Below are positions 1 through 52,727 of a stretch of DNA of 52,727 nt, piece by piece. Below the pieces are notes generated by a model that made no database searches, was not told the origin of the DNA, and saw only the letters and a program-made list of their open reading frames with translations. Origin of the DNA: Phycicoccus endophyticus (GTDB taxonomy: Bacteria > Actinomycetota > Actinomycetes > Actinomycetales > Dermatophilaceae); contig NZ_JAANCN010000014.1 in NCBI RefSeq assembly GCF_011326735.1, positions 1-52,727 on the forward strand, given 5' to 3'. How positions within the stretch are numbered: the first letter of the stretch is position 1; every line of letters begins with the position of its first letter. A program made the translations under genes and the position numbers.

Positions 1-300
1 CTCGTCGAGGACGACGAGCCCTGCGCCGAACCCGACCCAGAACCCGTCCCCGTCTGCGCCGACGACGACTCCGAGTCCCCGAGAACCGAGACGGAGTTAC
101 CCGAGACCGTCACCGGCGCGGTGACCGGCGCCTCGACCTGGTTCCCGCCGGCCACCGAGTCATCTCCATCGGTGCTCGTCGAGGACGACGAGCCCTGCGC
201 CGAACCCGACCCAGAACCCGTCCCCGTCTGCGCCGACGACGACTCCGAGTCCCCGAGAACCGAGACGGAGTTACCCGAGACCGTCACCGGCGCGGTGACC
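1..300. repeat. Perfect 126-bp direct repeat, period 174 bp
   Basis: Bases 1-126 and 175-300 are identical, giving a 174-bp (58-codon) period inside the chaplin-like gene. Similarity falls off just after 126/300, where the upstream unit meets the N-terminal segment. Identity at synonymous sites means a recent duplication or ongoing homogenisation. More copies probably lie left of the window. Confidence 0.95.
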
Positions 301-437
301 GCCGAGATGACCTGGTCGCCTCCGAGGAGGCTGTCGGTGCCGGACGTGGTGTCGTCGGCCCAGGCCGGTGCGGCGAACAGGAGCCCGCCGCCCACGAGGA
401 GGGCTGCCTGGAGCCCTCTGCGCACGTATGCATGCAT
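1..437 (-). CDS. Chaplin-like secreted repeat protein (3' part cut by window edge)
   Basis: A frame open from an ATG at 437 to the left edge encodes a signal peptide (MHAYVRRGLQ followed by a hydrophobic stretch ending APAWA) and then repeats of a chaplin-type segment: a GGDQV/GGNQV lead, then APVTVSGNSVSVLGDSES. GNSVS is the core of the chaplin (DUF320) domain, known from hydrophobic, amyloid-forming surface proteins of Streptomyces. Segments are joined by Ser/Gly/Thr-rich linkers. At least two units are visible and the second runs to the edge. An AGGAAGG ribosome-binding site lies about 8 bases before the ATG. No cysteine is visible in the units, unlike the short Streptomyces chaplins. The C-terminus, and whether there is a wall anchor, cannot be seen. 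Confidence 0.75.
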   Translation of the reverse strand, partial: MHAYVRRGLQAALLVGGGLLFAAPAWADDTTSGTDSLLGGDQVISAVTAPVTVSGNSVSVLGDSESSSAQTGTGSGSGSAQGSSSSTSTDGDDSVAGGNQVEAPVTAPVTVSGNSVSVLGDSESSSAQTGTGSGSGSAQGSSSST

Positions 438-466
438 GTCTGTAGTCCTTCCTGACTGGTGAGGGG

Positions 467-484
467 CCCCGCAAGAACGCGGGG
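467..484. other. GC hairpin in the leader of the chaplin-like gene
   Basis: CCCCGC (467-472) and GCGGGG (479-484) pair around a 6-base loop, about 30 bases before the chaplin-like start and 50 bases past the upstream gene's stop. There is no T-run on either strand, so it could be a weak terminator of the upstream gene or a leader structure. Confidence 0.4.
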
Positions 485-533
485 AGAGAGCCGTGCGCCC
501 GAGCCGGGAGGCTCATCGGGCGTCGGGCACCAC

Positions 534-1520
534 TCAGTCGGGACTCGTACCGGGGGCGAGGGCCGGTGCTCGGGCCGGGCCCCGCAGGAACGCACGGACC
601 GCCTCCGCGGCGGCGGACGGCAGGGCGGCCCGCGCCGGCAGCACACCAACGGTGCTGCCGGCGCGGTCACCGCGCCCGCCGAAGAAGGCCAGGGCTCCCG
701 CGAACGCCGCCGACACGAGGTACGGCAGCGGGTGCAGGGGCTCGGGAGCCCTGGGGATCGTGGGGAGCGCCGCGACGAGCATGGTCGCGGTCTCGGTGAG
801 GACGCTCGCCGGCGCCACGGTGGCGCCCACCGCCGGGCCGGAGGTCGCGGTCGCGTCCTCCACGCGGGCCGCACGACGGTCGGCGAGCTGGCGGGCTCGG
901 AGCTGCGCGGCGGCGGACCCGGCATCGGCCGTCGCGGCGCGCGTGGCGGTCCCCGGCTTCTCGGCCACTCCCGGGGCCGGTGACCCGGTGGTGGGGCCCG
1001 ACGGTGCCGACGGAGGGGCCACCGGGTCGGCCGGGACGCCTCCACGGCCGGAGTCGAGAGCGCGGTCGACCGTGTCGGTGACGGTGGAGGTGACGCGCTC
1101 GGTCGTCGTCTCGACCACTCCCGTGGCGTCGGCGGCGAGGCCGTCGACCCGGTCGAGGACCGGGGAGGCCGCGGGTGCCGCCGCAGCGACGGTGTCGGTC
1201 GTCCGCTCGACGGTGGTGGTCACCGCGCGGGCTGCCTGCTGAGTGGTGTGGTTCACCCGGGTCGCCGTCCGTGACACGGCCTCGCGCCCGGCGGAGGACG
1301 CGCGCTCCACCGTCTCGCGGACGGGCGCCGCGCTCTCCGCGTCGTCGGATGTCGCGCCGGGTACCACGGCGTCCGCGGACGAGGCGACGCGGTCGAGCAG
1401 GTGGGCGACGGGGCGGTCCTCGGCATGCGCCGACGGCGACAGCAGCACCCAGCACGCGGCCGCGAAGCCGGCAGCGAGGAGCAGCCGGACCGGCAGACCT
1501 CTCCAGCGCGTCAGAGACAT
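534..1520 (-). CDS. Secreted/membrane-anchored Ala-Thr-Val-rich protein of unknown function
   Basis: 328 residues. The ATG at 1520 follows GGGAGG at about 8 bases; the frame stays open further upstream but has no signal for an earlier start. Residues 1-32 look like a signal peptide (MSLTRWRGLP, hydrophobic core, SAHA). The middle is low complexity with many short TTVERTT / ETTTERVTSTVTDTVDRA-like heptad-style runs, then a Pro/Gly/Ser-rich stretch. Near the C-terminus is one hydrophobic segment (LPYLVSAAFAGALAFFGG) followed by positive residues, suggesting a membrane anchor. It lies 96 bases upstream of the chaplin-like gene on the same strand and may belong to the same cell-surface layer. I do not recognise a family. 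Confidence 0.6.
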   Translation of the reverse strand: MSLTRWRGLPVRLLLAAGFAAACWVLLSPSAHAEDRPVAHLLDRVASSADAVVPGATSDDAESAAPVRETVERASSAGREAVSRTATRVNHTTQQAARAVTTTVERTTDTVAAAAPAASPVLDRVDGLAADATGVVETTTERVTSTVTDTVDRALDSGRGGVPADPVAPPSAPSGPTTGSPAPGVAEKPGTATRAATADAGSAAAQLRARQLADRRAARVEDATATSGPAVGATVAPASVLTETATMLVAALPTIPRAPEPLHPLPYLVSAAFAGALAFFGGRGDRAGSTVGVLPARAALPSAAAEAVRAFLRGPARAPALAPGTSPD

Positions 1521-2035
1521 CGGCTGCCACCTCCCTCTGACCTCGGCGGTTCTCGTCCCGTCCACGAAAACACACCCGCGGGCGCATTTCGACCCCATTG
1601 CGGAAATTGTCCACGGACCGAGGACCGGTGGTAGCGAGGCATTTCCGCTGCAGGAAGCCAACCCGGGGAGAATGCGCCACGGAACCGGCGGCGCGGATCC
1701 GGCCGCCGATGACAACGAAGGACAAGAGCGTCGCGCGCCCCGGCCGGGCAGACCACAGAACCCCCAGGTCAGGACGGATTTCCGCGACGAACCGGCCCGC
1801 GACGCATACCCGGACGGGGCGCCCCGCCTGTCGAAGAGCCCCTCCACCCACGACATTCTCGAGAAGCCCTTGTCCATTCTGGGACAGGCATTCGGCCCGG
1901 TAGTGACATTGGGGAGCGCCCGGCCGGCGTGGGTCTGCGCGCGAGCGAGCACCCGGCGCGAACGGGGGCGAACAGTTTCCCGACAGGAAGGAGCTCGGCC
2001 AGGGCCGTGGGCGCCCGGCGGACATACTGGGCGTC
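1521..2035. other. 515-bp intergenic region, clearly less GC-rich than its surroundings
   Basis: This gap separates two divergent genes and should hold the promoter of the secreted protein at 1520. It has several A/T-richer patches (around 1565-1615, 1640-1670, 1850-1910) and short repeats such as GCATTTCGAC and GCATTTCCGC. The right end carries the hexamer CATACT at 2023-2028, seven bases before the ATG at 2036, fitting a leaderless promoter. No tRNA, convincing riboswitch or coding frame was found. Confidence 0.5.
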
Positions 2036-2734
2036 ATGAGCGACCGCATCGACCTCCCCGTGGACGGTGGCGACCTCCCCGTCCACCGCTGGCTGCCGGC
2101 CTCGGGCCGCGGCCCGGGCATCCTCCTGCTCCAGGAGATCTTCGGGGTGAGCGCCTACATCCGCCGACGGGCCGAAGACCTCGCACAGCTCGGCTACGTC
2201 GTCCTGGCGCCCGAGATCTTCTGGCGGGTCGGGGTGGGCGAGGTGCCCGCCGGGCCGTCGATGCTCGAGCAGGCGATGGACGTCGTCGGCCGGCTCGACT
2301 GGGACACCGCCGTGGAGGACGCCACGGCGGTGCTGCGTGCGCTGCGCGAGCGCCCCGAGGTCGAGGGCGGCGTCGGAGTCGTGGGCTTCTGCTTCGGCGG
2401 TGGCCTCGGGTACGCCACGGTCGCCGAGGAGCCCGCCGACGCGCTCGTGTCCTACTACGGCTCGGCACTGCCCCAGCTCGTCGACGTCGTCCCGGCGGTC
2501 TCGACGCCGTCGCTGCACGTCTTCGGCGAGGCCGACTCCTACATCCCGATGGACCAGGTCGAGCGCATCCGGGGCAGCGTCACCTCCGGCACCGGCCAGG
2601 TCGAGTTCCTCACCTTCCCCGGCGCCGACCACGCCTTCGACAACGACGACTTCGTCAACCACGACCCCGCGTCGAGCGCCCGGGCATGGACGGCGACCGA
2701 GGCCTTCCTCGCCGCCACCCTGCCGACCGGCTGA
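2036..2734 (+). CDS. Dienelactone hydrolase family protein
   Basis: 232 residues, a usual length for this alpha/beta-hydrolase family. The nucleophile is a cysteine in GFCFGG (Cys119). The other catalytic residues fit Asp167 (GEADSYIP) and His199 (GADHAF), and the Glu in LLQEIFG (34) matches the family's glutamate. Such enzymes hydrolyse cyclic lactones or esters in the cytoplasm. Classical members act on dienelactone in chlorocatechol breakdown, but most genomic homologues have unknown substrates and nothing nearby points to that pathway. The ATG has no ribosome-binding site; CATACT seven bases upstream suggests a leaderless mRNA. Confidence 0.85.
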   Translation: MSDRIDLPVDGGDLPVHRWLPASGRGPGILLLQEIFGVSAYIRRRAEDLAQLGYVVLAPEIFWRVGVGEVPAGPSMLEQAMDVVGRLDWDTAVEDATAVLRALRERPEVEGGVGVVGFCFGGGLGYATVAEEPADALVSYYGSALPQLVDVVPAVSTPSLHVFGEADSYIPMDQVERIRGSVTSGTGQVEFLTFPGADHAFDNDDFVNHDPASSARAWTATEAFLAATLPTG

Positions 2735-2744
2735 GCGCGACCGG

Positions 2745-3026
2745 TCAGGGGCAGTGGCAGGGCATCCCGCCGCACCGGGGGCAGCCCTCGCGGTAGCGGG
2801 CCAGCGCGAGCTCCAGGTCGACGCCGGTCTGGTTCGCGAGCGAGGCGACCCAGGCGACGACGTCGGCGAACTCGTGCTCCCGCTGGGCATGCGTCCCCTT
2901 GCGCACCGCCTGGGCCAGCTCGCCGACCTCCTCGGCCAGCCACGCGACGGTGGACGGCACGCCGCGGGCGCGGTCGCGCTCCCCGTAGGTGCGCTCGATG
3001 ACCTCCTGGAGGTGGGCGAGGTCCAT
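2745..3026 (-). CDS. MazG-like nucleotide pyrophosphohydrolase
   Basis: 93 residues. The central EEVGELAQA motif followed by EFADVVAWV matches the metal-binding helices of the all-alpha NTP pyrophosphohydrolase (MazG-like) family, which removes pyrophosphate from non-canonical nucleotides. The C-terminus ends in CPRCGGMPCHCP, with four cysteines that could bind zinc, an extra often seen in short actinobacterial members. The ATG at 3026 sits six bases after TAGGGT, a leaderless layout. It converges with the hydrolase at 2036-2734, leaving only 10 bases between stops. Confidence 0.8.
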   Translation of the reverse strand: MDLAHLQEVIERTYGERDRARGVPSTVAWLAEEVGELAQAVRKGTHAQREHEFADVVAWVASLANQTGVDLELALARYREGCPRCGGMPCHCP

Positions 3027-3046
3027 GCCGCGACCCTACGCGAGGG

Positions 3047-3709
3047 TCAGCTGAGCGAGGCGCCGCCGGGGTCCGGTGGCGTCGGCAGCGCCCCGAACCG
3101 CTCGACGATCGCGGTCTCGCGCGCGAGCAGCGTCAGCACCCTGCGGAGCCGGTCCGCCGCGTCCGGGCCCTCGAGCACCCGCTGCTGGTCGACCGGGTCG
3201 AGGACCATCCGCTCGACGACCCGGTAGGCGAGCTGCCCGGGCCTGGCCTCCACGGGGTCCGCTCCGGCTCCGACCGCATCCAGGTAGCGCGCGTGGGCCC
3301 GCAGCACCCTGGAGCACAGCTCGTCCAGGCCGTGGTCGTCCTCGCCGCCCTCCCGGAGCCAGGACACCCGCCCGGTCAGGTACGGGGTGCCCGCGTCCTC
3401 GTCGAGACCCTCGAGGCGGAAGCGGCGCGCTCCGCGGGCCACGAGGTGGACCACGGCACCGGCGCCCGCCTGCGCCAGCGCCATGGCGTCGGCGACCGCC
3501 TCACAGCCCACCTCGTGCAGCTCGGTGGCCGCACCCTCCCCGACCTCGTGGCCCTGGCGGATCCGGACGATGCCGAAGCGGCGCTCCTGTTCCGGCTCGG
3601 CGGCGAGCCGCTGGGCCAGCGCGAGGTAGCGGGGCTCGAACAGCTGCAGCGGCATCCGGCCACCAGGCAGCAGGACGCCGCCGAGCGGGAAGATCGGCAG
3701 CGAGTGCAT
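3047..3709 (-). CDS. LON peptidase substrate-binding domain protein
   Basis: 220 residues. The N-terminus (LPIFPLGGVLLPGGRMPLQLFEPRY) is the typical beginning of the LON substrate-binding domain, and the whole protein is this domain plus an alpha-helical tail, with no AAA or protease domain. Stand-alone members are common in actinobacteria and their role is not established; binding of unfolded protein is a guess. TACAGT lies five bases before the ATG at 3709, again fitting a leaderless transcript. It lies 20 bases upstream of the MazG-like gene on the same strand, so the two may be co-transcribed. Confidence 0.85.
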   Translation of the reverse strand: MHSLPIFPLGGVLLPGGRMPLQLFEPRYLALAQRLAAEPEQERRFGIVRIRQGHEVGEGAATELHEVGCEAVADAMALAQAGAGAVVHLVARGARRFRLEGLDEDAGTPYLTGRVSWLREGGEDDHGLDELCSRVLRAHARYLDAVGAGADPVEARPGQLAYRVVERMVLDPVDQQRVLEGPDAADRLRRVLTLLARETAIVERFGALPTPPDPGGASLS

Positions 3710-3799
3710 GCCCCACTGTAGGCACGCGGCGGGCGCGCGCCCCGTGGGCCGCTGCGTGCCCGTGCTCCTCCCGCGGCTGCCCGTCGGCGGGCCGGCGGC

Positions 3800-5086
3800 T
3801 CAGGAGGGCGAGGAAGCGCTGGCACCGGCGGGGCCGGCCGGCAGGGCCGCGGCCGCCCGCCGGATCACCGGGCCCACCGTGAGGCCCTGCACGGCGATCG
3901 TGAAGAGGACCACGACGTACGTCGCCGTGACGATCGCCGGACGCTCCTCCACCGACGGCAGGCCCAGGGCCAGGGAGATCGCGATCCCACCACGCAGGCC
4001 GCCCCAGGTGAGCAGCCGGACCGTCCACGGCCCGTAGCCGTCGCGCCGTCTGACGAGCAGCATCGGGATGCCGGTCGAGACCAGCCGGGCGACCAGCGTC
4101 ACGGCGACGATGGCGAGCCCGGCCAGGAGCAGCGAGGGCGAGGAGTCGGCGAGGAGGACGTCGAAGCCGATGAACGCGAAGAGGAGGATGTTGAGCACCT
4201 GGTCGAGAGTCTCCCAGAACCCCTCGACGTGGTGGCGGGTCTCCCCGTGGAACGCGGCGTCCTTGCCGGCCGACATCACCAGCCCCGCGATGACCATCGC
4301 GAGCGGCCCCGACAGCCCCAGGGCCACGGCCCCGGAGTAGCCCCCGACGACCATCGCCAGGGTGAGGATCACCTCGACGACGTGCCCGTCGATCGTGCGG
4401 CACAGCGTGTACCCGACCCAGCCGAGCACGAGCCCGAAGAGCATGCCCCCGACCGCCTCGCGCAGGAAGACGAGGGCGACGCTCGCGACCGTCGGGTCCT
4501 CGCTCCCGTGCGCCCCCACCCCGACCGCGCCGCCGATGACGACGAAGAGGACGACGCCGATGCCGTCGTTGAACAGCGACTCCCCGGCGATGAGGTGGCG
4601 CAGCCGTTCGGGCACCCGCGCCCGCTTGAGCAGGTCGAGGATGGCCACCGGGTCGGTCGGGCTGATGAGGGCGCCGAAGAGCAGCGCCCAGGCCAGCGGG
4701 ATCCCGGCCCCGAGCAGTGCGAGCACCGACCACGACCCGAGCCCGATGAGGACGGTGCTGATGAGCGTGCCGAGGACGGCGAGGGTGAGGATGCTGACCC
4801 GCTGCCGCAGCATCCGCCGCGCGTCGAGGCCGAGCGCGCCGGCGAAGAGCAGGATGGAGAGGATGCCGTCGAGGACGAACTCGCTGAAGTCCAGGGTCTC
4901 CAGGATCGACTCGACCGCCTCGCGCAGCCCCACCCCGATGCCGAACGCGTCGAGGACGACGAGGACGGTCGAGGCGAGCGCCGCGGCCAGGGTGACGCCG
5001 ACGGTCGTCGGGATCCGCAGGAAGCGCTCGTTGAGCCACGCGAGCAGCGCCGTGGAGCACAGCAGCACGGCGAACGCTGACAGCAC
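3800..5086 (-). CDS. NhaP-type (CPA1) Na+/K+:H+ antiporter
   Basis: 428 residues, about a dozen hydrophobic segments. The signature ISPTDPVAIL (TDP at 144-146) and GESLFNDGIGVVLF (Asn173-Asp174) are the unwound-helix and ion-binding motifs of cation:proton antiporters; the ND pair is typical of CPA1 members. It would exchange Na+ or K+ for protons across the cytoplasmic membrane. The start is a GTG with a GGAGG site that overlaps the stop of the preceding carrier gene (10-base gap). It is the last gene of a CBS-carrier-antiporter operon, which suggests joint control of ion balance or pH. Confidence 0.9.
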   Translation of the reverse strand: MLSAFAVLLCSTALLAWLNERFLRIPTTVGVTLAAALASTVLVVLDAFGIGVGLREAVESILETLDFSEFVLDGILSILLFAGALGLDARRMLRQRVSILTLAVLGTLISTVLIGLGSWSVLALLGAGIPLAWALLFGALISPTDPVAILDLLKRARVPERLRHLIAGESLFNDGIGVVLFVVIGGAVGVGAHGSEDPTVASVALVFLREAVGGMLFGLVLGWVGYTLCRTIDGHVVEVILTLAMVVGGYSGAVALGLSGPLAMVIAGLVMSAGKDAAFHGETRHHVEGFWETLDQVLNILLFAFIGFDVLLADSSPSLLLAGLAIVAVTLVARLVSTGIPMLLVRRRDGYGPWTVRLLTWGGLRGGIAISLALGLPSVEERPAIVTATYVVVLFTIAVQGLTVGPVIRRAAAALPAGPAGASASSPS

Positions 5087-5095
5087 GGCGCCTCC

Positions 5096-6397
5096 TCAGG
5101 CCAGGACGAAGTAGCGCAGCCAGACGTAGGGCACGCACAGCCCCACCGTCACCGCGGTGACGACCAGGCCGTACTTGGTGAACGTCCAGAACGAGATCGG
5201 GTGTTCGTTGCGCCGCGCGATGCCCGTGACGACGACGTTGGCGCTCGCCCCGATCGCGGTCGCGTTGCCCCCGAGGTCGGCACCGAGGGCGAGCGCCCAC
5301 CACAGCGACTGCTGGCCGGGGGGCAGGTCGCCGCCCGCGCCGACGAGGTCGTGGACGATCGGCGACATCGTCGCGACGTAGGGGATGTTGTCGACGATGC
5401 CGGAGAGCACCGCGGAGCCGACGAGGACGCCCTGGCTGGCGACGAGGTAGTTGTCGCCGATGGTGTCGGTGAGGCTCTGGGCCAGCTCGTGGATGACCCC
5501 GGCGTTGACGAGTGCGCCGACCATGACGAACAGCCCGGCGAAGAACAGCAGCGTCTCCCACTCGACGTCGGCGAGGAAGTCCTCCGAGGGCAGCCGCGAG
5601 ACGAGTACGGCGGCGCCCGCGCCGAGCAGGGCGACGAGCGAGGGCTCCAGGTGCGTGAGGCTGTGGGTGAGGAAGCCGAGCAGCACCAGCCCGAGGACGA
5701 CGAGCATCCGGCGCAGGAGCCGGTGGTCGCTGATCGTCTCGCCCGGGGTCAGCTGCATGACCGCCTCGGCGCGCTCGCCGTTGTAGCGCAGCCGCCGGCC
5801 CCACAGCAGCCAGGCCAGCCCGACGAAGGCGACGAGCAGGACGAGGACGATGGGCGCCAGGTGGACGAGGAAGTCGTTGAAGGTCAGCCCGGCCCGGCTG
5901 GCGATGATGATGTTCGGCGGGTCACCGATGAGGGTGGCGGCACCGCCGATGTTGCTCGCCATCGCCTCGGCGAGCAGGAAGGGGACCGGGGCGAGGGCGA
6001 GCCGCTCGCACAGCAGCAGGGTGACCGGTGCGACGAGCAGCACGGTCGTCACGTTGTCGAGCAGGGCCGAGGCGAGGGCCGTGATGACGACGAGCAGCAC
6101 CATCATCCGGAACGGGCGCGCCTTGGCCTTCTGCGCCGCCCAGATCGCGACGAACTCGAAGACGCCGGTCTGGCGCAGGATGCTGACGATGATCATCATC
6201 CCGAGGAGCAGGAAGATGACGTTCCAGTCGACGCCGGTCTCCTCCGAGAAGAAGACGTCCTTGCCGCGCACCACCCCGAGGACGACCATGAGGGCGGCGC
6301 CCCCGAGGGCCACCGCGGTGCGGTTGACCTTCTCGCTGGCGATGAGGACGTAGGCACCGGCGAAGACGACGACGGCGAGGACCGCGGTGAGGCTCAT
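5096..6397 (-). CDS. SLC13/ArsB-NhaD-like membrane carrier
   Basis: 433 residues with about ten membrane segments. The motif ALLDNVTTVLLVAPV and the second-half IVDNIPYVATMSPIV are the paired DN repeat motifs of the ion transporter superfamily that includes NhaD, ArsB and the P protein. The N-terminus (VNRTAVALGGAALMV) is also typical. The substrate cannot be told; Na+/H+ exchange (NhaD-like) or anion transport are both possible. It overlaps the CBS gene by four bases (ATGA) and is followed closely by an NhaP-type antiporter, so I favour a cation-balance role. No arsenic genes are nearby. Confidence 0.85.
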   Translation of the reverse strand: MSLTAVLAVVVFAGAYVLIASEKVNRTAVALGGAALMVVLGVVRGKDVFFSEETGVDWNVIFLLLGMMIIVSILRQTGVFEFVAIWAAQKAKARPFRMMVLLVVITALASALLDNVTTVLLVAPVTLLLCERLALAPVPFLLAEAMASNIGGAATLIGDPPNIIIASRAGLTFNDFLVHLAPIVLVLLVAFVGLAWLLWGRRLRYNGERAEAVMQLTPGETISDHRLLRRMLVVLGLVLLGFLTHSLTHLEPSLVALLGAGAAVLVSRLPSEDFLADVEWETLLFFAGLFVMVGALVNAGVIHELAQSLTDTIGDNYLVASQGVLVGSAVLSGIVDNIPYVATMSPIVHDLVGAGGDLPPGQQSLWWALALGADLGGNATAIGASANVVVTGIARRNEHPISFWTFTKYGLVVTAVTVGLCVPYVWLRYFVLA

Positions 6398-6945
6398 GGC
6401 GCCTCGCGGGTCGGGCCGGACTGCTCGGGCGTGCCGCGCAGGATGATGTCCTTCTCCAGCCGGCGCCGGATGAGGTCGCTGTCCTGGCCGGCCGCGGTCG
6501 CGATGGCGGCGAGCACGCGCGACATCGTCAGCGCGCCGTAGTAGGTGCCCTCCTTGTCCTCGACGAGCAGCATCGGGGTGTGGGCGTCGTCCATCGCCGA
6601 GGCGATCTCGAGGAGGGTGTCCTCGGGCAGCACCGAGGGAGGCTTGGAGGCGGTGAGCTTCTCGTCGTCGAGGAGGTCGCCGATGGTCGCCTCGTTGAGG
6701 CGCTCGCAGATCTCGTCCGCGCCCTTCTCGTCGTAGGCGTGCACGAGCGTGCGGTCGTCGCGCACCCAGCGGGGCAGGACGAGCCCGAAGAGCTGGCTGC
6801 CGGGGATGACCGCGATGGGCCGCCCGGACTCGTCGGCGACGACGACGGCCGAGAGCCGGTACTCGGCGACGACCCGCGCCGCCTCCGCTCCGGTCGTCTG
6901 CCGCGTCACGGTGGGCACCTGCTCGACGAGGTCCTGGGCTCTCAT
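6394..6945 (-). CDS. CBS-domain protein, likely regulator of the linked carrier
   Basis: 183 residues with two CBS modules (roughly 1-60 and 100-160) and little else. The pieces TTGAEAARVVAEYRLSAVVVADESGRPIAVIP and IASAMDDAHTPMLLVEDKEGTYYGALTMSRVLAA (each seen in part) are classic CBS strands and helices. CBS pairs bind adenine nucleotides or similar ligands and often gate transporters. It is the first gene of the operon, starts at an ATG with GGAGG six bases before, and is translationally coupled to the carrier by a 4-base overlap. A ligand-sensing subunit for the carrier is an inference. Confidence 0.8.
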   Translation of the reverse strand: MRAQDLVEQVPTVTRQTTGAEAARVVAEYRLSAVVVADESGRPIAVIPGSQLFGLVLPRWVRDDRTLVHAYDEKGADEICERLNEATIGDLLDDEKLTASKPPSVLPEDTLLEIASAMDDAHTPMLLVEDKEGTYYGALTMSRVLAAIATAAGQDSDLIRRRLEKDIILRGTPEQSGPTREAP

Positions 6946-7003
6946 CGGGTCCTCCCTCTCTTGGTGGTCGGTGTCGGAGCCGGCCGGCGGCTCGCGCGGG
7001 AAG

Positions 7004-7957
7004 TCACGGCGTCAGGCCGAGGGCGCGCAGCGGCGTGGTCGTCGCGGCGGTACGGACATCCTCCTCCGGCAGGCCGGCGACCTCGGTGGCCCAGCGCACG
7101 CAGTCGGCGAGGGTCGAGGTGCTCCCGGCGATCGAGCCGGTGTCGGTCGTGCGGGCCGTGCCGTCGGTGACCTCGACCTCGAGGCCGCCGAGGCGGTAGC
7201 GGCCGTCCCCGAGTCCGGTGGCGGCCATCGCGTCGGACACGAGCGCGATGGCTCCGGGCCCGACGGTCTCGAAGACCATCCGCACGACCTCCGCCGACAC
7301 GTGGACCCCGTCGGTGATGAGCTCGACGACGGCCTCCCCGCGGGCCGCGGCGGTCAGCGCGACGGCGACCGGCCCGCCGGCGCGGTGGTGCATCGGCGCC
7401 ATCCCGTTGAACAGGTGGGTGACCAGCGCGGGGGCGTTCTGCAGGTCGGCGACCTCGGCGAGCGTCCGCGCCGTCGTCGCGGCGTCGGCCTCGGTGTGCC
7501 CCACCGCAGGTCGCACGCCGTGCTCGACCAGTGCGCGCACCAGGGCGGCAGCGCCGGGCCGCTCGGGTGCAAAGGTCATCTGCCGCAGGGCGTCCGGCGC
7601 GCCCCCGAGGGCGGCGGCCTCGGCGAGCCGCTCGACGAGGGCGGGGTCGGGGTCGGCGAGGGCGGCGGGGTCGTGGGCGCCGCGGCGCCCCATCGCGAGG
7701 AAGGGGCCCTCGAGGTGGATGCCCTCGAGCGTGCCGTCCGCGACGAGCGGTGCGAGGGTGCCCACCTGCTCGACGAGCCGGGCGAAGGGCGCCGAGACCA
7801 GGCTGGCGACGCGCCGCTCGACGCCCGCCTCCGCGTGGAGGGCCGACGCCGTGCGGCTCCCCTCGATGCTCGACCCGTACTCGGCCCCGGCCGCGCCGTG
7901 GCAGTGGATGTCGACGAGCCCGTTCACACCGACCGACGCTACCGAATCCCCCGTCAC
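7004..7957 (-). CDS. nagA: N-acetylglucosamine-6-phosphate deacetylase, barrel-only form
   Basis: 317 residues. The metal motif DIHCHG (His18, His20), EGIHLEGPF, VGHTEAD, THLFNGM and VSDAMAATG are the active-site motifs of NagA, which removes acetate from GlcNAc-6-phosphate. The usual N-terminal strands before the barrel are missing: the protein begins about 13 residues before DIHCHG, and an in-frame TAG lies 10 codons upstream of the GTG, so no longer start exists. The C-terminus stops at ALGLTP, where other NagA proteins continue with the second half of the beta-sandwich. The whole small domain is thus absent. The GTG start has no clear ribosome-binding site. Function as a sugar deacetylase is likely but altered metal or substrate handling is possible. 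Confidence 0.8.
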   Translation of the reverse strand: MTGDSVASVGVNGLVDIHCHGAAGAEYGSSIEGSRTASALHAEAGVERRVASLVSAPFARLVEQVGTLAPLVADGTLEGIHLEGPFLAMGRRGAHDPAALADPDPALVERLAEAAALGGAPDALRQMTFAPERPGAAALVRALVEHGVRPAVGHTEADAATTARTLAEVADLQNAPALVTHLFNGMAPMHHRAGGPVAVALTAAARGEAVVELITDGVHVSAEVVRMVFETVGPGAIALVSDAMAATGLGDGRYRLGGLEVEVTDGTARTTDTGSIAGSTSTLADCVRWATEVAGLPEEDVRTAATTTPLRALGLTP

Positions 7958-7998
7958 CGGTGCACGGGGCCACAGGTGCGCTCGCTACGGTCCCGGTC

Positions 7999-8703
7999 GT
8001 GGACCTCGGTGCCCTCTGGGAGCGGCTGCAGCCGGCGGACCCGGTGCTCCTCGGTGGCCGGGCGCTGCTCGTCGTGCTCGCGGGGTCGCTCGTGGCCGTC
8101 GCCGTCGGGCCGGTGTGGGGAGTGCTCCGGCTCGGGGTGACCCTCGTGCACGAGCTCGGGCACGCCGTCGTCGGCCTCGCCGTGGGGCGCCGGTTCACCG
8201 GCTTCGTCCTGCGGGGCGACATGTCCGGCCAGGCGGTCACCGTGGGACGGGCGAGTGGACCCGGCCGGGCGGCCACGACGTGGGCGGGCTACCCGGCGCC
8301 CGCCGTCGTCGGGGCCGTGCTCGCGTGGCTCGGGGTGCGCGGGTGGGCACCGACGGTGCTCGGGGTGGTCCTGCTCGTGCTCGCCCTGGCGCTCGTGCGC
8401 TCCCGGTCGCTGCTCACGGTCGCGGTCGTCCTGGCCGTCGGCGCCCTGGCCGGCTGGCTGTGGTGGTCCGGGTCGCGGCAGCTGCACGCCCAGGTGCTCG
8501 TCGGCACCGGCATCGTCCTCGTCGTCGGCGCCTGGCGCCACCTCGCCGCGGTCGCCGGCAGCCGCGACCTGCACAGCGACGCCGCGGTGCTCGCCCGCCT
8601 CACCCACCTGCCCCGGCCGCTGTGGCTGCTCACCTTCGCGCTCGTGTGCGCCGCCGCGACCTGGGCCCTCGGCGCGACCCTGCTGCCCGCCCTCGCCCCC
8701 TGA
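7999..8703 (+). CDS. M50-family (site-2-protease-like) membrane metalloprotease
   Basis: 234 residues, mostly hydrophobic. TLVHELGHAVVGL holds the HExxH zinc motif (His51, Glu52, His55) inside a membrane segment, as in the M50B-like family common in actinobacteria. Further segments follow (WAGYPAPAVVG, then three strongly hydrophobic stretches). The C-terminal zinc-ligand Asp of classical site-2 proteases is not evident. The GTG at 7999 has no ribosome-binding site, and TACGGT ends seven bases before it, suggesting a leaderless message. It is divergent from nagA with only 41 bases between starts. Substrate unknown. Confidence 0.75.
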   Translation: MDLGALWERLQPADPVLLGGRALLVVLAGSLVAVAVGPVWGVLRLGVTLVHELGHAVVGLAVGRRFTGFVLRGDMSGQAVTVGRASGPGRAATTWAGYPAPAVVGAVLAWLGVRGWAPTVLGVVLLVLALALVRSRSLLTVAVVLAVGALAGWLWWSGSRQLHAQVLVGTGIVLVVGAWRHLAAVAGSRDLHSDAAVLARLTHLPRPLWLLTFALVCAAATWALGATLLPALAP

Positions 8704-8728
8704 CCGCCCCACACCCCGCCACCCCGCC

Positions 8729-8752
8729 GGCCCACCGGCCCACCGGCCCACC
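8729..8752. repeat. Short tandem repeat, 8 bp x 3
   Basis: GGCCCACC is repeated three times in a row (8729-8752), just after the M50 gene and running into the left arm of the inverted repeat described next. Confidence 0.85.
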
Positions 8753-8888
8753 GGAAGACCTCTCCCACCCCTGCGCCACTCGCCCAGCACCGTCGACCTC
8801 GCCCAACCCCGGCGCCACAGCACCTCGGACCAGCGAGATCAGCAGGGCCCAGCGACCCTGACCCCACCGGGAGAGGTCTTCCGGTGGG
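8747..8888. repeat. Perfect 20-bp inverted repeat bounding a 142-bp non-coding segment
   Basis: The arm CCCACCGGAAGACCTCTCCC at 8747-8766 is matched exactly, inverted, at 8869-8888, with 102 bases between. The segment lies between the convergent ends of the M50 gene (stop 8703) and the ABC permease (stop 8902). It is too long-looped for an ordinary terminator and has no coding frame; a small non-autonomous element (MITE-like), a structured RNA or a bidirectional terminator are possible. No clear target-site duplication was seen. Confidence 0.7.
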
Positions 8889-8901
8889 GGTGGGGCGGGT
8901 G

Positions 8902-9726
8902 TTACTTGACGGAGCCGGCGGTCAGGCCGCCGACGAGGTGCTTCTCGATGAGCGCGAAGAGGATGACGACGGGCACGACGGCGATGACCGAGGCGGCGAA
9001 CAGCTGGTCCCAGTTCTGCTCGTAGCCGGTGACGTAGGAGCGGAAGCCCACCGTCAGCGGCTTCTTGTCGTCGTCGATCATCAGGGTCAGCGCCACGACG
9101 TACTCGTTCCAGGCGGCGATGAAGGTGAAGATCGTCGCGGTGACGAGCCCCGGCAGCGTCAGCGGCAGCATGATCCGCCGGAGCATCCCGAACCGCCCGA
9201 CGCCGTCGAGCGCCGCGGCCTCCTCCACCTCGAGCGGGATCGAGCTGAAGAACCCGTGGAGGATCCAGATCGCGAACGCCAGGTTGAACGCCGCGTTGGT
9301 GATGATCAGCGCGCCGTAGGTGTTGATCATGTTGAGCTCGAAGAACTGCCGGTACAGCCCGACGACGAGCGAGGTCGGCGCGAACATCTGGGTGATGAGG
9401 ACGACGAGGAGGAAGAGCCGGCGCCCGGGGAAGTGGTGGCGCGCGGTCATGAACGCCGCGGGGATGGCGACGAGGATGACCACCGCCGTCGCCCCGAGCG
9501 AGATGACGAGCGAGGTGAACAGCCAGTGCGGGAAACGGCCGTCGCCGAGCACCGTCGCGTAGGTGTCCCACTGCCACACCCGCGGCAGGAAGGAGGGCGG
9601 CGTCGTCTTGACGTCGGTGCTCGTGCGCAGGCTGTCGAGCACCATGACGAGGTAGGGCGCGAGGAAGACGACGGCCACGACGGCCGCGCCGAAGGCGACG
9701 AGTCGGGGGCGGCGGGTGCGGGTCAT
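8902..9726 (-). CDS. Sugar ABC transporter permease (MalG type)
   Basis: 274 residues with six membrane segments. The segment EEAAALDGVGRFGMLRRIMLPLTLPGL is the EAA loop that docks the ATPase, in the form typical of carbohydrate importers of the CUT1 class. The ATG at 9726 overlaps the stop of the upstream permease by four bases. It is the last gene of the binding protein-permease-permease operon. The operon lacks an ATPase gene, which is usual for actinobacterial CUT1 systems that share an MsiK-like ATPase encoded elsewhere. Confidence 0.92.
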   Translation of the reverse strand: MTRTRRPRLVAFGAAVVAVVFLAPYLVMVLDSLRTSTDVKTTPPSFLPRVWQWDTYATVLGDGRFPHWLFTSLVISLGATAVVILVAIPAAFMTARHHFPGRRLFLLVVLITQMFAPTSLVVGLYRQFFELNMINTYGALIITNAAFNLAFAIWILHGFFSSIPLEVEEAAALDGVGRFGMLRRIMLPLTLPGLVTATIFTFIAAWNEYVVALTLMIDDDKKPLTVGFRSYVTGYEQNWDQLFAASVIAVVPVVILFALIEKHLVGGLTAGSVK

Positions 9727-10694
9727 CGCGTCTCCTCCCGCCAGTTGACGACCTTGAGGTAGACGAGCACGACGACGAGGATGATCAGCACATTGATGAC
9801 GCCCGTCGCGGCGGACATCCCGACGTCCTTCTCCTGGCTCTTGAACGCGAGCTTGTACATGAACGTGATGAGGGTGTCGTGCCCGAAGCCCGGGTTGCGG
9901 TCGTTGAGCGTGTAGATGATCGGGAAGCTGTTGAACACGTAGATCGTGTTCAGGACGGTGGCGATGAGCATCGCCGGGCGCAGCAGCGGCAGGGTGATCC
10001 GCCGCCACCGCTGCCACGGGGAGGCGCCGTCGACCTCGGCCGCCTCCATGACGTCGGTCGGGATGGCGTTCAGGCCGGCGATGAAGACGAACGTCGTGAA
10101 CGGCAGCGACACGAACACCCCGACGACGACCATCGAGGCCATCGTGAAGCGGTCGTCCCCGAGGAAGCTGATCGGGGTGTCGATGACGTGCAGCCCGAGC
10201 AGGACGTGGTTGACCAGGCCGTAGTTGTAGTCGTAGAGCAGGACGAACAGCTGGCTGGTGATGACGAGGGAGGCCGCCCACGGGACGATGACCGCCCACC
10301 GCACGAAGCGCCGGCCGGGGAAGTCCTTGACGAGCAGCTGCGCCAGCGCCAGTGAGATGACGATGGTGAAGGCGACGACCGCGACGACCCACACGAGGGT
10401 GTTCTTCAGCACCACCGGCAGGTCGGGGTAGGAGAGGACCTTGCTGTAGTTCTCCCACCCCGCGCTGCCGAGGTAGAGCCCGGTGATCGAGTACTCCGAG
10501 CGCGAGGCCCGGAAGAGCATGACCGCCGGGAAGAGCACGACGCCGACGATGAGCGCGATGGCCGGCGCGAGCCAGAGCAGCGCGACGGGCGTGCTGACCC
10601 GGCCGATCCCGGTGGACCGCCGCCGGCGCGGGCGGGGTCCACCGGGGGTGGCGCGGCCCGACGACGGCGCCTGGACGTCGCCGGTGGTGGTCAC
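9723..10694 (-). CDS. Sugar ABC transporter permease (MalF type)
   Basis: 323 residues. After a basic, Pro-rich cytoplasmic N-terminus come six membrane segments and an EAA loop (MEAAEVDGASPWQRWRRITLPLLRPA). This is the partner of the next permease in a CUT1-type importer. The start is a GTG five bases beyond the stop of the binding-protein gene, so translation is probably coupled. Confidence 0.92.
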   Translation of the reverse strand: MTTTGDVQAPSSGRATPGGPRPRRRRSTGIGRVSTPVALLWLAPAIALIVGVVLFPAVMLFRASRSEYSITGLYLGSAGWENYSKVLSYPDLPVVLKNTLVWVVAVVAFTIVISLALAQLLVKDFPGRRFVRWAVIVPWAASLVITSQLFVLLYDYNYGLVNHVLLGLHVIDTPISFLGDDRFTMASMVVVGVFVSLPFTTFVFIAGLNAIPTDVMEAAEVDGASPWQRWRRITLPLLRPAMLIATVLNTIYVFNSFPIIYTLNDRNPGFGHDTLITFMYKLAFKSQEKDVGMSAATGVINVLIILVVVLVYLKVVNWREETR

Positions 10695-10699
10695 CTGGC

Positions 10700-11956
10700 T
10701 CAGCCCTCCGACTCCGCGGTCTGCTGCAGCTTGTCGAGCGTCTCCTGCGGGTCACCCGTCATCGCCGAGCCGAGGTTCTGCTGGACGGCGAGCTTGATCT
10801 TGTCCCACGTCGGGTCGTCGGTCGGGGTGAGGCGGGCGTTCGGCAGGGTGTCGAGGTAGACCTTGAGCTTGTCGTCCTTCTGGAAGTACTCCAGGCCGGA
10901 CTGGGTCACCGGGAGGAAGCCCTCCTTCTCGATGAACGTGTTGATCTGGTCCTTGGAGTAGTACAGCTCGTAGAACGCCTTGACGGCGTCCTGGTTGCCG
11001 GACTTCTTGAAGGCCATGAGGTAGTCGGTGACCCCGAAGGTCTTGCTCTCGGTCCCGTCGTTGCTCGGGAACGGCGCCACGGCGTAGTCGACCGTGCCGT
11101 CCTCGTCGAGCGACGCCGCGAGCGGGCTGAAGCCGACGACCATCCCGGCCTTGCCGGAGGCGAACAGGTCGAAGGCGTCGGCCCGGTTGGTGCGGGCCGG
11201 GTTGGCCTGGGTGACGCCCTCGTCCGCGAGCTTCTTCATGAAGGTCAGGGTCTCGACGTTCTGCTCGGAGTTGATCGCCCAGCTGCCGTCGGTCTTCCAG
11301 TCACCGCCGTTGTTGAACAGCCACATGGAGAACTCGCCCTGGGACTCCTCCGGGCCGAGCGGCATGGCGTAGCCGACGTCGCCGCCGTCGGTGATCTTCT
11401 GCGCGTCCGCCTCGAGCTCCTCCCACGTCGTCGGCGGGTTGGCGATGCCGGCCTTCGAGAAGAGGCTCGTGTTGTAGAACAGCGCCCGGGCGCTCGCTAG
11501 GTCGGGGAAGCCGTAGAACTTCCCGTCGTAGGTGCCGTACTGGACGAACGTCGGGAGGATGTCGGACTTGGCCTCGTCCGGCAGGACCTCGTCGCTGTCG
11601 TAGAGCAGCCCGTCCTTGGCGTAGCTGGCGTAGGCGTTGAGGTTGAGGATGTCCGGCGGCTGGTTGTTCTGGATCATCGTCGAGGACTGCTGGTCGATGT
11701 TGTCCCAGCTGACGACGTTGACGTCGAGGGTGTAGCCGTACGTGCTCTTGTACTCGTCGGCGAAGGCGTCCCAGAACGCCTTGGTGTTGTCCTTGGAGTA
11801 CTCCGCCGCCATCAGGGTGATCGTCGTCGCCTTCTCGGCGTCGTCACCCCCGCCACCGGCCTGGTCGGCCCCGGTGCCGCCGCCGCAGGCGGTCAGGAGC
11901 AGGGCGCCGCCCGCCGCGGTCGCGCCCAGGATGGTGTGTCGTCGCGTGGTGCTCAT
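10700..11956 (-). CDS. Sugar-binding lipoprotein of the ABC importer
   Basis: 418 residues. The N-terminus is a lipoprotein signal with LLLTAC, the cysteine being residue 24, followed by a Gly-rich linker. The rest matches extracellular solute-binding proteins of family 1 (for example TWEELEADAQKIT and ADAFDLFASGKAGMVVGFSP). It captures the substrate outside the membrane and hands it to the two permeases. The ATG has a GGAG site about six bases upstream. The substrate is not evident; nearby nagA, DeoR and ROK genes make an amino sugar or hexose plausible but unproven. Confidence 0.92.
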   Translation of the reverse strand: MSTTRRHTILGATAAGGALLLTACGGGTGADQAGGGGDDAEKATTITLMAAEYSKDNTKAFWDAFADEYKSTYGYTLDVNVVSWDNIDQQSSTMIQNNQPPDILNLNAYASYAKDGLLYDSDEVLPDEAKSDILPTFVQYGTYDGKFYGFPDLASARALFYNTSLFSKAGIANPPTTWEELEADAQKITDGGDVGYAMPLGPEESQGEFSMWLFNNGGDWKTDGSWAINSEQNVETLTFMKKLADEGVTQANPARTNRADAFDLFASGKAGMVVGFSPLAASLDEDGTVDYAVAPFPSNDGTESKTFGVTDYLMAFKKSGNQDAVKAFYELYYSKDQINTFIEKEGFLPVTQSGLEYFQKDDKLKVYLDTLPNARLTPTDDPTWDKIKLAVQQNLGSAMTGDPQETLDKLQQTAESEG

Positions 11957-12049
11957 CTCACTCCTCGTGGAGAAGCCGGTCGCCCGGTGTGCTGCGGCCC
12001 CCGTCCGGGCCGCGGCCGTGCGCTCCGTCCGAAGACGTCACTGTACAGG

Positions 12050-12104
12050 TGCGCATGATTGTGCGCGATAGAACGTGCAAGCGGTCACGTTTGCGCATCA
12101 TTCG
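12050..12104. promoter_or_regulatory. Candidate operator sites upstream of the ABC importer operon
   Basis: Two near-identical sites, TGCGCATGATT (12050-12060) and TGCGCATCATT (12092-12102), are 42 bases apart, i.e. four helical turns, with GTGCGCGAT in between. They lie in the 185-bp gap between the DeoR gene and the binding-protein gene, where the importer promoter must be. Spaced direct repeats of this sort fit DeoR-family binding; the neighbouring DeoR protein is the obvious candidate. Confidence 0.45.
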
Positions 12105-12141
12105 TCACCGTGTCGGGGTGTCTGCGGCGCCCGAGCGCGGT

Positions 12142-12948
12142 TCAGACGCAGACGACGTCCACGCCGCGGGCCCGCAGCGCCCGGACCTCCTCGTGGCCCT
12201 CGGGCGCGGAGGTGACGAGCGTCGTGATCCGCTCCGCGGGGCAGATCGCCGCGAACGTGCGCGCCCCCAGCTTGTCGCCGCCGGCGACGAGGACCACCCG
12301 GCGCGAGCGCTCGACCATGCTGCGCACGACCGCCGCCTCGTCCTCGAAGCGGCAGGTCGCGCCCTCCGCCGCGGAGAGCGCGTTGACCCCGACGACGGCG
12401 ACGTCGAACCACAGGCCGGTGAGGACCTGCAGGGCCAGCGGGCCGCTCACCTCGTAGGACTCCGGCCGGGCCACGCCACCGAGCGAGACGCACTGCACGT
12501 GGGGGCGCAGGACCGCCTCCGCGGCGATGTTCAGGGCGTTCGTCACGAGGGTGAGCCGCTCGCCGCCCGCCCCGGCGAGGTCCTCGCGGGCGGTGATCGC
12601 GCGCGCCGCCGCGGTGGTGGTCGTACCGCCGTTGAGGACGACGACCTCTCCCGGGCGCACGAGGCCGCCCGCCCGGGCGGCGATCCGCTCGAGCTCGTCG
12701 TCGGTCTGCGAGGAGCGGTAGCGGTAGGGCAGCTCGTAGGAGACCGCCGTGGCGACGACCCCGCCGTGGTGGCGGGTCGCGAGCTGGCGCCGGGCCAGCT
12801 CGGCGAAGTCGCGGCGCACCGTCGCCTCGGAGACCCCGAGCTCGCGCGCGGTCTCGGCGACGGTCAGCCGCCCCCGGGTCGCGAGGAGGTCGAGGACGAC
12901 CGCCCAGCGCGACGTCGGCGTGCGGGTGCCGTTCGCCTCGTCGCTCAC
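12142..12948 (-). CDS. DeoR-family transcriptional regulator
   Basis: 268 residues. The N-terminal winged helix (RLTVAETARELGVSEATVRRDFAELARR) is the DeoR signature, and the C-terminal part (residues about 75-235) is the ribose-5-phosphate-isomerase-like sensor, with VVLNGGTTTTAAARAI and LVTNALNIAAE typical of it. Such regulators respond to sugar phosphates, usually as repressors. It lies upstream of and parallel to the importer operon, and divergent from the ROK kinase gene. TACGAT ends six bases before the GTG start, a leaderless layout. Control of the importer and the kinase is the natural inference. Confidence 0.9.
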   Translation of the reverse strand: MSDEANGTRTPTSRWAVVLDLLATRGRLTVAETARELGVSEATVRRDFAELARRQLATRHHGGVVATAVSYELPYRYRSSQTDDELERIAARAGGLVRPGEVVVLNGGTTTTAAARAITAREDLAGAGGERLTLVTNALNIAAEAVLRPHVQCVSLGGVARPESYEVSGPLALQVLTGLWFDVAVVGVNALSAAEGATCRFEDEAAVVRSMVERSRRVVLVAGGDKLGARTFAAICPAERITTLVTSAPEGHEEVRALRARGVDVVCV

Positions 12949-13035
12949 CGGGCCATCGTAGGGTGCGAGCGCGCATTGCCGGTGCGTCTATGCTCGATCA
13001 GCCGCCCATTCCATCGCAATCGCGCAGGAGCCCCC

Positions 13036-13986
13036 GTGTTCGACGTCCACGAGTCCACGGCGGAGCACCCGTCCCCGCAGGACGCCGTGACGCCGTCGGT
13101 CCCGGTGACCGCCGGGGTCGACATCGGCGGCACCCGGGTCAAGGTCGTGCTGCGCCAGGGGGCCGGCGTCGTGGGCCGGCACGTCGAGCCGACCCCGGCG
13201 GACGTCGGCGCCCGGGTCGGGGAGGTCGTCGCGCAGGCGGTCGAGCGGCTCGTCGCCGCCGACCCCTCGCTGCCGAGGCCGCAGCGGGTCGGGGTCGTCG
13301 TCCCGGGGCTCGTCGACGAGGTCGCCGGGGTGGGGGTGTGGGCGGCCAACCTCGGCTGGGCCGACCTCGACCTGCGGGCCACCGTGGCCCGTGCCGTCGG
13401 GACCGACGTGGTCATCGGGCACGACGTGCGGGCCGGGCTGCTCGGTGAGCACCTGCTCGGCGCGGCGCGCGGCGTCGACGACGTGCTGTTCGTGCCGCTC
13501 GGCACCGGCGTCGCCATCGCCCTGATGAGCGGGGGGCGGGTGGTCCACGGCACGACGTGGTCCGGCGAGCTCGGCCACGTGCGCGTCGACCCCGACGGTC
13601 TGGAGTGCGGGTGTGGCCGCCGCGGCTGCCTCGAGACGGTGGTCGGCGCCCGGGCGGTCGCCCGCCGCTGGCAGGCGGCCGGGCGCGAGGGCGACGCCCG
13701 CGCGGTGGCCGAGGCGGTCGGTGGCGCCGACCCCCTCGCGTCGCAGATCTGGCACGCGGCCGTCGACACGCTCGCCGGGGCGCTCGCCCCGGTGGTCGCG
13801 GCGGCCGGCACCCGCCGGGTCGTCGTCGGCGGGGGGATGGCCGAGGCCGGGCCGGTGCTGCTCGACCCGCTGCGCGCCGCGCTCACCGCCCGGGTCCCCG
13901 ACCCGGCGCTCGAGGTGGTGCGGGCCGAGCTCGGTGAGTGGGCGGGCGCCATCGGCGCGGCCCACCTCGTCCCCGTCGGCAGCTGA
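13036..13986 (+). CDS. ROK-family sugar kinase
   Basis: 316 residues. GVDIGGTRVKVVL (about 27-39) is the phosphate-1 motif, and ECGCGRRGCLE is the ROK zinc signature (CxCGxxGCxE). The catalytic region WAANLGWADLDL and the GELGHVRVD motif also fit. No DNA-binding N-terminus is present, so this is an enzyme, not a NagC-like repressor. It probably phosphorylates glucose or an amino sugar. The GTG start has a GGAG site six bases upstream. It is divergent from the DeoR gene, 87 bases apart, and likely part of the same regulon as the importer. Confidence 0.88.
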   Translation: MFDVHESTAEHPSPQDAVTPSVPVTAGVDIGGTRVKVVLRQGAGVVGRHVEPTPADVGARVGEVVAQAVERLVAADPSLPRPQRVGVVVPGLVDEVAGVGVWAANLGWADLDLRATVARAVGTDVVIGHDVRAGLLGEHLLGAARGVDDVLFVPLGTGVAIALMSGGRVVHGTTWSGELGHVRVDPDGLECGCGRRGCLETVVGARAVARRWQAAGREGDARAVAEAVGGADPLASQIWHAAVDTLAGALAPVVAAAGTRRVVVGGGMAEAGPVLLDPLRAALTARVPDPALEVVRAELGEWAGAIGAAHLVPVGS

Positions 13987-14027
13987 GCCCCGGCGGCGCG
14001 GTCCCCCTCGGCGGCCGGCGTCGATGC

Positions 14028-14843
14028 TCAGGCGCCCGCGCCGGCCCCGAGCTCGGCGTAGGGGCGGGCCTGCCAGGTCGCCCAGTCAGCGCTCACCTCA
14101 CCGGCCGCGCGCTGCAGCAGCGGCAGGTGCTTCTCGACCAGCGTCTCGGTGGAGGTCTCCGCTGCGTGCACGGTGACGTTCATCGCGGCCCGGACGGCAC
14201 CGGTCCCGTCGCGCACCGGCACCGCGACCGAGCGCACCCCCGGGGCGAGCTCCTCGTCCGCCAGCGCCCACCCGCGGGCCCGCACCGTGCGCAGCTCGGC
14301 GTCGAGCGCCGGTCGCTCCCACCGGGTCCGGGGCGCGACGGCCGAGCGGCTCGGCCGGTCGAGGACGGCGTCGAGCTCGGCCCCGGAGAGGGCCGCGAGC
14401 AGGACCTTTCCCTGCGAGGTGGGCGGCGCCGGGAAGTGGGTGCCGATCTCGACCCGCAGGGCGATGATCTTCGGTACCGCGACCCGGGCGACGTAGACGA
14501 TGTCCGAGCCGTCGAGCTGGGCCATCGAGGAGGACTCCCCGGTCTGGGCGACGAGGTGCTCCATCCGGGGGCGCGCGATCTGCCACAGCCCGAGCGAGGC
14601 GACGTACGCCGACCCCAGCGACATCACCCGGGCGGTGAGCTCGAAGTCACCGCCGACCTGGCGGACGTGCCCGAGCTCTTCGAGGGTGAGCAGGAGCCGC
14701 CGCGCGGTCGGCCGGGCCAGGCCCGTCGCGGCGGCGACCTCGCTCAGCGACCGGCGAGGGTGCGCCGCGTCGAAGCAGGTGATGACGTCGAGGCCGCGCG
14801 CGAGCGCCTCGACGAAGTCGGGTCCCCGACCACGACCGGCCAC
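14028..14843 (-). CDS. IclR-family transcriptional regulator
   Basis: 271 residues. The winged helix (LSEVAAATGLARPTARRLLLTLEELGHV) and the C-terminal GAF-like ligand domain (SSSMAQLDGSDIVYVARVAVPKIIALRVEIGTHFPA... ALSG) match the Pca/Pob subgroup of IclR proteins. These usually control breakdown of aromatic acids, acting as activators or repressors with aromatic or keto-acid effectors. The GTG has an AAGGAG site at a good distance. It lies 63 bases downstream of the amidohydrolase gene on the same strand. Palindromic sites in the amidohydrolase/CoA-transferase gap are its likely targets. Confidence 0.9.
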   Translation of the reverse strand: MAGRGRGPDFVEALARGLDVITCFDAAHPRRSLSEVAAATGLARPTARRLLLTLEELGHVRQVGGDFELTARVMSLGSAYVASLGLWQIARPRMEHLVAQTGESSSMAQLDGSDIVYVARVAVPKIIALRVEIGTHFPAPPTSQGKVLLAALSGAELDAVLDRPSRSAVAPRTRWERPALDAELRTVRARGWALADEELAPGVRSVAVPVRDGTGAVRAAMNVTVHAAETSTETLVEKHLPLLQRAAGEVSADWATWQARPYAELGAGAGA

Positions 14844-14906
14844 CGCCGTCTCCTTCCGTCCGCGAGCCTCCGGGGTCGACCCGACCCTACGCGCGGGCCG
14901 GCACCC

Positions 14907-16385
14907 TCACCCCTCGCCGGCCCCTGGCTCGCCGAAGATGCTGCCCCGGGCGAGCGTGGTGTCGGTGCGGAAGTCGGTGTACTGGTACGGGTTGTCGAGC
15001 ACCTTGTCGTCGGCGTCCGGCATGGCGGGGTTCATCCCGGCCACCCAGGCGTCCTCGCCCATGACCGAGCGCAGGTGCTCGACGGTGGCGTCGGCCCGGC
15101 GGCGCAGGTCGGCCAGGTCGACCCCGACGAGCTCGCCCTCGTGCTTGACGACCCGGCCGTCGACGAGGACCGTGTGCACGTCGCCGCGCTGGGCCTGGAA
15201 CGCGACGTGGCCGTAGGGGTTGAGCAGCGGGAAGGACACCGGGGAGCGGTCGTTGCGCAGGAGGACGACGTCGGCCTTGGCGCCGGGCGTCAGGCGGCCG
15301 AGCTCGTCGGTGCCGAGCGCCCGGGAGCCGCCTCGGGTGGCCCAGTCGACCACCTGCTCGGCGCGCAGGTGGACGTTGGTCACGGTGTCGCCGACGGCGT
15401 GCGCCTCGAGGTGCTCCCGGGAGCGGTCCGCGCCGAGCGTCGTGCGCATCGCCGAGAAGAGGTCCCCGCTCCACCACACGCTCGTGTCCATCGACAGCGA
15501 GACCGGGATGTCGTGCTTGCGGACCTGCCAGGTGGGCGGGTAGCCCTGGCCGGCGCTCTGCTCGGACTCGGTCGACACCGACACCGAGCCGCCGGTGGCC
15601 GCGATCCGGTGGTAGCTGTCGGTCGAGAGGGTGGCCGCGTGCACGTAGACGGTGGACTCGTCGGCGAACCCGGCCTCGGTCATCAGCCGGATGCCGTCGT
15701 CGTTGGTCGCGCCCCACACACCGGCGTGCGTCGTGACCGGCAGCCCGAGCTCGCGGGCGGCCTCGAAGGCGGCCTTCTCGGGGAAGGAGGGGTCGCCGGT
15801 GACGTCGAAGGCGAGCTGCCAGCCGTAGAGGTCGCCGCGGCGCCGGTCGAGGAACCCGCGCAGCGCCGGGTCGGCGGTCCACTCCCACGGGCCGGCCTGG
15901 ATGTTGCCGTAGGCGAGCACGAAGCGCCCCGGCACGGCGGCGAGCGCGTCGACCGCCGCCTCGGCGTGGTCGATGCTCTGCAGGCCGTGCGACCAGTCGA
16001 CGGTCGTCGTCACGCCGGCCTCGAGCGACTCCCACGCGGAGAGGAGGTTGCCGGTGTGGACGTCCTCGGGCCGGAAGTGCCTGCCGCTCTCGAGGTAGTA
16101 CCAGACGAAGTACTGGGTGAGCGTCCAGTCCGCGCCGTACCCACGCATCGCCGTCTGCCACATGTGTCGGTGGGTGTCGACCATGCCCGGCATGACGATG
16201 CCGCCGGCGGCGTCGACCTCGAGCGTCCCCTCGGGGCCGGTGAGGCCGGGACCGACCTCGGCGACCCGGTCACCGACGACGAGGACGTCGGCCCCGGTGA
16301 GCACGGTGTGCGCGTCGTCCATCGTCAGCACCGTCCCCCCGCGGAACAGCACGGCCGGCGCGTCGGCCACCTCGGTGTGAGCCAT
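14907..16385 (-). CDS. Amidohydrolase/deaminase (cytosine deaminase-like superfamily)
   Basis: 492 residues from the ATG at 16385, which has GGGAGAG just upstream; another ATG at 16397 lacks such a site. Metal ligands fit the one-zinc COG0402 subgroup: THRHMWQ (His72, His74), TTHAG (His220), VYVHAA (His249) and SLSMDTSVW (Asp300). Relatives deaminate or dechlorinate N-heterocycles, such as 8-oxoguanine deaminase and the triazine hydrolases. The substrate here is unknown. Its position facing the ring-cleavage operon and next to the IclR gene suggests it prepares a substrate, for example by removing an amino group from an aromatic or heteroaromatic ring. Confidence 0.85.
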   Translation of the reverse strand: MAHTEVADAPAVLFRGGTVLTMDDAHTVLTGADVLVVGDRVAEVGPGLTGPEGTLEVDAAGGIVMPGMVDTHRHMWQTAMRGYGADWTLTQYFVWYYLESGRHFRPEDVHTGNLLSAWESLEAGVTTTVDWSHGLQSIDHAEAAVDALAAVPGRFVLAYGNIQAGPWEWTADPALRGFLDRRRGDLYGWQLAFDVTGDPSFPEKAAFEAARELGLPVTTHAGVWGATNDDGIRLMTEAGFADESTVYVHAATLSTDSYHRIAATGGSVSVSTESEQSAGQGYPPTWQVRKHDIPVSLSMDTSVWWSGDLFSAMRTTLGADRSREHLEAHAVGDTVTNVHLRAEQVVDWATRGGSRALGTDELGRLTPGAKADVVLLRNDRSPVSFPLLNPYGHVAFQAQRGDVHTVLVDGRVVKHEGELVGVDLADLRRRADATVEHLRSVMGEDAWVAGMNPAMPDADDKVLDNPYQYTDFRTDTTLARGSIFGEPGAGEG

Positions 16386-16411
16386 CGTCTCTCCCATCGT
16401 CGTTGATCGGT

Positions 16412-16435
16412 CGGACGTCCGTCCGCTCAGCGGAC
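16412..16435. promoter_or_regulatory. Palindromic operator candidates, amidohydrolase side
   Basis: CGGACGTCCG (16412-16421) is a perfect 10-bp palindrome and overlaps GTCCGCTCAGCGGAC (16421-16435), a perfect 7+1+7 palindrome. They fall in the leader of the amidohydrolase gene. The shared core CGGAC recurs in the operator on the other side of the gap, so one regulator, most simply the IclR protein, could bind both. Confidence 0.55.
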
Positions 16436-16450
16436 ACCACGCCGCACTCA

Positions 16451-16479
16451 CTGTCCCCCGCGCGGCCGCCGACTGTCAA
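16451..16479 (-). promoter_or_regulatory. Predicted promoter of the amidohydrolase gene
   Basis: On the minus strand TTGACA (16479-16474) is a perfect -35 element; GACAGT lies 18 bases further on, around 16455-16450, as a weaker -10. The palindromes at 16412-16435 would sit just downstream of the start site, suiting repression. Confidence 0.5.
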
Positions 16480-16509
16480 GGGTCGGGGTCGCAGTCTCGC
16501 CCGGATGCC

Positions 16510-16538
16510 TTGACAGCAGCCGTCACAGCGGCGAGGAT
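16510..16538 (+). promoter_or_regulatory. Predicted promoter of the ring-cleavage operon
   Basis: TTGACA at 16510-16515 is followed after exactly 17 bases by GAGGAT at 16533-16538. The expected start site, about 16545, is just before the palindrome at 16557-16570. Confidence 0.5.
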
Positions 16539-16556
16539 CGGCGGACCAACAGCCAG

Positions 16557-16577
16557 CGGACACCTGTCCGTATACGG
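16557..16577. promoter_or_regulatory. Palindromic operator candidates, ring-cleavage operon side
   Basis: CGGACACCTGTCCG (16557-16570) has perfect 6-bp arms around CC and runs into CCGTATACGG (16568-16577), a perfect 10-bp palindrome. The CGGAC core is shared with the sites at 16412-16435. The location between predicted start site and first codon of the CoA-transferase gene suits a repressor. Confidence 0.6.
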
Positions 16578-16597
16578 CGCCGACGAGGAGGTCAGCG

Positions 16598-17779
16598 ATG
16601 GGTACGAGCGGTGGACCGCTCTCGGGGCTCCTCGTCGCCGACTTCTCCCGCATCCTCGCCGGGCCCTACGCCTCGATGCTCCTCGCCGACCTCGGCGCCG
16701 AGGTGGTCAAGGTCGAGTCCCCCGGCGGGGACGACACCCGCACGTGGAGCCCCCCGGTCCGCGACGGGGTCTCGACCTACTACCTCGGGGTCAACCGCAA
16801 CAAGCGCTCGGTCGCCCTCGACCTCAAGGACGACGGGGACCGCGCCCTCGCCCAGGAGCTCGCCCGCCGCGCCGACGTGCTCCTGGAGAACTTCAAGCCG
16901 GGCGGGCTGGCGCGCTTCGGCCTGGACTACGAGACCGTTGCGCAGACCAACCCGGGCGTGGTCTACGCCTCGATCAGCGGCTTCGGCAGCGGGCCCGGCG
17001 GGCGGGACCTGCCGGGCTACGACCTCATCGTCCAGGCCATCTCCGGGCTCATGAGCCTCACCGGCGACCCCGAGGGCCCGCCGTTCCGTGCCGGCATCTC
17101 GGTCTTCGACGTCATGGCCGGGCTGCACGCGACGATCGGGACGCTCGCCGCCCTCAACGCGCGGCACGAGAGCGGCCGCGGCCAGCACGTCGAGGTCAAC
17201 CTGCTCTCCTCGGCACTCTCCGGCCTCGTCAACCAGTCCAGCGCGTTCGTCGCGGGAGGCGTCGTCCCGCACCGGATGGGCAACAGCCACCCGAGCCTCT
17301 TCCCCTACGAGCCGCTGCCCTGCGCCGACCGCGACCTCATCGTCACCGCCGGCAACAACACCCAGTTCCGCCGGCTCGTCGAGGTGCTCGGGGTGCCCGA
17401 GCTCGCCGACGACCCGCGCTTCGCCCGCAACGAGGACCGCACGGCCAACCGGGAGGCCCTGCGGCCGCTGCTCGTCGAGTGCCTGCGGACCCGTACCGCG
17501 ATGGAGTGGTTCCGCGACATCATCGCGGCCGGCGTGCCGTGCGGCCCGATCAACACCGTGGACGGCGGCGTGCGCTTCGCCGAGGAGGTCGGCCTCGACC
17601 CGGTCGTCGTCGTCGGCGAGGGCGACGCGGCAGTGCCGTCGGTCCGCAACCCGATCCGCTTCTCGGACAGCCAGGCCCGCTACGACCTGCCGCCACCCGC
17701 CCTCGACGAGCACGGCGCCGAGCTGCGCCGGTGGCTCGCTGCCCCGCCCCACCCGGCCACGCAGGAGGAGCCGCGATGA
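16598..17779 (+). CDS. Class III (CaiB/BaiF) CoA-transferase
   Basis: 393 residues, normal for the family. The N-terminus (LLVADFSRILAGPYASMLLADLGAEVVKVESPGGDD, seen in part) and the ISVFDVMAG motif with catalytic Asp171 are standard. These enzymes move CoA between carboxylic acids through an aspartyl-CoA intermediate. The ATG has GAGGAGG six bases upstream. It is the first gene of a tight operon and overlaps the next gene by four bases. Together with the lyase-like neighbour it suggests that a carboxylate product of ring cleavage is activated as a CoA thioester and then split. The acid involved is unknown. Confidence 0.92.
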   Translation: MGTSGGPLSGLLVADFSRILAGPYASMLLADLGAEVVKVESPGGDDTRTWSPPVRDGVSTYYLGVNRNKRSVALDLKDDGDRALAQELARRADVLLENFKPGGLARFGLDYETVAQTNPGVVYASISGFGSGPGGRDLPGYDLIVQAISGLMSLTGDPEGPPFRAGISVFDVMAGLHATIGTLAALNARHESGRGQHVEVNLLSSALSGLVNQSSAFVAGGVVPHRMGNSHPSLFPYEPLPCADRDLIVTAGNNTQFRRLVEVLGVPELADDPRFARNEDRTANREALRPLLVECLRTRTAMEWFRDIIAAGVPCGPINTVDGGVRFAEEVGLDPVVVVGEGDAAVPSVRNPIRFSDSQARYDLPPPALDEHGAELRRWLAAPPHPATQEEPR

Positions 17780-18558
17780 CGACCTTCCCCACCTCCCTCG
17801 GCACCTCGAGCGAGGACGAGATCCGCCTTCTCGGCCAGGACCTCACCGGCGACCTCATGGGGTCGGTGGGGTTCGGCGAGCTCGCCTTCTGGCTCGTCGC
17901 GATGCGCCGGCCCACGCCGGGCGAGGTGCGGGTCTTCGAGGCCGTGCTCGTCGCCCTCGCCGACCACGGGTTCACGCCCACGGCGATCGCGGCCCGGCTG
18001 ACCTACCTCTCCGCCCCGGACTCCCTGCAGGGGGCGCTGGCCGCGGGCCTGCTCGGTGGCGGCTCGCGCTTCCTCGGGGTCACCGAGGACTGCGGCGCCT
18101 TCCTGCACGCCGTCCTCGACGACCTCGAGGAGCAGCCCACCGACGACGCCGGCTGGGACGCCGTCGCTCTCGAGGCCGTGCGGCGCGCCCGGGCCGCCGG
18201 GCGCTACGTGCCCGGCCTCGGGCACCCGGTGCACAAGCAGGGCGACCCGCGCACCCCCGTCCTCGTCGGCATCGCGCGCGAGGAGGGGCAGTACGGCCCG
18301 CACCTGCAGCTGTTCGAGGCCGTCGGGCGGGTCCACGAGCAGGTCCTCGGCCGCCGGCTGCCGCTCAACGGCGCCGGGGTGTGCGGTGCCGCCCTCGCCG
18401 ACCTCGGGCTGCCGGTCGAGATGCTGCGCGGCTTCGCCCTCCTGGCCCGCTGTGCCGGCCTGCTCGGCCAGCTCGCCGAGGAGCGCCGCCGGCCGATCGG
18501 CATGGACGCCTACCTCACCGTCGACCGGGCCGCCGAGTACGTCGACCCCCGGTCCTGA
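17776..18558 (+). CDS. Citryl-CoA lyase / citrate-synthase-like protein
   Basis: 260 residues, much shorter than citrate synthase (about 370-430) and matching the short citryl-CoA-lyase-like group. PGLGHPVHKQGDPR (about 146-159) contains the conserved active-site histidine region, and LNGAGVCGAALADLGLP and RPIGMDAYL match the C-terminal catalytic half. Such proteins make or break the bond between an acyl-CoA alpha-carbon and a hydroxylated carbon. Coupled by ATGA to the CoA-transferase, it most likely cleaves the CoA ester made by that enzyme in a retro-aldol/Claisen step. True citrate synthase activity is unlikely in this setting. Confidence 0.8.
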   Translation: MTTFPTSLGTSSEDEIRLLGQDLTGDLMGSVGFGELAFWLVAMRRPTPGEVRVFEAVLVALADHGFTPTAIAARLTYLSAPDSLQGALAAGLLGGGSRFLGVTEDCGAFLHAVLDDLEEQPTDDAGWDAVALEAVRRARAAGRYVPGLGHPVHKQGDPRTPVLVGIAREEGQYGPHLQLFEAVGRVHEQVLGRRLPLNGAGVCGAALADLGLPVEMLRGFALLARCAGLLGQLAEERRRPIGMDAYLTVDRAAEYVDPRS

Positions 18559-18582
18559 CCCTTCCCGCAAAGGAGACCCGCA

Positions 18583-19446
18583 ATGGCGCAGGTCGTCGCC
18601 GTCATCGCCTCGACACACCACCCCTTCTACTACCGCGCGAGCACCGCCGTGGGCGAGGACCGTCCGCCGTTCGCCGACGAGTGGGTCGCGAAGATCGAGC
18701 GCTTCCGCGAGACCCTGACCCGGGCCCGGCCGGACGTGCTCGTCATGGTCGGCAGCGACCACTTCCACCAGCTGTGGCTGGACAACATGCCGCAGTTCCT
18801 CGTCGGCAAGGCACCTGTCTACGACGCCAACTGGTACAACGAGGAGCGCGAGTTCGGCCTACCGCGGCTGCGCCTCGAGGGGCACGAGGAGCTCTCCTCG
18901 CACATCCTGCGCGGCGGGCTCGACTCCGGCTTCGACCTCGCCTTCAGCAACGAGCTGCGGATCGACCACTCGGTGACCTGCCCGATCATCACCCTGCGGC
19001 CCGAGGCCGACCTGCCGATCGTGCCGGTCTACACGAACATCTTCGCCCCGCCGCTGCCGCAGCCCAGCCGGTTCGTCGAGCTCGGCCGCACCCTGCGGGC
19101 CCTCGTGGAGTCCTGGCCGAGCGACCAGCGGGTGGCGATCATCGGCACCGGCCACCTCTCCCTCGAGCTCGGCGGCCCCCGGCAGTTCGGCCCCCACGGC
19201 CCGGACCCGGAGTTCGACCGCAAGGCCGTGGACTGGATCGCCAGCGGCGACCTCACCGGCTGCCTCGGCGAGGTGACCCTGGAGAGCCTGCACGCCCCCG
19301 GCAACGCGACCCACGGCTTCATGGACTTCATGCTGATGATGGGCGTCGCCGGCGACGGGGTGCGGGCCGACCACGTCGACAGCCTCGACCTGTTCCACAC
19401 CATGGAGGCGTACTTCACCTGGTACCCCGAGGGAGCGCTGGCATGA
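18583..19446 (+). CDS. LigB-type class III extradiol ring-cleavage dioxygenase, catalytic subunit
   Basis: 287 residues. ASTHHPFYY (His12/His13) and MVGSDHFHQLW (His60, His62) match the iron-binding histidine regions of the LigB family, and IIGTGHLSLELGG (His191) the catalytic histidine. LigB enzymes open catechol-type rings next to one hydroxyl using Fe(II) and O2. I could not place the third iron ligand, a glutamate in protocatechuate 4,5-dioxygenase; Glu230, Glu234 or Asp248 are candidates. AAGGAG precedes the ATG. It overlaps the small-subunit gene by four bases, so the two are surely made together. Substrate unknown; a protocatechuate or gallate relative is possible. Confidence 0.88.
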   Translation: MAQVVAVIASTHHPFYYRASTAVGEDRPPFADEWVAKIERFRETLTRARPDVLVMVGSDHFHQLWLDNMPQFLVGKAPVYDANWYNEEREFGLPRLRLEGHEELSSHILRGGLDSGFDLAFSNELRIDHSVTCPIITLRPEADLPIVPVYTNIFAPPLPQPSRFVELGRTLRALVESWPSDQRVAIIGTGHLSLELGGPRQFGPHGPDPEFDRKAVDWIASGDLTGCLGEVTLESLHAPGNATHGFMDFMLMMGVAGDGVRADHVDSLDLFHTMEAYFTWYPEGALA

Positions 19447-19805
19447 GCAAGTACCTGCTGAACAAGTTCCTCTTCACCGTCGACCGGGACCCCGAGCTCG
19501 TCGAGCGCTACCGCACCGAGCCCGAGGCCACGGTCACCTGGTGGGAGGAGACCCAGGCCAACCGGATCCTCGGCTGCATCGACGACGAGCGCAGCACCTG
19601 GCTGGCCTTCACCGACGAGGAGCGCCGCGCGCTGCGCGAGCACGACCATGTCGCGCTCTTCGGGATGGGTGCCCACCCGTTCCTCACCCTGACCCTCTTC
19701 ATCGCCCTCTTCGAGCGCGACCACCCCGAGCCGATGTCCTACCAACGGGGGTACGCCGAGGCGCTGGCGCACATCGCGCTGCCCTACCCCGACATCGCGA
19801 CCTGA
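19443..19805 (+). CDS. LigA-type small subunit of the extradiol dioxygenase
   Basis: 120 residues. The helical N-terminus (SKYLLNKFLFTVDRDPELVERYRTEP) and the core FTDEERRALREHDHVALFGMGAHPFL match the alpha subunit of protocatechuate 4,5-dioxygenase (LigA), which covers the active site of the LigB subunit and helps hold the substrate. Order beta-then-alpha is the reverse of the common ligA-ligB order. It is coupled to the preceding gene by ATGA and followed two bases after its stop by the next start. Confidence 0.85.
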   Translation: MSKYLLNKFLFTVDRDPELVERYRTEPEATVTWWEETQANRILGCIDDERSTWLAFTDEERRALREHDHVALFGMGAHPFLTLTLFIALFERDHPEPMSYQRGYAEALAHIALPYPDIAT

Positions 19806-19807
19806 CC

Positions 19808-20785
19808 GTGCGCGCCGCCGTCCTCGCCGCCCACGGCGACCCGCCCCGGCTCGTGCGCCGCCCGGAGCCACCGCCCGGGGCCGGCGAGGTGCTCGTCGGC
19901 GTCACCGCGGCCCCGGTCACGCCGCTGGACCTGCTCTGCGCGGGCGGCACCTCCTACTTCGGGGCGCCGGCCCTGCCCTACGTGCCCGGCGTGCAGGGGG
20001 TCGGGGTCGTCCTCGAGGGTCCGGGCGCCCTGCCGGGAGCACGGGTGTGGTTCGCCTCGAGCGCCGGCATGGCACCCGGCGACGGCTCGCTCGCCGAGCG
20101 GGCCCGCTGCCGCGTGGAGGACGTCGTCCCGCTCGACCCGGGCTGCCCCGACCCGCTCGTCGCCGCGCTCGGGCTCTCCGCGGTCGCCGCGTGGGAGGTG
20201 CTCGAGGGCCGGGCCGGGCTGGTCCCGGGAGAGACCGTCCTCGTCCTCGGGGCCGGTGGGGTGGTCGGCCAGGTGGCCGTCCAGGCCGCGCGGCTGCTCG
20301 GGGCCGGACGGGTGGTCGCCGCCGCCCGCTCGGCACGCGCCCGGGACGCGGCGGTCGCCGCCGGGGCCGACGTCGTCGTCCCGCTCACCGCCGGCGAGCG
20401 CGCCGAGGAGCTCACGGAAGCGCTGGGCGCGGCCTGTCCCGGCGGGGTGGACGTCGTCGTCGACCCGCTCGCGGGCGTACCCGGGACCGCCGCGGCGGCG
20501 GTGCTCTCCGAGGGGGGCCGGCTCGTCAACCTCGGCAGCAGCGCCGGCCCGGCCCTGTCCGTCGGCTCCGCAGCGCTGCGCAGCCACAGCGCCGCCGTCC
20601 TCGGCTACACGAACGCCGCCCTGTCGGCACGGCGCCGTGCCGGGGTCCTGGCGACCGTGCTCGAGCACGCGGCCGCGGGCCGGCTCACGGTGCGCCACGA
20701 GGTGCACCCGCTCACCGCCTGCGCCGAGGCGTGGGCGCGGGTGGCGGACGGCAGCGCCGACGGCCGGGTCGTCCTCGTCCCCTGA
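19808..20785 (+). CDS. Quinone-oxidoreductase-like (MDR superfamily) NAD(P)H dehydrogenase
   Basis: 325 residues from a GTG two bases after the previous stop. The N-terminal GroES-like domain (GEVLVGVTAAPVTPLDLLC...) and the Rossmann motif VLGAGGVVGQVAVQAARLLGAG mark a medium-chain dehydrogenase. The catalytic-zinc cysteine and the structural-zinc cysteine cluster are absent, so it belongs with zinc-free quinone/enone reductases. As the last gene of the operon it may reduce an unsaturated or carbonyl intermediate after ring opening. The exact reaction cannot be inferred. Confidence 0.85.
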   Translation: MRAAVLAAHGDPPRLVRRPEPPPGAGEVLVGVTAAPVTPLDLLCAGGTSYFGAPALPYVPGVQGVGVVLEGPGALPGARVWFASSAGMAPGDGSLAERARCRVEDVVPLDPGCPDPLVAALGLSAVAAWEVLEGRAGLVPGETVLVLGAGGVVGQVAVQAARLLGAGRVVAAARSARARDAAVAAGADVVVPLTAGERAEELTEALGAACPGGVDVVVDPLAGVPGTAAAAVLSEGGRLVNLGSSAGPALSVGSAALRSHSAAVLGYTNAALSARRRAGVLATVLEHAAAGRLTVRHEVHPLTACAEAWARVADGSADGRVVLVP

Positions 20786-20804
20786 GCCGCCGACGCCGGC
20801 GTCC

Positions 20805-23800
20805 TCAGCGCAGCCGGACCGACCGGCTGCTGGACTGCCCGGTCTCCGGCAGGGTCACGGTCAGCTCGTAGGTGCCCCGGGGCAGACCCCGGGTGGGCAC
20901 CGTGTCGAGCCAGGCGACGAGGACCGAGGACATCGTCCCGGAGTACACCTGCTCCCCGTCGGGCCCGGTCAGCGTGACCTCGGGGGCGGCACCGCCGCGG
21001 ACCGGACGACCGTCGCAGTCCCGCACGAGCGCGACCACGGGGATGTGGACGCCCCGCGGCAGGGTCAGCGGGTGCCGACCGCCCGGCACGACGTCGAGCC
21101 GGTACTCGACGACGACCTCGGCCGTCGTGGTCGTCGTGCGACCCTCGTCGTCGGTGACCGTCACGGTCGCCGTGTGCCGGCCGGCGCTGCGGTAGGTGTG
21201 CCCGAGGGTCACCTCACCCGTGACGTCCTCGCGGGTGCTCACCGACCCGTCGCCCCAGTCGACCTCCACCGTCGCGGCGTCCGAGCCCTCGACGGTCACC
21301 GTGAGCGAGGCGTTGCCCCGCCCGCAGGCGACGGAGCCGTCGGCGAACGCGGCACCGGCCGCGAGGGGCCCGCGGGGGCTGAGCCCGACGACCACCGGGT
21401 CGTGGTCGGAGACCCGGTACTGGTCGGGGGCGTAGAGCGAGTCGAGCTGCTCGGGCGACTTGTAGTTCGTGTTGTAGTCCAGGACCGAGGGCTCGTCGGC
21501 GTTGATGTGGTAGTCCGCGACGCCGGTCACCTGCCCCACGAGGGAGGCCGACCCGAGGGCCTGGTCGAGGTAGCCCCACTGGCCGTCGAAGACGTAGGAG
21601 TAGGCGTCCTCGCCCTGGTAGGCGGCCACGAGGTTGGTGTAGCCACCGTCCTCGAGCGTGCGGATCGGGGTCTCCTTGGCGTAGGAGTTGTAGTCGCCGA
21701 TGAGCAGGACGTCGTCGTCACCGGTGCCCGTCGGGTCGGTGCCGAGCCAGTCGAGCAGCGTCCGCACGGCGTTGGTCCGCACGACGGCGCAGTTGCCCTG
21801 CCCGTCCCCGGTGTCCGATGTCTCGCACTCCGAGCCCTTGGACTTCAGGTGGTTGACGTCGGTGACGAACACACCGCCGGTCGCGTCCACCCGCCACGCC
21901 TGGGCGAGGGAGGGCCGGTTGCGCGGCGAGCTGTCCCCTCCGGTGACGAACTCCTCGGTGTTCAGGGCGGCGGTGTCGCCCACCGGCGTCACGGAGCCGG
22001 GCTTGTAGAGGAGGCCGACCTTGATCGCGTCGTCGCCGAGCGCGTCGGTCTGACCGGTCCGGGCGTCGACGTCGACGAACGCGTACGTCCCCGGGGCGGT
22101 CGCCTCGTTGAGTCGGTCGACGAGGTAGGCGATGGCACTGCCCTGGCCGTAGCCGTCGTTCTCGATCTCGTTGACGCCGTAGACGTCCGCGTCCATCGCG
22201 GTGATCGCGGCGACGGTCTTGGCCGTCTGCCGCTCCAGCTCCTCCTGGGTCTCCGCACCCCGGCACTCCATCGGCGCACCCTCGACACCGCCACGGCAGG
22301 CGTCCGCCGAGCCGTCGTCGAGCGTGGTGAAGTAGTTGAGCAGGTTCATCCCGACGACCTGGACGTCACCGCCGACGTCGGTGGGCGTGCTCGGGCGGGG
22401 GTTCTTCGCCTCGAACTCGATGCCCTCGCCGCTGCGGTTCAGCGGCCGCAGCCGGTAGGCGTTGGGGCTCGCCGAGCTGCCGCCCCAGGTGTAGGTGAGG
22501 ATGCCCGTCGCCCCGGTCGTCGTGTCCCCGCCGCGCAGGGTGTTCTCCGCGGTGAGCGGCTGCCCACCCCGTCCCCAGATCACCGGGTCGGGGTTCTGGC
22601 TCTGCAGGGTGTCGTCGAGGATGACCTGGTTGAGGTCGTTGCGGGCCTGGAGGGCGTTCGCCTCCGGCCCGGGCTCGACGACGTTCGTCGGCTGCTGCAG
22701 CCGCCCGCCGGAGGAGAGGGTCACCTGCCCGAAGCGGCCGAGCAGGTAGTGCTCGGTCACCGACAGCTCCTGCGGGAAGGTGACGAGCATCCCCTCGTAG
22801 CGCTCGAGGTCGTCCGGGCCGGCGAGCGGGAGGGTCACCTCGGTCGGCTCGACCGACCCGCTCCCGCAGGCCTCGACCGAGGAGACCGAGGAGACCTGCG
22901 TCTGGCCCTGGTACTCCCCGGCGGTGCCGGTGACGCGCACGACGTCACCGGCCTCGACCGAGTCGGCGGTGCCGTTGAAGACGAAGATGCCGTCGGAGGT
23001 CGCCGGGTCTGCGTCACCCTCGAGGTCCTGGAGGTAGAAGCCGCGCAGGGCGGGGCTCGGCCCCTCGTAGTCCGCGACGACGACGCCCTCGGTGGTCACC
23101 GGGCCGGTGACCGCGGCGCTGGTGCCGCTGCCCTGGATGTCGTAGACGGGCGTGTAGTCCGCCTCGCACGCCGTGGCCACCGAGAAGGTGACCGCGACGT
23201 CGCCGGCCATCGTGTCCGGCGGGTCGAGCGTGTCGACGTCGGTGACCCCGTCGGCGGCCACGGTAAGCGTGCAGCTCTGACCGGTGGCCAGGTCCTCGGC
23301 CGGGTCCACCTCGTAGGTGCTCGGCCCGCCGGTCACCGTGACGGCGGCGTCCCCGCTCTCGGTGCACGACAAGCCGACCGCACCGTCGGCGAGGTCGACC
23401 GGCTCGGAGAAGGTGACGCCCAGCGTCTGCGTCGGCGTCGCGGTGCCGCCGTCGGCCGGGGTGGTCGAGACGACGCTCGGGGCGGCGTCCTCCACCGGGC
23501 CGCCCCCGCACTCGGCGGTGTGCGTGCCGAGGCCGTCGACGGTGTCCTGGGCGAAGCCCTCCCACTGCTGTGCGGGGTCGAAGGCGTCCGTGCCGTCGCT
23601 GTCACCGCTGCAGACCTGCGCCATCCGCCGCAGGGTGTTGTCCTGGGTCGAGGTGACCCCGGTGCCCCACTGCGAGCCCGGGTCCTCTCCGATGCGGCCC
23701 ACGACGTCGAGCACCGAGCCGCCCTTGGTCAGCACCACGGCGTCGTCGCCGTTGAAGAAGCTGCTCGAGGACTCCTGGTCGGCGACCGCGCCGATGGCGT

Positions 23801-24119
23801 CGCCGGCGTCGTCGTCGGCGAGGACGAAGACGTCCCCGTCGGCGACGGTGCCCGAGAGGGGGACCGTCGTCCCGGCGGTGCTCGAGCCGTTGAAGTACAT
23901 CGCCACGGCGTAGCCGCCCGCGCCGAGGTCGACCGGAGCGCCGGTGGCGTTGTAGATCTCGAGCGCCTTGTTGTTGCTCGACCCCTCGACGTACTCGGAG
24001 AAGAACAGGTCGGGGGCGGCGGCCGACGCCGGGGCGGGCGTCAGGGCGACGGGGGCGGCGAGCGCGAGGGCGCCCACGGCGACCCTCGTCACGAGCCGGC
24101 GCAGCGGCATCCGGGACAT
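20805..24119 (-). CDS. Large secreted multidomain nuclease (ExeM/NucH type)
   Basis: 1104 residues. The ATG at 24119 follows AGGAGG by four bases. Order: signal peptide (1-34, ends APASAAA); lamin-tail domain (about 36-205, LFFSEYVEGSSNNKALEIYN); Ig-like domain (about 212-315); OB-like segment of secreted nucleases (about 325-430); endonuclease/exonuclease/phosphatase domain (about 586-912, with VVGMNLLNYF, GVNEIEND, VNHLKSKGSEC, LLIGDYNSYA and SDHDPV); PKD domain (about 925-1005); and an Ig-like C-terminal region. The catalytic motifs look intact, so it should degrade extracellular DNA, giving phosphate or loosening biofilm. No cell-wall sorting signal is seen, so it is probably released. 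It converges with the ring-cleavage operon, 19 bases apart. Confidence 0.9.
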   Translation of the reverse strand: MSRMPLRRLVTRVAVGALALAAPVALTPAPASAAAPDLFFSEYVEGSSNNKALEIYNATGAPVDLGAGGYAVAMYFNGSSTAGTTVPLSGTVADGDVFVLADDDAGDAIGAVADQESSSSFFNGDDAVVLTKGGSVLDVVGRIGEDPGSQWGTGVTSTQDNTLRRMAQVCSGDSDGTDAFDPAQQWEGFAQDTVDGLGTHTAECGGGPVEDAAPSVVSTTPADGGTATPTQTLGVTFSEPVDLADGAVGLSCTESGDAAVTVTGGPSTYEVDPAEDLATGQSCTLTVAADGVTDVDTLDPPDTMAGDVAVTFSVATACEADYTPVYDIQGSGTSAAVTGPVTTEGVVVADYEGPSPALRGFYLQDLEGDADPATSDGIFVFNGTADSVEAGDVVRVTGTAGEYQGQTQVSSVSSVEACGSGSVEPTEVTLPLAGPDDLERYEGMLVTFPQELSVTEHYLLGRFGQVTLSSGGRLQQPTNVVEPGPEANALQARNDLNQVILDDTLQSQNPDPVIWGRGGQPLTAENTLRGGDTTTGATGILTYTWGGSSASPNAYRLRPLNRSGEGIEFEAKNPRPSTPTDVGGDVQVVGMNLLNYFTTLDDGSADACRGGVEGAPMECRGAETQEELERQTAKTVAAITAMDADVYGVNEIENDGYGQGSAIAYLVDRLNEATAPGTYAFVDVDARTGQTDALGDDAIKVGLLYKPGSVTPVGDTAALNTEEFVTGGDSSPRNRPSLAQAWRVDATGGVFVTDVNHLKSKGSECETSDTGDGQGNCAVVRTNAVRTLLDWLGTDPTGTGDDDVLLIGDYNSYAKETPIRTLEDGGYTNLVAAYQGEDAYSYVFDGQWGYLDQALGSASLVGQVTGVADYHINADEPSVLDYNTNYKSPEQLDSLYAPDQYRVSDHDPVVVGLSPRGPLAAGAAFADGSVACGRGNASLTVTVEGSDAATVEVDWGDGSVSTREDVTGEVTLGHTYRSAGRHTATVTVTDDEGRTTTTTAEVVVEYRLDVVPGGRHPLTLPRGVHIPVVALVRDCDGRPVRGGAAPEVTLTGPDGEQVYSGTMSSVLVAWLDTVPTRGLPRGTYELTVTLPETGQSSSRSVRLR

Positions 24120-24286
24120 GCATCCTCCTGGGGTGGACGGGGAGCGCCGGCCTGTCATCCGACGTCTGCGACCCGCTCGTGGCGAACGTAACACCGGGCC
24201 GCGGAGGCGGCCACCGGAGCGGCGGGACGCCCGGGTGAACGCCCGGCGAACGTCGCCGACGGGCTCGGCGGCCGAGAGTCGGTGGC

Positions 24287-24306
24287 ATCAGATGCTCGAA
24301 TCTGAT
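24287..24306. promoter_or_regulatory. Perfect palindromic operator upstream of the SIS/aldolase operon
   Basis: ATCAGAT (24287-24293) and ATCTGAT (24300-24306) form perfect 7-bp arms around GCTCGA. The site lies about 50 bases before the SIS start and over the likely promoter. No regulator gene is adjacent, so it may be served by one elsewhere. Confidence 0.6.
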
Positions 24307-24356
24307 CGAATAGGCCAAGGATCACGCACAAGCAGGCACACCCGAGGAGCCCTTCC

Positions 24357-25229
24357 ATGCCGCACGTCACCGCCGAGATCGCCTCCCAGCCCGAGACCTG
24401 GCGCCGGGCCGCGGGGCTGGCCCCACAGGTCGCCGGCCTCCTGCCCGCGCCCGGGGAGCGGGTCGCGGTCGTCGGGTGCGGGACGAGCTGGTTCGTCGCC
24501 ATGGCCTGGGCGGTACTGCGCGAGCGGGCCGGCCACGGGGAGACCGACGCCTTCGCCGGCAGCGAGTTCCCCACCGGACGCCGGTACGACCGGGTGCTCG
24601 CGATCTCGCGCTCCGGCACGACGACCGAGATCGTCGACCTGCTCGCCGGAATCGGGGAGACCCCCTCCACCCTCGTCACCGCGGTGCCCGACTCCCCGGC
24701 GGCACGGGCCGCGGGCGAGGTCGTCGAGCTGCCCTTCGCCGACGAGGAGTCGGTCGTCCAGACCCGCTTCGCCACGAGCACCCTGGCCCTGCTGCGCGCC
24801 CACCTCGGCGAGGACGTCGAGCCGCTGGCGCAGGCGTGCGACACCGCCCTGACGGTCCCCGTGGAGGCGCTGCTCGATGCCGAGCAGTGCACCTTCCTCG
24901 GGCGGGGCTGGAGCGTCGGGCTGGCCTTCGAGGCCGCGCTGAAGACCCGGGAGGCGGCGCAGTTCTGGGCCGAGTCCTACCCGGCCATGGACTACCGGCA
25001 CGGACCGGTGAGCATCGCCCAGCCCGGTCGTCTCGTGTGGGCCCTCGGGGAGGTCCCCGTCGGCCTCGCCGACGAGGTCGCCGCCACCGGGGCCCGGTTC
25101 GTCCACCACGACCTCGACCCGCTCGCGGCACTCGTCGTCGCCCAGCGCTTCGCCGTGGCGCTCGCCGAGGCCCGCGGCCTCGACCCGGACCACCCGCGCT
25201 CGCTGACCCGCTCGGTCGTGCTCGGATGA
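24357..25229 (+). CDS. SIS-domain sugar-phosphate isomerase/deaminase
   Basis: 290 residues, two SIS modules. VAVVGCGTSWFVAMA and LAISRSGTTTEIVDLL are the phosphosugar-binding loops, and the second half (FLGRGWSVGLAFEAALKTREAAQFWAESYPAMDYRHGP, seen in part) resembles GlmS/AgaS isomerase domains. It has no glutaminase domain, so it would isomerise or deaminate an amino-sugar phosphate. The ATG has GAGGAG seven bases upstream. It overlaps the aldolase gene by four bases, which fits an AgaS-KbaY style route for galactosamine or a related sugar. Confidence 0.85.
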   Translation: MPHVTAEIASQPETWRRAAGLAPQVAGLLPAPGERVAVVGCGTSWFVAMAWAVLRERAGHGETDAFAGSEFPTGRRYDRVLAISRSGTTTEIVDLLAGIGETPSTLVTAVPDSPAARAAGEVVELPFADEESVVQTRFATSTLALLRAHLGEDVEPLAQACDTALTVPVEALLDAEQCTFLGRGWSVGLAFEAALKTREAAQFWAESYPAMDYRHGPVSIAQPGRLVWALGEVPVGLADEVAATGARFVHHDLDPLAALVVAQRFAVALAEARGLDPDHPRSLTRSVVLG

Positions 25230-26053
25230 CGACGCCGCAGGTCGACCTCGTCGGCGCCGCGCGCGCCGCCGGCCGGGGGCTCGGGGCGTTCAACGTCGTC
25301 CTCCTCGAGCACGCCGAGGGGATCGTCCGGGGTGCCGAGCAGGCCGGGCTACCGGTGGTCCTGCAGATCAGCCAGAACACCGCCGCCTACCACGGCGGGT
25401 TCGAGCCCGTGGCGCTCGCCGGCCTCGCGCTCGCGCGCGCGGCGGAGGTCCCGGTGCTCGTCCACCTCGACCACGCCCAGAGCGTCGACCTGGTCCACGC
25501 GGCGGTCGCGCTCGGTGTCCCGAGCGTCATGTTCGACGGGTCCGCCCTCCCGTACGAGGAGAACGTGGCGACGACCCGCGCGGTCGTCGAGCACTGTCAC
25601 GCCCACGGGGTGCGGGTCGAGGCCGAGCTCGGCGAGGTGGGCGGCAAGGACGGCGTGCACGCCCCCGGGGTCCGCACCGACCCGGCCGAGGCCGCAGCGT
25701 TCGTCGAGGCCACCGGCGTGGACTCGCTCGCGGTGGCGGTCGGCACCTCGCACGCGATGACCACCCGGGACGCCGCCGTCGACGAGCTGCTCATCGGCCG
25801 GATCGCCAGCACCGTCGCGGTGCCACTGGTCCTCCACGGCTCCTCGGGCCTGGACGACGCCGGGCTCGCCGGCGCCGTGCGCGCCGGCATGACGAAGGTC
25901 AACATCGCCACCCATCTCAACGCCCTGTTCACCGCCGCCGTCCGGGACGCCCTGGCCCGGCCGGACCTCGTCGACCCACGCCGGTACATCGGCCCGGGGC
26001 GCTCGGCGCTCGCCGCCGAGGTCGCCCGGCTGCTCACCCTGCTGCACGGATGA
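25226..26053 (+). CDS. Class II fructose/tagatose-bisphosphate aldolase family protein
   Basis: 275 residues. LVHLDHAQSVDLVHAAVALGVPSVMFDGS holds the zinc histidine and the class II aldolase signature; AELGEVGGKDG, VAVGTSHAM, LVLHGSSGLDD and VNIATHLN follow in the usual order. It would split a ketose bisphosphate into two triose phosphates. Fructose and tagatose versions cannot be told apart by eye; sitting between a SIS protein and an acyltransferase-like protein favours a dedicated catabolic role over glycolysis. Start and stop overlap both neighbours by four bases. Confidence 0.88.
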   Translation: MTTPQVDLVGAARAAGRGLGAFNVVLLEHAEGIVRGAEQAGLPVVLQISQNTAAYHGGFEPVALAGLALARAAEVPVLVHLDHAQSVDLVHAAVALGVPSVMFDGSALPYEENVATTRAVVEHCHAHGVRVEAELGEVGGKDGVHAPGVRTDPAEAAAFVEATGVDSLAVAVGTSHAMTTRDAAVDELLIGRIASTVAVPLVLHGSSGLDDAGLAGAVRAGMTKVNIATHLNALFTAAVRDALARPDLVDPRRYIGPGRSALAAEVARLLTLLHG

Positions 26054-26805
26054 GCCGCTCCCGGCTCGCCCTCCCCGAGCCCACGCGCCCGGCCGACCCG
26101 GGGCTCGTCGAGCGGCTGCTGCTCGCGCTGGAGGCCGACGCTCCCGCCCCGCCACCACCCGCCGCGCCGGACCTCCCGGCGCTCGTGGCCGCGCTGTGGG
26201 CCGTGGAGGACTCCGCGGTGCGGTGGCACCGCTCTCTCGGCCTCCCCGAGCCGACGACCGCCGAGACCCTGGCCGACGTCGGCCGCAAGGTCGACAGCTA
26301 CGGCGCCGACGCGGACCTGCCGTGGCTCGTCGGGCTGCTGCGCGGCGACGTCGTGGCCGTCGGGCGGCTGCAGTACGAGCGGCTGGCCGGGCCCGCGGGG
26401 CGCGCCCTGCACATCCCCGAGGGCGGACCGCTGGACCCGGCCGCGGTCTCCTCCTCGCTGGCGCGGGCGGAGGCGCTGCTCGGCACCGCCGAGGTCCACT
26501 GCACGACCTGGCTGTTCGACCCGGCCCTGCGCGAGCTGCCCGCCGACAGCAACATCGCCGCCTTCACCCGGCGCTTCGCGGTCGGCCCGGCGCGGCCGTC
26601 GGACGAGGGCGACCAGGACGTGTGCCGGTTCCTCTTCCGCCGGCCGATGGCCGAGGTGCTCGACCCGCGGGCCGTGCGTCCCCGCACCCGCCTGGAGCGG
26701 CTGGCCGTGGACCGGCTCCGAGCCGGCTACCACTGGTCGGTCCCGCGGGGTGTGCTGACGACACGGGGAACAACGGCGCCCTCGGGTGCCTTGGCACTGG
26801 GGTAG
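26050..26805 (+). CDS. Acyltransferase-like (GNAT-like C-terminal domain) protein
   Basis: 251 residues. The arrangement of an N-terminal helical part (AALWAVEDSAVRWHRSLGLPEP) and a C-terminal part with VGRLQYERLAG, ALHIPEGGPLDPAAVSSSLARAEAL and CTTWLFDP resembles actinobacterial proteins described as acyltransferase-domain proteins with a GNAT-like fold. The assignment rests on overall pattern only. It is coupled by ATGA to the aldolase and is the last gene of the SIS operon, so a role in the same sugar pathway, such as acylating or deacylating an amino-sugar intermediate, is plausible but unproven. Confidence 0.6.
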   Translation: MSRSRLALPEPTRPADPGLVERLLLALEADAPAPPPPAAPDLPALVAALWAVEDSAVRWHRSLGLPEPTTAETLADVGRKVDSYGADADLPWLVGLLRGDVVAVGRLQYERLAGPAGRALHIPEGGPLDPAAVSSSLARAEALLGTAEVHCTTWLFDPALRELPADSNIAAFTRRFAVGPARPSDEGDQDVCRFLFRRPMAEVLDPRAVRPRTRLERLAVDRLRAGYHWSVPRGVLTTRGTTAPSGALALG

Positions 26806-26867
26806 CCACCCCGGCGCGTGCCGCCCCGGCACCGCGCCGCCCCTTCTGCCACACAGGAGCTGATGTC

Positions 26868-27731
26868 ATGAAGCAGCGTGCTCTCGGAGACCTCCAGGTC
26901 GGCGCGATCGGGCTCGGCGGCATGCCGATGTCGATCGAGGGCCGCCCGGAGGAGGCGCGCTCGGTCCGGACCATCCACGCGGCGCTCGACGCCGGTGTCA
27001 CGTTCATCGACACCGCCGACGCCTACCACCGCGACGCGGGGGAGGTCGGCCACAACGAGGAGCTCATCGCCACGGCACTGCGTGAGTACGGCGGGGACAC
27101 CTCCGCCGTCGTGGTCGCCACCAAGGGTGGGCACCTGCGCCCCGGCGACGGCTCGTGGACCCTCAACGGTCGGCCCGAGTACCTCAAGGACGCCGCGAAG
27201 GCCTCCGCGAAGCGGCTCGGGGTGGACGCCATCGGGCTCTACCAGTTCCACCGCCCGGACCCGGCGGTCCCCTATGCCGAGTCCGTCGGAGCCCTGGTCG
27301 AGCTGCTCGAGGAGGGCGTGATCCAGCGGGCCGGGATCTCCAACGCGACGGTCGCCCAGATCGACGAGGCCAACGAGGTCCTCGGGGGCCGGCTGGTGTC
27401 GGTGCAGAACCAGTTCTCCCCGGCCTTCCGCTCCTCGCGCGAGGAGCTCGAGCACTGCGCCTCGCTCGGCATCGCCTTCCTGCCGTGGAGCCCGCTCGGC
27501 GGGATCAAGAAGGCCTCCGGCCTCGGGGACGAGCACTCCGCGTTCGCGCAGGTCGCGCAGGCGCACGGGGTGAGCCCCCACCAGGTCGCCCTGGCCTGGG
27601 AGCTCGCGCTCGCCGACGTCGTCCTGCCCATCCCGGGCGCCTCGCGCCCGGAGTCCATCACCGACTCCGCCCAGGCGGCCGACCTCGAGCTGACCGCCGA
27701 GGAGGTCGCCGCGCTCGACAGCGACGACTGA
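26868..27731 (+). CDS. Aldo/keto reductase
   Basis: 287 residues. The catalytic Tyr and its surroundings (FIDTADAYHRDAGEVGHNEELI), the lysine region VVVATKGG and the C-terminal LPIPGASRPESI are standard AKR motifs of the NADPH-dependent TIM-barrel reductases. Substrate unknown. The ATG at 26868 has AGGAG eight to nine bases upstream; a nearer ATG at 26863 is immediately closed by TGA. It stands 62 bases behind the SIS operon and is followed by a strong hairpin, so it could be either its last gene or a single unit. Confidence 0.9.
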   Translation: MKQRALGDLQVGAIGLGGMPMSIEGRPEEARSVRTIHAALDAGVTFIDTADAYHRDAGEVGHNEELIATALREYGGDTSAVVVATKGGHLRPGDGSWTLNGRPEYLKDAAKASAKRLGVDAIGLYQFHRPDPAVPYAESVGALVELLEEGVIQRAGISNATVAQIDEANEVLGGRLVSVQNQFSPAFRSSREELEHCASLGIAFLPWSPLGGIKKASGLGDEHSAFAQVAQAHGVSPHQVALAWELALADVVLPIPGASRPESITDSAQAADLELTAEEVAALDSDD

Positions 27732-27742
27732 CCCTCCTCCCG

Positions 27743-27786
27743 GCGACCCCGGGGGCCGGTGCCCGCGCACCGACCCCCGGGGTCGC
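27743..27786 (+). terminator. Strong hairpin terminator after the aldo/keto reductase
   Basis: GCGACCCCGGGGG (27743-27755) pairs perfectly with 27774-27786, and an inner 6-bp stem (CGGTGC/GCACCG) closes on a 4-base loop. No T-run follows, as is common in GC-rich actinobacteria. It lies 12 bases past the stop. Confidence 0.75.
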
Positions 27787-27886
27787 TGCCGTCGGGGGGC
27801 GTCCGCGCCGGTTGCCACGACCGCCGCCCACCGGGACACTGGGGCCCACCGCCGCAGACGGGCGGCGTCACCCGAAGGGGCTCGCG

Positions 27887-29044
27887 ATGACCGGGACGGC
27901 GCTCCACCTGCTCGTCGGGACGACCAAGGGCGCGTTCGTCCTCGACGGCACCCCCGAGCGCACCGGCTGGAGTGTGCGTGGGCCCTACTGTGACGGCTGG
28001 CCGGTCAACCACGTCGTCGGCGACCCGGAGACGGGGATGGTCTGGGCGGGCGGGGGCGGCGCCTGGTCCGGCGCGGGCGTGTGGCGCTCGGCCGACCGCG
28101 GCCACACCTGGGCGCTGTGCAAGCTGACGACCGGCGAGCTCGACTCCTGGGCGGCCCGCGACCCCGGGTTCGCGCAGATGGTCGGCTGGAGCGAGGAGCC
28201 GGCACCCTTCGGCGACGGGTTCGACCAGGTGTGGTCCCTCGCCCGCTCGGGCGAGCGGCTCTACGCCGGCACCAAGCCCGCGATGCTGCTCGTCAGCGAG
28301 GACGACGGCCGGACCTGGTCGGAGGTCAAGGGCCTGAGTGACCATCCCTCGCGCGAGGAGTGGGTCCCCGGGGGTGCCGGGCTGGTCCTGCACACCGTGG
28401 TGCCCGATGCCGTCGACCGCGAGCGGCTGTGGGTGGGCATCTCCTCCGCCGGCGTGTTCGTCACCGAGGACGGCGGGGTCACCTGGCGGCGGTGCAACGA
28501 CCTCGCGGACCCGACCGCGCAGGAGGGGGTGGCCCACCCCGCGGGGCCCTCGGACGGCCTCACCGGGATGTGCGTCCACCACCTCGAGCAGGCCGGCCCC
28601 GACCGGCTCTACCAGCAGAACCACCACGGTGTCTGGCGCTCGGACGACGCGGGCCGCTCCTGGCACGACGTCACCGCCGGGCTGCCGTCCACCTTCGGCT
28701 TCCCGCTGTGGGCCCACCCGCGCGACCCGGACACGGTGTGGACGCTGCCGCTGAACGGCGACATGGCGGGCCGCTTCCCGCCCGACGCCGCGGCGGCGGT
28801 GTGGCGCTCACGCGACGCCGGAGTGACCTGGGAGGCCCAGCGCTCCGGTCTGCCGCAGGAGGCGTGCTTCTTCACCGTCCTGCGCCAGGCGATGAGCGGC
28901 GACCACCGGGACCCGGCAGGGGTCTACTTCGGGACGAACAGCGGCTCGGTGTTCGCCAGCCGCGACGAGGGCGCGACATGGGACGAGGTGGCCCGGCACC
29001 TGCCGACGGTCCTGTCCGTCGACGTCCTCGAGGTCCAGGCGTAG
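27887..29044 (+). CDS. BNR/sialidase-like beta-propeller protein of unknown function
   Basis: 385 residues, no signal peptide. Several BNR-type repeats of the SxDxGxTW form are visible: SADRGHTW, SEDDGRTW, TEDGGVTW, SDDAGRSW, SRDAGVTW and SRDEGATW, spread evenly as blades of a propeller. This pattern is shared by sialidases and by photosystem-stability-factor-like proteins, but no sialidase catalytic residues could be placed. A cytoplasmic WD40/YVTN-like family of this size occurs widely in actinobacteria with no known role. GAAGGGG lies six bases before the ATG. Confidence 0.75.
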   Translation: MTGTALHLLVGTTKGAFVLDGTPERTGWSVRGPYCDGWPVNHVVGDPETGMVWAGGGGAWSGAGVWRSADRGHTWALCKLTTGELDSWAARDPGFAQMVGWSEEPAPFGDGFDQVWSLARSGERLYAGTKPAMLLVSEDDGRTWSEVKGLSDHPSREEWVPGGAGLVLHTVVPDAVDRERLWVGISSAGVFVTEDGGVTWRRCNDLADPTAQEGVAHPAGPSDGLTGMCVHHLEQAGPDRLYQQNHHGVWRSDDAGRSWHDVTAGLPSTFGFPLWAHPRDPDTVWTLPLNGDMAGRFPPDAAAAVWRSRDAGVTWEAQRSGLPQEACFFTVLRQAMSGDHRDPAGVYFGTNSGSVFASRDEGATWDEVARHLPTVLSVDVLEVQA

Positions 29045-29054
29045 GTTTGCGCCC

Positions 29055-29609
29055 ATGACCACGCGCAGCGCCGCCGGCACGACCGTGCGCTTCGCCGGTG
29101 ACCTCGAGATCGTCGGGGCGACCCGGCTGGTGCGGCTGCCGGCGCAGGCCAGCGCCGCGCTGCCCTCACGCGGGCAGGTCGCCGCCCGGGCGTCGCTGCG
29201 GGGCGTCGGGTTCGACACGGTGGTCGAGCCCGACGGACGCCGTGGCCACTGGCTGCGCGTCGAGGACGCGCTCGCCCGCGAGGCCGGCCTCTCCGCGGGG
29301 GAGCACGTCGACGTCGAGCTCCAGGTGGCGACGCAGTGGCCGGAACCCCAGGTGCCGGCCGACCTCTCCGAGGCCCTCGGCGCCGCCCCGGAGCACATCC
29401 GCGAGCTCTGGCGCGACATCACGCCGATGGCCCGCTGGGAGTGGGTGCGGTGGGTCGGCGCCACCCGCAGCCCCGAGACGCGGGCCAAGCGCGTGCGGGT
29501 GGGGCTGGACAAGATGGACCACGGCACCCGCCGGCCGTGCTGCTTCGACCTCTCCGCGTGCACCGACCCCGACGTCGCCCGTGGCGGGAAGCTGCCCGAG
29601 CCGTCCTGA
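29055..29609 (+). CDS. YdeI/OmpD-associated family protein (DUF1905)
   Basis: 184 residues. The N-terminal DUF1905 half (TTVRFAGDLEIVGATRLVRLPAQASAALPSRGQVAARASL, seen in part) and the C-terminal helical half (DLSEALGAAPEHIRELWRDITPMARWEWVRWVGATRSPETRAKRV, seen in part) are the usual pair. The family's function is not settled. TAGGTT ends seven bases before the ATG and no ribosome-binding site is present, so a leaderless transcript is likely. Confidence 0.8.
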   Translation: MTTRSAAGTTVRFAGDLEIVGATRLVRLPAQASAALPSRGQVAARASLRGVGFDTVVEPDGRRGHWLRVEDALAREAGLSAGEHVDVELQVATQWPEPQVPADLSEALGAAPEHIRELWRDITPMARWEWVRWVGATRSPETRAKRVRVGLDKMDHGTRRPCCFDLSACTDPDVARGGKLPEPS

Positions 29610-29731
29610 GGCCGTCGGCAGGACTCCGGGCCGGCGATCTCGCGGACGAGCGGGCCGGCGCCGTCGGCCGAACCCTCCGTCTTCGTCGGCCCGGGTCGTA
29701 GGATCGGGCTTTCCCGGCAACGGAGCTGACG

Positions 29732-30703
29732 ATGCAGGAACTCGTAGGGCGCCTGAGCGCCCTGGACCCGACCTCGGGCGACGAGCTGAAGGTCATCGGG
29801 TACTTCGACGCGCTCATCGCGGGGGCCGCCGGCACCGAGGCCCTGCTCAAGGGCGCGGCGGTGCTCAGCGGCACCGTCGCCGGTGCCTGCTGGCCCGGTG
29901 GCGCGCTGCGCATGTCACCCGAAGGGGTGCGCCTGCCCGCCGGCGAGGCCGGCGGGTGGCCGAGCCGCCCGGCGGCGGACGGCCGGGTGTGGCTCGAGCG
30001 GACGGGTCCGGCACACGCCAACGACGCCATGGTGCTCGAGCGCTGCGCGCTCGGGGTGTCCATCGTGCGCGGCCGGCACCGGGAACGCTCCCTCGGCCCC
30101 CTGGGGGTGCTCCTCGACGGGGAGCGCACCCCGCAGGAACGGACCGCGGCCGCCGCGCGGGCCGGGCTCGGCCCTCGGGTGCGCGCGCTCGCGGTGACAG
30201 CGGACCGGCACCTCCCGGGCGCCTCCGCGGTGCTGGCCGGCACCGACGGCCCGGTGCGGCTCGCGGTGCTCCACCCGCGCGACGCCGCTCCGGCGGAGGG
30301 GCCCGTCGGCCTGGGCCCCTGGGGTGAGCCCGCACAGCTGGTCCGGTCGGCGTCGGCGGCGAGGCTCGCCCTGCAGGTCAGCCGGGCCACCGGCGCACCG
30401 GTCGACGCCGAGGAGCTCGGGGGGCTGCTCGAGGCCGCCGCCGCCCTCGCGCAGCGCACCCCGCCCGCGCCCGACGTCGCCGTCCTCGACACGCTCGACG
30501 AGCGCTCCCTGCGCATCCTCGACGTGCTCGTCGGCTCAGAGAGCCTGCGCGCGGCGGCCGCCGCGTTGGGCATGCACCACTCGAGCCTGGCCGCCCGGCG
30601 GACCGCGCTGGCCGAGGCCCTCGGCTACGACCCGTGGACGGCCCGCGGGCGTGCCCGCTGCCAGCTCGCCCGCCTCGCCCAGCAGCTCGGCCGGCCCGGC
30701 TGA
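29732..30703 (+). CDS. PucR-like helix-turn-helix regulator
   Basis: 323 residues. The C-terminal 60 residues (LDERSLRILDVLVGSESLRAAAAALGMHHSSLAARRTALAEALGYDP, seen in part) resemble the PucR/CdaR-type C-terminal helix-turn-helix, in which a first module of helices tests for binding and the second contacts DNA. The first 250 residues have no sure assignment but may be a GAF-like sensor. TAGGAT about 28 bases upstream may be the -10 and GGAG lies six bases before the ATG. The target could be the downstream esterase gene, 122 bases away on the same strand. Confidence 0.65.
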   Translation: MQELVGRLSALDPTSGDELKVIGYFDALIAGAAGTEALLKGAAVLSGTVAGACWPGGALRMSPEGVRLPAGEAGGWPSRPAADGRVWLERTGPAHANDAMVLERCALGVSIVRGRHRERSLGPLGVLLDGERTPQERTAAAARAGLGPRVRALAVTADRHLPGASAVLAGTDGPVRLAVLHPRDAAPAEGPVGLGPWGEPAQLVRSASAARLALQVSRATGAPVDAEELGGLLEAAAALAQRTPPAPDVAVLDTLDERSLRILDVLVGSESLRAAAAALGMHHSSLAARRTALAEALGYDPWTARGRARCQLARLAQQLGRPG

Positions 30704-30825
30704 GCGCGCGTTCGGCGCACGCGGGCCCGGATCGCGCCGCGACTGGCGGGTGACGCGGCCCGCGGCACCGCCCGACCATGGGAGAGCGCCACGACGAGGT
30801 GGTGCCCGACGAGAAGAGGACGCCG

Positions 30826-31794
30826 ATGTCCACGACGCTGCCCCGTCCCCCGTTCGACCCCGAGCTCGAGGCCGTGCTCGCCGCCCTCGCCGAGGCGCTG
30901 CCGAGCACGATCACCCCGGAGATGATCCCGGCGCTGCGCGCCCCCCTCCCGATGGACGTCCCGGTCGACGAGGCCCTGGCCGAGGCCAAGGTGCGCCGGA
31001 CCGACCACACCATCGCCGGCCATCTCGGCGACGAGATCGAGGTGAGCGTCCTGGAACGGGAGGACCGCACCGGCACCGCACCGGTCGTCTTCCACACCCA
31101 CGGCGGCGGGATGATCATGGGCGACCGGTTCACCGGTCTGGCCCAGTTCCTCCCCTGGGTCACCGAGCTCGGGGCCGTCGTCGTCACCGTCGAGTACCGC
31201 CTCGCCCCGGAGAACCCCGACCCCTACCCCGTCGAGGACTGCTACGCCGGGCTCGTGTGGACCGCCGAGCACGCCGACGAGCTCGGCGTCGACACCTCCC
31301 GGCTGCTCATCGCCGGCGCCAGCGCCGGTGGTGGCCTCGCGGCCGGCACGGCGCTGCTCGCACGCGACCGCTCGGGTCCGCAGCTCGCCGGCCAGCTGCT
31401 CATCTACCCGATGCTCGACGACCGTGACGCCACGGTCTCGACCGCCCAGATCGACGGGGTGGGCGTGTGGGACCGCACGAGCAACCTCACCGGGTGGACG
31501 GCGCTGCTCGGCGAGCGCCGGGGCACCGACGAGGTGTCCGTGTACGCCGCCCCGGCCCGGGAGACCGACCACACCGGCCTACCGCCGGCCTACATCGACT
31601 GCGCCACCGCCGAGGTCTTCCGCGACGAGGACGTCGCCTACGCCACCGGCCTGTGGCGTGCGGGGGTCCAGGCCGAGCTGCACGTCTGGCCGGGGGGCTT
31701 CCACGGGTGCGACATGATGGCGCCGCACACCGCGGTCGCGCAGGCCATGGTCGCGACCCGCGACGCGTGGGTGGCCAAGATGCTCGCCGGCTGA
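30826..31794 (+). CDS. Alpha/beta hydrolase of the hormone-sensitive lipase family
   Basis: 322 residues from the ATG at 30826; an ATG at 30778 would add 16 residues but lacks a binding site. FHTHGGGMIMG holds the oxyanion HGGG motif, VTVEYRLAPENPDPYPVEDC is typical of family IV esterases, GASAGGGLAAG holds the nucleophilic serine, and the C-terminal VWPGGFHGCDMM the histidine. It should hydrolyse short-chain esters in the cytoplasm. It converges with the acyl-CoA operon through a shared hairpin. Confidence 0.88.
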   Translation: MSTTLPRPPFDPELEAVLAALAEALPSTITPEMIPALRAPLPMDVPVDEALAEAKVRRTDHTIAGHLGDEIEVSVLEREDRTGTAPVVFHTHGGGMIMGDRFTGLAQFLPWVTELGAVVVTVEYRLAPENPDPYPVEDCYAGLVWTAEHADELGVDTSRLLIAGASAGGGLAAGTALLARDRSGPQLAGQLLIYPMLDDRDATVSTAQIDGVGVWDRTSNLTGWTALLGERRGTDEVSVYAAPARETDHTGLPPAYIDCATAEVFRDEDVAYATGLWRAGVQAELHVWPGGFHGCDMMAPHTAVAQAMVATRDAWVAKMLAG

Positions 31795-31803
31795 CGCTCG
31801 AGA

Positions 31804-31833
31804 GGGCGCCGGCCGCTCAGCCGGCCGGCGCCC
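31804..31833. terminator. Bidirectional hairpin terminator between convergent genes
   Basis: GGGCGCCGGCCG (31804-31815) pairs perfectly with 31822-31833 over a 6-base loop. The stop codon of the acyl-CoA dehydrogenase lies in the loop region (31817-31819), so the hairpin covers the end of that gene and follows the esterase by nine bases. Confidence 0.75.
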
Positions 31834-33067
31834 TGACGGCCGCCTGGCGCCGCAGCTCGGCCTTGGCGAGGGCGTTCGTGTGCACCTCGTCGGGACCGTC
31901 GGCGAAGCGCAGGGTCCGCACCCCCGCCCAGGCCGCGGCCAACGGGAAGTCCTGCGAGATCCCGCCGGCCCCGTGCACCTGGATCGCCTTGTCGAGGACC
32001 CACTCGACCGTCTGCGGCGTGGCGACCTTGATCGCCTGGATCTCGGTGTGCGCCCCCCGGGTGCCGACGGTGTCCATGAGCCACGCGGCCTTGAGGACGA
32101 GCAGCCGCAGCTGCTCCACCCGCACCCGGGCCTGTGCGATCCAGTCGCGCACGACCCCCTGCTCGGCGAGCGGCCGCCCGAAGGCGACCCGCTCGCTCGC
32201 CCGGGCGCACATCAGCTCGATCGCCAGCTCCGCGACGCCGATCGCCCGCATGCAGTGGTGGATCCGGCCCGGGCCGAGCCGCGCCTGGGCGATGGCGAAG
32301 CCCGCACCCTCCTCCCCGACGAGGTTGGCCGCGGGCACCCGCACGTCGTGGAAGGCCAGCTCGGCGTGCCCCCCGTGGTCGTGGTCGTCGTAGCCGAAGA
32401 CCGTCATCGGGCGCACGACCTCCACGCCGGGCGCGTCGCGCGGAACGAGGACCATCGACTGCTGGCGGTGCCGGTCGGCGTCGGGGTCGGTCTTGCCCAT
32501 GACGACGAACACCTCGCACTGCGGGTTCATCGCCCCGGTGATCCACCACTTGCGGCCACTGACGACGTACTCCCCGCCCTCGCGCCGGATGCTCGTCGCG
32601 ATGTTCGTGGCGTCCGAGGAGGCGACGTCCGGCTCGGTCATCGCGAACGCCGAGCGGATCCTGCCCTCGAGCAGCGGGACGAGCCAGCGCTCCTGCTGCT
32701 CGGGGGAGCCGAACATCGCGAGCACCTCCATGTTCCCGGTGTCGGGCGCCGCACAGTTCAGCGCCGCCGGGGCCAGCCGGCCGAGCCGGCCGGTGAGCTC
32801 GGCGAGGGGCGCGTACTGGAGGTTGGTCAGCCCGGCCCCGAGCCGACGGCCCCCGGTGTCTCCCGGCAGGAAGAGGTTCCACAGCCCGCGCTCGCGGGCC
32901 TCGGCACGCAGCTCCTGGAGCACCGGGACGCTCGACCACGCCCACGGGTCGGCGAGCGCGGCGACCTGGTCGTCGAACACCGCCGCCGCGGGGACGAGCC
33001 GGGTGTGCAGGAAGTCGCGCAGCTCGCCGCTCAGCTGCTCGGTCCGGGCATCGGGCGTGAAGTCCAC
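31817..33067 (-). CDS. Acyl-CoA dehydrogenase family protein (ACAD11/LvaC-like)
   Basis: 416 residues from a GTG with GGAG six bases upstream. AFAMTEPDVASSDATNI and VSGRKWWITGAMNPQCEVFVVMGKT are FAD- and substrate-binding stretches in the form typical of the ACAD10/ACAD11 group; the C-terminal ASERVAFGRPLAEQGVVRDWIAQ and QVHGAGGISQDFPLA are also standard. In that group the flavoprotein works with a kinase-like partner on 4-hydroxyacyl-CoAs. Here the phosphotransferase gene lies directly upstream, 29 bases apart, so the same pairing is likely. Ordinary alpha,beta-dehydrogenation is the alternative. Confidence 0.9.
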   Translation of the reverse strand: MDFTPDARTEQLSGELRDFLHTRLVPAAAVFDDQVAALADPWAWSSVPVLQELRAEARERGLWNLFLPGDTGGRRLGAGLTNLQYAPLAELTGRLGRLAPAALNCAAPDTGNMEVLAMFGSPEQQERWLVPLLEGRIRSAFAMTEPDVASSDATNIATSIRREGGEYVVSGRKWWITGAMNPQCEVFVVMGKTDPDADRHRQQSMVLVPRDAPGVEVVRPMTVFGYDDHDHGGHAELAFHDVRVPAANLVGEEGAGFAIAQARLGPGRIHHCMRAIGVAELAIELMCARASERVAFGRPLAEQGVVRDWIAQARVRVEQLRLLVLKAAWLMDTVGTRGAHTEIQAIKVATPQTVEWVLDKAIQVHGAGGISQDFPLAAAWAGVRTLRFADGPDEVHTNALAKAELRRQAAVRAPAG

Positions 33068-33096
33068 GTCGGTCTCCTCTGGGGCGGGTGCGGATG

Positions 33097-34155
33097 CTAG
33101 GCGTGGCCGCCGACGGCGTCGAGCCCGGCGGCGAGCAGGGGGTCGACGACGGCGCCGACCCCTGCGAAGCCCTCGCCGACGGTCTGCCCGGCGAGGTAGC
33201 GGTGGTGGATGCCCTCGAGGATCGCCGCGAGCTTGTACGCCGCGAGCCCGAGGTGGAAATCGAGCGGCACCGGCCCGAGCCCGCACGTGGCGGCGTAGCG
33301 CTCGAGCATCCCGCGCTCGTCGAGGTGGCCCGGAGCCCGGACGGCGTCGGCGACCGCACCCGGGGCGAGGTCGGCGAGGCGGCCGTAGAGCACGAGCAGG
33401 GCGAGGTCGGTGCGGGTGTCGCCGAGGGTGGCCATCTCCCAGTCGAGGACCGCGGCAACCTGGTCGTGGTCGTCGACGAGGAGGTTGTCGAGCCGGTAGT
33501 CGCCGTGGACGATGCCCGGACGCGCCTCGGCCTCGGCGCCCTCGACGCCGTCGGCGAGGGCACGGGCGAGGCGGGACTCCAGCGGCCGCTCGGTCGTCAG
33601 AGAGGTCGCCATCTGCGTCCGCCAGCGGGTCACCTGGCGCCCGAGGAAGCCCTCGGGGCGGCCGAAGTCCGCGAGCCCGACCGCCTCCGGCTCGACCGCG
33701 TGCAGCGCCGCGAGCGTGTCGACCAGACGCTCGCTGATGGCCCGGGTGCGCGCCTCGCCGAGCGGCGCGAGCTGGCCGACAGTCCGGTACGGCGTGCCGG
33801 GCACGTCGGACATGACGTAGAACGGAGCGCCGACGACCGACTCGTCGGCACAGAAGGCGTACGTCGCGGGGACTGGGACGGCGGTGGGCGCGAGGGCCGA
33901 GACGACGCGGTGCTCGCGTCCCATGTCGTGCGCGGTGGCCAGGACGTGCCCGAGCGGTGGGCGGCGCACGACCCAGGTGCGCTCCCCGTCGCCGACCCGG
34001 TAGGTGAGGTTGGACTTCCCGCCGGCGACGAGCTCGACGTCGAGGGGGCGTGTGGGGCCGGCCAGCGCGGTGTCCGGGTCGTCGCCGAGCACCCGGCGCC
34101 ACCAGGCGGTGAGGGCGTCCGGCTCCAGCCCTGGGGGCGTCGGGGAGGGGCTCAT
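33097..34155 (-). CDS. Aminoglycoside-phosphotransferase-fold kinase (ACAD11 N-domain/LvaA-like)
   Basis: 352 residues. GGKSNLTYRVGDGERTWVVRRPPLGHVL is the glycine-rich loop and lysine region of this fold, IVHGDYRLDNLLVDD holds the catalytic HGD (217-219) and Asn224, and VLDWEMATLGD the metal-binding Asp238. This subgroup is not for antibiotic resistance: its relatives are the N-terminal part of ACAD10/11 and LvaA of Pseudomonas putida, which phosphorylate the hydroxyl of 4-hydroxyacyl-CoA. The start lies three bases after the FabG-like gene's stop, and the dehydrogenase partner follows. Confidence 0.88.
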   Translation of the reverse strand: MSPSPTPPGLEPDALTAWWRRVLGDDPDTALAGPTRPLDVELVAGGKSNLTYRVGDGERTWVVRRPPLGHVLATAHDMGREHRVVSALAPTAVPVPATYAFCADESVVGAPFYVMSDVPGTPYRTVGQLAPLGEARTRAISERLVDTLAALHAVEPEAVGLADFGRPEGFLGRQVTRWRTQMATSLTTERPLESRLARALADGVEGAEAEARPGIVHGDYRLDNLLVDDHDQVAAVLDWEMATLGDTRTDLALLVLYGRLADLAPGAVADAVRAPGHLDERGMLERYAATCGLGPVPLDFHLGLAAYKLAAILEGIHHRYLAGQTVGEGFAGVGAVVDPLLAAGLDAVGGHA

Positions 34156-34158
34156 CGG

Positions 34159-34914
34159 TCAGTCGCGGGGGCCGCCGGCGACGTAGAGCACCTGGCCGGA
34201 GACGAACCCGGCACCCTCGCTGCAGAAGAACGAGGCGGCGTGGGCGATGTCCGCGGGGCGGCCGATCCTGGCCACGGGCGTCTCACGGGCCACCGCCTCC
34301 TTGAACTGCTCGAAGTCGACCCCGACCCGGGCCGCGGTCGCGGCGGTCATGTCGGTCTCGATGAAGCCGGGGGCGATGGCGTTCGCCGTGACGTTGTACC
34401 GCCCGAGCTCGATGGCCAGCGTCTTGGTCAGCCCCTGCATCCCGGCCTTGGCGGCGGAGTAGTTCGCCTGCCCGCGGTTGCCGAGCGCCGAGGTGCTCGA
34501 GAGGTTGACGATCCGCCCGAAGCGCTCCTGCACCATGTGCGCCTGGCAGGCCCGGGTCATGAGGAACGCGCCGCGCAGGTGGACGTCCATCACGGCGTCC
34601 CAGTCGGCGGTCGTCATCTTGAAGAGCAGGTTGTCGCGGATGATGCCCGCGTTGTTGACGAGCACCGTCGGCGGGCCGAGCTCGGTGGCCACCCGCTCCA
34701 CGGCCGCGGTGACCGCCTCCTCGTCCGACACGTCGCAGCCCACGGCCAGGGCCGTGCCGCCGGCGTGCGCGATGTCCTCCACGGTCGAGCGGCAGGCGGA
34801 CTCGTCGAGGTCGACGACGGCGACGGACATCCCGTCGGCGGCCAGCCGGCGGGCGACCTCGGCGCCGATGCCACGTGCTGCTCCGGTGACGACAGCGGTT
34901 CGGGCGGTGCTCAT
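34159..34914 (-). CDS. Short-chain dehydrogenase/3-oxoacyl reductase (FabG-like)
   Basis: 251 residues. VVTGAARGIG is the cofactor loop, LVNNAGI and the catalytic Ser (NLSSTSALG), Tyr and Lys (YSAAKAG) are in place, and the GFIETDMT region matches FabG. It interconverts 3-oxo- and 3-hydroxyacyl thioesters using NAD(P)H. Within this operon it most likely serves acyl-CoA breakdown rather than fatty-acid synthesis. The ATG overlaps the upstream gene's stop by four bases and the next start lies three bases after its stop. Confidence 0.92.
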   Translation of the reverse strand: MSTARTAVVTGAARGIGAEVARRLAADGMSVAVVDLDESACRSTVEDIAHAGGTALAVGCDVSDEEAVTAAVERVATELGPPTVLVNNAGIIRDNLLFKMTTADWDAVMDVHLRGAFLMTRACQAHMVQERFGRIVNLSSTSALGNRGQANYSAAKAGMQGLTKTLAIELGRYNVTANAIAPGFIETDMTAATAARVGVDFEQFKEAVARETPVARIGRPADIAHAASFFCSEGAGFVSGQVLYVAGGPRD

Positions 34915-35963
34915 CTGAGGGGCCTCCTCGGGTCGGGGTCGGGTCGTTCGGGGTCCGCTGACGGGCGGCGCGCGGCGGGGTCGGCGACGTAGACGACCCG
35001 CCCGACCGTGTGCCCGTCCGCGAGCCGCTGGACACCCGCGGCGACGTCCTCGAGCCCCAGGCGCTCGCTGACCAGGGGGGCGAGCGCGCCGGCGTCCGCG
35101 AGCCGGACGAGCTCGGCGTGGACGTCCCGCACGGCCTCGGGCTCGCGGGCGGCGTAGAGCCCCCAGTGCAGCCCGAGAACGGCGTAGTTCTTCACGAGGG
35201 CGTGGTTGAGCGCGGCGGACTGGATCTCCCCGCCGGCGAAGCCGACGACGACGATCCGCCCCTCGAAGGCGACGCACCGGGTGGCGCTGCGGTAGGCCTC
35301 GCCACCCACGGGGTCGAAGACGACGTCGGCGCCACGGCCGCCGGTGACCGAGCGGACGACCTCGACGACGTCCTCGGTGTGCCGGTCGACGACGACGTCG
35401 GCCCCGAGCCGGCGCGCCACCTGCGCCTTGTGCGGCCCACCGACGACCGCGACGACCCGGGCCCCGGCCGCGCGGCCGAGCTGGACGGCGGCGCTGCCCA
35501 CGCCACCGGCCGCCGCGTGCACGAGCAGGGTCTCCCCGGCGCGCAGACCCGCACGCCGGTGCAGCCCGAACCACCCGGTCTGGTAGGCGATGTGCAGCGA
35601 GGCCGCCTGGGCGTCCTCGAGCGAGTCCGGGGCGGGGAAGGTGGACCCGCCGTCCATAGCGGCCAGCTCGGCGAACCCGCCGTGGGGCAGCGCCGTCGTC
35701 CCGAGGACCCGCTCCCCGACCGCGACCCCGTCGACCCCGTCGCCGACGGCGACGACCTCGCCGCAGACCTCGATGCCCGGGGTGAACGGCAGCGGCGGAC
35801 GCACCTGGTAGTGGCCCCGGCACATGAGGACGTCCGGGAAGTTGGCCGGCGTGGCGAGGGCGCGCACGACGACCCGCCCCGCGGTGGCGACCGGCTCGGG
35901 TACCTCGGTGAGGGCGAGGACCTCCGCCGGCTCGCCGAGGGCCGGGACCTGCCAGGCCCTCAC
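34911..35963 (-). CDS. Zinc-free quinone/enoyl reductase (MDR superfamily)
   Basis: 350 residues. The GroES-like part (ATPANFPDVLMCRGHYQVRPPLPFTPGIEVCGEV, seen in part) and the nucleotide motif LLVHAAAGGVGSAAVQLGRAAGARVVAVVG are those of NADPH:quinone oxidoreductases. In acyl-CoA operons such proteins can act as enoyl-CoA or enone reductases. It begins 13 bases beyond the upstream SDR gene's stop and overlaps the FabG-like gene by four bases. Confidence 0.9.
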   Translation of the reverse strand: MRAWQVPALGEPAEVLALTEVPEPVATAGRVVVRALATPANFPDVLMCRGHYQVRPPLPFTPGIEVCGEVVAVGDGVDGVAVGERVLGTTALPHGGFAELAAMDGGSTFPAPDSLEDAQAASLHIAYQTGWFGLHRRAGLRAGETLLVHAAAGGVGSAAVQLGRAAGARVVAVVGGPHKAQVARRLGADVVVDRHTEDVVEVVRSVTGGRGADVVFDPVGGEAYRSATRCVAFEGRIVVVGFAGGEIQSAALNHALVKNYAVLGLHWGLYAAREPEAVRDVHAELVRLADAGALAPLVSERLGLEDVAAGVQRLADGHTVGRVVYVADPAARRPSADPERPDPDPRRPLR

Positions 35964-35976
35964 CGGCTCCGGCCCA

Positions 35977-36756
35977 TCACAGGCCTCCGGTCAGGGTGAG
36001 CCCGCCGTCGACGACGAGGGTCTGCCCGGTGACCCAGGCGGCGTCCTCGGACAGGAGGAAGGCGACGGCGCCGGCGACGTCCTCGGGCACCCCGAGGCGC
36101 CCCAGCGGGTACCGGGCGGCGACCTGCTCCTCGCGACCCTCGTAGAGGGCGCGCGCGAAGCGGGTCTTGACCACGCCGGGGGCGACGGCGTTGACCCGCA
36201 CGCCGGGCCCGAGCTCGACGGCGAGCTCCTCGGTGAGGTGGATGAGCGCGGCCTTGCTCGCGCCGTACATGGCGATGCCCGGGGCCGGGGCGGTGCCGGC
36301 CACGGACGCGACGTTGACCACCGCGCCGCCGTGCTCGCGCATCCAGCCCGCGTGGACCGCCTGGGTCCAGCCGAGGCTCGCGGTGACGTTGACCTCGAGG
36401 ATCTTGCGGGCGGCGTCGAGGTCGAGGTCCATCAGGGGTCCGTAGGCGGGGTTGATCCCGGCGTTGTTGACGAGCAGGTCGAGGCGACCGAAGGTGCCCA
36501 CCGCCGCAGCCACCGCCGCGGCCCGGTGGTCGGCGTCGTCCGACCTGCCGGCGACGGCGAGGGCGACCGGTGGGCCCCCGAGCCGGTCGACCGCCTCGGT
36601 CAGCGTCTCCTCGGTGCGCGCGGTGAGGACCACGCGCCCGCCCTCGGCGACCACCCGCTCGGCGATGCCGAGGCCGATGCCGCGGCTCGCGCCCGTGACG
36701 AGGGCGACGCGGCCGGCGAGCCGGCCCGCCGCGGCGGCGGTGTCGTCGGTGGGCAT
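35977..36756 (-). CDS. Short-chain dehydrogenase/reductase, first gene of the acyl-CoA operon
   Basis: 259 residues from an ATG with GGGAGG six bases upstream; a longer frame exists but would read through the operator. VALVTGASRGIG, LLVNNAGINP, VNVASVAG and MYGASKAAL show an intact SDR cofactor loop and Ser-Tyr-Lys centre. It may oxidise a 3-hydroxyacyl or other hydroxy intermediate. It is the first of five genes, transcribed away from the TetR gene, with the operator just 17 bases before its start. Confidence 0.9.
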   Translation of the reverse strand: MPTDDTAAAAGRLAGRVALVTGASRGIGLGIAERVVAEGGRVVLTARTEETLTEAVDRLGGPPVALAVAGRSDDADHRAAAVAAAVGTFGRLDLLVNNAGINPAYGPLMDLDLDAARKILEVNVTASLGWTQAVHAGWMREHGGAVVNVASVAGTAPAPGIAMYGASKAALIHLTEELAVELGPGVRVNAVAPGVVKTRFARALYEGREEQVAARYPLGRLGVPEDVAGAVAFLLSEDAAWVTGQTLVVDGGLTLTGGL

Positions 36757-36773
36757 CGGTGCCTCCCAGGGGT

Positions 36774-36791
36774 TGACTAAGCGCTTGCTCA
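36774..36791. promoter_or_regulatory. TetR-type operator between the acyl-CoA operon and its regulator
   Basis: TGACTAAGCGCTTGCTCA is an imperfect palindrome (7 of 9 positions pair) centred on AAGCGCTT. Sites of the TNAGCNNNNGCTNA style are typical of TetR regulators of fatty-acid and acyl-CoA operons. It lies 17 bases before the SDR start and about 90 bases before the TetR start, so one site can control both. Confidence 0.7.
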
Positions 36792-36877
36792 GGCACAGCA
36801 TGGCCGTCGTGCCGCCACCGCGTCAACCCCCGCCGTCCCCGGGCGGACGCGGTCGCAGCGCGCCCGAGGAGGACGAC

Positions 36878-37480
36878 GTGACCGAGACCCGACGCCCGGC
36901 ACCACGGTCCGGCGAAGCCCGCGACCGGCTGTACAACGCCGCCGTCGAGGCCTTCTCCCGCAAGGGTTTCCACGGCACAACCACCCGCGACATCGCCGCT
37001 GCCGCCGGCATGTCCCCGGCGGCGCTGTACGTCCACCACCGCTCCAAGGAGGACATCCTCTACCGCATCTCCCGCCGCGGCCACGAGACGATGCTCGCCG
37101 TCCTGCGCTCGGCCCGGGCCTCGAGCGCGGACCACGTGGAGCGGCTGCGCGCGGTCGTGCGCGACGTCGTGAGCTACCACGCCCGGGCGCACGTCCTCGC
37201 CCGCGTGGTCAACGACGAGCTCGCGGCGCTGGCGCCGGAGCACCGCACGGAGGTCGAGGCCCTGCGGCACGCCGTCGACGCCGAGATGCAGGGGGTCGTC
37301 CAGGACGGGGTCGCGGACGGCGCGTTCCACTGCGAGGACCCGCGGGTCGCGGCGGCGGCGCTCCTCTCGCTCGCCGTCGACGTCGCCCGCTGGTACCGCG
37401 AGGACGGTGCCTGGACCCCCGAGGAGCTCGGTGAGCACTACGCGCACCTCGCGGTCCGCATCGTCGGTGCCGGCCGCTGA
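36878..37480 (+). CDS. TetR-family regulator of the acyl-CoA operon
   Basis: 200 residues from a GTG with GAGGAGG five bases upstream. The N-terminal helix-turn-helix (RKGFHGTTTRDIAAAAGMSPAALYVHHRSKEDIL, seen in part) is typical, and the C-terminal half (about 70-200) is the helical ligand-binding, dimer-forming domain. Divergent placement next to a palindrome makes it the likely repressor of the five-gene operon, released by an acyl-CoA. The ligand is not known. Confidence 0.9.
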   Translation: MTETRRPAPRSGEARDRLYNAAVEAFSRKGFHGTTTRDIAAAAGMSPAALYVHHRSKEDILYRISRRGHETMLAVLRSARASSADHVERLRAVVRDVVSYHARAHVLARVVNDELAALAPEHRTEVEALRHAVDAEMQGVVQDGVADGAFHCEDPRVAAAALLSLAVDVARWYREDGAWTPEELGEHYAHLAVRIVGAGR

Positions 37481-37562
37481 GGGGCGAGGCCGTCCACGCC
37501 GAGCGACCGGCCGCCATGCCCGGCATCCCGGGGGAGCGGCGGATCGGGGAGAATCGCCGACG

Positions 37563-40352
37563 ATGACCCTCACCGACCGCCTCACCGGGGCCGACGGCCG
37601 CCCGGGCGGCCCCGGCATCGGCCCCGACGCCGCCCTGGACGTGTTCGTCGAGTGGGCCGGCGAGCGGGGGTTCACGCTCTACCCGGCCCAGGAGGAGGCC
37701 GTGCTCGCCCTCACCGAGGGGGCCCACGTCGTCCTCGCCACGCCGACCGGCTCCGGCAAGTCCCTCGTCGCGGTCGCCGCCCACGCCCTGGCGCTCGCCA
37801 CCGGACGGCGCTCCTGGTACACCGCGCCGATCAAGGCACTCGTCTCCGAGAAGTTCTTCGCCCTCGTCGAGACCTTCGGGGCGGAGCACGTCGGGATGCT
37901 CACCGGCGACGCGGCGGTCAACCCCGGAGCACCGGTCATCTGCGCCACCGCCGAGGTCCTCGCCAACCACGCTCTGCGCGAACGAGACTCCTCCGATGTC
38001 GGGCTCGTCGTCATGGACGAGTTCCACTTCTACGGCGAGCCGGACCGCGGCTGGGCCTGGCAGGCCCCCCTCCTACTGCTGCCGGGCGCGCAGATGCTCC
38101 TGATGTCGGCGACGCTCGGCGACACGCATGCGATCGAGGAGGACCTGCACGCGCGCACCGGGCGGGAGGTCCTCGCCGTCACAGGCACGCAGCGCCCCGT
38201 GCCCCTGGAGTACGAGTGGGTGCTCACGCCCGTCCACGAGACCCTCGAGCTGCTGCTGCGCGAGGACAAGGCACCGGTCTACGTGGTGTCGTTCACCCAG
38301 GCGGCAGCGGTCGAGCAGGCTCAGGCCCTGGCTTCGGTCGAGGTCGTCACCGCGGCCCGCAAGGCCGCCCTCAAGGAGGCCGTCGGCGGCTTCCGCTTCG
38401 GGAAAGGCTTCGGGCACACCCTCCGACGGCTCGTCCTGCACGGCATCGGCGTGCACCACGCGGGGATGCTGCCGAAGTACCGCCGGCTCGTCGAGACCCT
38501 CGCCCAGGCCGGCCTGCTCGCCGTCATCTGCGGCACGGACACCCTCGGCGTCGGCATCAACGTCCCCATCCGCACCGTCCTGCTCACCTCGCTGACCAAG
38601 TACGACGGCCGGCGGCAGCGGGTGCTGCGCGCCCGCGAGTTCCACCAGATCGCCGGGCGGGCAGGCCGTGCTGGCTTCGACACCCTCGGCCACGTCGTCG
38701 TCGAGGCACCCGAGCACGTCATCGAGAACGCCAAGGCGCTCGCCAAGGCCGGCGAGGACCCGAAACGACAGCGCAAGGTCGTACGCAAGAAGCCCCCCGA
38801 GGGCACGCTGTCCTACACCGAGGCCACCTACGAGCGGCTCGTCGGCGCCCCGCCGGAGCCCCTGCGGCCCCGGATGCGGGTGACCCACGCGATGGTGCTC
38901 GGCGTCCTCGACCAGTGGGAGGGCCAGCAGGACGCGCTGTACACCCTCGTGCTCGACAACCACGAGGACGACGAGCGGCGCGCACGGCTCCTCGAGCGGG
39001 CCGTGCAGGTCGTCGGCTCGCTGCTGAGCGCCGGGGTCCTCGAGCCGGACGACGGCTCCTCCCTCAAGGACTGGCTGCCCCCCGAGCCCGAGCCAGAGGA
39101 GCCCGAGGCCCCCGCCGAGCAGGGGGCGGACACCCCCGAGGCGCCGTCGGAGGGGCTCGGCGCGCTCGGCGAGGCCCTCGCGGCCGCCGGCTTCGCGGCG
39201 CCCGAGGAGCCCACCCCCGAGCAACCCGCGTCCTCGGCCGGGGCAGCGGAGGGCCTCCGGGACACCCCGGCGGACCGCCCGCCCCTGGAGCGGTTCCTGC
39301 GCCGCGAGGGCCCCCGCTACGCCGAGGGTCCCTTCCAGGTGGCCATGGACCTCCACGAGGGGTTCGCCCTCAACCAGCCGCTCTCGGCCTTCGCGCTCGC
39401 GGCCCTGGAGCTGCTCGACCGGGAGTCGCCGGACTACGCGCTCGACGTCGTGAGCGTCATCGAGGCCACCCTCGACGACCCACGCCCGGTCCTGCTGGCC
39501 CAGCAGTTCGAGGCCCGCGGCGAGGCGGTCGCCGCGATGAAGGCCGACGGGCTGGAGTACGAGGAGCGGATGGAGGCCCTCGAGGAGGTCACCTGGCCGC
39601 GACCGCTCGCCGACCTGCTCGACCAGGCCCTGCGCACCTACCGGCGCAGCCACCCCTGGGTCGACCCACGCGACCTGTCGCCGAAGTCGGTCGTGCGCGA
39701 GATGTTCGAGCGGGCGATGACCTTCGGGGAGCTCGTGGCCCACCACAAGCTCGCCCGGGCCGAGGGCGTCCTCCTGCGCTACCTCACCGACGCCTACCGG
39801 GCCCTGCGCTCCACCGTGCCACTCTCGGCGCGCACCGAGGAGCTCGACGACCTCGTCGAGTGGCTGGGCGAGGTGGTCCGCCACACCGACTCCAGCCTGC
39901 TCGACGAGTGGGAGGCCCTGACCCACCCCACCCAGACGGCCGAGGACGAGGTCCGCCCCACCCCCGAGGGCCGAGCCCTGAGCGCAAACCCTCGGGCGCT
40001 GCGGGTCATGGTGCGCCAGAGCATGTTCCGGCGCGTGGAGCTGCTGGCGCTCGGCCGCTACGAGGCCCTGGCCGCGCTCGACGGAGGGCTGAGCGCCGCG
40101 CAGTGGCAGGACGCCGCGGCGGGCTACCTCGCGGAGTACGGCGAGGTCGGCGCCGGCCCGGACGCCCGCGGGCCGGCCCTCTTCCACGTCGAGCAGCGGG
40201 ACGGCACCTGGGCGGTCACCCAGATCCTCCAGGACCCGGAGGGCGACCACGACTGGCGGATCACCGCCGAGCTCGACCTCGCGGCGACCGACGAGGCCGG
40301 CGAGCCGGCACTCGTCGTCACCGGGTTGGCCCCCACCGGCGGCGGGGGCTGA
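37563..40352 (+). CDS. Ski2/Mtr4-like DEAD/DEAH-box helicase with C-terminal DUF3516
   Basis: 929 residues. Walker A is TPTGSGKS (60-67), the DExH box is MDEFHFY (Asp152), motif III is LMSATLG, and the second RecA domain ends in HQIAGRAGRAGFDT. An acidic Pro/Glu-rich linker (about 505-575) leads to a C-terminal region of the DUF3516 type (PLERFLRREGPRYAEGPFQVAMDL onward). This is the actinobacterial branch of Ski2-like helicases, related to but not the same as HelY proper, with a probable role in RNA unwinding and decay. GAGAAT eight bases before the ATG suggests a leaderless start. Confidence 0.88.
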   Translation: MTLTDRLTGADGRPGGPGIGPDAALDVFVEWAGERGFTLYPAQEEAVLALTEGAHVVLATPTGSGKSLVAVAAHALALATGRRSWYTAPIKALVSEKFFALVETFGAEHVGMLTGDAAVNPGAPVICATAEVLANHALRERDSSDVGLVVMDEFHFYGEPDRGWAWQAPLLLLPGAQMLLMSATLGDTHAIEEDLHARTGREVLAVTGTQRPVPLEYEWVLTPVHETLELLLREDKAPVYVVSFTQAAAVEQAQALASVEVVTAARKAALKEAVGGFRFGKGFGHTLRRLVLHGIGVHHAGMLPKYRRLVETLAQAGLLAVICGTDTLGVGINVPIRTVLLTSLTKYDGRRQRVLRAREFHQIAGRAGRAGFDTLGHVVVEAPEHVIENAKALAKAGEDPKRQRKVVRKKPPEGTLSYTEATYERLVGAPPEPLRPRMRVTHAMVLGVLDQWEGQQDALYTLVLDNHEDDERRARLLERAVQVVGSLLSAGVLEPDDGSSLKDWLPPEPEPEEPEAPAEQGADTPEAPSEGLGALGEALAAAGFAAPEEPTPEQPASSAGAAEGLRDTPADRPPLERFLRREGPRYAEGPFQVAMDLHEGFALNQPLSAFALAALELLDRESPDYALDVVSVIEATLDDPRPVLLAQQFEARGEAVAAMKADGLEYEERMEALEEVTWPRPLADLLDQALRTYRRSHPWVDPRDLSPKSVVREMFERAMTFGELVAHHKLARAEGVLLRYLTDAYRALRSTVPLSARTEELDDLVEWLGEVVRHTDSSLLDEWEALTHPTQTAEDEVRPTPEGRALSANPRALRVMVRQSMFRRVELLALGRYEALAALDGGLSAAQWQDAAAGYLAEYGEVGAGPDARGPALFHVEQRDGTWAVTQILQDPEGDHDWRITAELDLAATDEAGEPALVVTGLAPTGGGG

Positions 40353-40444
40353 CCGGCCGCCTACGCGCTCGCGCTCCGGTGGCCGCAGCGCGCGGCCGGG
40401 GTGAGGATGGGGGCGACCGGCTACCCGAGGAGAGGACCCCGGCC

Positions 40445-41770
40445 ATGAGCGCGACCGCCCCGTGGGACGCCACGAGCCTCGCCACCCGCTACGACGAGGT
40501 GCGGGCGCACACCGAGCGCCTCGCGGCGCCGCTGTCGCCGGAGGACCAGACCGTGCAGTCGATGCCCGACGTCTCGCCGACGAAGTGGCACCGGGCGCAC
40601 GTCACGTGGTTCTTCGAGACCTTCGTGCTCAGCCCGCACGAGCCGGGGTTCGCCCCCTTCCAGGACCGCTACTGGTTCCTCTTCAACAGCTACTACGAGA
40701 GCCTCGGGCCGCGGTACTCCCGCCCCGACCGGGGGCTCGTCACCCGGCCCGGCGCGCACGACGTCGGGCTCTACCGGGGCAACGTCGACGACCGGATGCG
40801 CGACCTGGTCGCCTCCCTCGACGACGGCACCGTCGACAAGCTCGCGCCCACCGTCGAGCTCGGCTTCCACCACGAGCAGCAGCACCAGGAGCTGCTCCTC
40901 ATGGACATCAAGCACGTCCTCTCGCGCAACCCTCTCGAGCCGGTCTACGGCGGCACCCGGCCGGCCCGCACCGAGCCCGACGACCTCGGCTGGGTCGACG
41001 TCGAGGGCGGGCTCGTCGAGGTCGGGCACGAGGGGGAGGGGTTCGCCTTCGACAACGAGCTCCCCCGCCACCGGCAGTGGCTGGAGCCGTACCGGCTGGC
41101 CGACCGGCTCGTGACGAACGGCGAGTGGCTGCGGTTCATGGCCGACGGCGGGTACGCGCGCCACGAGCTGTGGCTCTCCGACGGCTGGGCCACCGTCCAG
41201 CGCGAGGGCTGGCGGGCGCCCTTGTACTGGAGCGAGCACGACGGTGTCTGGCTCGAGCACACCCTCCACGGCACGTGGCCGGTCAACCCCGGGCTGCCCG
41301 TCGGGCACGTCAGCTTCTACGAGGCCGAGGCGTACGCGACGTGGGCCGGCAAGCGCCTGCCGAGCGAGGGGGAGTGGGAGCACGCCGTCGTCGAGGACGG
41401 GCAGGGCGACGCCGCGCGCTCCGGCGGCAACCTCGCCGACCTCGAGCACTTCCACCCGAGCGCGGCGCCCGCAGCCGGTGGCGAGCACCGGCTGCGCCAG
41501 GTCTACGGCGACTGCTGGGAGTGGACCTCCTCGGCCTACCACCCCTACCCCGGGTTCCGTGCGGCCGACGGGGCGATCGGCGAGTACAACGGCAAGTTCA
41601 TGAGCAACCAGATGGTGCTGCGCGGCGGCTGTGCGCTCACCCCGCCGGCCCACGCTCGGCTGACCTACCGCAACTTCTTCCCACACCGCGCGCGCTGGGC
41701 GCTCACCGGCGTCCGACTGGCCGACGGCGGGACACCCCGAGAGGTGGGAGGGCCGGCCGGACGCGGCTGA
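40445..41770 (+). CDS. egtB: Ergothioneine sulfoxide synthase-type enzyme EgtB
   Basis: 441 residues, the normal EgtB length. The N-terminal DinB-like helical domain carries the iron ligands: PTKWHRAHVTWFFETF (His52) and GFHHEQQHQELLLMDIKH (His143, His147, the HxxxH). The C-terminal formylglycine-generating-enzyme-like domain has LPSEGEWEHA, YGDCWEWTSSAY and RGGCALT. It joins gamma-glutamylcysteine or cysteine to hercynine sulfur with O2. A GAGGAGAGG stretch precedes the ATG. The usual neighbours egtA, egtC and egtD are not here, so it is an orphan copy or the cluster is dispersed. The frame is open far upstream inside the helicase, but that is a shadow. Confidence 0.9.
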   Translation: MSATAPWDATSLATRYDEVRAHTERLAAPLSPEDQTVQSMPDVSPTKWHRAHVTWFFETFVLSPHEPGFAPFQDRYWFLFNSYYESLGPRYSRPDRGLVTRPGAHDVGLYRGNVDDRMRDLVASLDDGTVDKLAPTVELGFHHEQQHQELLLMDIKHVLSRNPLEPVYGGTRPARTEPDDLGWVDVEGGLVEVGHEGEGFAFDNELPRHRQWLEPYRLADRLVTNGEWLRFMADGGYARHELWLSDGWATVQREGWRAPLYWSEHDGVWLEHTLHGTWPVNPGLPVGHVSFYEAEAYATWAGKRLPSEGEWEHAVVEDGQGDAARSGGNLADLEHFHPSAAPAAGGEHRLRQVYGDCWEWTSSAYHPYPGFRAADGAIGEYNGKFMSNQMVLRGGCALTPPAHARLTYRNFFPHRARWALTGVRLADGGTPREVGGPAGRG

Positions 41771-41797
41771 CCCTCCCCGCGCGGGGTGGCCGACCGC

Positions 41798-42292
41798 TCA
41801 GGACGGCGAGGGGCCCGCGCCCGCCTCCATCTGCTGGGCGAGGTACTGCTGGATGCTGATCCGCTCGATGGCGTCGAGCTGGGACTCGAAGAAGTCGGCG
41901 TGCTTCTCCTCGTCGCGGACCATCTCCTCGAACACCGCGGCCGACCCGTGGTCGCCGAGGTCGTGGCACTCCTTGGCCGAGGCGTTGAACTGGGCCACGG
42001 CGGCGAGCTCGCTGCGGTGCGCCAGCCGGAGCATCTCCTCGGCGGTCTCCCCGACGGTGATCGCGCCGAGCTTCTGGACGTTCGGGTGGCCCTCGAAGAA
42101 GAGGATCCGGTTGATCAGCGCGTCGGCGTCGCGCATCTCGTCGATCGACAGGTCGTAGAACACCTTGCCGAGCCGCGTGAAGCCCCAGTTGTCGAGCATC
42201 CGCGCGTGGAGGAAGTAGGTGTTGGTCACCGTGAGCTCGAAGGTCAGGGCCTCGTTGAAGAGCTCGACGATGCGGGGGTCAGCTGGCTGCAC
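41798..42292 (-). CDS. bfr: Bacterioferritin
   Basis: 164 residues from a GTG. The four-helix pattern with ferroxidase ligands is clear: LTFELTVTNTYFLHARM (Glu near 18), DEMRDADALINRILFFEGHPN (Glu51, His54 region), FEEMVRDEEKHADFFESQLDAIE. The heme-binding methionine region (about 51-55) is altered: the usual H-A-E/M motif reads RDADALINRI, so heme binding is uncertain. It stores iron as ferric mineral in a 24-mer shell. It overlaps the start of the ferredoxin-like partner gene by 14 bases and shares its iron box. Confidence 0.88.
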   Translation of the reverse strand: MQPADPRIVELFNEALTFELTVTNTYFLHARMLDNWGFTRLGKVFYDLSIDEMRDADALINRILFFEGHPNVQKLGAITVGETAEEMLRLAHRSELAAVAQFNASAKECHDLGDHGSAAVFEEMVRDEEKHADFFESQLDAIERISIQQYLAQQMEAGAGPSPS

Positions 42293-42506
42293 GGAAGGTC
42301 TCCTCCTCGACGGGGGGCACCACCGCGGTCTCGATGGTGCTCGCGACGTCATGGTCGCAGAGAAGGGCCTTGACCGAGAACACGCAGCCCCCGCAGTCGG
42401 TGCCGGCGCCGGTGGCCCGGCAGACCTGCGCCAGGGTGTGGGCGCCCTCGTCGACGGCGGCGGTGATCGCGGTGTCGTTGACGACCCGGCAGTGACAGAC
42501 GATCAC
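42279..42506 (-). CDS. bfd: Bacterioferritin-associated ferredoxin
   Basis: 75 residues from a GTG. VIVCHCRVVND and GAGTDCGGCVFSVKALL contain the four cysteines of the BFD-type [2Fe-2S] domain (CxC then CGxC). Such proteins bind bacterioferritin and reduce its core to release iron. It lies directly upstream of and overlapping bfr, with an IdeR-type box about 57 bases before its start. Confidence 0.88.
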   Translation of the reverse strand: MIVCHCRVVNDTAITAAVDEGAHTLAQVCRATGAGTDCGGCVFSVKALLCDHDVASTIETAVVPPVEEETFRAAS

Positions 42507-42562
42507 CGCTGACCTCCCTGGGCTCCCGCGGCGGGTCCGCGGCTGGACCCACCTAACCACAT

Positions 42563-42581
42563 GCAGGTGAGCCTTGCCTAA
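42563..42581. promoter_or_regulatory. IdeR/DtxR iron box for bfd-bfr
   Basis: On the minus strand TTAGGCAAGGCTCACCTGC matches the DtxR/IdeR consensus TTAGGTTAGGCTAACCTAA at 15 of 19 positions. Just downstream in that strand is another half-like GGTTAGGT (42559-42552). It lies upstream of bfd-bfr; IdeR-Fe is known to activate bacterioferritin in mycobacteria. The divergent small gene at 42623 might also be affected. Confidence 0.8.
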
Positions 42582-42622
42582 CAAGGGGCGAGGAGGCCGC
42601 GCCGGCGGCGTACCCTGGGCGG

Positions 42623-42838
42623 GTGAGCCTCCCGACCCGCGCGCGCCGCCGGCCGGACCCGAAGTGCCCGATCCGCGTGGGGGAGTACTGCACCCTGTGC
42701 GTCCCCGGAGCCACCGGGCCCCAGGACTGCGGCCTGGTCTACCTCGTCATGGACGACGACGAGCTGCGCGAGGCACTCGCGGAGAACCGGCGGGGACACG
42801 CGCCGCGACGCACCGGCGCGCCGGGCTCACCCGCCTGA
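42623..42838 (+). CDS. Small cysteine-containing protein, DUF6767-like
   Basis: 71 residues from a GTG. The core CPIRVGEYCTLCVPGATGPQDCGLVYLVMDD has four cysteines and looks like a small uncharacterised actinobacterial family (I recall it as DUF6767). The cysteines could bind a metal. TACCCT ends six bases before the GTG with no ribosome-binding site, a clear leaderless layout. It is divergent from bfd-bfr and may share the iron box, but nothing proves an iron role. Confidence 0.7.
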   Translation: MSLPTRARRRPDPKCPIRVGEYCTLCVPGATGPQDCGLVYLVMDDDELREALAENRRGHAPRRTGAPGSPA

Positions 42839-42853
42839 GCGCGGCCGCGCCGC

Positions 42854-44167
42854 TCAGGACGCCGCGGCCACCCGCAGCGCGCGCTCGACGGCGTCCAGCC
42901 AGGCCCCGACGTTCTCGCGGGCCTGTGGGGTGTCCGGGTAGCGGCAGCGCAGGTGCAGCCCCGAGTCGTTGACGACGAACCAGACCATGACACCGTCCGT
43001 GCGGATGCGGGCCGAGACGTACTGCAGCTCCAGGGCGGGGTCGATCCGCACGGGCAGGCGCCGGGTGTCGAGCCAGGAGACGGCGAACATCCCCGGTGCC
43101 TGCGGCATGCCGCCCCACGGGGCGAGGATCGGCGCCAGCGGCCACGACCCCAGCCCGAGGGCCTCCTTGACCGCCGACGCGCACGCCGCCGGGTCCGGGT
43201 CGAAGGACTCGATGACCGCGTTCGTGATGAACCAGCCGCAGGCGTCGTGCCAGCGGCCCTCGTAGCGGCTGTGCACCGGGAAGACCGCCCGCAGCGGCCG
43301 GTGCGCCACCTCGCGGGTCGCGCTCGTCAGGGCGGAGACCGCCAGGGCGATGGTGCGCAGGCCCGCCTCGTGGGCGCGCTGGGAGAGCGTGCCGACCTCC
43401 TCGGCGTCGAGGACGTCGCGGACCTCGACGACCTCGGGCCTGGCGCTGGAGACGTCGCCGAGAGGGAGCGGGAAGAGCGGCATCAGGCCACCCTCGGCCT
43501 CGAGGATGTCGGCCCAGCGACGGCGGACCTGCCCGGGAGCGGCCGGGCGGGCCTCGAGGGCTGCCGTGTGCTCGGCGAAGGCGGGCGCGGCCGGCAGGGA
43601 GGCCCCGACGGGGCCGGTCCCCGCCCGGACGTCCTCGAGGCAGGCGAGCAGGTCGCGCACGAGCACCACGAGACTCCACATGTCGACGTGCGCGTGGTCG
43701 GCCGCGATGACGAGGGCTGGCCGGGGGTCCTCCGCGTCGGCGTCGGGCACGACGAGGCAGAGCCGGTGCGAGGGGACCGCACAGGACCGGCACGCGGTGT
43801 CGAGGACGTCGCGCAGCACCTCGCGGGTGGCGTGTCCGTCGACGGGGTGCTCGCTCCACGTCCCGGCACCGAGGGTGACCTCGTGCAGGCGCAGGTCGCC
43901 GTCGCCGGTGCGGGAGAAGGCGGTTCGTAGCGTCCCGTGCCGCTGGACGACCGCCTGCCAGGCCTCGGCGAGGGCGTCCTCGTCTGCCGGACCGGAGAGG
44001 CGGACGGCGACCGCCATCCACGACCCGGGCCGGTCCCCCTCGCCGACGTGCCGGCCCTGGTCGAACGAGACCGGGAGCCGGCGGCCGGGGGGACCGGTGG
44101 GCGCGAGCGCGAGGCTGCGGACCCGGCCGGGCGGCAGCGACATCTGCGCGACGTTCGTCAGCCGCAT
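42854..44167 (-). CDS. Stand-alone condensation-domain-like acyltransferase
   Basis: 437 residues. Residues around AADHAHVDMWSLVVLVRDL match the HHxxxDG active-site region of NRPS condensation and PapA-type acyltransferases: the second His and the Asp are kept, the first His is Asp and the Gly is Met. SFDQGRHVGEGDRPGSWMAVAVRLSG and GWFITNAVIES fit the N-terminal and latch regions. No adenylation, carrier or thioesterase domain is nearby, so it is not part of a local peptide synthetase. It may acylate a lipid or alcohol. The ATG at 44167 lies eight bases after TAGAGT; an ATG at 44188 would be inside that promoter element. Confidence 0.72.
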   Translation of the reverse strand: MRLTNVAQMSLPPGRVRSLALAPTGPPGRRLPVSFDQGRHVGEGDRPGSWMAVAVRLSGPADEDALAEAWQAVVQRHGTLRTAFSRTGDGDLRLHEVTLGAGTWSEHPVDGHATREVLRDVLDTACRSCAVPSHRLCLVVPDADAEDPRPALVIAADHAHVDMWSLVVLVRDLLACLEDVRAGTGPVGASLPAAPAFAEHTAALEARPAAPGQVRRRWADILEAEGGLMPLFPLPLGDVSSARPEVVEVRDVLDAEEVGTLSQRAHEAGLRTIALAVSALTSATREVAHRPLRAVFPVHSRYEGRWHDACGWFITNAVIESFDPDPAACASAVKEALGLGSWPLAPILAPWGGMPQAPGMFAVSWLDTRRLPVRIDPALELQYVSARIRTDGVMVWFVVNDSGLHLRCRYPDTPQARENVGAWLDAVERALRVAAAS

Positions 44168-44174
44168 GCCGCCG

Positions 44175-44181
44175 TACTCTA
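44175..44181. promoter_or_regulatory. Symmetric -10 element serving two divergent genes
   Basis: TACTCTA reads as TACTCT on the plus strand (44175-44180) and TAGAGT on the minus strand (44181-44176). Both fit the TANNNT -10 form and lie at plausible distances from the hydrolase start (44197) and the condensation-like start (44167). Confidence 0.5.
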
Positions 44182-44196
44182 GGCGCATCCCCGACG

Positions 44197-45015
44197 ATGG
44201 TTCCTCCTGGAGGCGGTGTGCCCACCCTCGACCTGCCCGACGCGGCGCTCGACTACGACCTTTCCGGGGATGCCGGCCCCCTCGTGGTGCAGCTGCACGG
44301 CCTGAACTCCTCGCGCGAGCGGGACGAGCGCATCGGCCTCGACCTCGGGCGCGCCCTGCGCGGGCACCGCGTGCTGCGCTACGACGCCCGCGGACACGGC
44401 CGCTCGAGCGGGGGCACGGACCCGCGCAGCTACACCTGGCCGCGCCTGGCCGACGACCTGCTCGCCCTGCTCGACGTGGTGGCCCCCGGCGAGCGGGTGC
44501 ACGGGCTCGGGCCCTCGATGGGCTCGGGGACGCTGCTGCACGCCGCCGTGCGCCACCCGGAGCGCTTCGCGAGCCTGACGCTGGCGATTCCCCCGACGGC
44601 GTGGACGACCCGGCGGGCCCAGGCCGCCACCTACCTGGCCAACGCCGAGCTCGTCGAGCGCGAGGGGCTGGCGGCGTTCGTCGCCCGGGCCGAGGAGGCC
44701 GGGGCGCCGCCGGCGCTCGCCGATGCACCCCTGACCGACCCCTCGGTGCCCGAGGAGCTGCTGCCCACCGTCCTGCGGGGTGCGGCCGCCACCGACCTGC
44801 CCGAGCCGGAGGCACTGCGCGAGCTCGACGTGCCGACGCTCGTGCTCGCCTGGAGCGACGACGCGGGGCACCCCCTGAGCACCGCCGCTCTCCTGCACGA
44901 GCTGCTCGACGACAGCCGCCTCGTCGTCGCGCGCACCCCGTACGGGATCATGGCCTGGCCGGGCCTGTTCGCCGACCACGTCGCGACCGCCGGCGCACTG
45001 ACCGCCCGCTCCTGA
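44197..45015 (+). CDS. Alpha/beta-fold hydrolase
   Basis: 272 residues from the ATG at 44197; a GTG at 44218 with GGAGG four bases before it is an alternative. VVQLHGLNSSRERDE is the oxyanion region, DARGHGRSSGG the DxRGHGxS motif, and LGPSMGSGTLL the nucleophile elbow (Ser in GPSMGS). The C-terminal Asp is likely in LVLAWSDDAGHP; the expected histidine is less sure, either His in that stretch or His near the end (FADHVA). Substrate unknown. It shares a promoter region with the condensation-like gene, so the two may act together. Confidence 0.82.
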   Translation: MVPPGGGVPTLDLPDAALDYDLSGDAGPLVVQLHGLNSSRERDERIGLDLGRALRGHRVLRYDARGHGRSSGGTDPRSYTWPRLADDLLALLDVVAPGERVHGLGPSMGSGTLLHAAVRHPERFASLTLAIPPTAWTTRRAQAATYLANAELVEREGLAAFVARAEEAGAPPALADAPLTDPSVPEELLPTVLRGAAATDLPEPEALRELDVPTLVLAWSDDAGHPLSTAALLHELLDDSRLVVARTPYGIMAWPGLFADHVATAGALTARS

Positions 45016-45042
45016 CCTCCCGGCGCCCGCCGGCGCAGGCGG

Positions 45043-46494
45043 TCAGCCCGTCCCGGCGGGCTCGTCCTGCGGTCGCCACTGCGGCGGCTCGGCGGGGAGG
45101 AGCTCGGGGTCGTCCTCGGCGAAGGTGCGCACCCGGCCCACCTCAGTGTGCGGGCCTTCGAAGCGCACGGTGACCCGCCCCACCCCGCTGCCCTGCACCC
45201 AGCCCCGCCCGTGCGCGGCGTGCTCGACGTCCTGGCCGGGGCGCCAGGCTGCCCGGCCCACCGGCTCCTCCGGGGGCGGCTCGCCCGGCGACGGGTCGTC
45301 GGGTGGAGGCTCGCTCGGCCCACCCCCGGCGTCCGGCCGGACGAACCCGCCGTCCACGTCCTCCTCCTCGCTCTCGGCGGCGGGGGTTCCCGGGCGGGCG
45401 CGCCGAGCCGGGGTGGCCTGCTCCAACAGCCCGTCGAGCAGGTCGGGCTGGGTGTAGAGCGACAGCCCCGAGACCCCGACCCCGAGCAGGCGCAGCCCGC
45501 CGGCGACGTCGAGCCCGGCAAGCAGGCGCTGGGCGTGGCGCAGGACGACGGCGTCGTCGTCGGTGGGCTGGTCGAGGGTCACCGACCGGGTCAGGGTGCT
45601 GAAGTCGTAGCGCCGCGCCTTGAGTACGACGGTGCGCCCGGAGAGTCCGTCGGCGCGCAGCCGCTGCCCGACCCGGCTCGTGAGCCGGCGCACGTGCTGC
45701 TCGAGCCGGAGCCGGTCGGTGACGTCGGTGGGAAAGGTCGACTCCGCCGAGACCGACTTCGCTGCCCGCTCGGTGACGACCTCGCGGTCGTCGAGGCCCT
45801 GCGCGAAGGCGTGCAGCTGCCGCCCGTGGGCGCTGCCGAGGAGTGCGACCACCTCGCCGAGGTCGAGCGTGGCCAGTCGGCCGACCGTCGTCACGCCGTG
45901 CGCGGCCAGCCGCGCGGCGGTCGCCGGGCCGACCCCGGGGATGGTGCGGACCGGCAGCGGGGCGAGCCGGTCGGCCTCCTCGCCGGCGGGCACGACGAGC
46001 AGCCCGTCGGGCTTGGCCAGGTCGGAGTGGATCTTCGCGACGAGCTTGCTCGTCCCGGCCCCGACCGAGGCGGTGAGCCCGGTGCGCCCGCGGATCCGGG
46101 AGCGCAGGCCCGCCGCGAGCTCGGCGACCGCCTCGGCGTCGGCCGTGGGCAGCGCCGGCGTGAGGTCGAGGTAGGCCTCGTCGATGGAGACCTGCTCGAG
46201 CAGCGGGGTCAGCTCACGAGCGAGGTCCATCACGGCGTGCGAGCAGTCGCGGTAGGCCTCGAACCGAGGGCTGAGGAAGGCGGCGTTCGGGCAGCGTCGC
46301 CGGGCCTCGGCCATCGGCATCGCCGACCGGATGCCGAAGGCGCGGGCCTCGTAGGAGGCCGTCGAGACCACACCGCGTCCGCCGACCCCCCCGACGACGA
46401 CCGGCTTGCCCCGCAGGGACGGCTTGTGCAGCTGCTCGACCGCGGTGAAGAAGGCGTCGAGGTCCAGGTGGAGGATCACCGGGCGGGCACGCAC
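45043..46494 (-). CDS. dinB: DNA polymerase IV (Y family) with an extra C-terminal domain
   Basis: 483 residues from a GTG. HLDLDAFFTAVE (Asp11, Asp13) and SIDEAYLD (Asp105, Glu106) are the catalytic acids; GGVGGRGVVSTASYEARAFGIRSAMP is the fingers region and IPGVGPATAARLAAHGVTTVGRL the helix-hairpin-helix of the thumb. It copies past damaged bases. Ordinary DinB is about 350-400 residues; after about 380 comes an acidic Pro-rich linker and then a domain (RPGQDVEHAAHGRGWVQGSGVGRVTVRFEGPH, seen in part) resembling an SH3-like module found in some actinobacterial DinB proteins. No beta-clamp motif was sought. Confidence 0.9.
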   Translation of the reverse strand: MRARPVILHLDLDAFFTAVEQLHKPSLRGKPVVVGGVGGRGVVSTASYEARAFGIRSAMPMAEARRRCPNAAFLSPRFEAYRDCSHAVMDLARELTPLLEQVSIDEAYLDLTPALPTADAEAVAELAAGLRSRIRGRTGLTASVGAGTSKLVAKIHSDLAKPDGLLVVPAGEEADRLAPLPVRTIPGVGPATAARLAAHGVTTVGRLATLDLGEVVALLGSAHGRQLHAFAQGLDDREVVTERAAKSVSAESTFPTDVTDRLRLEQHVRRLTSRVGQRLRADGLSGRTVVLKARRYDFSTLTRSVTLDQPTDDDAVVLRHAQRLLAGLDVAGGLRLLGVGVSGLSLYTQPDLLDGLLEQATPARRARPGTPAAESEEEDVDGGFVRPDAGGGPSEPPPDDPSPGEPPPEEPVGRAAWRPGQDVEHAAHGRGWVQGSGVGRVTVRFEGPHTEVGRVRTFAEDDPELLPAEPPQWRPQDEPAGTG

Positions 46495-46535
46495 GGACCC
46501 AGTCTCCCTCCCCCCACCGACCGCGCGGCGCCGCG

Positions 46536-46973
46536 TCAGGCGCCCCGCGGGTCCCCGGCGTAGCGGGCCCACGCCATGAGCACCGGCTGGGCGGCCAGGC
46601 GCGCCATCCGCTTCTCGTCGGTGTCGAGCCCGAAGCCGTCCTTGCGCTCGAGCCACTGGGCGACGTTGCCGGGGAAGACCCCGAGGAAGAAGAGCGCGCC
46701 GAGGGTCCCGACCCGCGCGCGGGTGGGCTGGCGCCAGGTGAGCAGGGTCGTCGCGCCGAGGCCGATCTCGGCCCACCCGGACCAGACGACGACGTCGTCG
46801 GCGTCGAGGGGCACCCACTCGGGGACCTGGGCCTGGAACTCCTCCCGGGCCACGGTGAGGTGGGCCACGCCCGCGCCGACGAGCGCGGCCCCCAGGGCCA
46901 CCTTGCTCGTGGCGCGCAGGGCGCGGGAGAGGCGTTCGCGGCGGGTGGGGGTGGGGTCGTCGTGGCGGGCCAT
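46536..46973 (-). CDS. Small DoxX-like membrane protein
   Basis: 145 residues with about four hydrophobic segments (VALGAALVGAGVAHLTV, IGLGATTLLTW, LGALFFLGVFPGNVAQW and the C-terminal one). Arrangement and the GVAHL and PGNxAQ motifs resemble the DoxX family, which sits in the membrane and has no agreed function. CACACT ends six bases before the ATG, a leaderless layout. Confidence 0.6.
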   Translation of the reverse strand: MARHDDPTPTRRERLSRALRATSKVALGAALVGAGVAHLTVAREEFQAQVPEWVPLDADDVVVWSGWAEIGLGATTLLTWRQPTRARVGTLGALFFLGVFPGNVAQWLERKDGFGLDTDEKRMARLAAQPVLMAWARYAGDPRGA

Positions 46974-47037
46974 TCCCCCAGTGTGCGAGGTCGGCGGGCC
47001 ACGCGGGGGGTTCGGGGCGGGCGGGTGGCGGCCGCTC

Positions 47038-48192
47038 TCAGCCGGCACCCACCCAGGCCGCCAGCGAGGCGGCGAGCGAGCGTGCGGTCCGTCGCAGGTC
47101 GTCGGCCGTGGCGGCCAGGGCCTCCTCGAGGGTGCGCGGGCCGGGTGCCAGCGGCCAGGCCGCCGCGAGCCGGTCGAGCAGCCCCTCGTACCCGGGACCG
47201 AGCGACCCGACGAGGGCCACCGTGGGCACTCCCTGTCGCGCGGCGACCCGCGCGACACCGAGCGGTACCTTGCCCGCGGCGGTCTGCGCATCGAGCCGGC
47301 CTTCGCCGGTGATGACGAGCCGCGCTCCGGTACAGGCCTTCTCCAGACCGACCGTGTCGGCCACGAGCTCGACGCCGGAGACGAGCTCGGCACCGAGCAC
47401 ACAGCGCAGGGCGAACCCGATGCCGCCGGCCGCGCCGGCGCCGGGCGTGTGCGGGTCGCCTCCCGCGACCCGGGCGAGCCGCTCCAGGGCGGCGTCGAGC
47501 CGGGGGACGTCCTCGGCCGTGGCGCCCTTCTGCGGGCCGTAGACCGCGGCGGCCCCCTCGGGGCCGGTCAGCGGGTTGGTCACGTCGCAGGCGACCCGGA
47601 TGCTCGTCCCGGCCAGCCGGGGGTGGGCCGGCGTGGCGTCCAGGACGGCGAGGGCGCCCAGGCCCGCCGGGCCCGGGCCGACCGGGGTGCCGGCGGCGTC
47701 GAGCAGGTCCACCCCGAGCGCGCCGAGAAGCCCGGCGCCGCCGTCGCTCGTCGCGCTTCCCCCGATGCCGAGGACGACCTCGTCGGCCCCGGCGTCGAGG
47801 GCGTGCCGCAGCAGCAGGCCTGTCCCCGCGCTGCTCGCCCGCCAGACGTCGCGCTCGTCGGCTCGCAGCAGGTCCAGGCCGGAGGCCGTCGCGACGTCGA
47901 GCGCCACGCGCAGCCGTCCCGACCCGTCCGGCCCGAGCACGCCGTAGCCGGCGGTCACCGGCCGGCCGAGCGGGTCCTGTGACTCCACCTCGACCCAGTG
48001 CCCTCCGGTCGCGGCGACCATCGTGCGGGCGGTGCCCTCGCCGCCGTCGGCCATCGGGACCTCGCGCACGTCGGCGTCCGGGAAGACCTCGCGCCAGCCC
48101 GCCGCGGCCGCGCGCGCGGCCTCCTGTGCGGTGAGCGCGCCCTTGAACGAGTCCAGAGCCAGGACGACCGGTCCGCCGGTGGAGAGGGTCAC
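47038..48192 (-). CDS. Glycerate kinase (GlxK type)
   Basis: 384 residues from a GTG. VVLALDSFKGALTAQEAARA is the family's N-terminus, VPMADGGEGTA and GIGGSATSDGGAGLLGALG the glycine-rich catalytic loops, and ITGEGRLDAQTAAGKVPLGVA the conserved C-terminal motif. It phosphorylates glycerate, linking it to glycolysis. CAGGGT ends six bases before the GTG, again leaderless. No glyoxylate or tartronate genes lie near. Confidence 0.9.
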   Translation of the reverse strand: MTLSTGGPVVLALDSFKGALTAQEAARAAAAGWREVFPDADVREVPMADGGEGTARTMVAATGGHWVEVESQDPLGRPVTAGYGVLGPDGSGRLRVALDVATASGLDLLRADERDVWRASSAGTGLLLRHALDAGADEVVLGIGGSATSDGGAGLLGALGVDLLDAAGTPVGPGPAGLGALAVLDATPAHPRLAGTSIRVACDVTNPLTGPEGAAAVYGPQKGATAEDVPRLDAALERLARVAGGDPHTPGAGAAGGIGFALRCVLGAELVSGVELVADTVGLEKACTGARLVITGEGRLDAQTAAGKVPLGVARVAARQGVPTVALVGSLGPGYEGLLDRLAAAWPLAPGPRTLEEALAATADDLRRTARSLAASLAAWVGAG

Positions 48193-48436
48193 GCCCCCAC
48201 CCTGCCGCACCCGGCCGGGGCACCGGCGGGCGAGGACAGCCGAAACCCCCGGGTCACGCCCCAGAGGTCCGGGGGCGACGCGGGGGTTGGTGCGGTGCGG
48301 CTGGCCCCGTGCCCCGGGGCACGTCGCACGTCGCGGTCGAGTGGGTAGTTCCCGAACTCCCTGACCTGCGTCCACACAACACACAGTTGCTCTCCAGGCA
48401 CAGCCGATGGTGGACTCCAGGCACACCTCTGAGTTC

Positions 48437-50074
48437 TCATTCCCGGACGTACTTGGCGCCGCGGCGCTCGCCAACCAATCGCAGCTCACCGCGGTCGACC
48501 ATGCGCTTGAGCACCCCCCTGGCTTGCGTCGGCGACACCTGGCACAGCCCCGCCGCTTGCGCTCGGGTGATCGATCCGTACGCATCCACGTAGTCACCGA
48601 TCATTCGCTCTTGCTGTATGGGGTCTGCACCCTTCACGCGCACGTAGGCGGTCCGATCCTGCGCCAGGTCGTAGAATCGGGGAGTCAGGTGCAGGCGTCG
48701 GCTCCGGCCGACGCCTCGGCTCTCGAGGATGCCCAGCTCGACCAGTTGCGTGGTGGTGCTTCGCACCGCTGCGGGGAGCATGGCCAGCGCCTCGGCGAGC
48801 TCGCTCGGAGCGGCTGAGCCCATCGCCTTTATCTCGTGCACCACCCGCAACTGGTCCAACCCCAGAGAGCGCTGCTGTTCGTTCTCAAACGTCAGCAGGA
48901 AGCGGACCAGATCGAGGTCCGCCGTTCCGAGAGGGACGGAAACCAGAACTGAGTTCGTCGTGGAGCGTGCATAGCTCGGCGCGTCACGGCCGGCCCGCAG
49001 CTGCTGCTCGAACATCTCGTTGACCCCCTTGCCCTTGCGCTCGACCAGTCCGGCCCGTTTGAAGGCGTCGGCAAGGATCGGGCTCCTGGGACGAGACTCA
49101 TCCAGGATGTTGTGGATCGTGACGCCAGGTGGCAGACCGCCTGGGTTGCTCACCACGAACTCGGCGTCGTCGATCTGCACCCTCGTCGGACCGAGGGCCG
49201 AGTAGTCGCGGTGCACGATGGCATTCGCGACTGCTTCGCGTCGGGTCACTGACGGGATGAGCGGGACGTCGAGTCGGTGGATACCCGCCATCAGCTCCGT
49301 CACGCTGTTTCGCGCATCGATGAGTGCCTGCATCTCCTCGGTGACACGCAGGAGTGGCCCGACCAGACGTTCGTTGGAAGGGCTTGCCCCCCGCAGGTCC
49401 TGGAAGATGAACTCTGCGTTGGGCACCCATCGTGCGACTGCTTCAACCCTGCCGAACAGCAGGATGGCGCCGAGGCTCACCGGAGCCGCAAGGGGGACCA
49501 AACCGAGAGCTCGAAGGATGTCCTCGTCCTGGAGGTTCGCGGTGCTGTCCCTGGTCAGGCTGGAGAGTCGGCGATATCGGTCGAACTCAACCGGGTCGAG
49601 ATCCGTCTGGGTGGCGCCCACCGCGACGGCAGCGGCGTAGTCCTGCCCGCGGGTGACCATCCCCATGCTCACGATCTCCTGCGGCGACATGGGCACGCAC
49701 TGGGGTTGGCCGAGGGTGTCGAGCACTCGCTTTGTGTAGTACCCATCCTTGGTCGCTACAGGGCCTGGCGTAGCCGTCGGCACATCGATGCGGAACACCT
49801 GTTGTCCGTCGATGTGCTCCAGGCTCACCGCGACTCCAAGTGGGGGGTCGGTGCTGTTCTGGACGTATGCCGCCACCCGCGCCGGATCCATGTGGCCGCC
49901 AGGGCGCGGCTGGGCACCTACGACCCGTCCGTCGTCATCCACACCGAGCAGGAGTGTGCCGCCTTGGGCGTTCGCCAGGCAGGTCGCGGCCTTGGTGAGG
50001 TCCCGATCGTTGAGATGAGACTTGAACTCGGTCGTCAGCGTCTCGCCACCCCGAAGGAGGTCACTCGTGTCCAT
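48437..50074 (-). CDS. AlbA/Schlafen-type ATP-binding protein with C-terminal winged helices
   Basis: 545 residues. GETLTTEFKSHLN starts the AlbA-2 (Schlafen) nucleic-acid-binding domain (about 1-125, with GGTLLLGVDDDGRVVG). PSVTRREAVANAIVHRDYS followed by VVSNPGGLPPGVT is the divergent ATP-binding (HATPase c 4 type) region. Two winged-helix units follow, the last YGSITRAQAAGLCQVSPTQARGVLKRMVDRGEL. Members are often found in accessory or defence islands, sometimes as regulators; no function is set. Its codons are clearly less GC-rich than all neighbours, pointing to transfer. TACTGT lies five bases before the ATG at 50074. It sits alone between glycerate kinase and tRNA-Leu. Confidence 0.85.
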   Translation of the reverse strand: MDTSDLLRGGETLTTEFKSHLNDRDLTKAATCLANAQGGTLLLGVDDDGRVVGAQPRPGGHMDPARVAAYVQNSTDPPLGVAVSLEHIDGQQVFRIDVPTATPGPVATKDGYYTKRVLDTLGQPQCVPMSPQEIVSMGMVTRGQDYAAAVAVGATQTDLDPVEFDRYRRLSSLTRDSTANLQDEDILRALGLVPLAAPVSLGAILLFGRVEAVARWVPNAEFIFQDLRGASPSNERLVGPLLRVTEEMQALIDARNSVTELMAGIHRLDVPLIPSVTRREAVANAIVHRDYSALGPTRVQIDDAEFVVSNPGGLPPGVTIHNILDESRPRSPILADAFKRAGLVERKGKGVNEMFEQQLRAGRDAPSYARSTTNSVLVSVPLGTADLDLVRFLLTFENEQQRSLGLDQLRVVHEIKAMGSAAPSELAEALAMLPAAVRSTTTQLVELGILESRGVGRSRRLHLTPRFYDLAQDRTAYVRVKGADPIQQERMIGDYVDAYGSITRAQAAGLCQVSPTQARGVLKRMVDRGELRLVGERRGAKYVRE

Positions 50075-50415
50075 ACTCCACAGTATTGCATAGTTATACG
50101 CGTTGATGCGGTCTAGCCCCGTGGAGTCATATTTTTTAATACATGAGTGCCTGGCCGGCACCCAACGCTTCAGGACTCGGCTGGCTGGCCGCACGAGTGC
50201 GATGCCTGCACCTGGCCAAGTTCATCGCCGACTCCCAGTTCAGGTCCGACGACAGAACGTGCCGACCAGTGGTACTGCTCGGGGTGCCGACGTCGGTCAT
50301 GCGATTGGCGTCAACTCGTGCTTGAGGTCTTCCTATGACACTGACGACGAGGCCCAGCATCCATCGACGGCGTCCTGACTACCGGCCGGGCGTGACGTCG
50401 GCGCCCCAACAGATA
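50075..50415. other. 341-bp A/T-richer gap between the AlbA gene and the tRNA terminator
   Basis: It holds the promoter of the AlbA-type gene (GTATAACTATGCAATACTGT on the minus strand) and a T-rich block ATTTTTTAATAC near 50130-50142. Small frames of 60-75 codons exist on both strands, but none has a recognisable motif. I see no integrase remnant and no second copy of the tRNA 3' end. Confidence 0.5.
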
Positions 50416-50452
50416 CGAAACTCCCGGCCGGATGACCCGACCGGGAGTTTCG
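50416..50452. terminator. Hairpin terminator downstream of tRNA-Leu
   Basis: CGAAACTCCCGG (50416-50427) pairs perfectly with CCGGGAGTTTCG (50441-50452) over a 13-base loop. On the plus strand it is followed by GTCTTTT within a few bases; on the minus strand it lies 38 bases past the tRNA 3' end, where a weaker T-containing stretch follows. Confidence 0.7.
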
Positions 50453-50489
50453 TCCGTCTTTTCCAGCTGATTCGTTGACCAGCCCAGAG

Positions 50490-50572
50490 TGCGCAAGGGG
50501 GGATTTGAACCCCCACGCCCGTAAGGACACTGCCACCTGAAGACAGCGCGTCTGCCGTTCCGCCACTTGCGC
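50490..50572 (-). tRNA. tRNA-Leu (anticodon CAG)
   Basis: Read on the minus strand, GCGCAAG (50572-50566) pairs with CTTGCGC (50497-50491), followed by discriminator A. The anticodon stem CTGTC/GGCAG encloses TTCAGGT, giving anticodon CAG, and a long variable arm typical of leucine tRNAs is present. The T arm shows GGGGGTTCAAATCCCCC. CCA is not encoded. Confidence 0.95.
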
Positions 50573-50657
50573 GTGGTGCTCTGCTGAGCTGTCCCAGTGT
50601 GCCCGATGGACCCCGGTTCGGCCAAAGCCGCCCCCTCCCCTGCAGGGCCCGGTGGGC

Positions 50658-52040
50658 TCACCGCTGCCAGCCCTCCGGCCCGTCCGAGCCCGCCGCGTAC
50701 TCCTCCATCGGCACCGAGCCACGCCCGAAGGCGCGCAGCACCGGCTCGACGATCCGCCAGCACTCCTCGGCCGAGTCTGCGCGGACCGACAGCAGCCGTG
50801 AGCCGTCGAGCACCTGCCCGAGCACCTCGCCGTAGGCCTGCATGCGCGGCGGCGCGAGCTTGGCCGAGAGCATCTTCTGCTCCAGGTCGAACGGGTCGCC
50901 CTCGGCGTTCATCGTCATCGTCAGGTCCATCGACCCCGGCTTGAGCCCGATGACGAGCCGGTCCGGGCCGGGTCGGCCGGTGAACCCCTCGGGCAGGTGG
51001 GCGACCTCGCGGAAGGTCACGACGACCTCCTTGCGTGCCGTGCCGAGGGCCTTCCCGCTGCGCAGGACGAAGGGGACGCCCGCCCATCGGTTGGTCTCCA
51101 CCCCGAGGGTCACCTGGGCCAGCGTCTCGGTCATCCGGGAGGGGTCGACGCCCTTCTCGGCCGTGTAGTCGGGCACGCGGCGCCGGCCCAGCCGCCCGGC
51201 GGTGTAGCGGGCCCGCCGCGCCGCGCGGGAGGGGCTGCGCCCCCACGGGTGGGTGGCGCGCAGCACCTGCGCCTTCTGGTCCTGCAGCTCCTCGGCGTCG
51301 AGGGTGGCCACCGACTCCATGGCGAACAGCGCGAGCACCTGCAGCAGGTGGCTCTGGAGCATGTCGCGCAGCGCCCCCGCACCGTCGTAGTAGCCCGCGC
51401 GGCCCTCGAGGGCGAGGTCCTCGTCGTAGACGATCTCGACGCGCTCGATGTGGTCGCGATCCCAGACCGGCTGCAGGAGCCGGTTGGCGAACCGCAGCCC
51501 GACGAGGTTGAGCACGGTGTTGACCCCGAGGAAGTGGTCGATCCGGAAGACCTGCTCCTCGGGCACGACCCGGTGCAGCAGCCCGTTGAACCGGCGAGCG
51601 CTCTCGCGGGAGGTGCCGAACGGCTTCTCGAGGGCGAGCCGGGTGACCTCGGGCAGGTCGACCCGGGCGAGCAGCTCGCAGCAGTCCATCGTCACCGACG
51701 GCGGCAGCGCGAAGAACACGACGAGGGGGCCTTCGCCACACGAGCCGACGAGCTGCGAGAGCGCGTCCGGGTCGAGGATGTCGGCGCTCACGTAGTCGGT
51801 GTCCTCGACGACCCGTGAGGTCACCGCCGTGGGCGTCTCGACCGAGGAGAACGCGTCCTCGACCCGCGCGCGCCACTGCGCCGGCGACAGCTGGGCGCGG
51901 TCCGCGCCACGGACCCGCACGCGCCGGTCCCGTTCGGTGCCCAGCAGGGTGGCCAGCCCGGGCAGCAGGAGACGCCGCGTCAGGTCGCCGGCGGCGCCGA
52001 GCACGAGCAGGGTCACGGGCGGGGAGGTGCGGGTCGCCAT
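50658..52040 (-). CDS. zwf: Glucose-6-phosphate dehydrogenase family protein
   Basis: 460 residues, somewhat short for Zwf (about 490-510). LLVLGAAGDLTRRLLLPGL (11-29) is the cofactor loop, ALEKPFGTSRESA the conserved lysine region and FRIDHFLGVNTVLNL the signature with catalytic His169. It oxidises glucose-6-phosphate with NAD(P)+ to start the pentose phosphate route. The usual partners in the actinobacterial cluster (tal, tkt, opcA, pgl) are not adjacent, so this is probably a second, lone homologue. The ATG at 52040 was chosen by family length; another ATG lies four codons upstream. Confidence 0.85.
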   Translation of the reverse strand: MATRTSPPVTLLVLGAAGDLTRRLLLPGLATLLGTERDRRVRVRGADRAQLSPAQWRARVEDAFSSVETPTAVTSRVVEDTDYVSADILDPDALSQLVGSCGEGPLVVFFALPPSVTMDCCELLARVDLPEVTRLALEKPFGTSRESARRFNGLLHRVVPEEQVFRIDHFLGVNTVLNLVGLRFANRLLQPVWDRDHIERVEIVYDEDLALEGRAGYYDGAGALRDMLQSHLLQVLALFAMESVATLDAEELQDQKAQVLRATHPWGRSPSRAARRARYTAGRLGRRRVPDYTAEKGVDPSRMTETLAQVTLGVETNRWAGVPFVLRSGKALGTARKEVVVTFREVAHLPEGFTGRPGPDRLVIGLKPGSMDLTMTMNAEGDPFDLEQKMLSAKLAPPRMQAYGEVLGQVLDGSRLLSVRADSAEECWRIVEPVLRAFGRGSVPMEEYAAGSDGPEGWQR

Positions 52041-52238
52041 GGCCTCGAGCATGCCGCAGCGACCTGGACTCGGGGTGGGAACGCGGCGCGCGGGCCGCAC
52101 CGGCACCGGAGGCGGCGAAGCGCACCCGGGCCGGCGGGCTCATGGGCGCCACGGGCGCGCGGGTTGGGTGATCCCTCAGCCTCGCCCGATACGCTGGAGG
52201 GACGTCTGCCGTACCCGAGACCGATGAGGAGGTGCACG

Positions 52239-52727
52239 GTGGGTCTGCTCGACCGCCTCGAGGCGGGCATCGAGCGTGCCGTCCAGGGCACGTTCGCCCG
52301 GCACCTGCGCTCGGCCGTGCACCCCGTCGAGATCGCCAGCCACATCCGGCGGGCGATGGACGACCGTGCCGTGACCGCCTCCGGGCGGGCCATCGTCCCC
52401 AACGTCTTCGTCATCGAGCTCAGCCCCGGCGACTACGACCGGCTCTCCCCGGACCTTCCCGGCGTCGAGGAAGACCTCGTCGCGGCCGCCGAGGAGCACT
52501 GCGACGGCCAGCGCTACCAGCCGGCCGGGCCGATCGACATCGTCTTCGAGGAGCACGACGACCTCGAGACCGGCGTCTTCCGGCTGCGCCCGTCCAAGGC
52601 CTCGCGCCCGCGCGCCACCGGGATGACCGGGGTGCACCAGGCCGCCCGTGCCCCCCACCCCGGCCCGGGTGCCCCGGCCGCCCCCGCCGCCGGCTCCGCG
52701 GGTGCGGCCGCCGGCGCCGCCGCGATG
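52239..52727 (+). CDS. fhaA: FhaA, DUF3662/FHA-domain protein (5' part, cut by window edge)
   Basis: 163 codons are seen from a GTG at 52239 with AGGAGG six bases upstream. GLLDRLEAGIERAVQGTFARHLRSAVHPVEIASHIRRAMDD (seen in part) is the DUF3662 N-terminus of FhaA, and residues about 115-163 enter the Pro/Ala/Gly-rich linker before the FHA domain, which lies beyond the edge. FhaA is bound by phosphorylated partners and helps control cell-wall synthesis and division; in actinobacteria it heads the fhaB-pstP-rodA-pbpA-pknA-pknB cluster. It is divergent from zwf, with 198 bases between. Confidence 0.9.
   Translation, partial: MGLLDRLEAGIERAVQGTFARHLRSAVHPVEIASHIRRAMDDRAVTASGRAIVPNVFVIELSPGDYDRLSPDLPGVEEDLVAAAEEHCDGQRYQPAGPIDIVFEEHDDLETGVFRLRPSKASRPRATGMTGVHQAARAPHPGPGAPAAPAAGSAGAAAGAAAM

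Follow-up and report, generated by a model that had tools for sequence, protein, structure and literature searches.

Ring opening by enzymes of the LigB fold is known from the protocatechuate 4,5-cleavage pathway (LigABCIJK) of Sphingobium, with which the locus described here shares the LigB fold, a LigA partner and a partner of the amidohydrolase superfamily. In such dioxygenases a second-sphere histidine directs extradiol cleavage. Regulators of the PcaR/PcaU/PobR type control the beta-ketoadipate pathway, and ATZ/TRZ-type deaminases and chlorohydrolases combine their metal ligands with the acid/base glutamate of an HxxE motif. A different ring-opening enzyme is KpiC, a PF01979 amidohydrolase acting as ring-opening dioxygenase on 3,4-dihydroxypyridine, which is reported to be encoded in a cluster (kpi) having no homologue of known ring-opening dioxygenases (PMC7356986).

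Gene content and organization of the locus

The window analyzed is a stretch of 52,727 nucleotides of the Phycicoccus endophyticus genome (contig NZ_JAANCN010000014.1). Seven genes occupy positions 14028-20785 (Table 1), at the coordinates and with the families that an earlier sequence-only reading had assigned to a tight CaiB/CSL/LigB/LigA/MDR operon with divergent AH and IclR genes. The ends of the five operon genes overlap or nearly touch, and the AH start codon is probably the ATG at 16397.

Table 1. Features of the module in the window
Feature	Position	Strand	Family or basis
IclR	14028-14843	-	PF09339+PF01614, over Pfam cut-offs
AH, amidohydrolase	14907-16451	-	PF01979, over Pfam cut-off
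AH-CaiB intergenic region, divergent, presumed promoter region	16452-16597	.	gene positions
CaiB	16598-17779	+	PF02515, 388 bits, over Pfam cut-off
CSL, citryl-CoA-lyase-like	17776-18558	+	PF00285 (C-terminal part), 260 aa, over Pfam cut-off
LigB	18583-19446	+	PF02900, over Pfam cut-off
LigA, LigB small-subunit partner	19443-19805	+	PF07746, below threshold for window copy
MDR, zinc-free quinone reductase/enoyl reductase-like	19808-20785	+	PF00107/PF13602/PF08240, over Pfam cut-offs

LigC, LigI, LigJ and LigK are absent from the seven-gene module; the same reading had observed this for the lactone hydrolase, hydratase and aldolase. It had also named a complete set elsewhere in the genome, serving the module dioxygenase, as evidence against its own pathway, and this applies by half: a LigABCIJK-like operon does exist on another contig, but its LigC-, LigI-, LigJ- and LigK-like genes are accompanied by their own fused LigAB.

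Conservation of the gene set

In a collection with one genome per species, 494 stretches with LigB relatives were found and the best 80 by LigB match were kept; nearly all of these come from actinobacteria, with the addition of rhizobial plasmids. In the neighbourhood search that the sequence-only reading had proposed, CaiB, CSL, LigB and LigA occurred together in all of the best 80 of 494 LigB loci, all in named genomes, with IclR in 76, AH in 75 and MDR in 64 (63 if the MDR of L073, 31% identical and on the other strand, is left aside). All 18 module loci from the same taxonomic order that were inspected in a wider context keep the arrangement CaiB-CSL-LigB-LigA. The grouping is thus not due to chance: over evolution, the genes for the CoA-transferase, CSL and ring opening have been kept together as a stable unit, as had been supposed. 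No described pathway with such a set was found in the open-access literature searched, in agreement with the earlier view of a possibly undescribed pathway.

A less selected sample gives a similar picture: LigB occurs at 60% identity or more in 21 of 297 genomes of the order, 19 of which also have CSL, and the remaining two (L179 and L180) carry what seem to be eroded copies. The unit also has its exceptions, which count against the pathway favored below. In a sample of the class, no CaiB, AH or LigB was found at 11 of 44 CSL places (65-74% identity), looking about 5 kb out or as far as the contig reached, and on two short contigs from the phylum (L222 and L225) CaiB-CSL or CSL is followed by neither type of dioxygenase. 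LigB-LigA was found with no CSL or CaiB alongside in one further genome (locus L190) and in R. johnstonii, and a sister clade of the module LigB type occurs with CaiB and without CSL. Three rhizobial modules have distant CSL and CaiB (33-41%) and a closer LigB (63-66%). Neighbours of the Actinomycetospora modules include PobA-like and MetE-like genes, which would also suit a protocatechuate- or methoxy-type substrate.

Exchange of LigB-LigA for an intradiol dioxygenase

Orthologous IclR/AH/CaiB/CSL operons carry an intradiol dioxygenase in the LigB-LigA slot. Between Rhodococcus NBC_00297 (L132) and R. opacus G13 (L199), amino acid identities are 79% for IclR, 89% for AH, 88% for CaiB and 82% for CSL, and 85%, 81% and 61% for an FAD hydroxylase, an alpha/beta hydrolase and LeuD; the CSL-LeuD interval holds LigB-LigA in one and a PF00775+PF04444 gene in the other. 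The swap is repeated in L221, L223 and L224, and between L268 and L269. Of 394 genomes in the class sample, 43 contain CSL, at 44 places in total. The cluster includes LigB at 23 of these places and an intradiol gene at 8 (one being a 78-residue match alone); 2 are contig ends and 11 have neither dioxygenase. No locus with both dioxygenases was seen among the loci inspected, and PF00775 has no match in the P. endophyticus genome. A concatenated CaiB+CSL tree of 66 rows implies six slot changes, at least four of them forced by strongly supported branches.

Two of the swapped-in intradiol enzymes were compared with solved structures. Their five top matches scored 190-266 and 192-240 bits, versus at most 122 bits for catechol and chlorocatechol enzymes; four of the five are hydroxyquinol-type, by name except for PnpC, an enzyme of this type, and the fifth is unnamed. 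The swapped-in enzyme carries its iron-site motifs, and AH stays in such clusters. This exchange of LigB-LigA for an intradiol dioxygenase of the hydroxyquinol type points to a trihydroxybenzene substrate.

Active-site features of the predicted enzymes

Both components of a class III LigAB enzyme, the LigB fold and a LigA partner, are present. The window LigA alone matches PF07746 with an E-value of 0.0028 (18.2 bits against a threshold of 25.3), and 18 of 19 members of its family match at E of 1 or less (best 4.3e-9). The best NCBIfam dioxygenase model for LigB, PRK13364, scores 128 bits, under its cut-off of 290. The 136 complete LigB-superfamily sequences comprise a group of 117 with His191, with Gly or Gln at the column of the iron-binding Glu and without the second-sphere His, a group of 17 with the opposite, canonical pattern (second-sphere His in 17 of 17), and 2 intermediates. 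In the LigB of protocatechuate 4,5-dioxygenase, the iron ligands are H12, H61 and E242, and the second-sphere catalytic His is H195. In window LigB numbering (12, 60, 191, 194, 245), the module enzyme keeps His12 and His60 and has no Glu at 245, leaving the 2-His-1-carboxylate site incomplete, and Leu194 replaces the second-sphere His in 99 of 99 sequences. DesB gallate dioxygenase and LigAB (PDB 3wra, 1bou) have the Glu ligand and the second-sphere His, whereas module LigB has Gly and Leu there, plus the extra invariant His191. Judged from these alignments, module LigB is non-canonical, with an altered metal site; the confidence of the AlphaFold2 model at this site is too low to read its geometry.

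CSL scores 284 bits against PRK06224.1-5, over the cut-off of 193, and 89 bits against citryl-CoA lyase (6hxp). It has the citrate synthase fold and the two catalytic histidines, with H64, H150 and H153 in 93 of 93 sequences. Fold and both His motifs (ADHG, GxGH) are shared with citryl-CoA lyase (6hxp; ACLY lyase module), but the Asp of LNVDG is Ala in CSL (LNGAG; Ala200 in 93 of 93), which is paired with CaiB and a dioxygenase. None of the ten other relatives aligned has Asp at this position, and both longer citrate synthases of the P. endophyticus genome keep NVD. With the catalytic Asp missing, the earlier term 'citryl-CoA-lyase-like' is valid for the fold, and the chemistry it implied is putative. 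Five annotated CSL relatives elsewhere lie among CoA ligases/transferases, MaoC hydratases and acyl-CoA dehydrogenases, surroundings that would be in line with CoA-ester cleavage.

CaiB is a family III CoA-transferase by PF02515 and its catalytic Asp, Asp171, invariant in 101 of 101 sequences, which we equate with catalytic D169 of Frc from the motif and not from an alignment; its nearest named models, succinate-glutarate and oxalate CoA-transferases, score under their cut-offs. AH is PRK08204-like, below the cut-off (360.9 bits versus 391). Its metal ligands H76, H78 (H-x-H), H224, H253 and D304 are invariant in 89 of 89 sequences, and the HxxE Glu is missing, the residue at +3 after H224 being Val in 98% of an alignment with no characterized deaminase over this stretch. 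The suggestion of the sequence-only reading that AH may prepare an amino- or hetero-aromatic substrate is neither supported nor contradicted by the data. All four AH relatives inspected lie within intradiol or VOC ring-cleavage clusters, and in Cupriavidus necator N-1 a CSL relative, an AH relative, an intradiol dioxygenase, a maleylacetate reductase and an AMP-binding protein occur together. IclR is a near relative of the TIGR02431 (PcaR/PcaU/PobR) regulators but falls short of the curated score for membership (266.6 bits, cut-off 284.75). MDR scores 86 bits against a PIG3-like model, under its cut-off, and is accessory to the module.

Proposed pathway and alternatives

From the computed gene content, co-conservation, active-site changes and slot swap we infer a substrate, an order of steps and the individual reactions. 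On balance, we lean towards a self-contained catabolic operon in which a hydroxyquinol-like (1,2,4-trihydroxybenzene-type) ring would be opened, followed by CoA transfer and C-C cleavage. AH would probably make the triol from a precursor, and LigB-LigA would open the ring. Since LigAB stands in the slot of a hydroxyquinol-type 1,2-dioxygenase, the same substrate and the same or an equivalent acid are expected, in the simplest case maleylacetate (3-hydroxymuconate). CaiB would transfer CoA to this acid, the donor probably being succinyl-CoA, and CSL would cut the ester at the bond beside the acetyl unit to release acetyl-CoA along with a C4 acid; the pair would be analogous to the unrelated PcaIJ and PcaF of the beta-ketoadipate pathway. 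MDR would be an optional reductase, acting on a quinone or on a C=C bond in place of maleylacetate reductase, and the PcaR-like IclR would control the operon. Given the missing Asp of CSL and the altered LigB metal site, either protein may do something else.

In this scheme the LigAB variant displaces the intradiol enzyme and perhaps mimics its reaction. A possible, though tentative, extension is that this LigB type is a natural intradiol enzyme on the extradiol LigAB fold, in which His12, His60 and His191 would hold the metal instead of a 2-His-1-carboxylate set and the second-sphere His directing extradiol cleavage is missing. It would convert hydroxyquinol to maleylacetate, which would make it exchangeable with hydroxyquinol 1,2-dioxygenase, and CaiB and the Asp-less CSL would split the product with no need for maleylacetate reductase or a thiolase.

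It is rather unlikely that LigAB is a true extradiol enzyme cutting another bond of the same triol, with downstream enzymes accepting both products and MDR or AH bridging the difference. LigB does have the extradiol-enzyme fold, and MDR occurs in 64 of 80 LigAB loci (best 80 of 494) and in none of ten intradiol loci. However, those LigAB operons that the tree places close to intradiol operons (L034, L055, L132, L188, L189, L193, L248), as well as L268, outside the tree, have no MDR, which is thus dispensable with LigAB, and CaiB and CSL are close orthologues in both operon types.

The substrate favored by the sequence-only reading, protocatechuate or gallate cleaved at the 4,5 position, with CSL splitting the CoA ester of 4-carboxy-4-hydroxy-2-oxoadipate (or a precursor) in place of the LigK aldolase, appears improbable. 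It accords with the homology of LigB and LigA to protocatechuate/gallate enzymes, a PobA-like hydroxylase in the operon at two Actinomycetospora loci and the citrate-like logic of CSL. Against it stand the absent Glu ligand and second-sphere His of LigB, the slot swap and the separate operon with its LigC-, LigAB-, LigI-, LigK- and LigJ-like genes. On chemical grounds, the products of splitting this ester would be acetyl-CoA and 2,4-dioxoglutarate, and the module has no evident enzyme for the latter.

More improbable still is a LigB that has lost dioxygenase activity and acts as a non-oxidative metal enzyme, AH being the ring-cleaving dioxygenase. The altered LigB metal site, the missing deaminase Glu of AH and the KpiC precedent (PMC7356986) would fit, AH and KpiC being likened at the level of their Pfam family (PF01979). 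Nevertheless, AH is retained beside an intradiol dioxygenase that has iron-site motifs of its own, and relatives of AH are found in the company of intradiol and VOC genes. Least probable of all is an N-heterocycle or aminophenol deaminated by AH and opened by LigAB: RidA-like and M20-like genes (by eye) and a PuuE-like deacetylase (under cut-off) lie in the L034 operon, and dihydropyrimidinase, Rid-family and LLM genes adjoin L184 of the sister clade, yet such neighbours are limited to these among the loci inspected, and the hydroxyquinol-type intradiol enzymes of the sister operons are not known to cleave heterocycles.

Under the favored hydroxyquinol-like scheme, a widespread aromatic pathway (494 LigB-relative stretches, one genome per species) would gain a concrete substrate hypothesis. 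Within one operon, enzymes of the extradiol and intradiol folds, which are unrelated, appear to replace each other, and it is the Glu and His of extradiol chemistry that are changed in module LigB, a natural experiment on the old bioinorganic question of what decides between intradiol and extradiol cuts by a non-haem iron enzyme. Also, annotations such as 'citryl-CoA lyase', 'extradiol dioxygenase' and 'amidohydrolase' may mislead on function in such clusters.

Comparison with known systems

The LigABCIJK pathway has LigC, LigI, LigJ and LigK, where the module is proposed to have a CoA-dependent lower half instead. Maleylacetate reductase, PcaIJ and PcaF thiolase are absent from the module; two Fe-ADH matches, which may or may not be maleylacetate reductases, lie elsewhere in the P. 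endophyticus genome. The hydroxyquinol pathway (hydroxyquinol 1,2-dioxygenase and maleylacetate reductase) provides the dioxygenase type that fills the LigAB slot in sister operons, and the beta-ketoadipate pathway provides the regulators nearest to the module IclR (PcaR/PcaU) and a lower half of the kind proposed here, with CoA transfer before C-C cleavage. Unlike both routes, the module has a dioxygenase of the LigAB fold, and its CaiB and CSL come from other families.

Gene content and conservation of the module

The module is a compact divergent cluster (see table) encoding an IclR regulator, an amidohydrolase-superfamily protein (AH, PF01979), a family III CoA-transferase (CaiB), a citryl-CoA-lyase-like protein (CSL), a LigAB-type dioxygenase pair (LigB, LigA) and a zinc-free quinone/enoyl reductase-like protein (MDR). 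All genes except LigA reach the Pfam threshold, and the identity of LigA is supported via its family, 18 of 19 members of which match PF07746; its comparison with solved structures was uninformative. Gene calls, Pfam and the LigA family confirm the gene content and coordinates that the sequence-only reading had given. By eye, the genes on either side resemble a sugar/amino-sugar cluster, as if the module had been inserted into or beside it.

Coordinates of the module, its flanks and the separate protocatechuate operon
Feature	Location	Genes
Module	window, 14028-20785	minus strand: IclR, AH; plus strand: CaiB, CSL, LigB, LigA, MDR
Flanking sugar-type genes (by eye)	window, 7004-13986 and 24357-26053	ABC transporter, DeoR-like, ROK-like, SIS, class II aldolase
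Protocatechuate operon	C18:118000-137999 (L152), 8301-14226	Gfo/Idh dehydrogenase (LigC-like), fused LigA-LigB, LigI-like hydrolase, LigK, LigJ-sized protein, IclR

The CaiB-CSL-LigB-LigA cluster is a unit. A CSL search of 297 genomes of the order gave matches in 21. The four genes are consecutive in all 18 module loci compared for wider context (the window and L028-L044), in mostly unrelated surroundings and accompanied by IclR (16/18), AH (16/18) and MDR (7/18). Three weak matches (L045-L047; CSL 33-42 % identity) had no LigB, and a fourth, in genome G100, was left out of this comparison. LigB of at least 60 % identity occurs in 21 of the 297 genomes, 19 of which also have CSL; the other two (L179, L180) apparently hold eroded module copies. 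At L180 the C-terminal half of LigB runs into a C-terminal AH piece, and CaiB and CSL were not found.

Scanning of named species genomes recovered 494 stretches encoding a LigB relative. The seven-gene neighbourhood, proposed earlier as something to look for across genomes, recurs in its CaiB, CSL, LigB and LigA part in all of the best 80 of these stretches (80/80), with IclR in 76, AH in 75 and MDR in 64, the last count taking in one 31 %-identical match on the opposite strand (L073). The closest named relatives among these 80 are from Phycicoccus and Nostocoides, and plasmid-borne relatives occur in Aminobacter, Sinorhizobium, Martelella and Rhodococcus, among others. In R. johnstonii LigB-LigA is present with neither CaiB nor CSL adjoining.

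A separate protocatechuate operon

Another contig of the window genome (C18) carries protocatechuate 4,5-cleavage-like genes in one row. Its fused LigA-LigB scores 738.7 bits with NCBIfam PRK13372 (cut-off 837), and exceeds the cut-offs of PRK13366 and TIGR02792 (LigA); the motifs GTGGMSHQ and GSEGIELVMW in its LigB part are canonical. LigK passes TIGR02798 (387.8 bits, cut-off 304.5), and the LigC-, LigI- and LigJ-like labels derive from gene size, gene order and model matches that are weak or absent. ABC-transporter-like genes and a VOC-like protein adjoin the operon by eye. The search for LigC/I/J/K elsewhere in the genome returned LigK and LigC/I/J-like genes, but these adjoin a fused LigA-LigB of their own. 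With this operon in the genome, the proposal of protocatechuate 4,5-cleavage by the module is not upheld, and the module is not an incomplete protocatechuate pathway, since such a pathway sits elsewhere.

Altered metal site of LigB

For LigB, DesB, citrate synthase, Frc and the deaminases, residues are given their customary roles and numbers; the alignments were computed. Aligned with DesB and LigB, the module LigB retains the two iron-binding His along with the DH His, has Gly for the Glu ligand and Leu for the SH His, and carries an invariant His (residue 191) three residues before the SH His position. The loci supplied 138 distinct LigB-superfamily reading frames, 136 of them complete at the scored sites: 117 combine His191 with Gly or Gln in place of Glu and lack the SH His, 17 carry Gly191, the SH His and Glu, and 2 carry Ser, Leu and Glu. 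His191 together with Glu was found in none of the 136. Because 109 of the 117 fall in the window LigB's own branch, independent weight comes from its rhizobial and Rhodococcus members (63-66 % identity) and from the eight sequences outside it (L133, L136, L182; L181, L183, L184, L186, L166). The simplest reading of these alignments would be a ligand exchange, with Glu lost and His191 gained. The AlphaFold2 model (mean pLDDT 66.8) has low-confidence stretches around the active site, at residues 60-77, 123-133 and 192-200; its top PDB matches remain gallate dioxygenase and LigAB.

Exchange of the dioxygenase behind CSL

The place behind CSL, or slot, is held by either of two dioxygenase types. 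The operons of Rhodococcus NBC_00297 (L132) and R. opacus G13 (L199) match gene for gene at 61-89 % identity, but the space from CSL to a LeuD-like gene is occupied by LigB-LigA in the former and by an intradiol dioxygenase (PF04444 + PF00775) in the latter. The swap is seen again, in another gene order, between L268 and L269. Of 396 genomes sampled from the phylum, 13 have CSL of at least 63 % identity; LigB is in the cluster in 8, an intradiol gene lies directly behind CSL in 3 (L221, L223, L224), and two are short contigs with neither. A ninth LigB genome of the phylum (G475, L190) showed no CSL or CaiB. The class sample gave 44 CSL places in 43 of 394 genomes: 23 with LigB, 8 with an intradiol gene (one resting on a 78-residue match), 2 at contig ends and 11 with neither. 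LigB and an intradiol gene were found together at no locus examined, and the window genome gave no match for an intradiol dioxygenase.

In a 66-row tree built from CaiB+CSL (56 LigB loci, hand-picked, and 10 intradiol loci; L233 and L268 dropped for short matches, L265, L196 and L198 omitted), the slot label switches six times, at least four of them on strongly supported branches, as judged by a short search with SH-aLRT as the sole support. MDR occurs in 64/80 LigAB loci (the best 80 of 494) against 0/10 intradiol loci (Fisher p 9e-7), but the contrast is confounded by ancestry, and MDR as an obligate LigAB partner was rejected for this reason.

Solved structures were searched with two of the ten intradiol enzymes. 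Their best matches (190-266 bits) are hydroxyquinol 1,2-dioxygenases, PnpC, which we take to be hydroxyquinol-type, 6-chlorohydroxyquinol dioxygenase and one unnamed intradiol enzyme, whereas catechol/chlorocatechol enzymes reach at most 122 bits. The intradiol sequences retain DGxY-, GYxxP- and AHxH-type motifs, with minor changes in L223 and L224.

Roles of CSL and AH

The citryl-CoA-lyase-like step proposed earlier stands in part: CSL scores as a citryl-CoA lyase subfamily and retains the two His motifs, but 93/93 module sequences have Ala for the Asp of the NVD motif. A true citryl-CoA lyase was rejected because this catalytic Asp is missing. Ten other CSL relatives also lack Asp at this position, and both longer citrate synthases of the window genome retain NVD. 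Five annotated relatives (~40-44 % identity) neighbour acyl-CoA dehydrogenases, MaoC hydratases, CoA ligases and CoA-transferases, which would fit a lyase acting on 3-hydroxy- or 3-oxoacyl-CoA.

Among five CSL-only loci viewed by eye, an acyl-CoA-synthetase-like gene adjoins CSL in L251, L258 and L264. L251 and L258 (CSL 73 and 67 % identity) also have a VOC protein and a mycothiol-dependent maleylpyruvate-isomerase-like gene, and CaiB was not found there, so that the synthetase-like gene is a possible alternative activation route. None of the three gene types was seen in L240 and L262.

Four AH relatives examined (L195-L198), of 288 matching plasmid records, all lie beside intradiol or VOC ring-cleavage genes, and a role in preparing the ring is therefore more likely for AH than ring opening, although a PF01979 protein, KpiC, is able to open a ring according to PMC7356986. 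An ordinary deaminase was rejected because the Glu is absent. The family name 'amidohydrolase' may conceal a common role in aromatic catabolism.

Sister operons and recombined parts

Sister operons (L181, L183-L186) encode CaiB, an amidohydrolase (PF04909, checked in L185) and a LigB of 37-39 % identity likewise without the Glu ligand, with LigA and MDR where found and no CSL; the order MDR-CaiB-amidohydrolase-LigB-LigA shows best in L185 and L184. L184 has dihydropyrimidinase, nitrilase-like, Rid-family and LLM genes alongside. PobA-like, MhpA-like and MetE-like neighbours occur in single branches. A gene resembling cobalamin-independent methionine synthase (PRK09121-like in the two loci scanned, L055 and L128) lies in or beside the module in L055, L056, L065, L233 and L128, in hosts as distant as Actinomycetospora, Pseudonocardia and Aminobacter, which may point to methoxylated substrates. 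Recombination of module parts is indicated by the 11 CSL-only places, by the sister clade that lacks CSL and by the PobA-, MhpA- and MetE-like neighbours, and the substrate may therefore differ between branches.

Proposed pathway and comparison with known systems

Riboflavin/lumichrome catabolism was dismissed, as the genes differ in the part of PMC12746152 available. Flavonoid catabolism (fde/ifc) was dismissed on comparison with the accessible text of PMC11069340: the candidate for ring cleavage there is of glyoxalase type, and the terms CoA, amidohydrolase, LigB and citryl are absent from the main text. No described pathway with this gene set was found in the one open-access library searched.

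If CaiB and CSL act alike in both operon kinds, both dioxygenases should deliver the same acid. In the established pathway hydroxyquinol 1,2-dioxygenase yields 3-hydroxymuconate/maleylacetate, and LigAB would in that case act as an intradiol enzyme or supply an equivalent acid. Groce and Lipscomb 2003 reportedly obtained intradiol cleavage from homoprotocatechuate 2,3-dioxygenase through a His200 change, with which the loss of the second-sphere His in LigB would fit. CaiB, whose closest models are succinate-glutarate and oxalate CoA-transferases, and CSL would take the roles of PcaIJ and PcaF. Two clusters give independent hints of this proposed pathway: in Cupriavidus necator N-1 an AMP-binding protein, a CSL relative, maleylacetate reductase, an AH relative and an intradiol dioxygenase occur together, and in Skermanella an AH relative, an intradiol dioxygenase, maleylacetate reductase and a '3-keto-5-aminohexanoate cleavage protein'.
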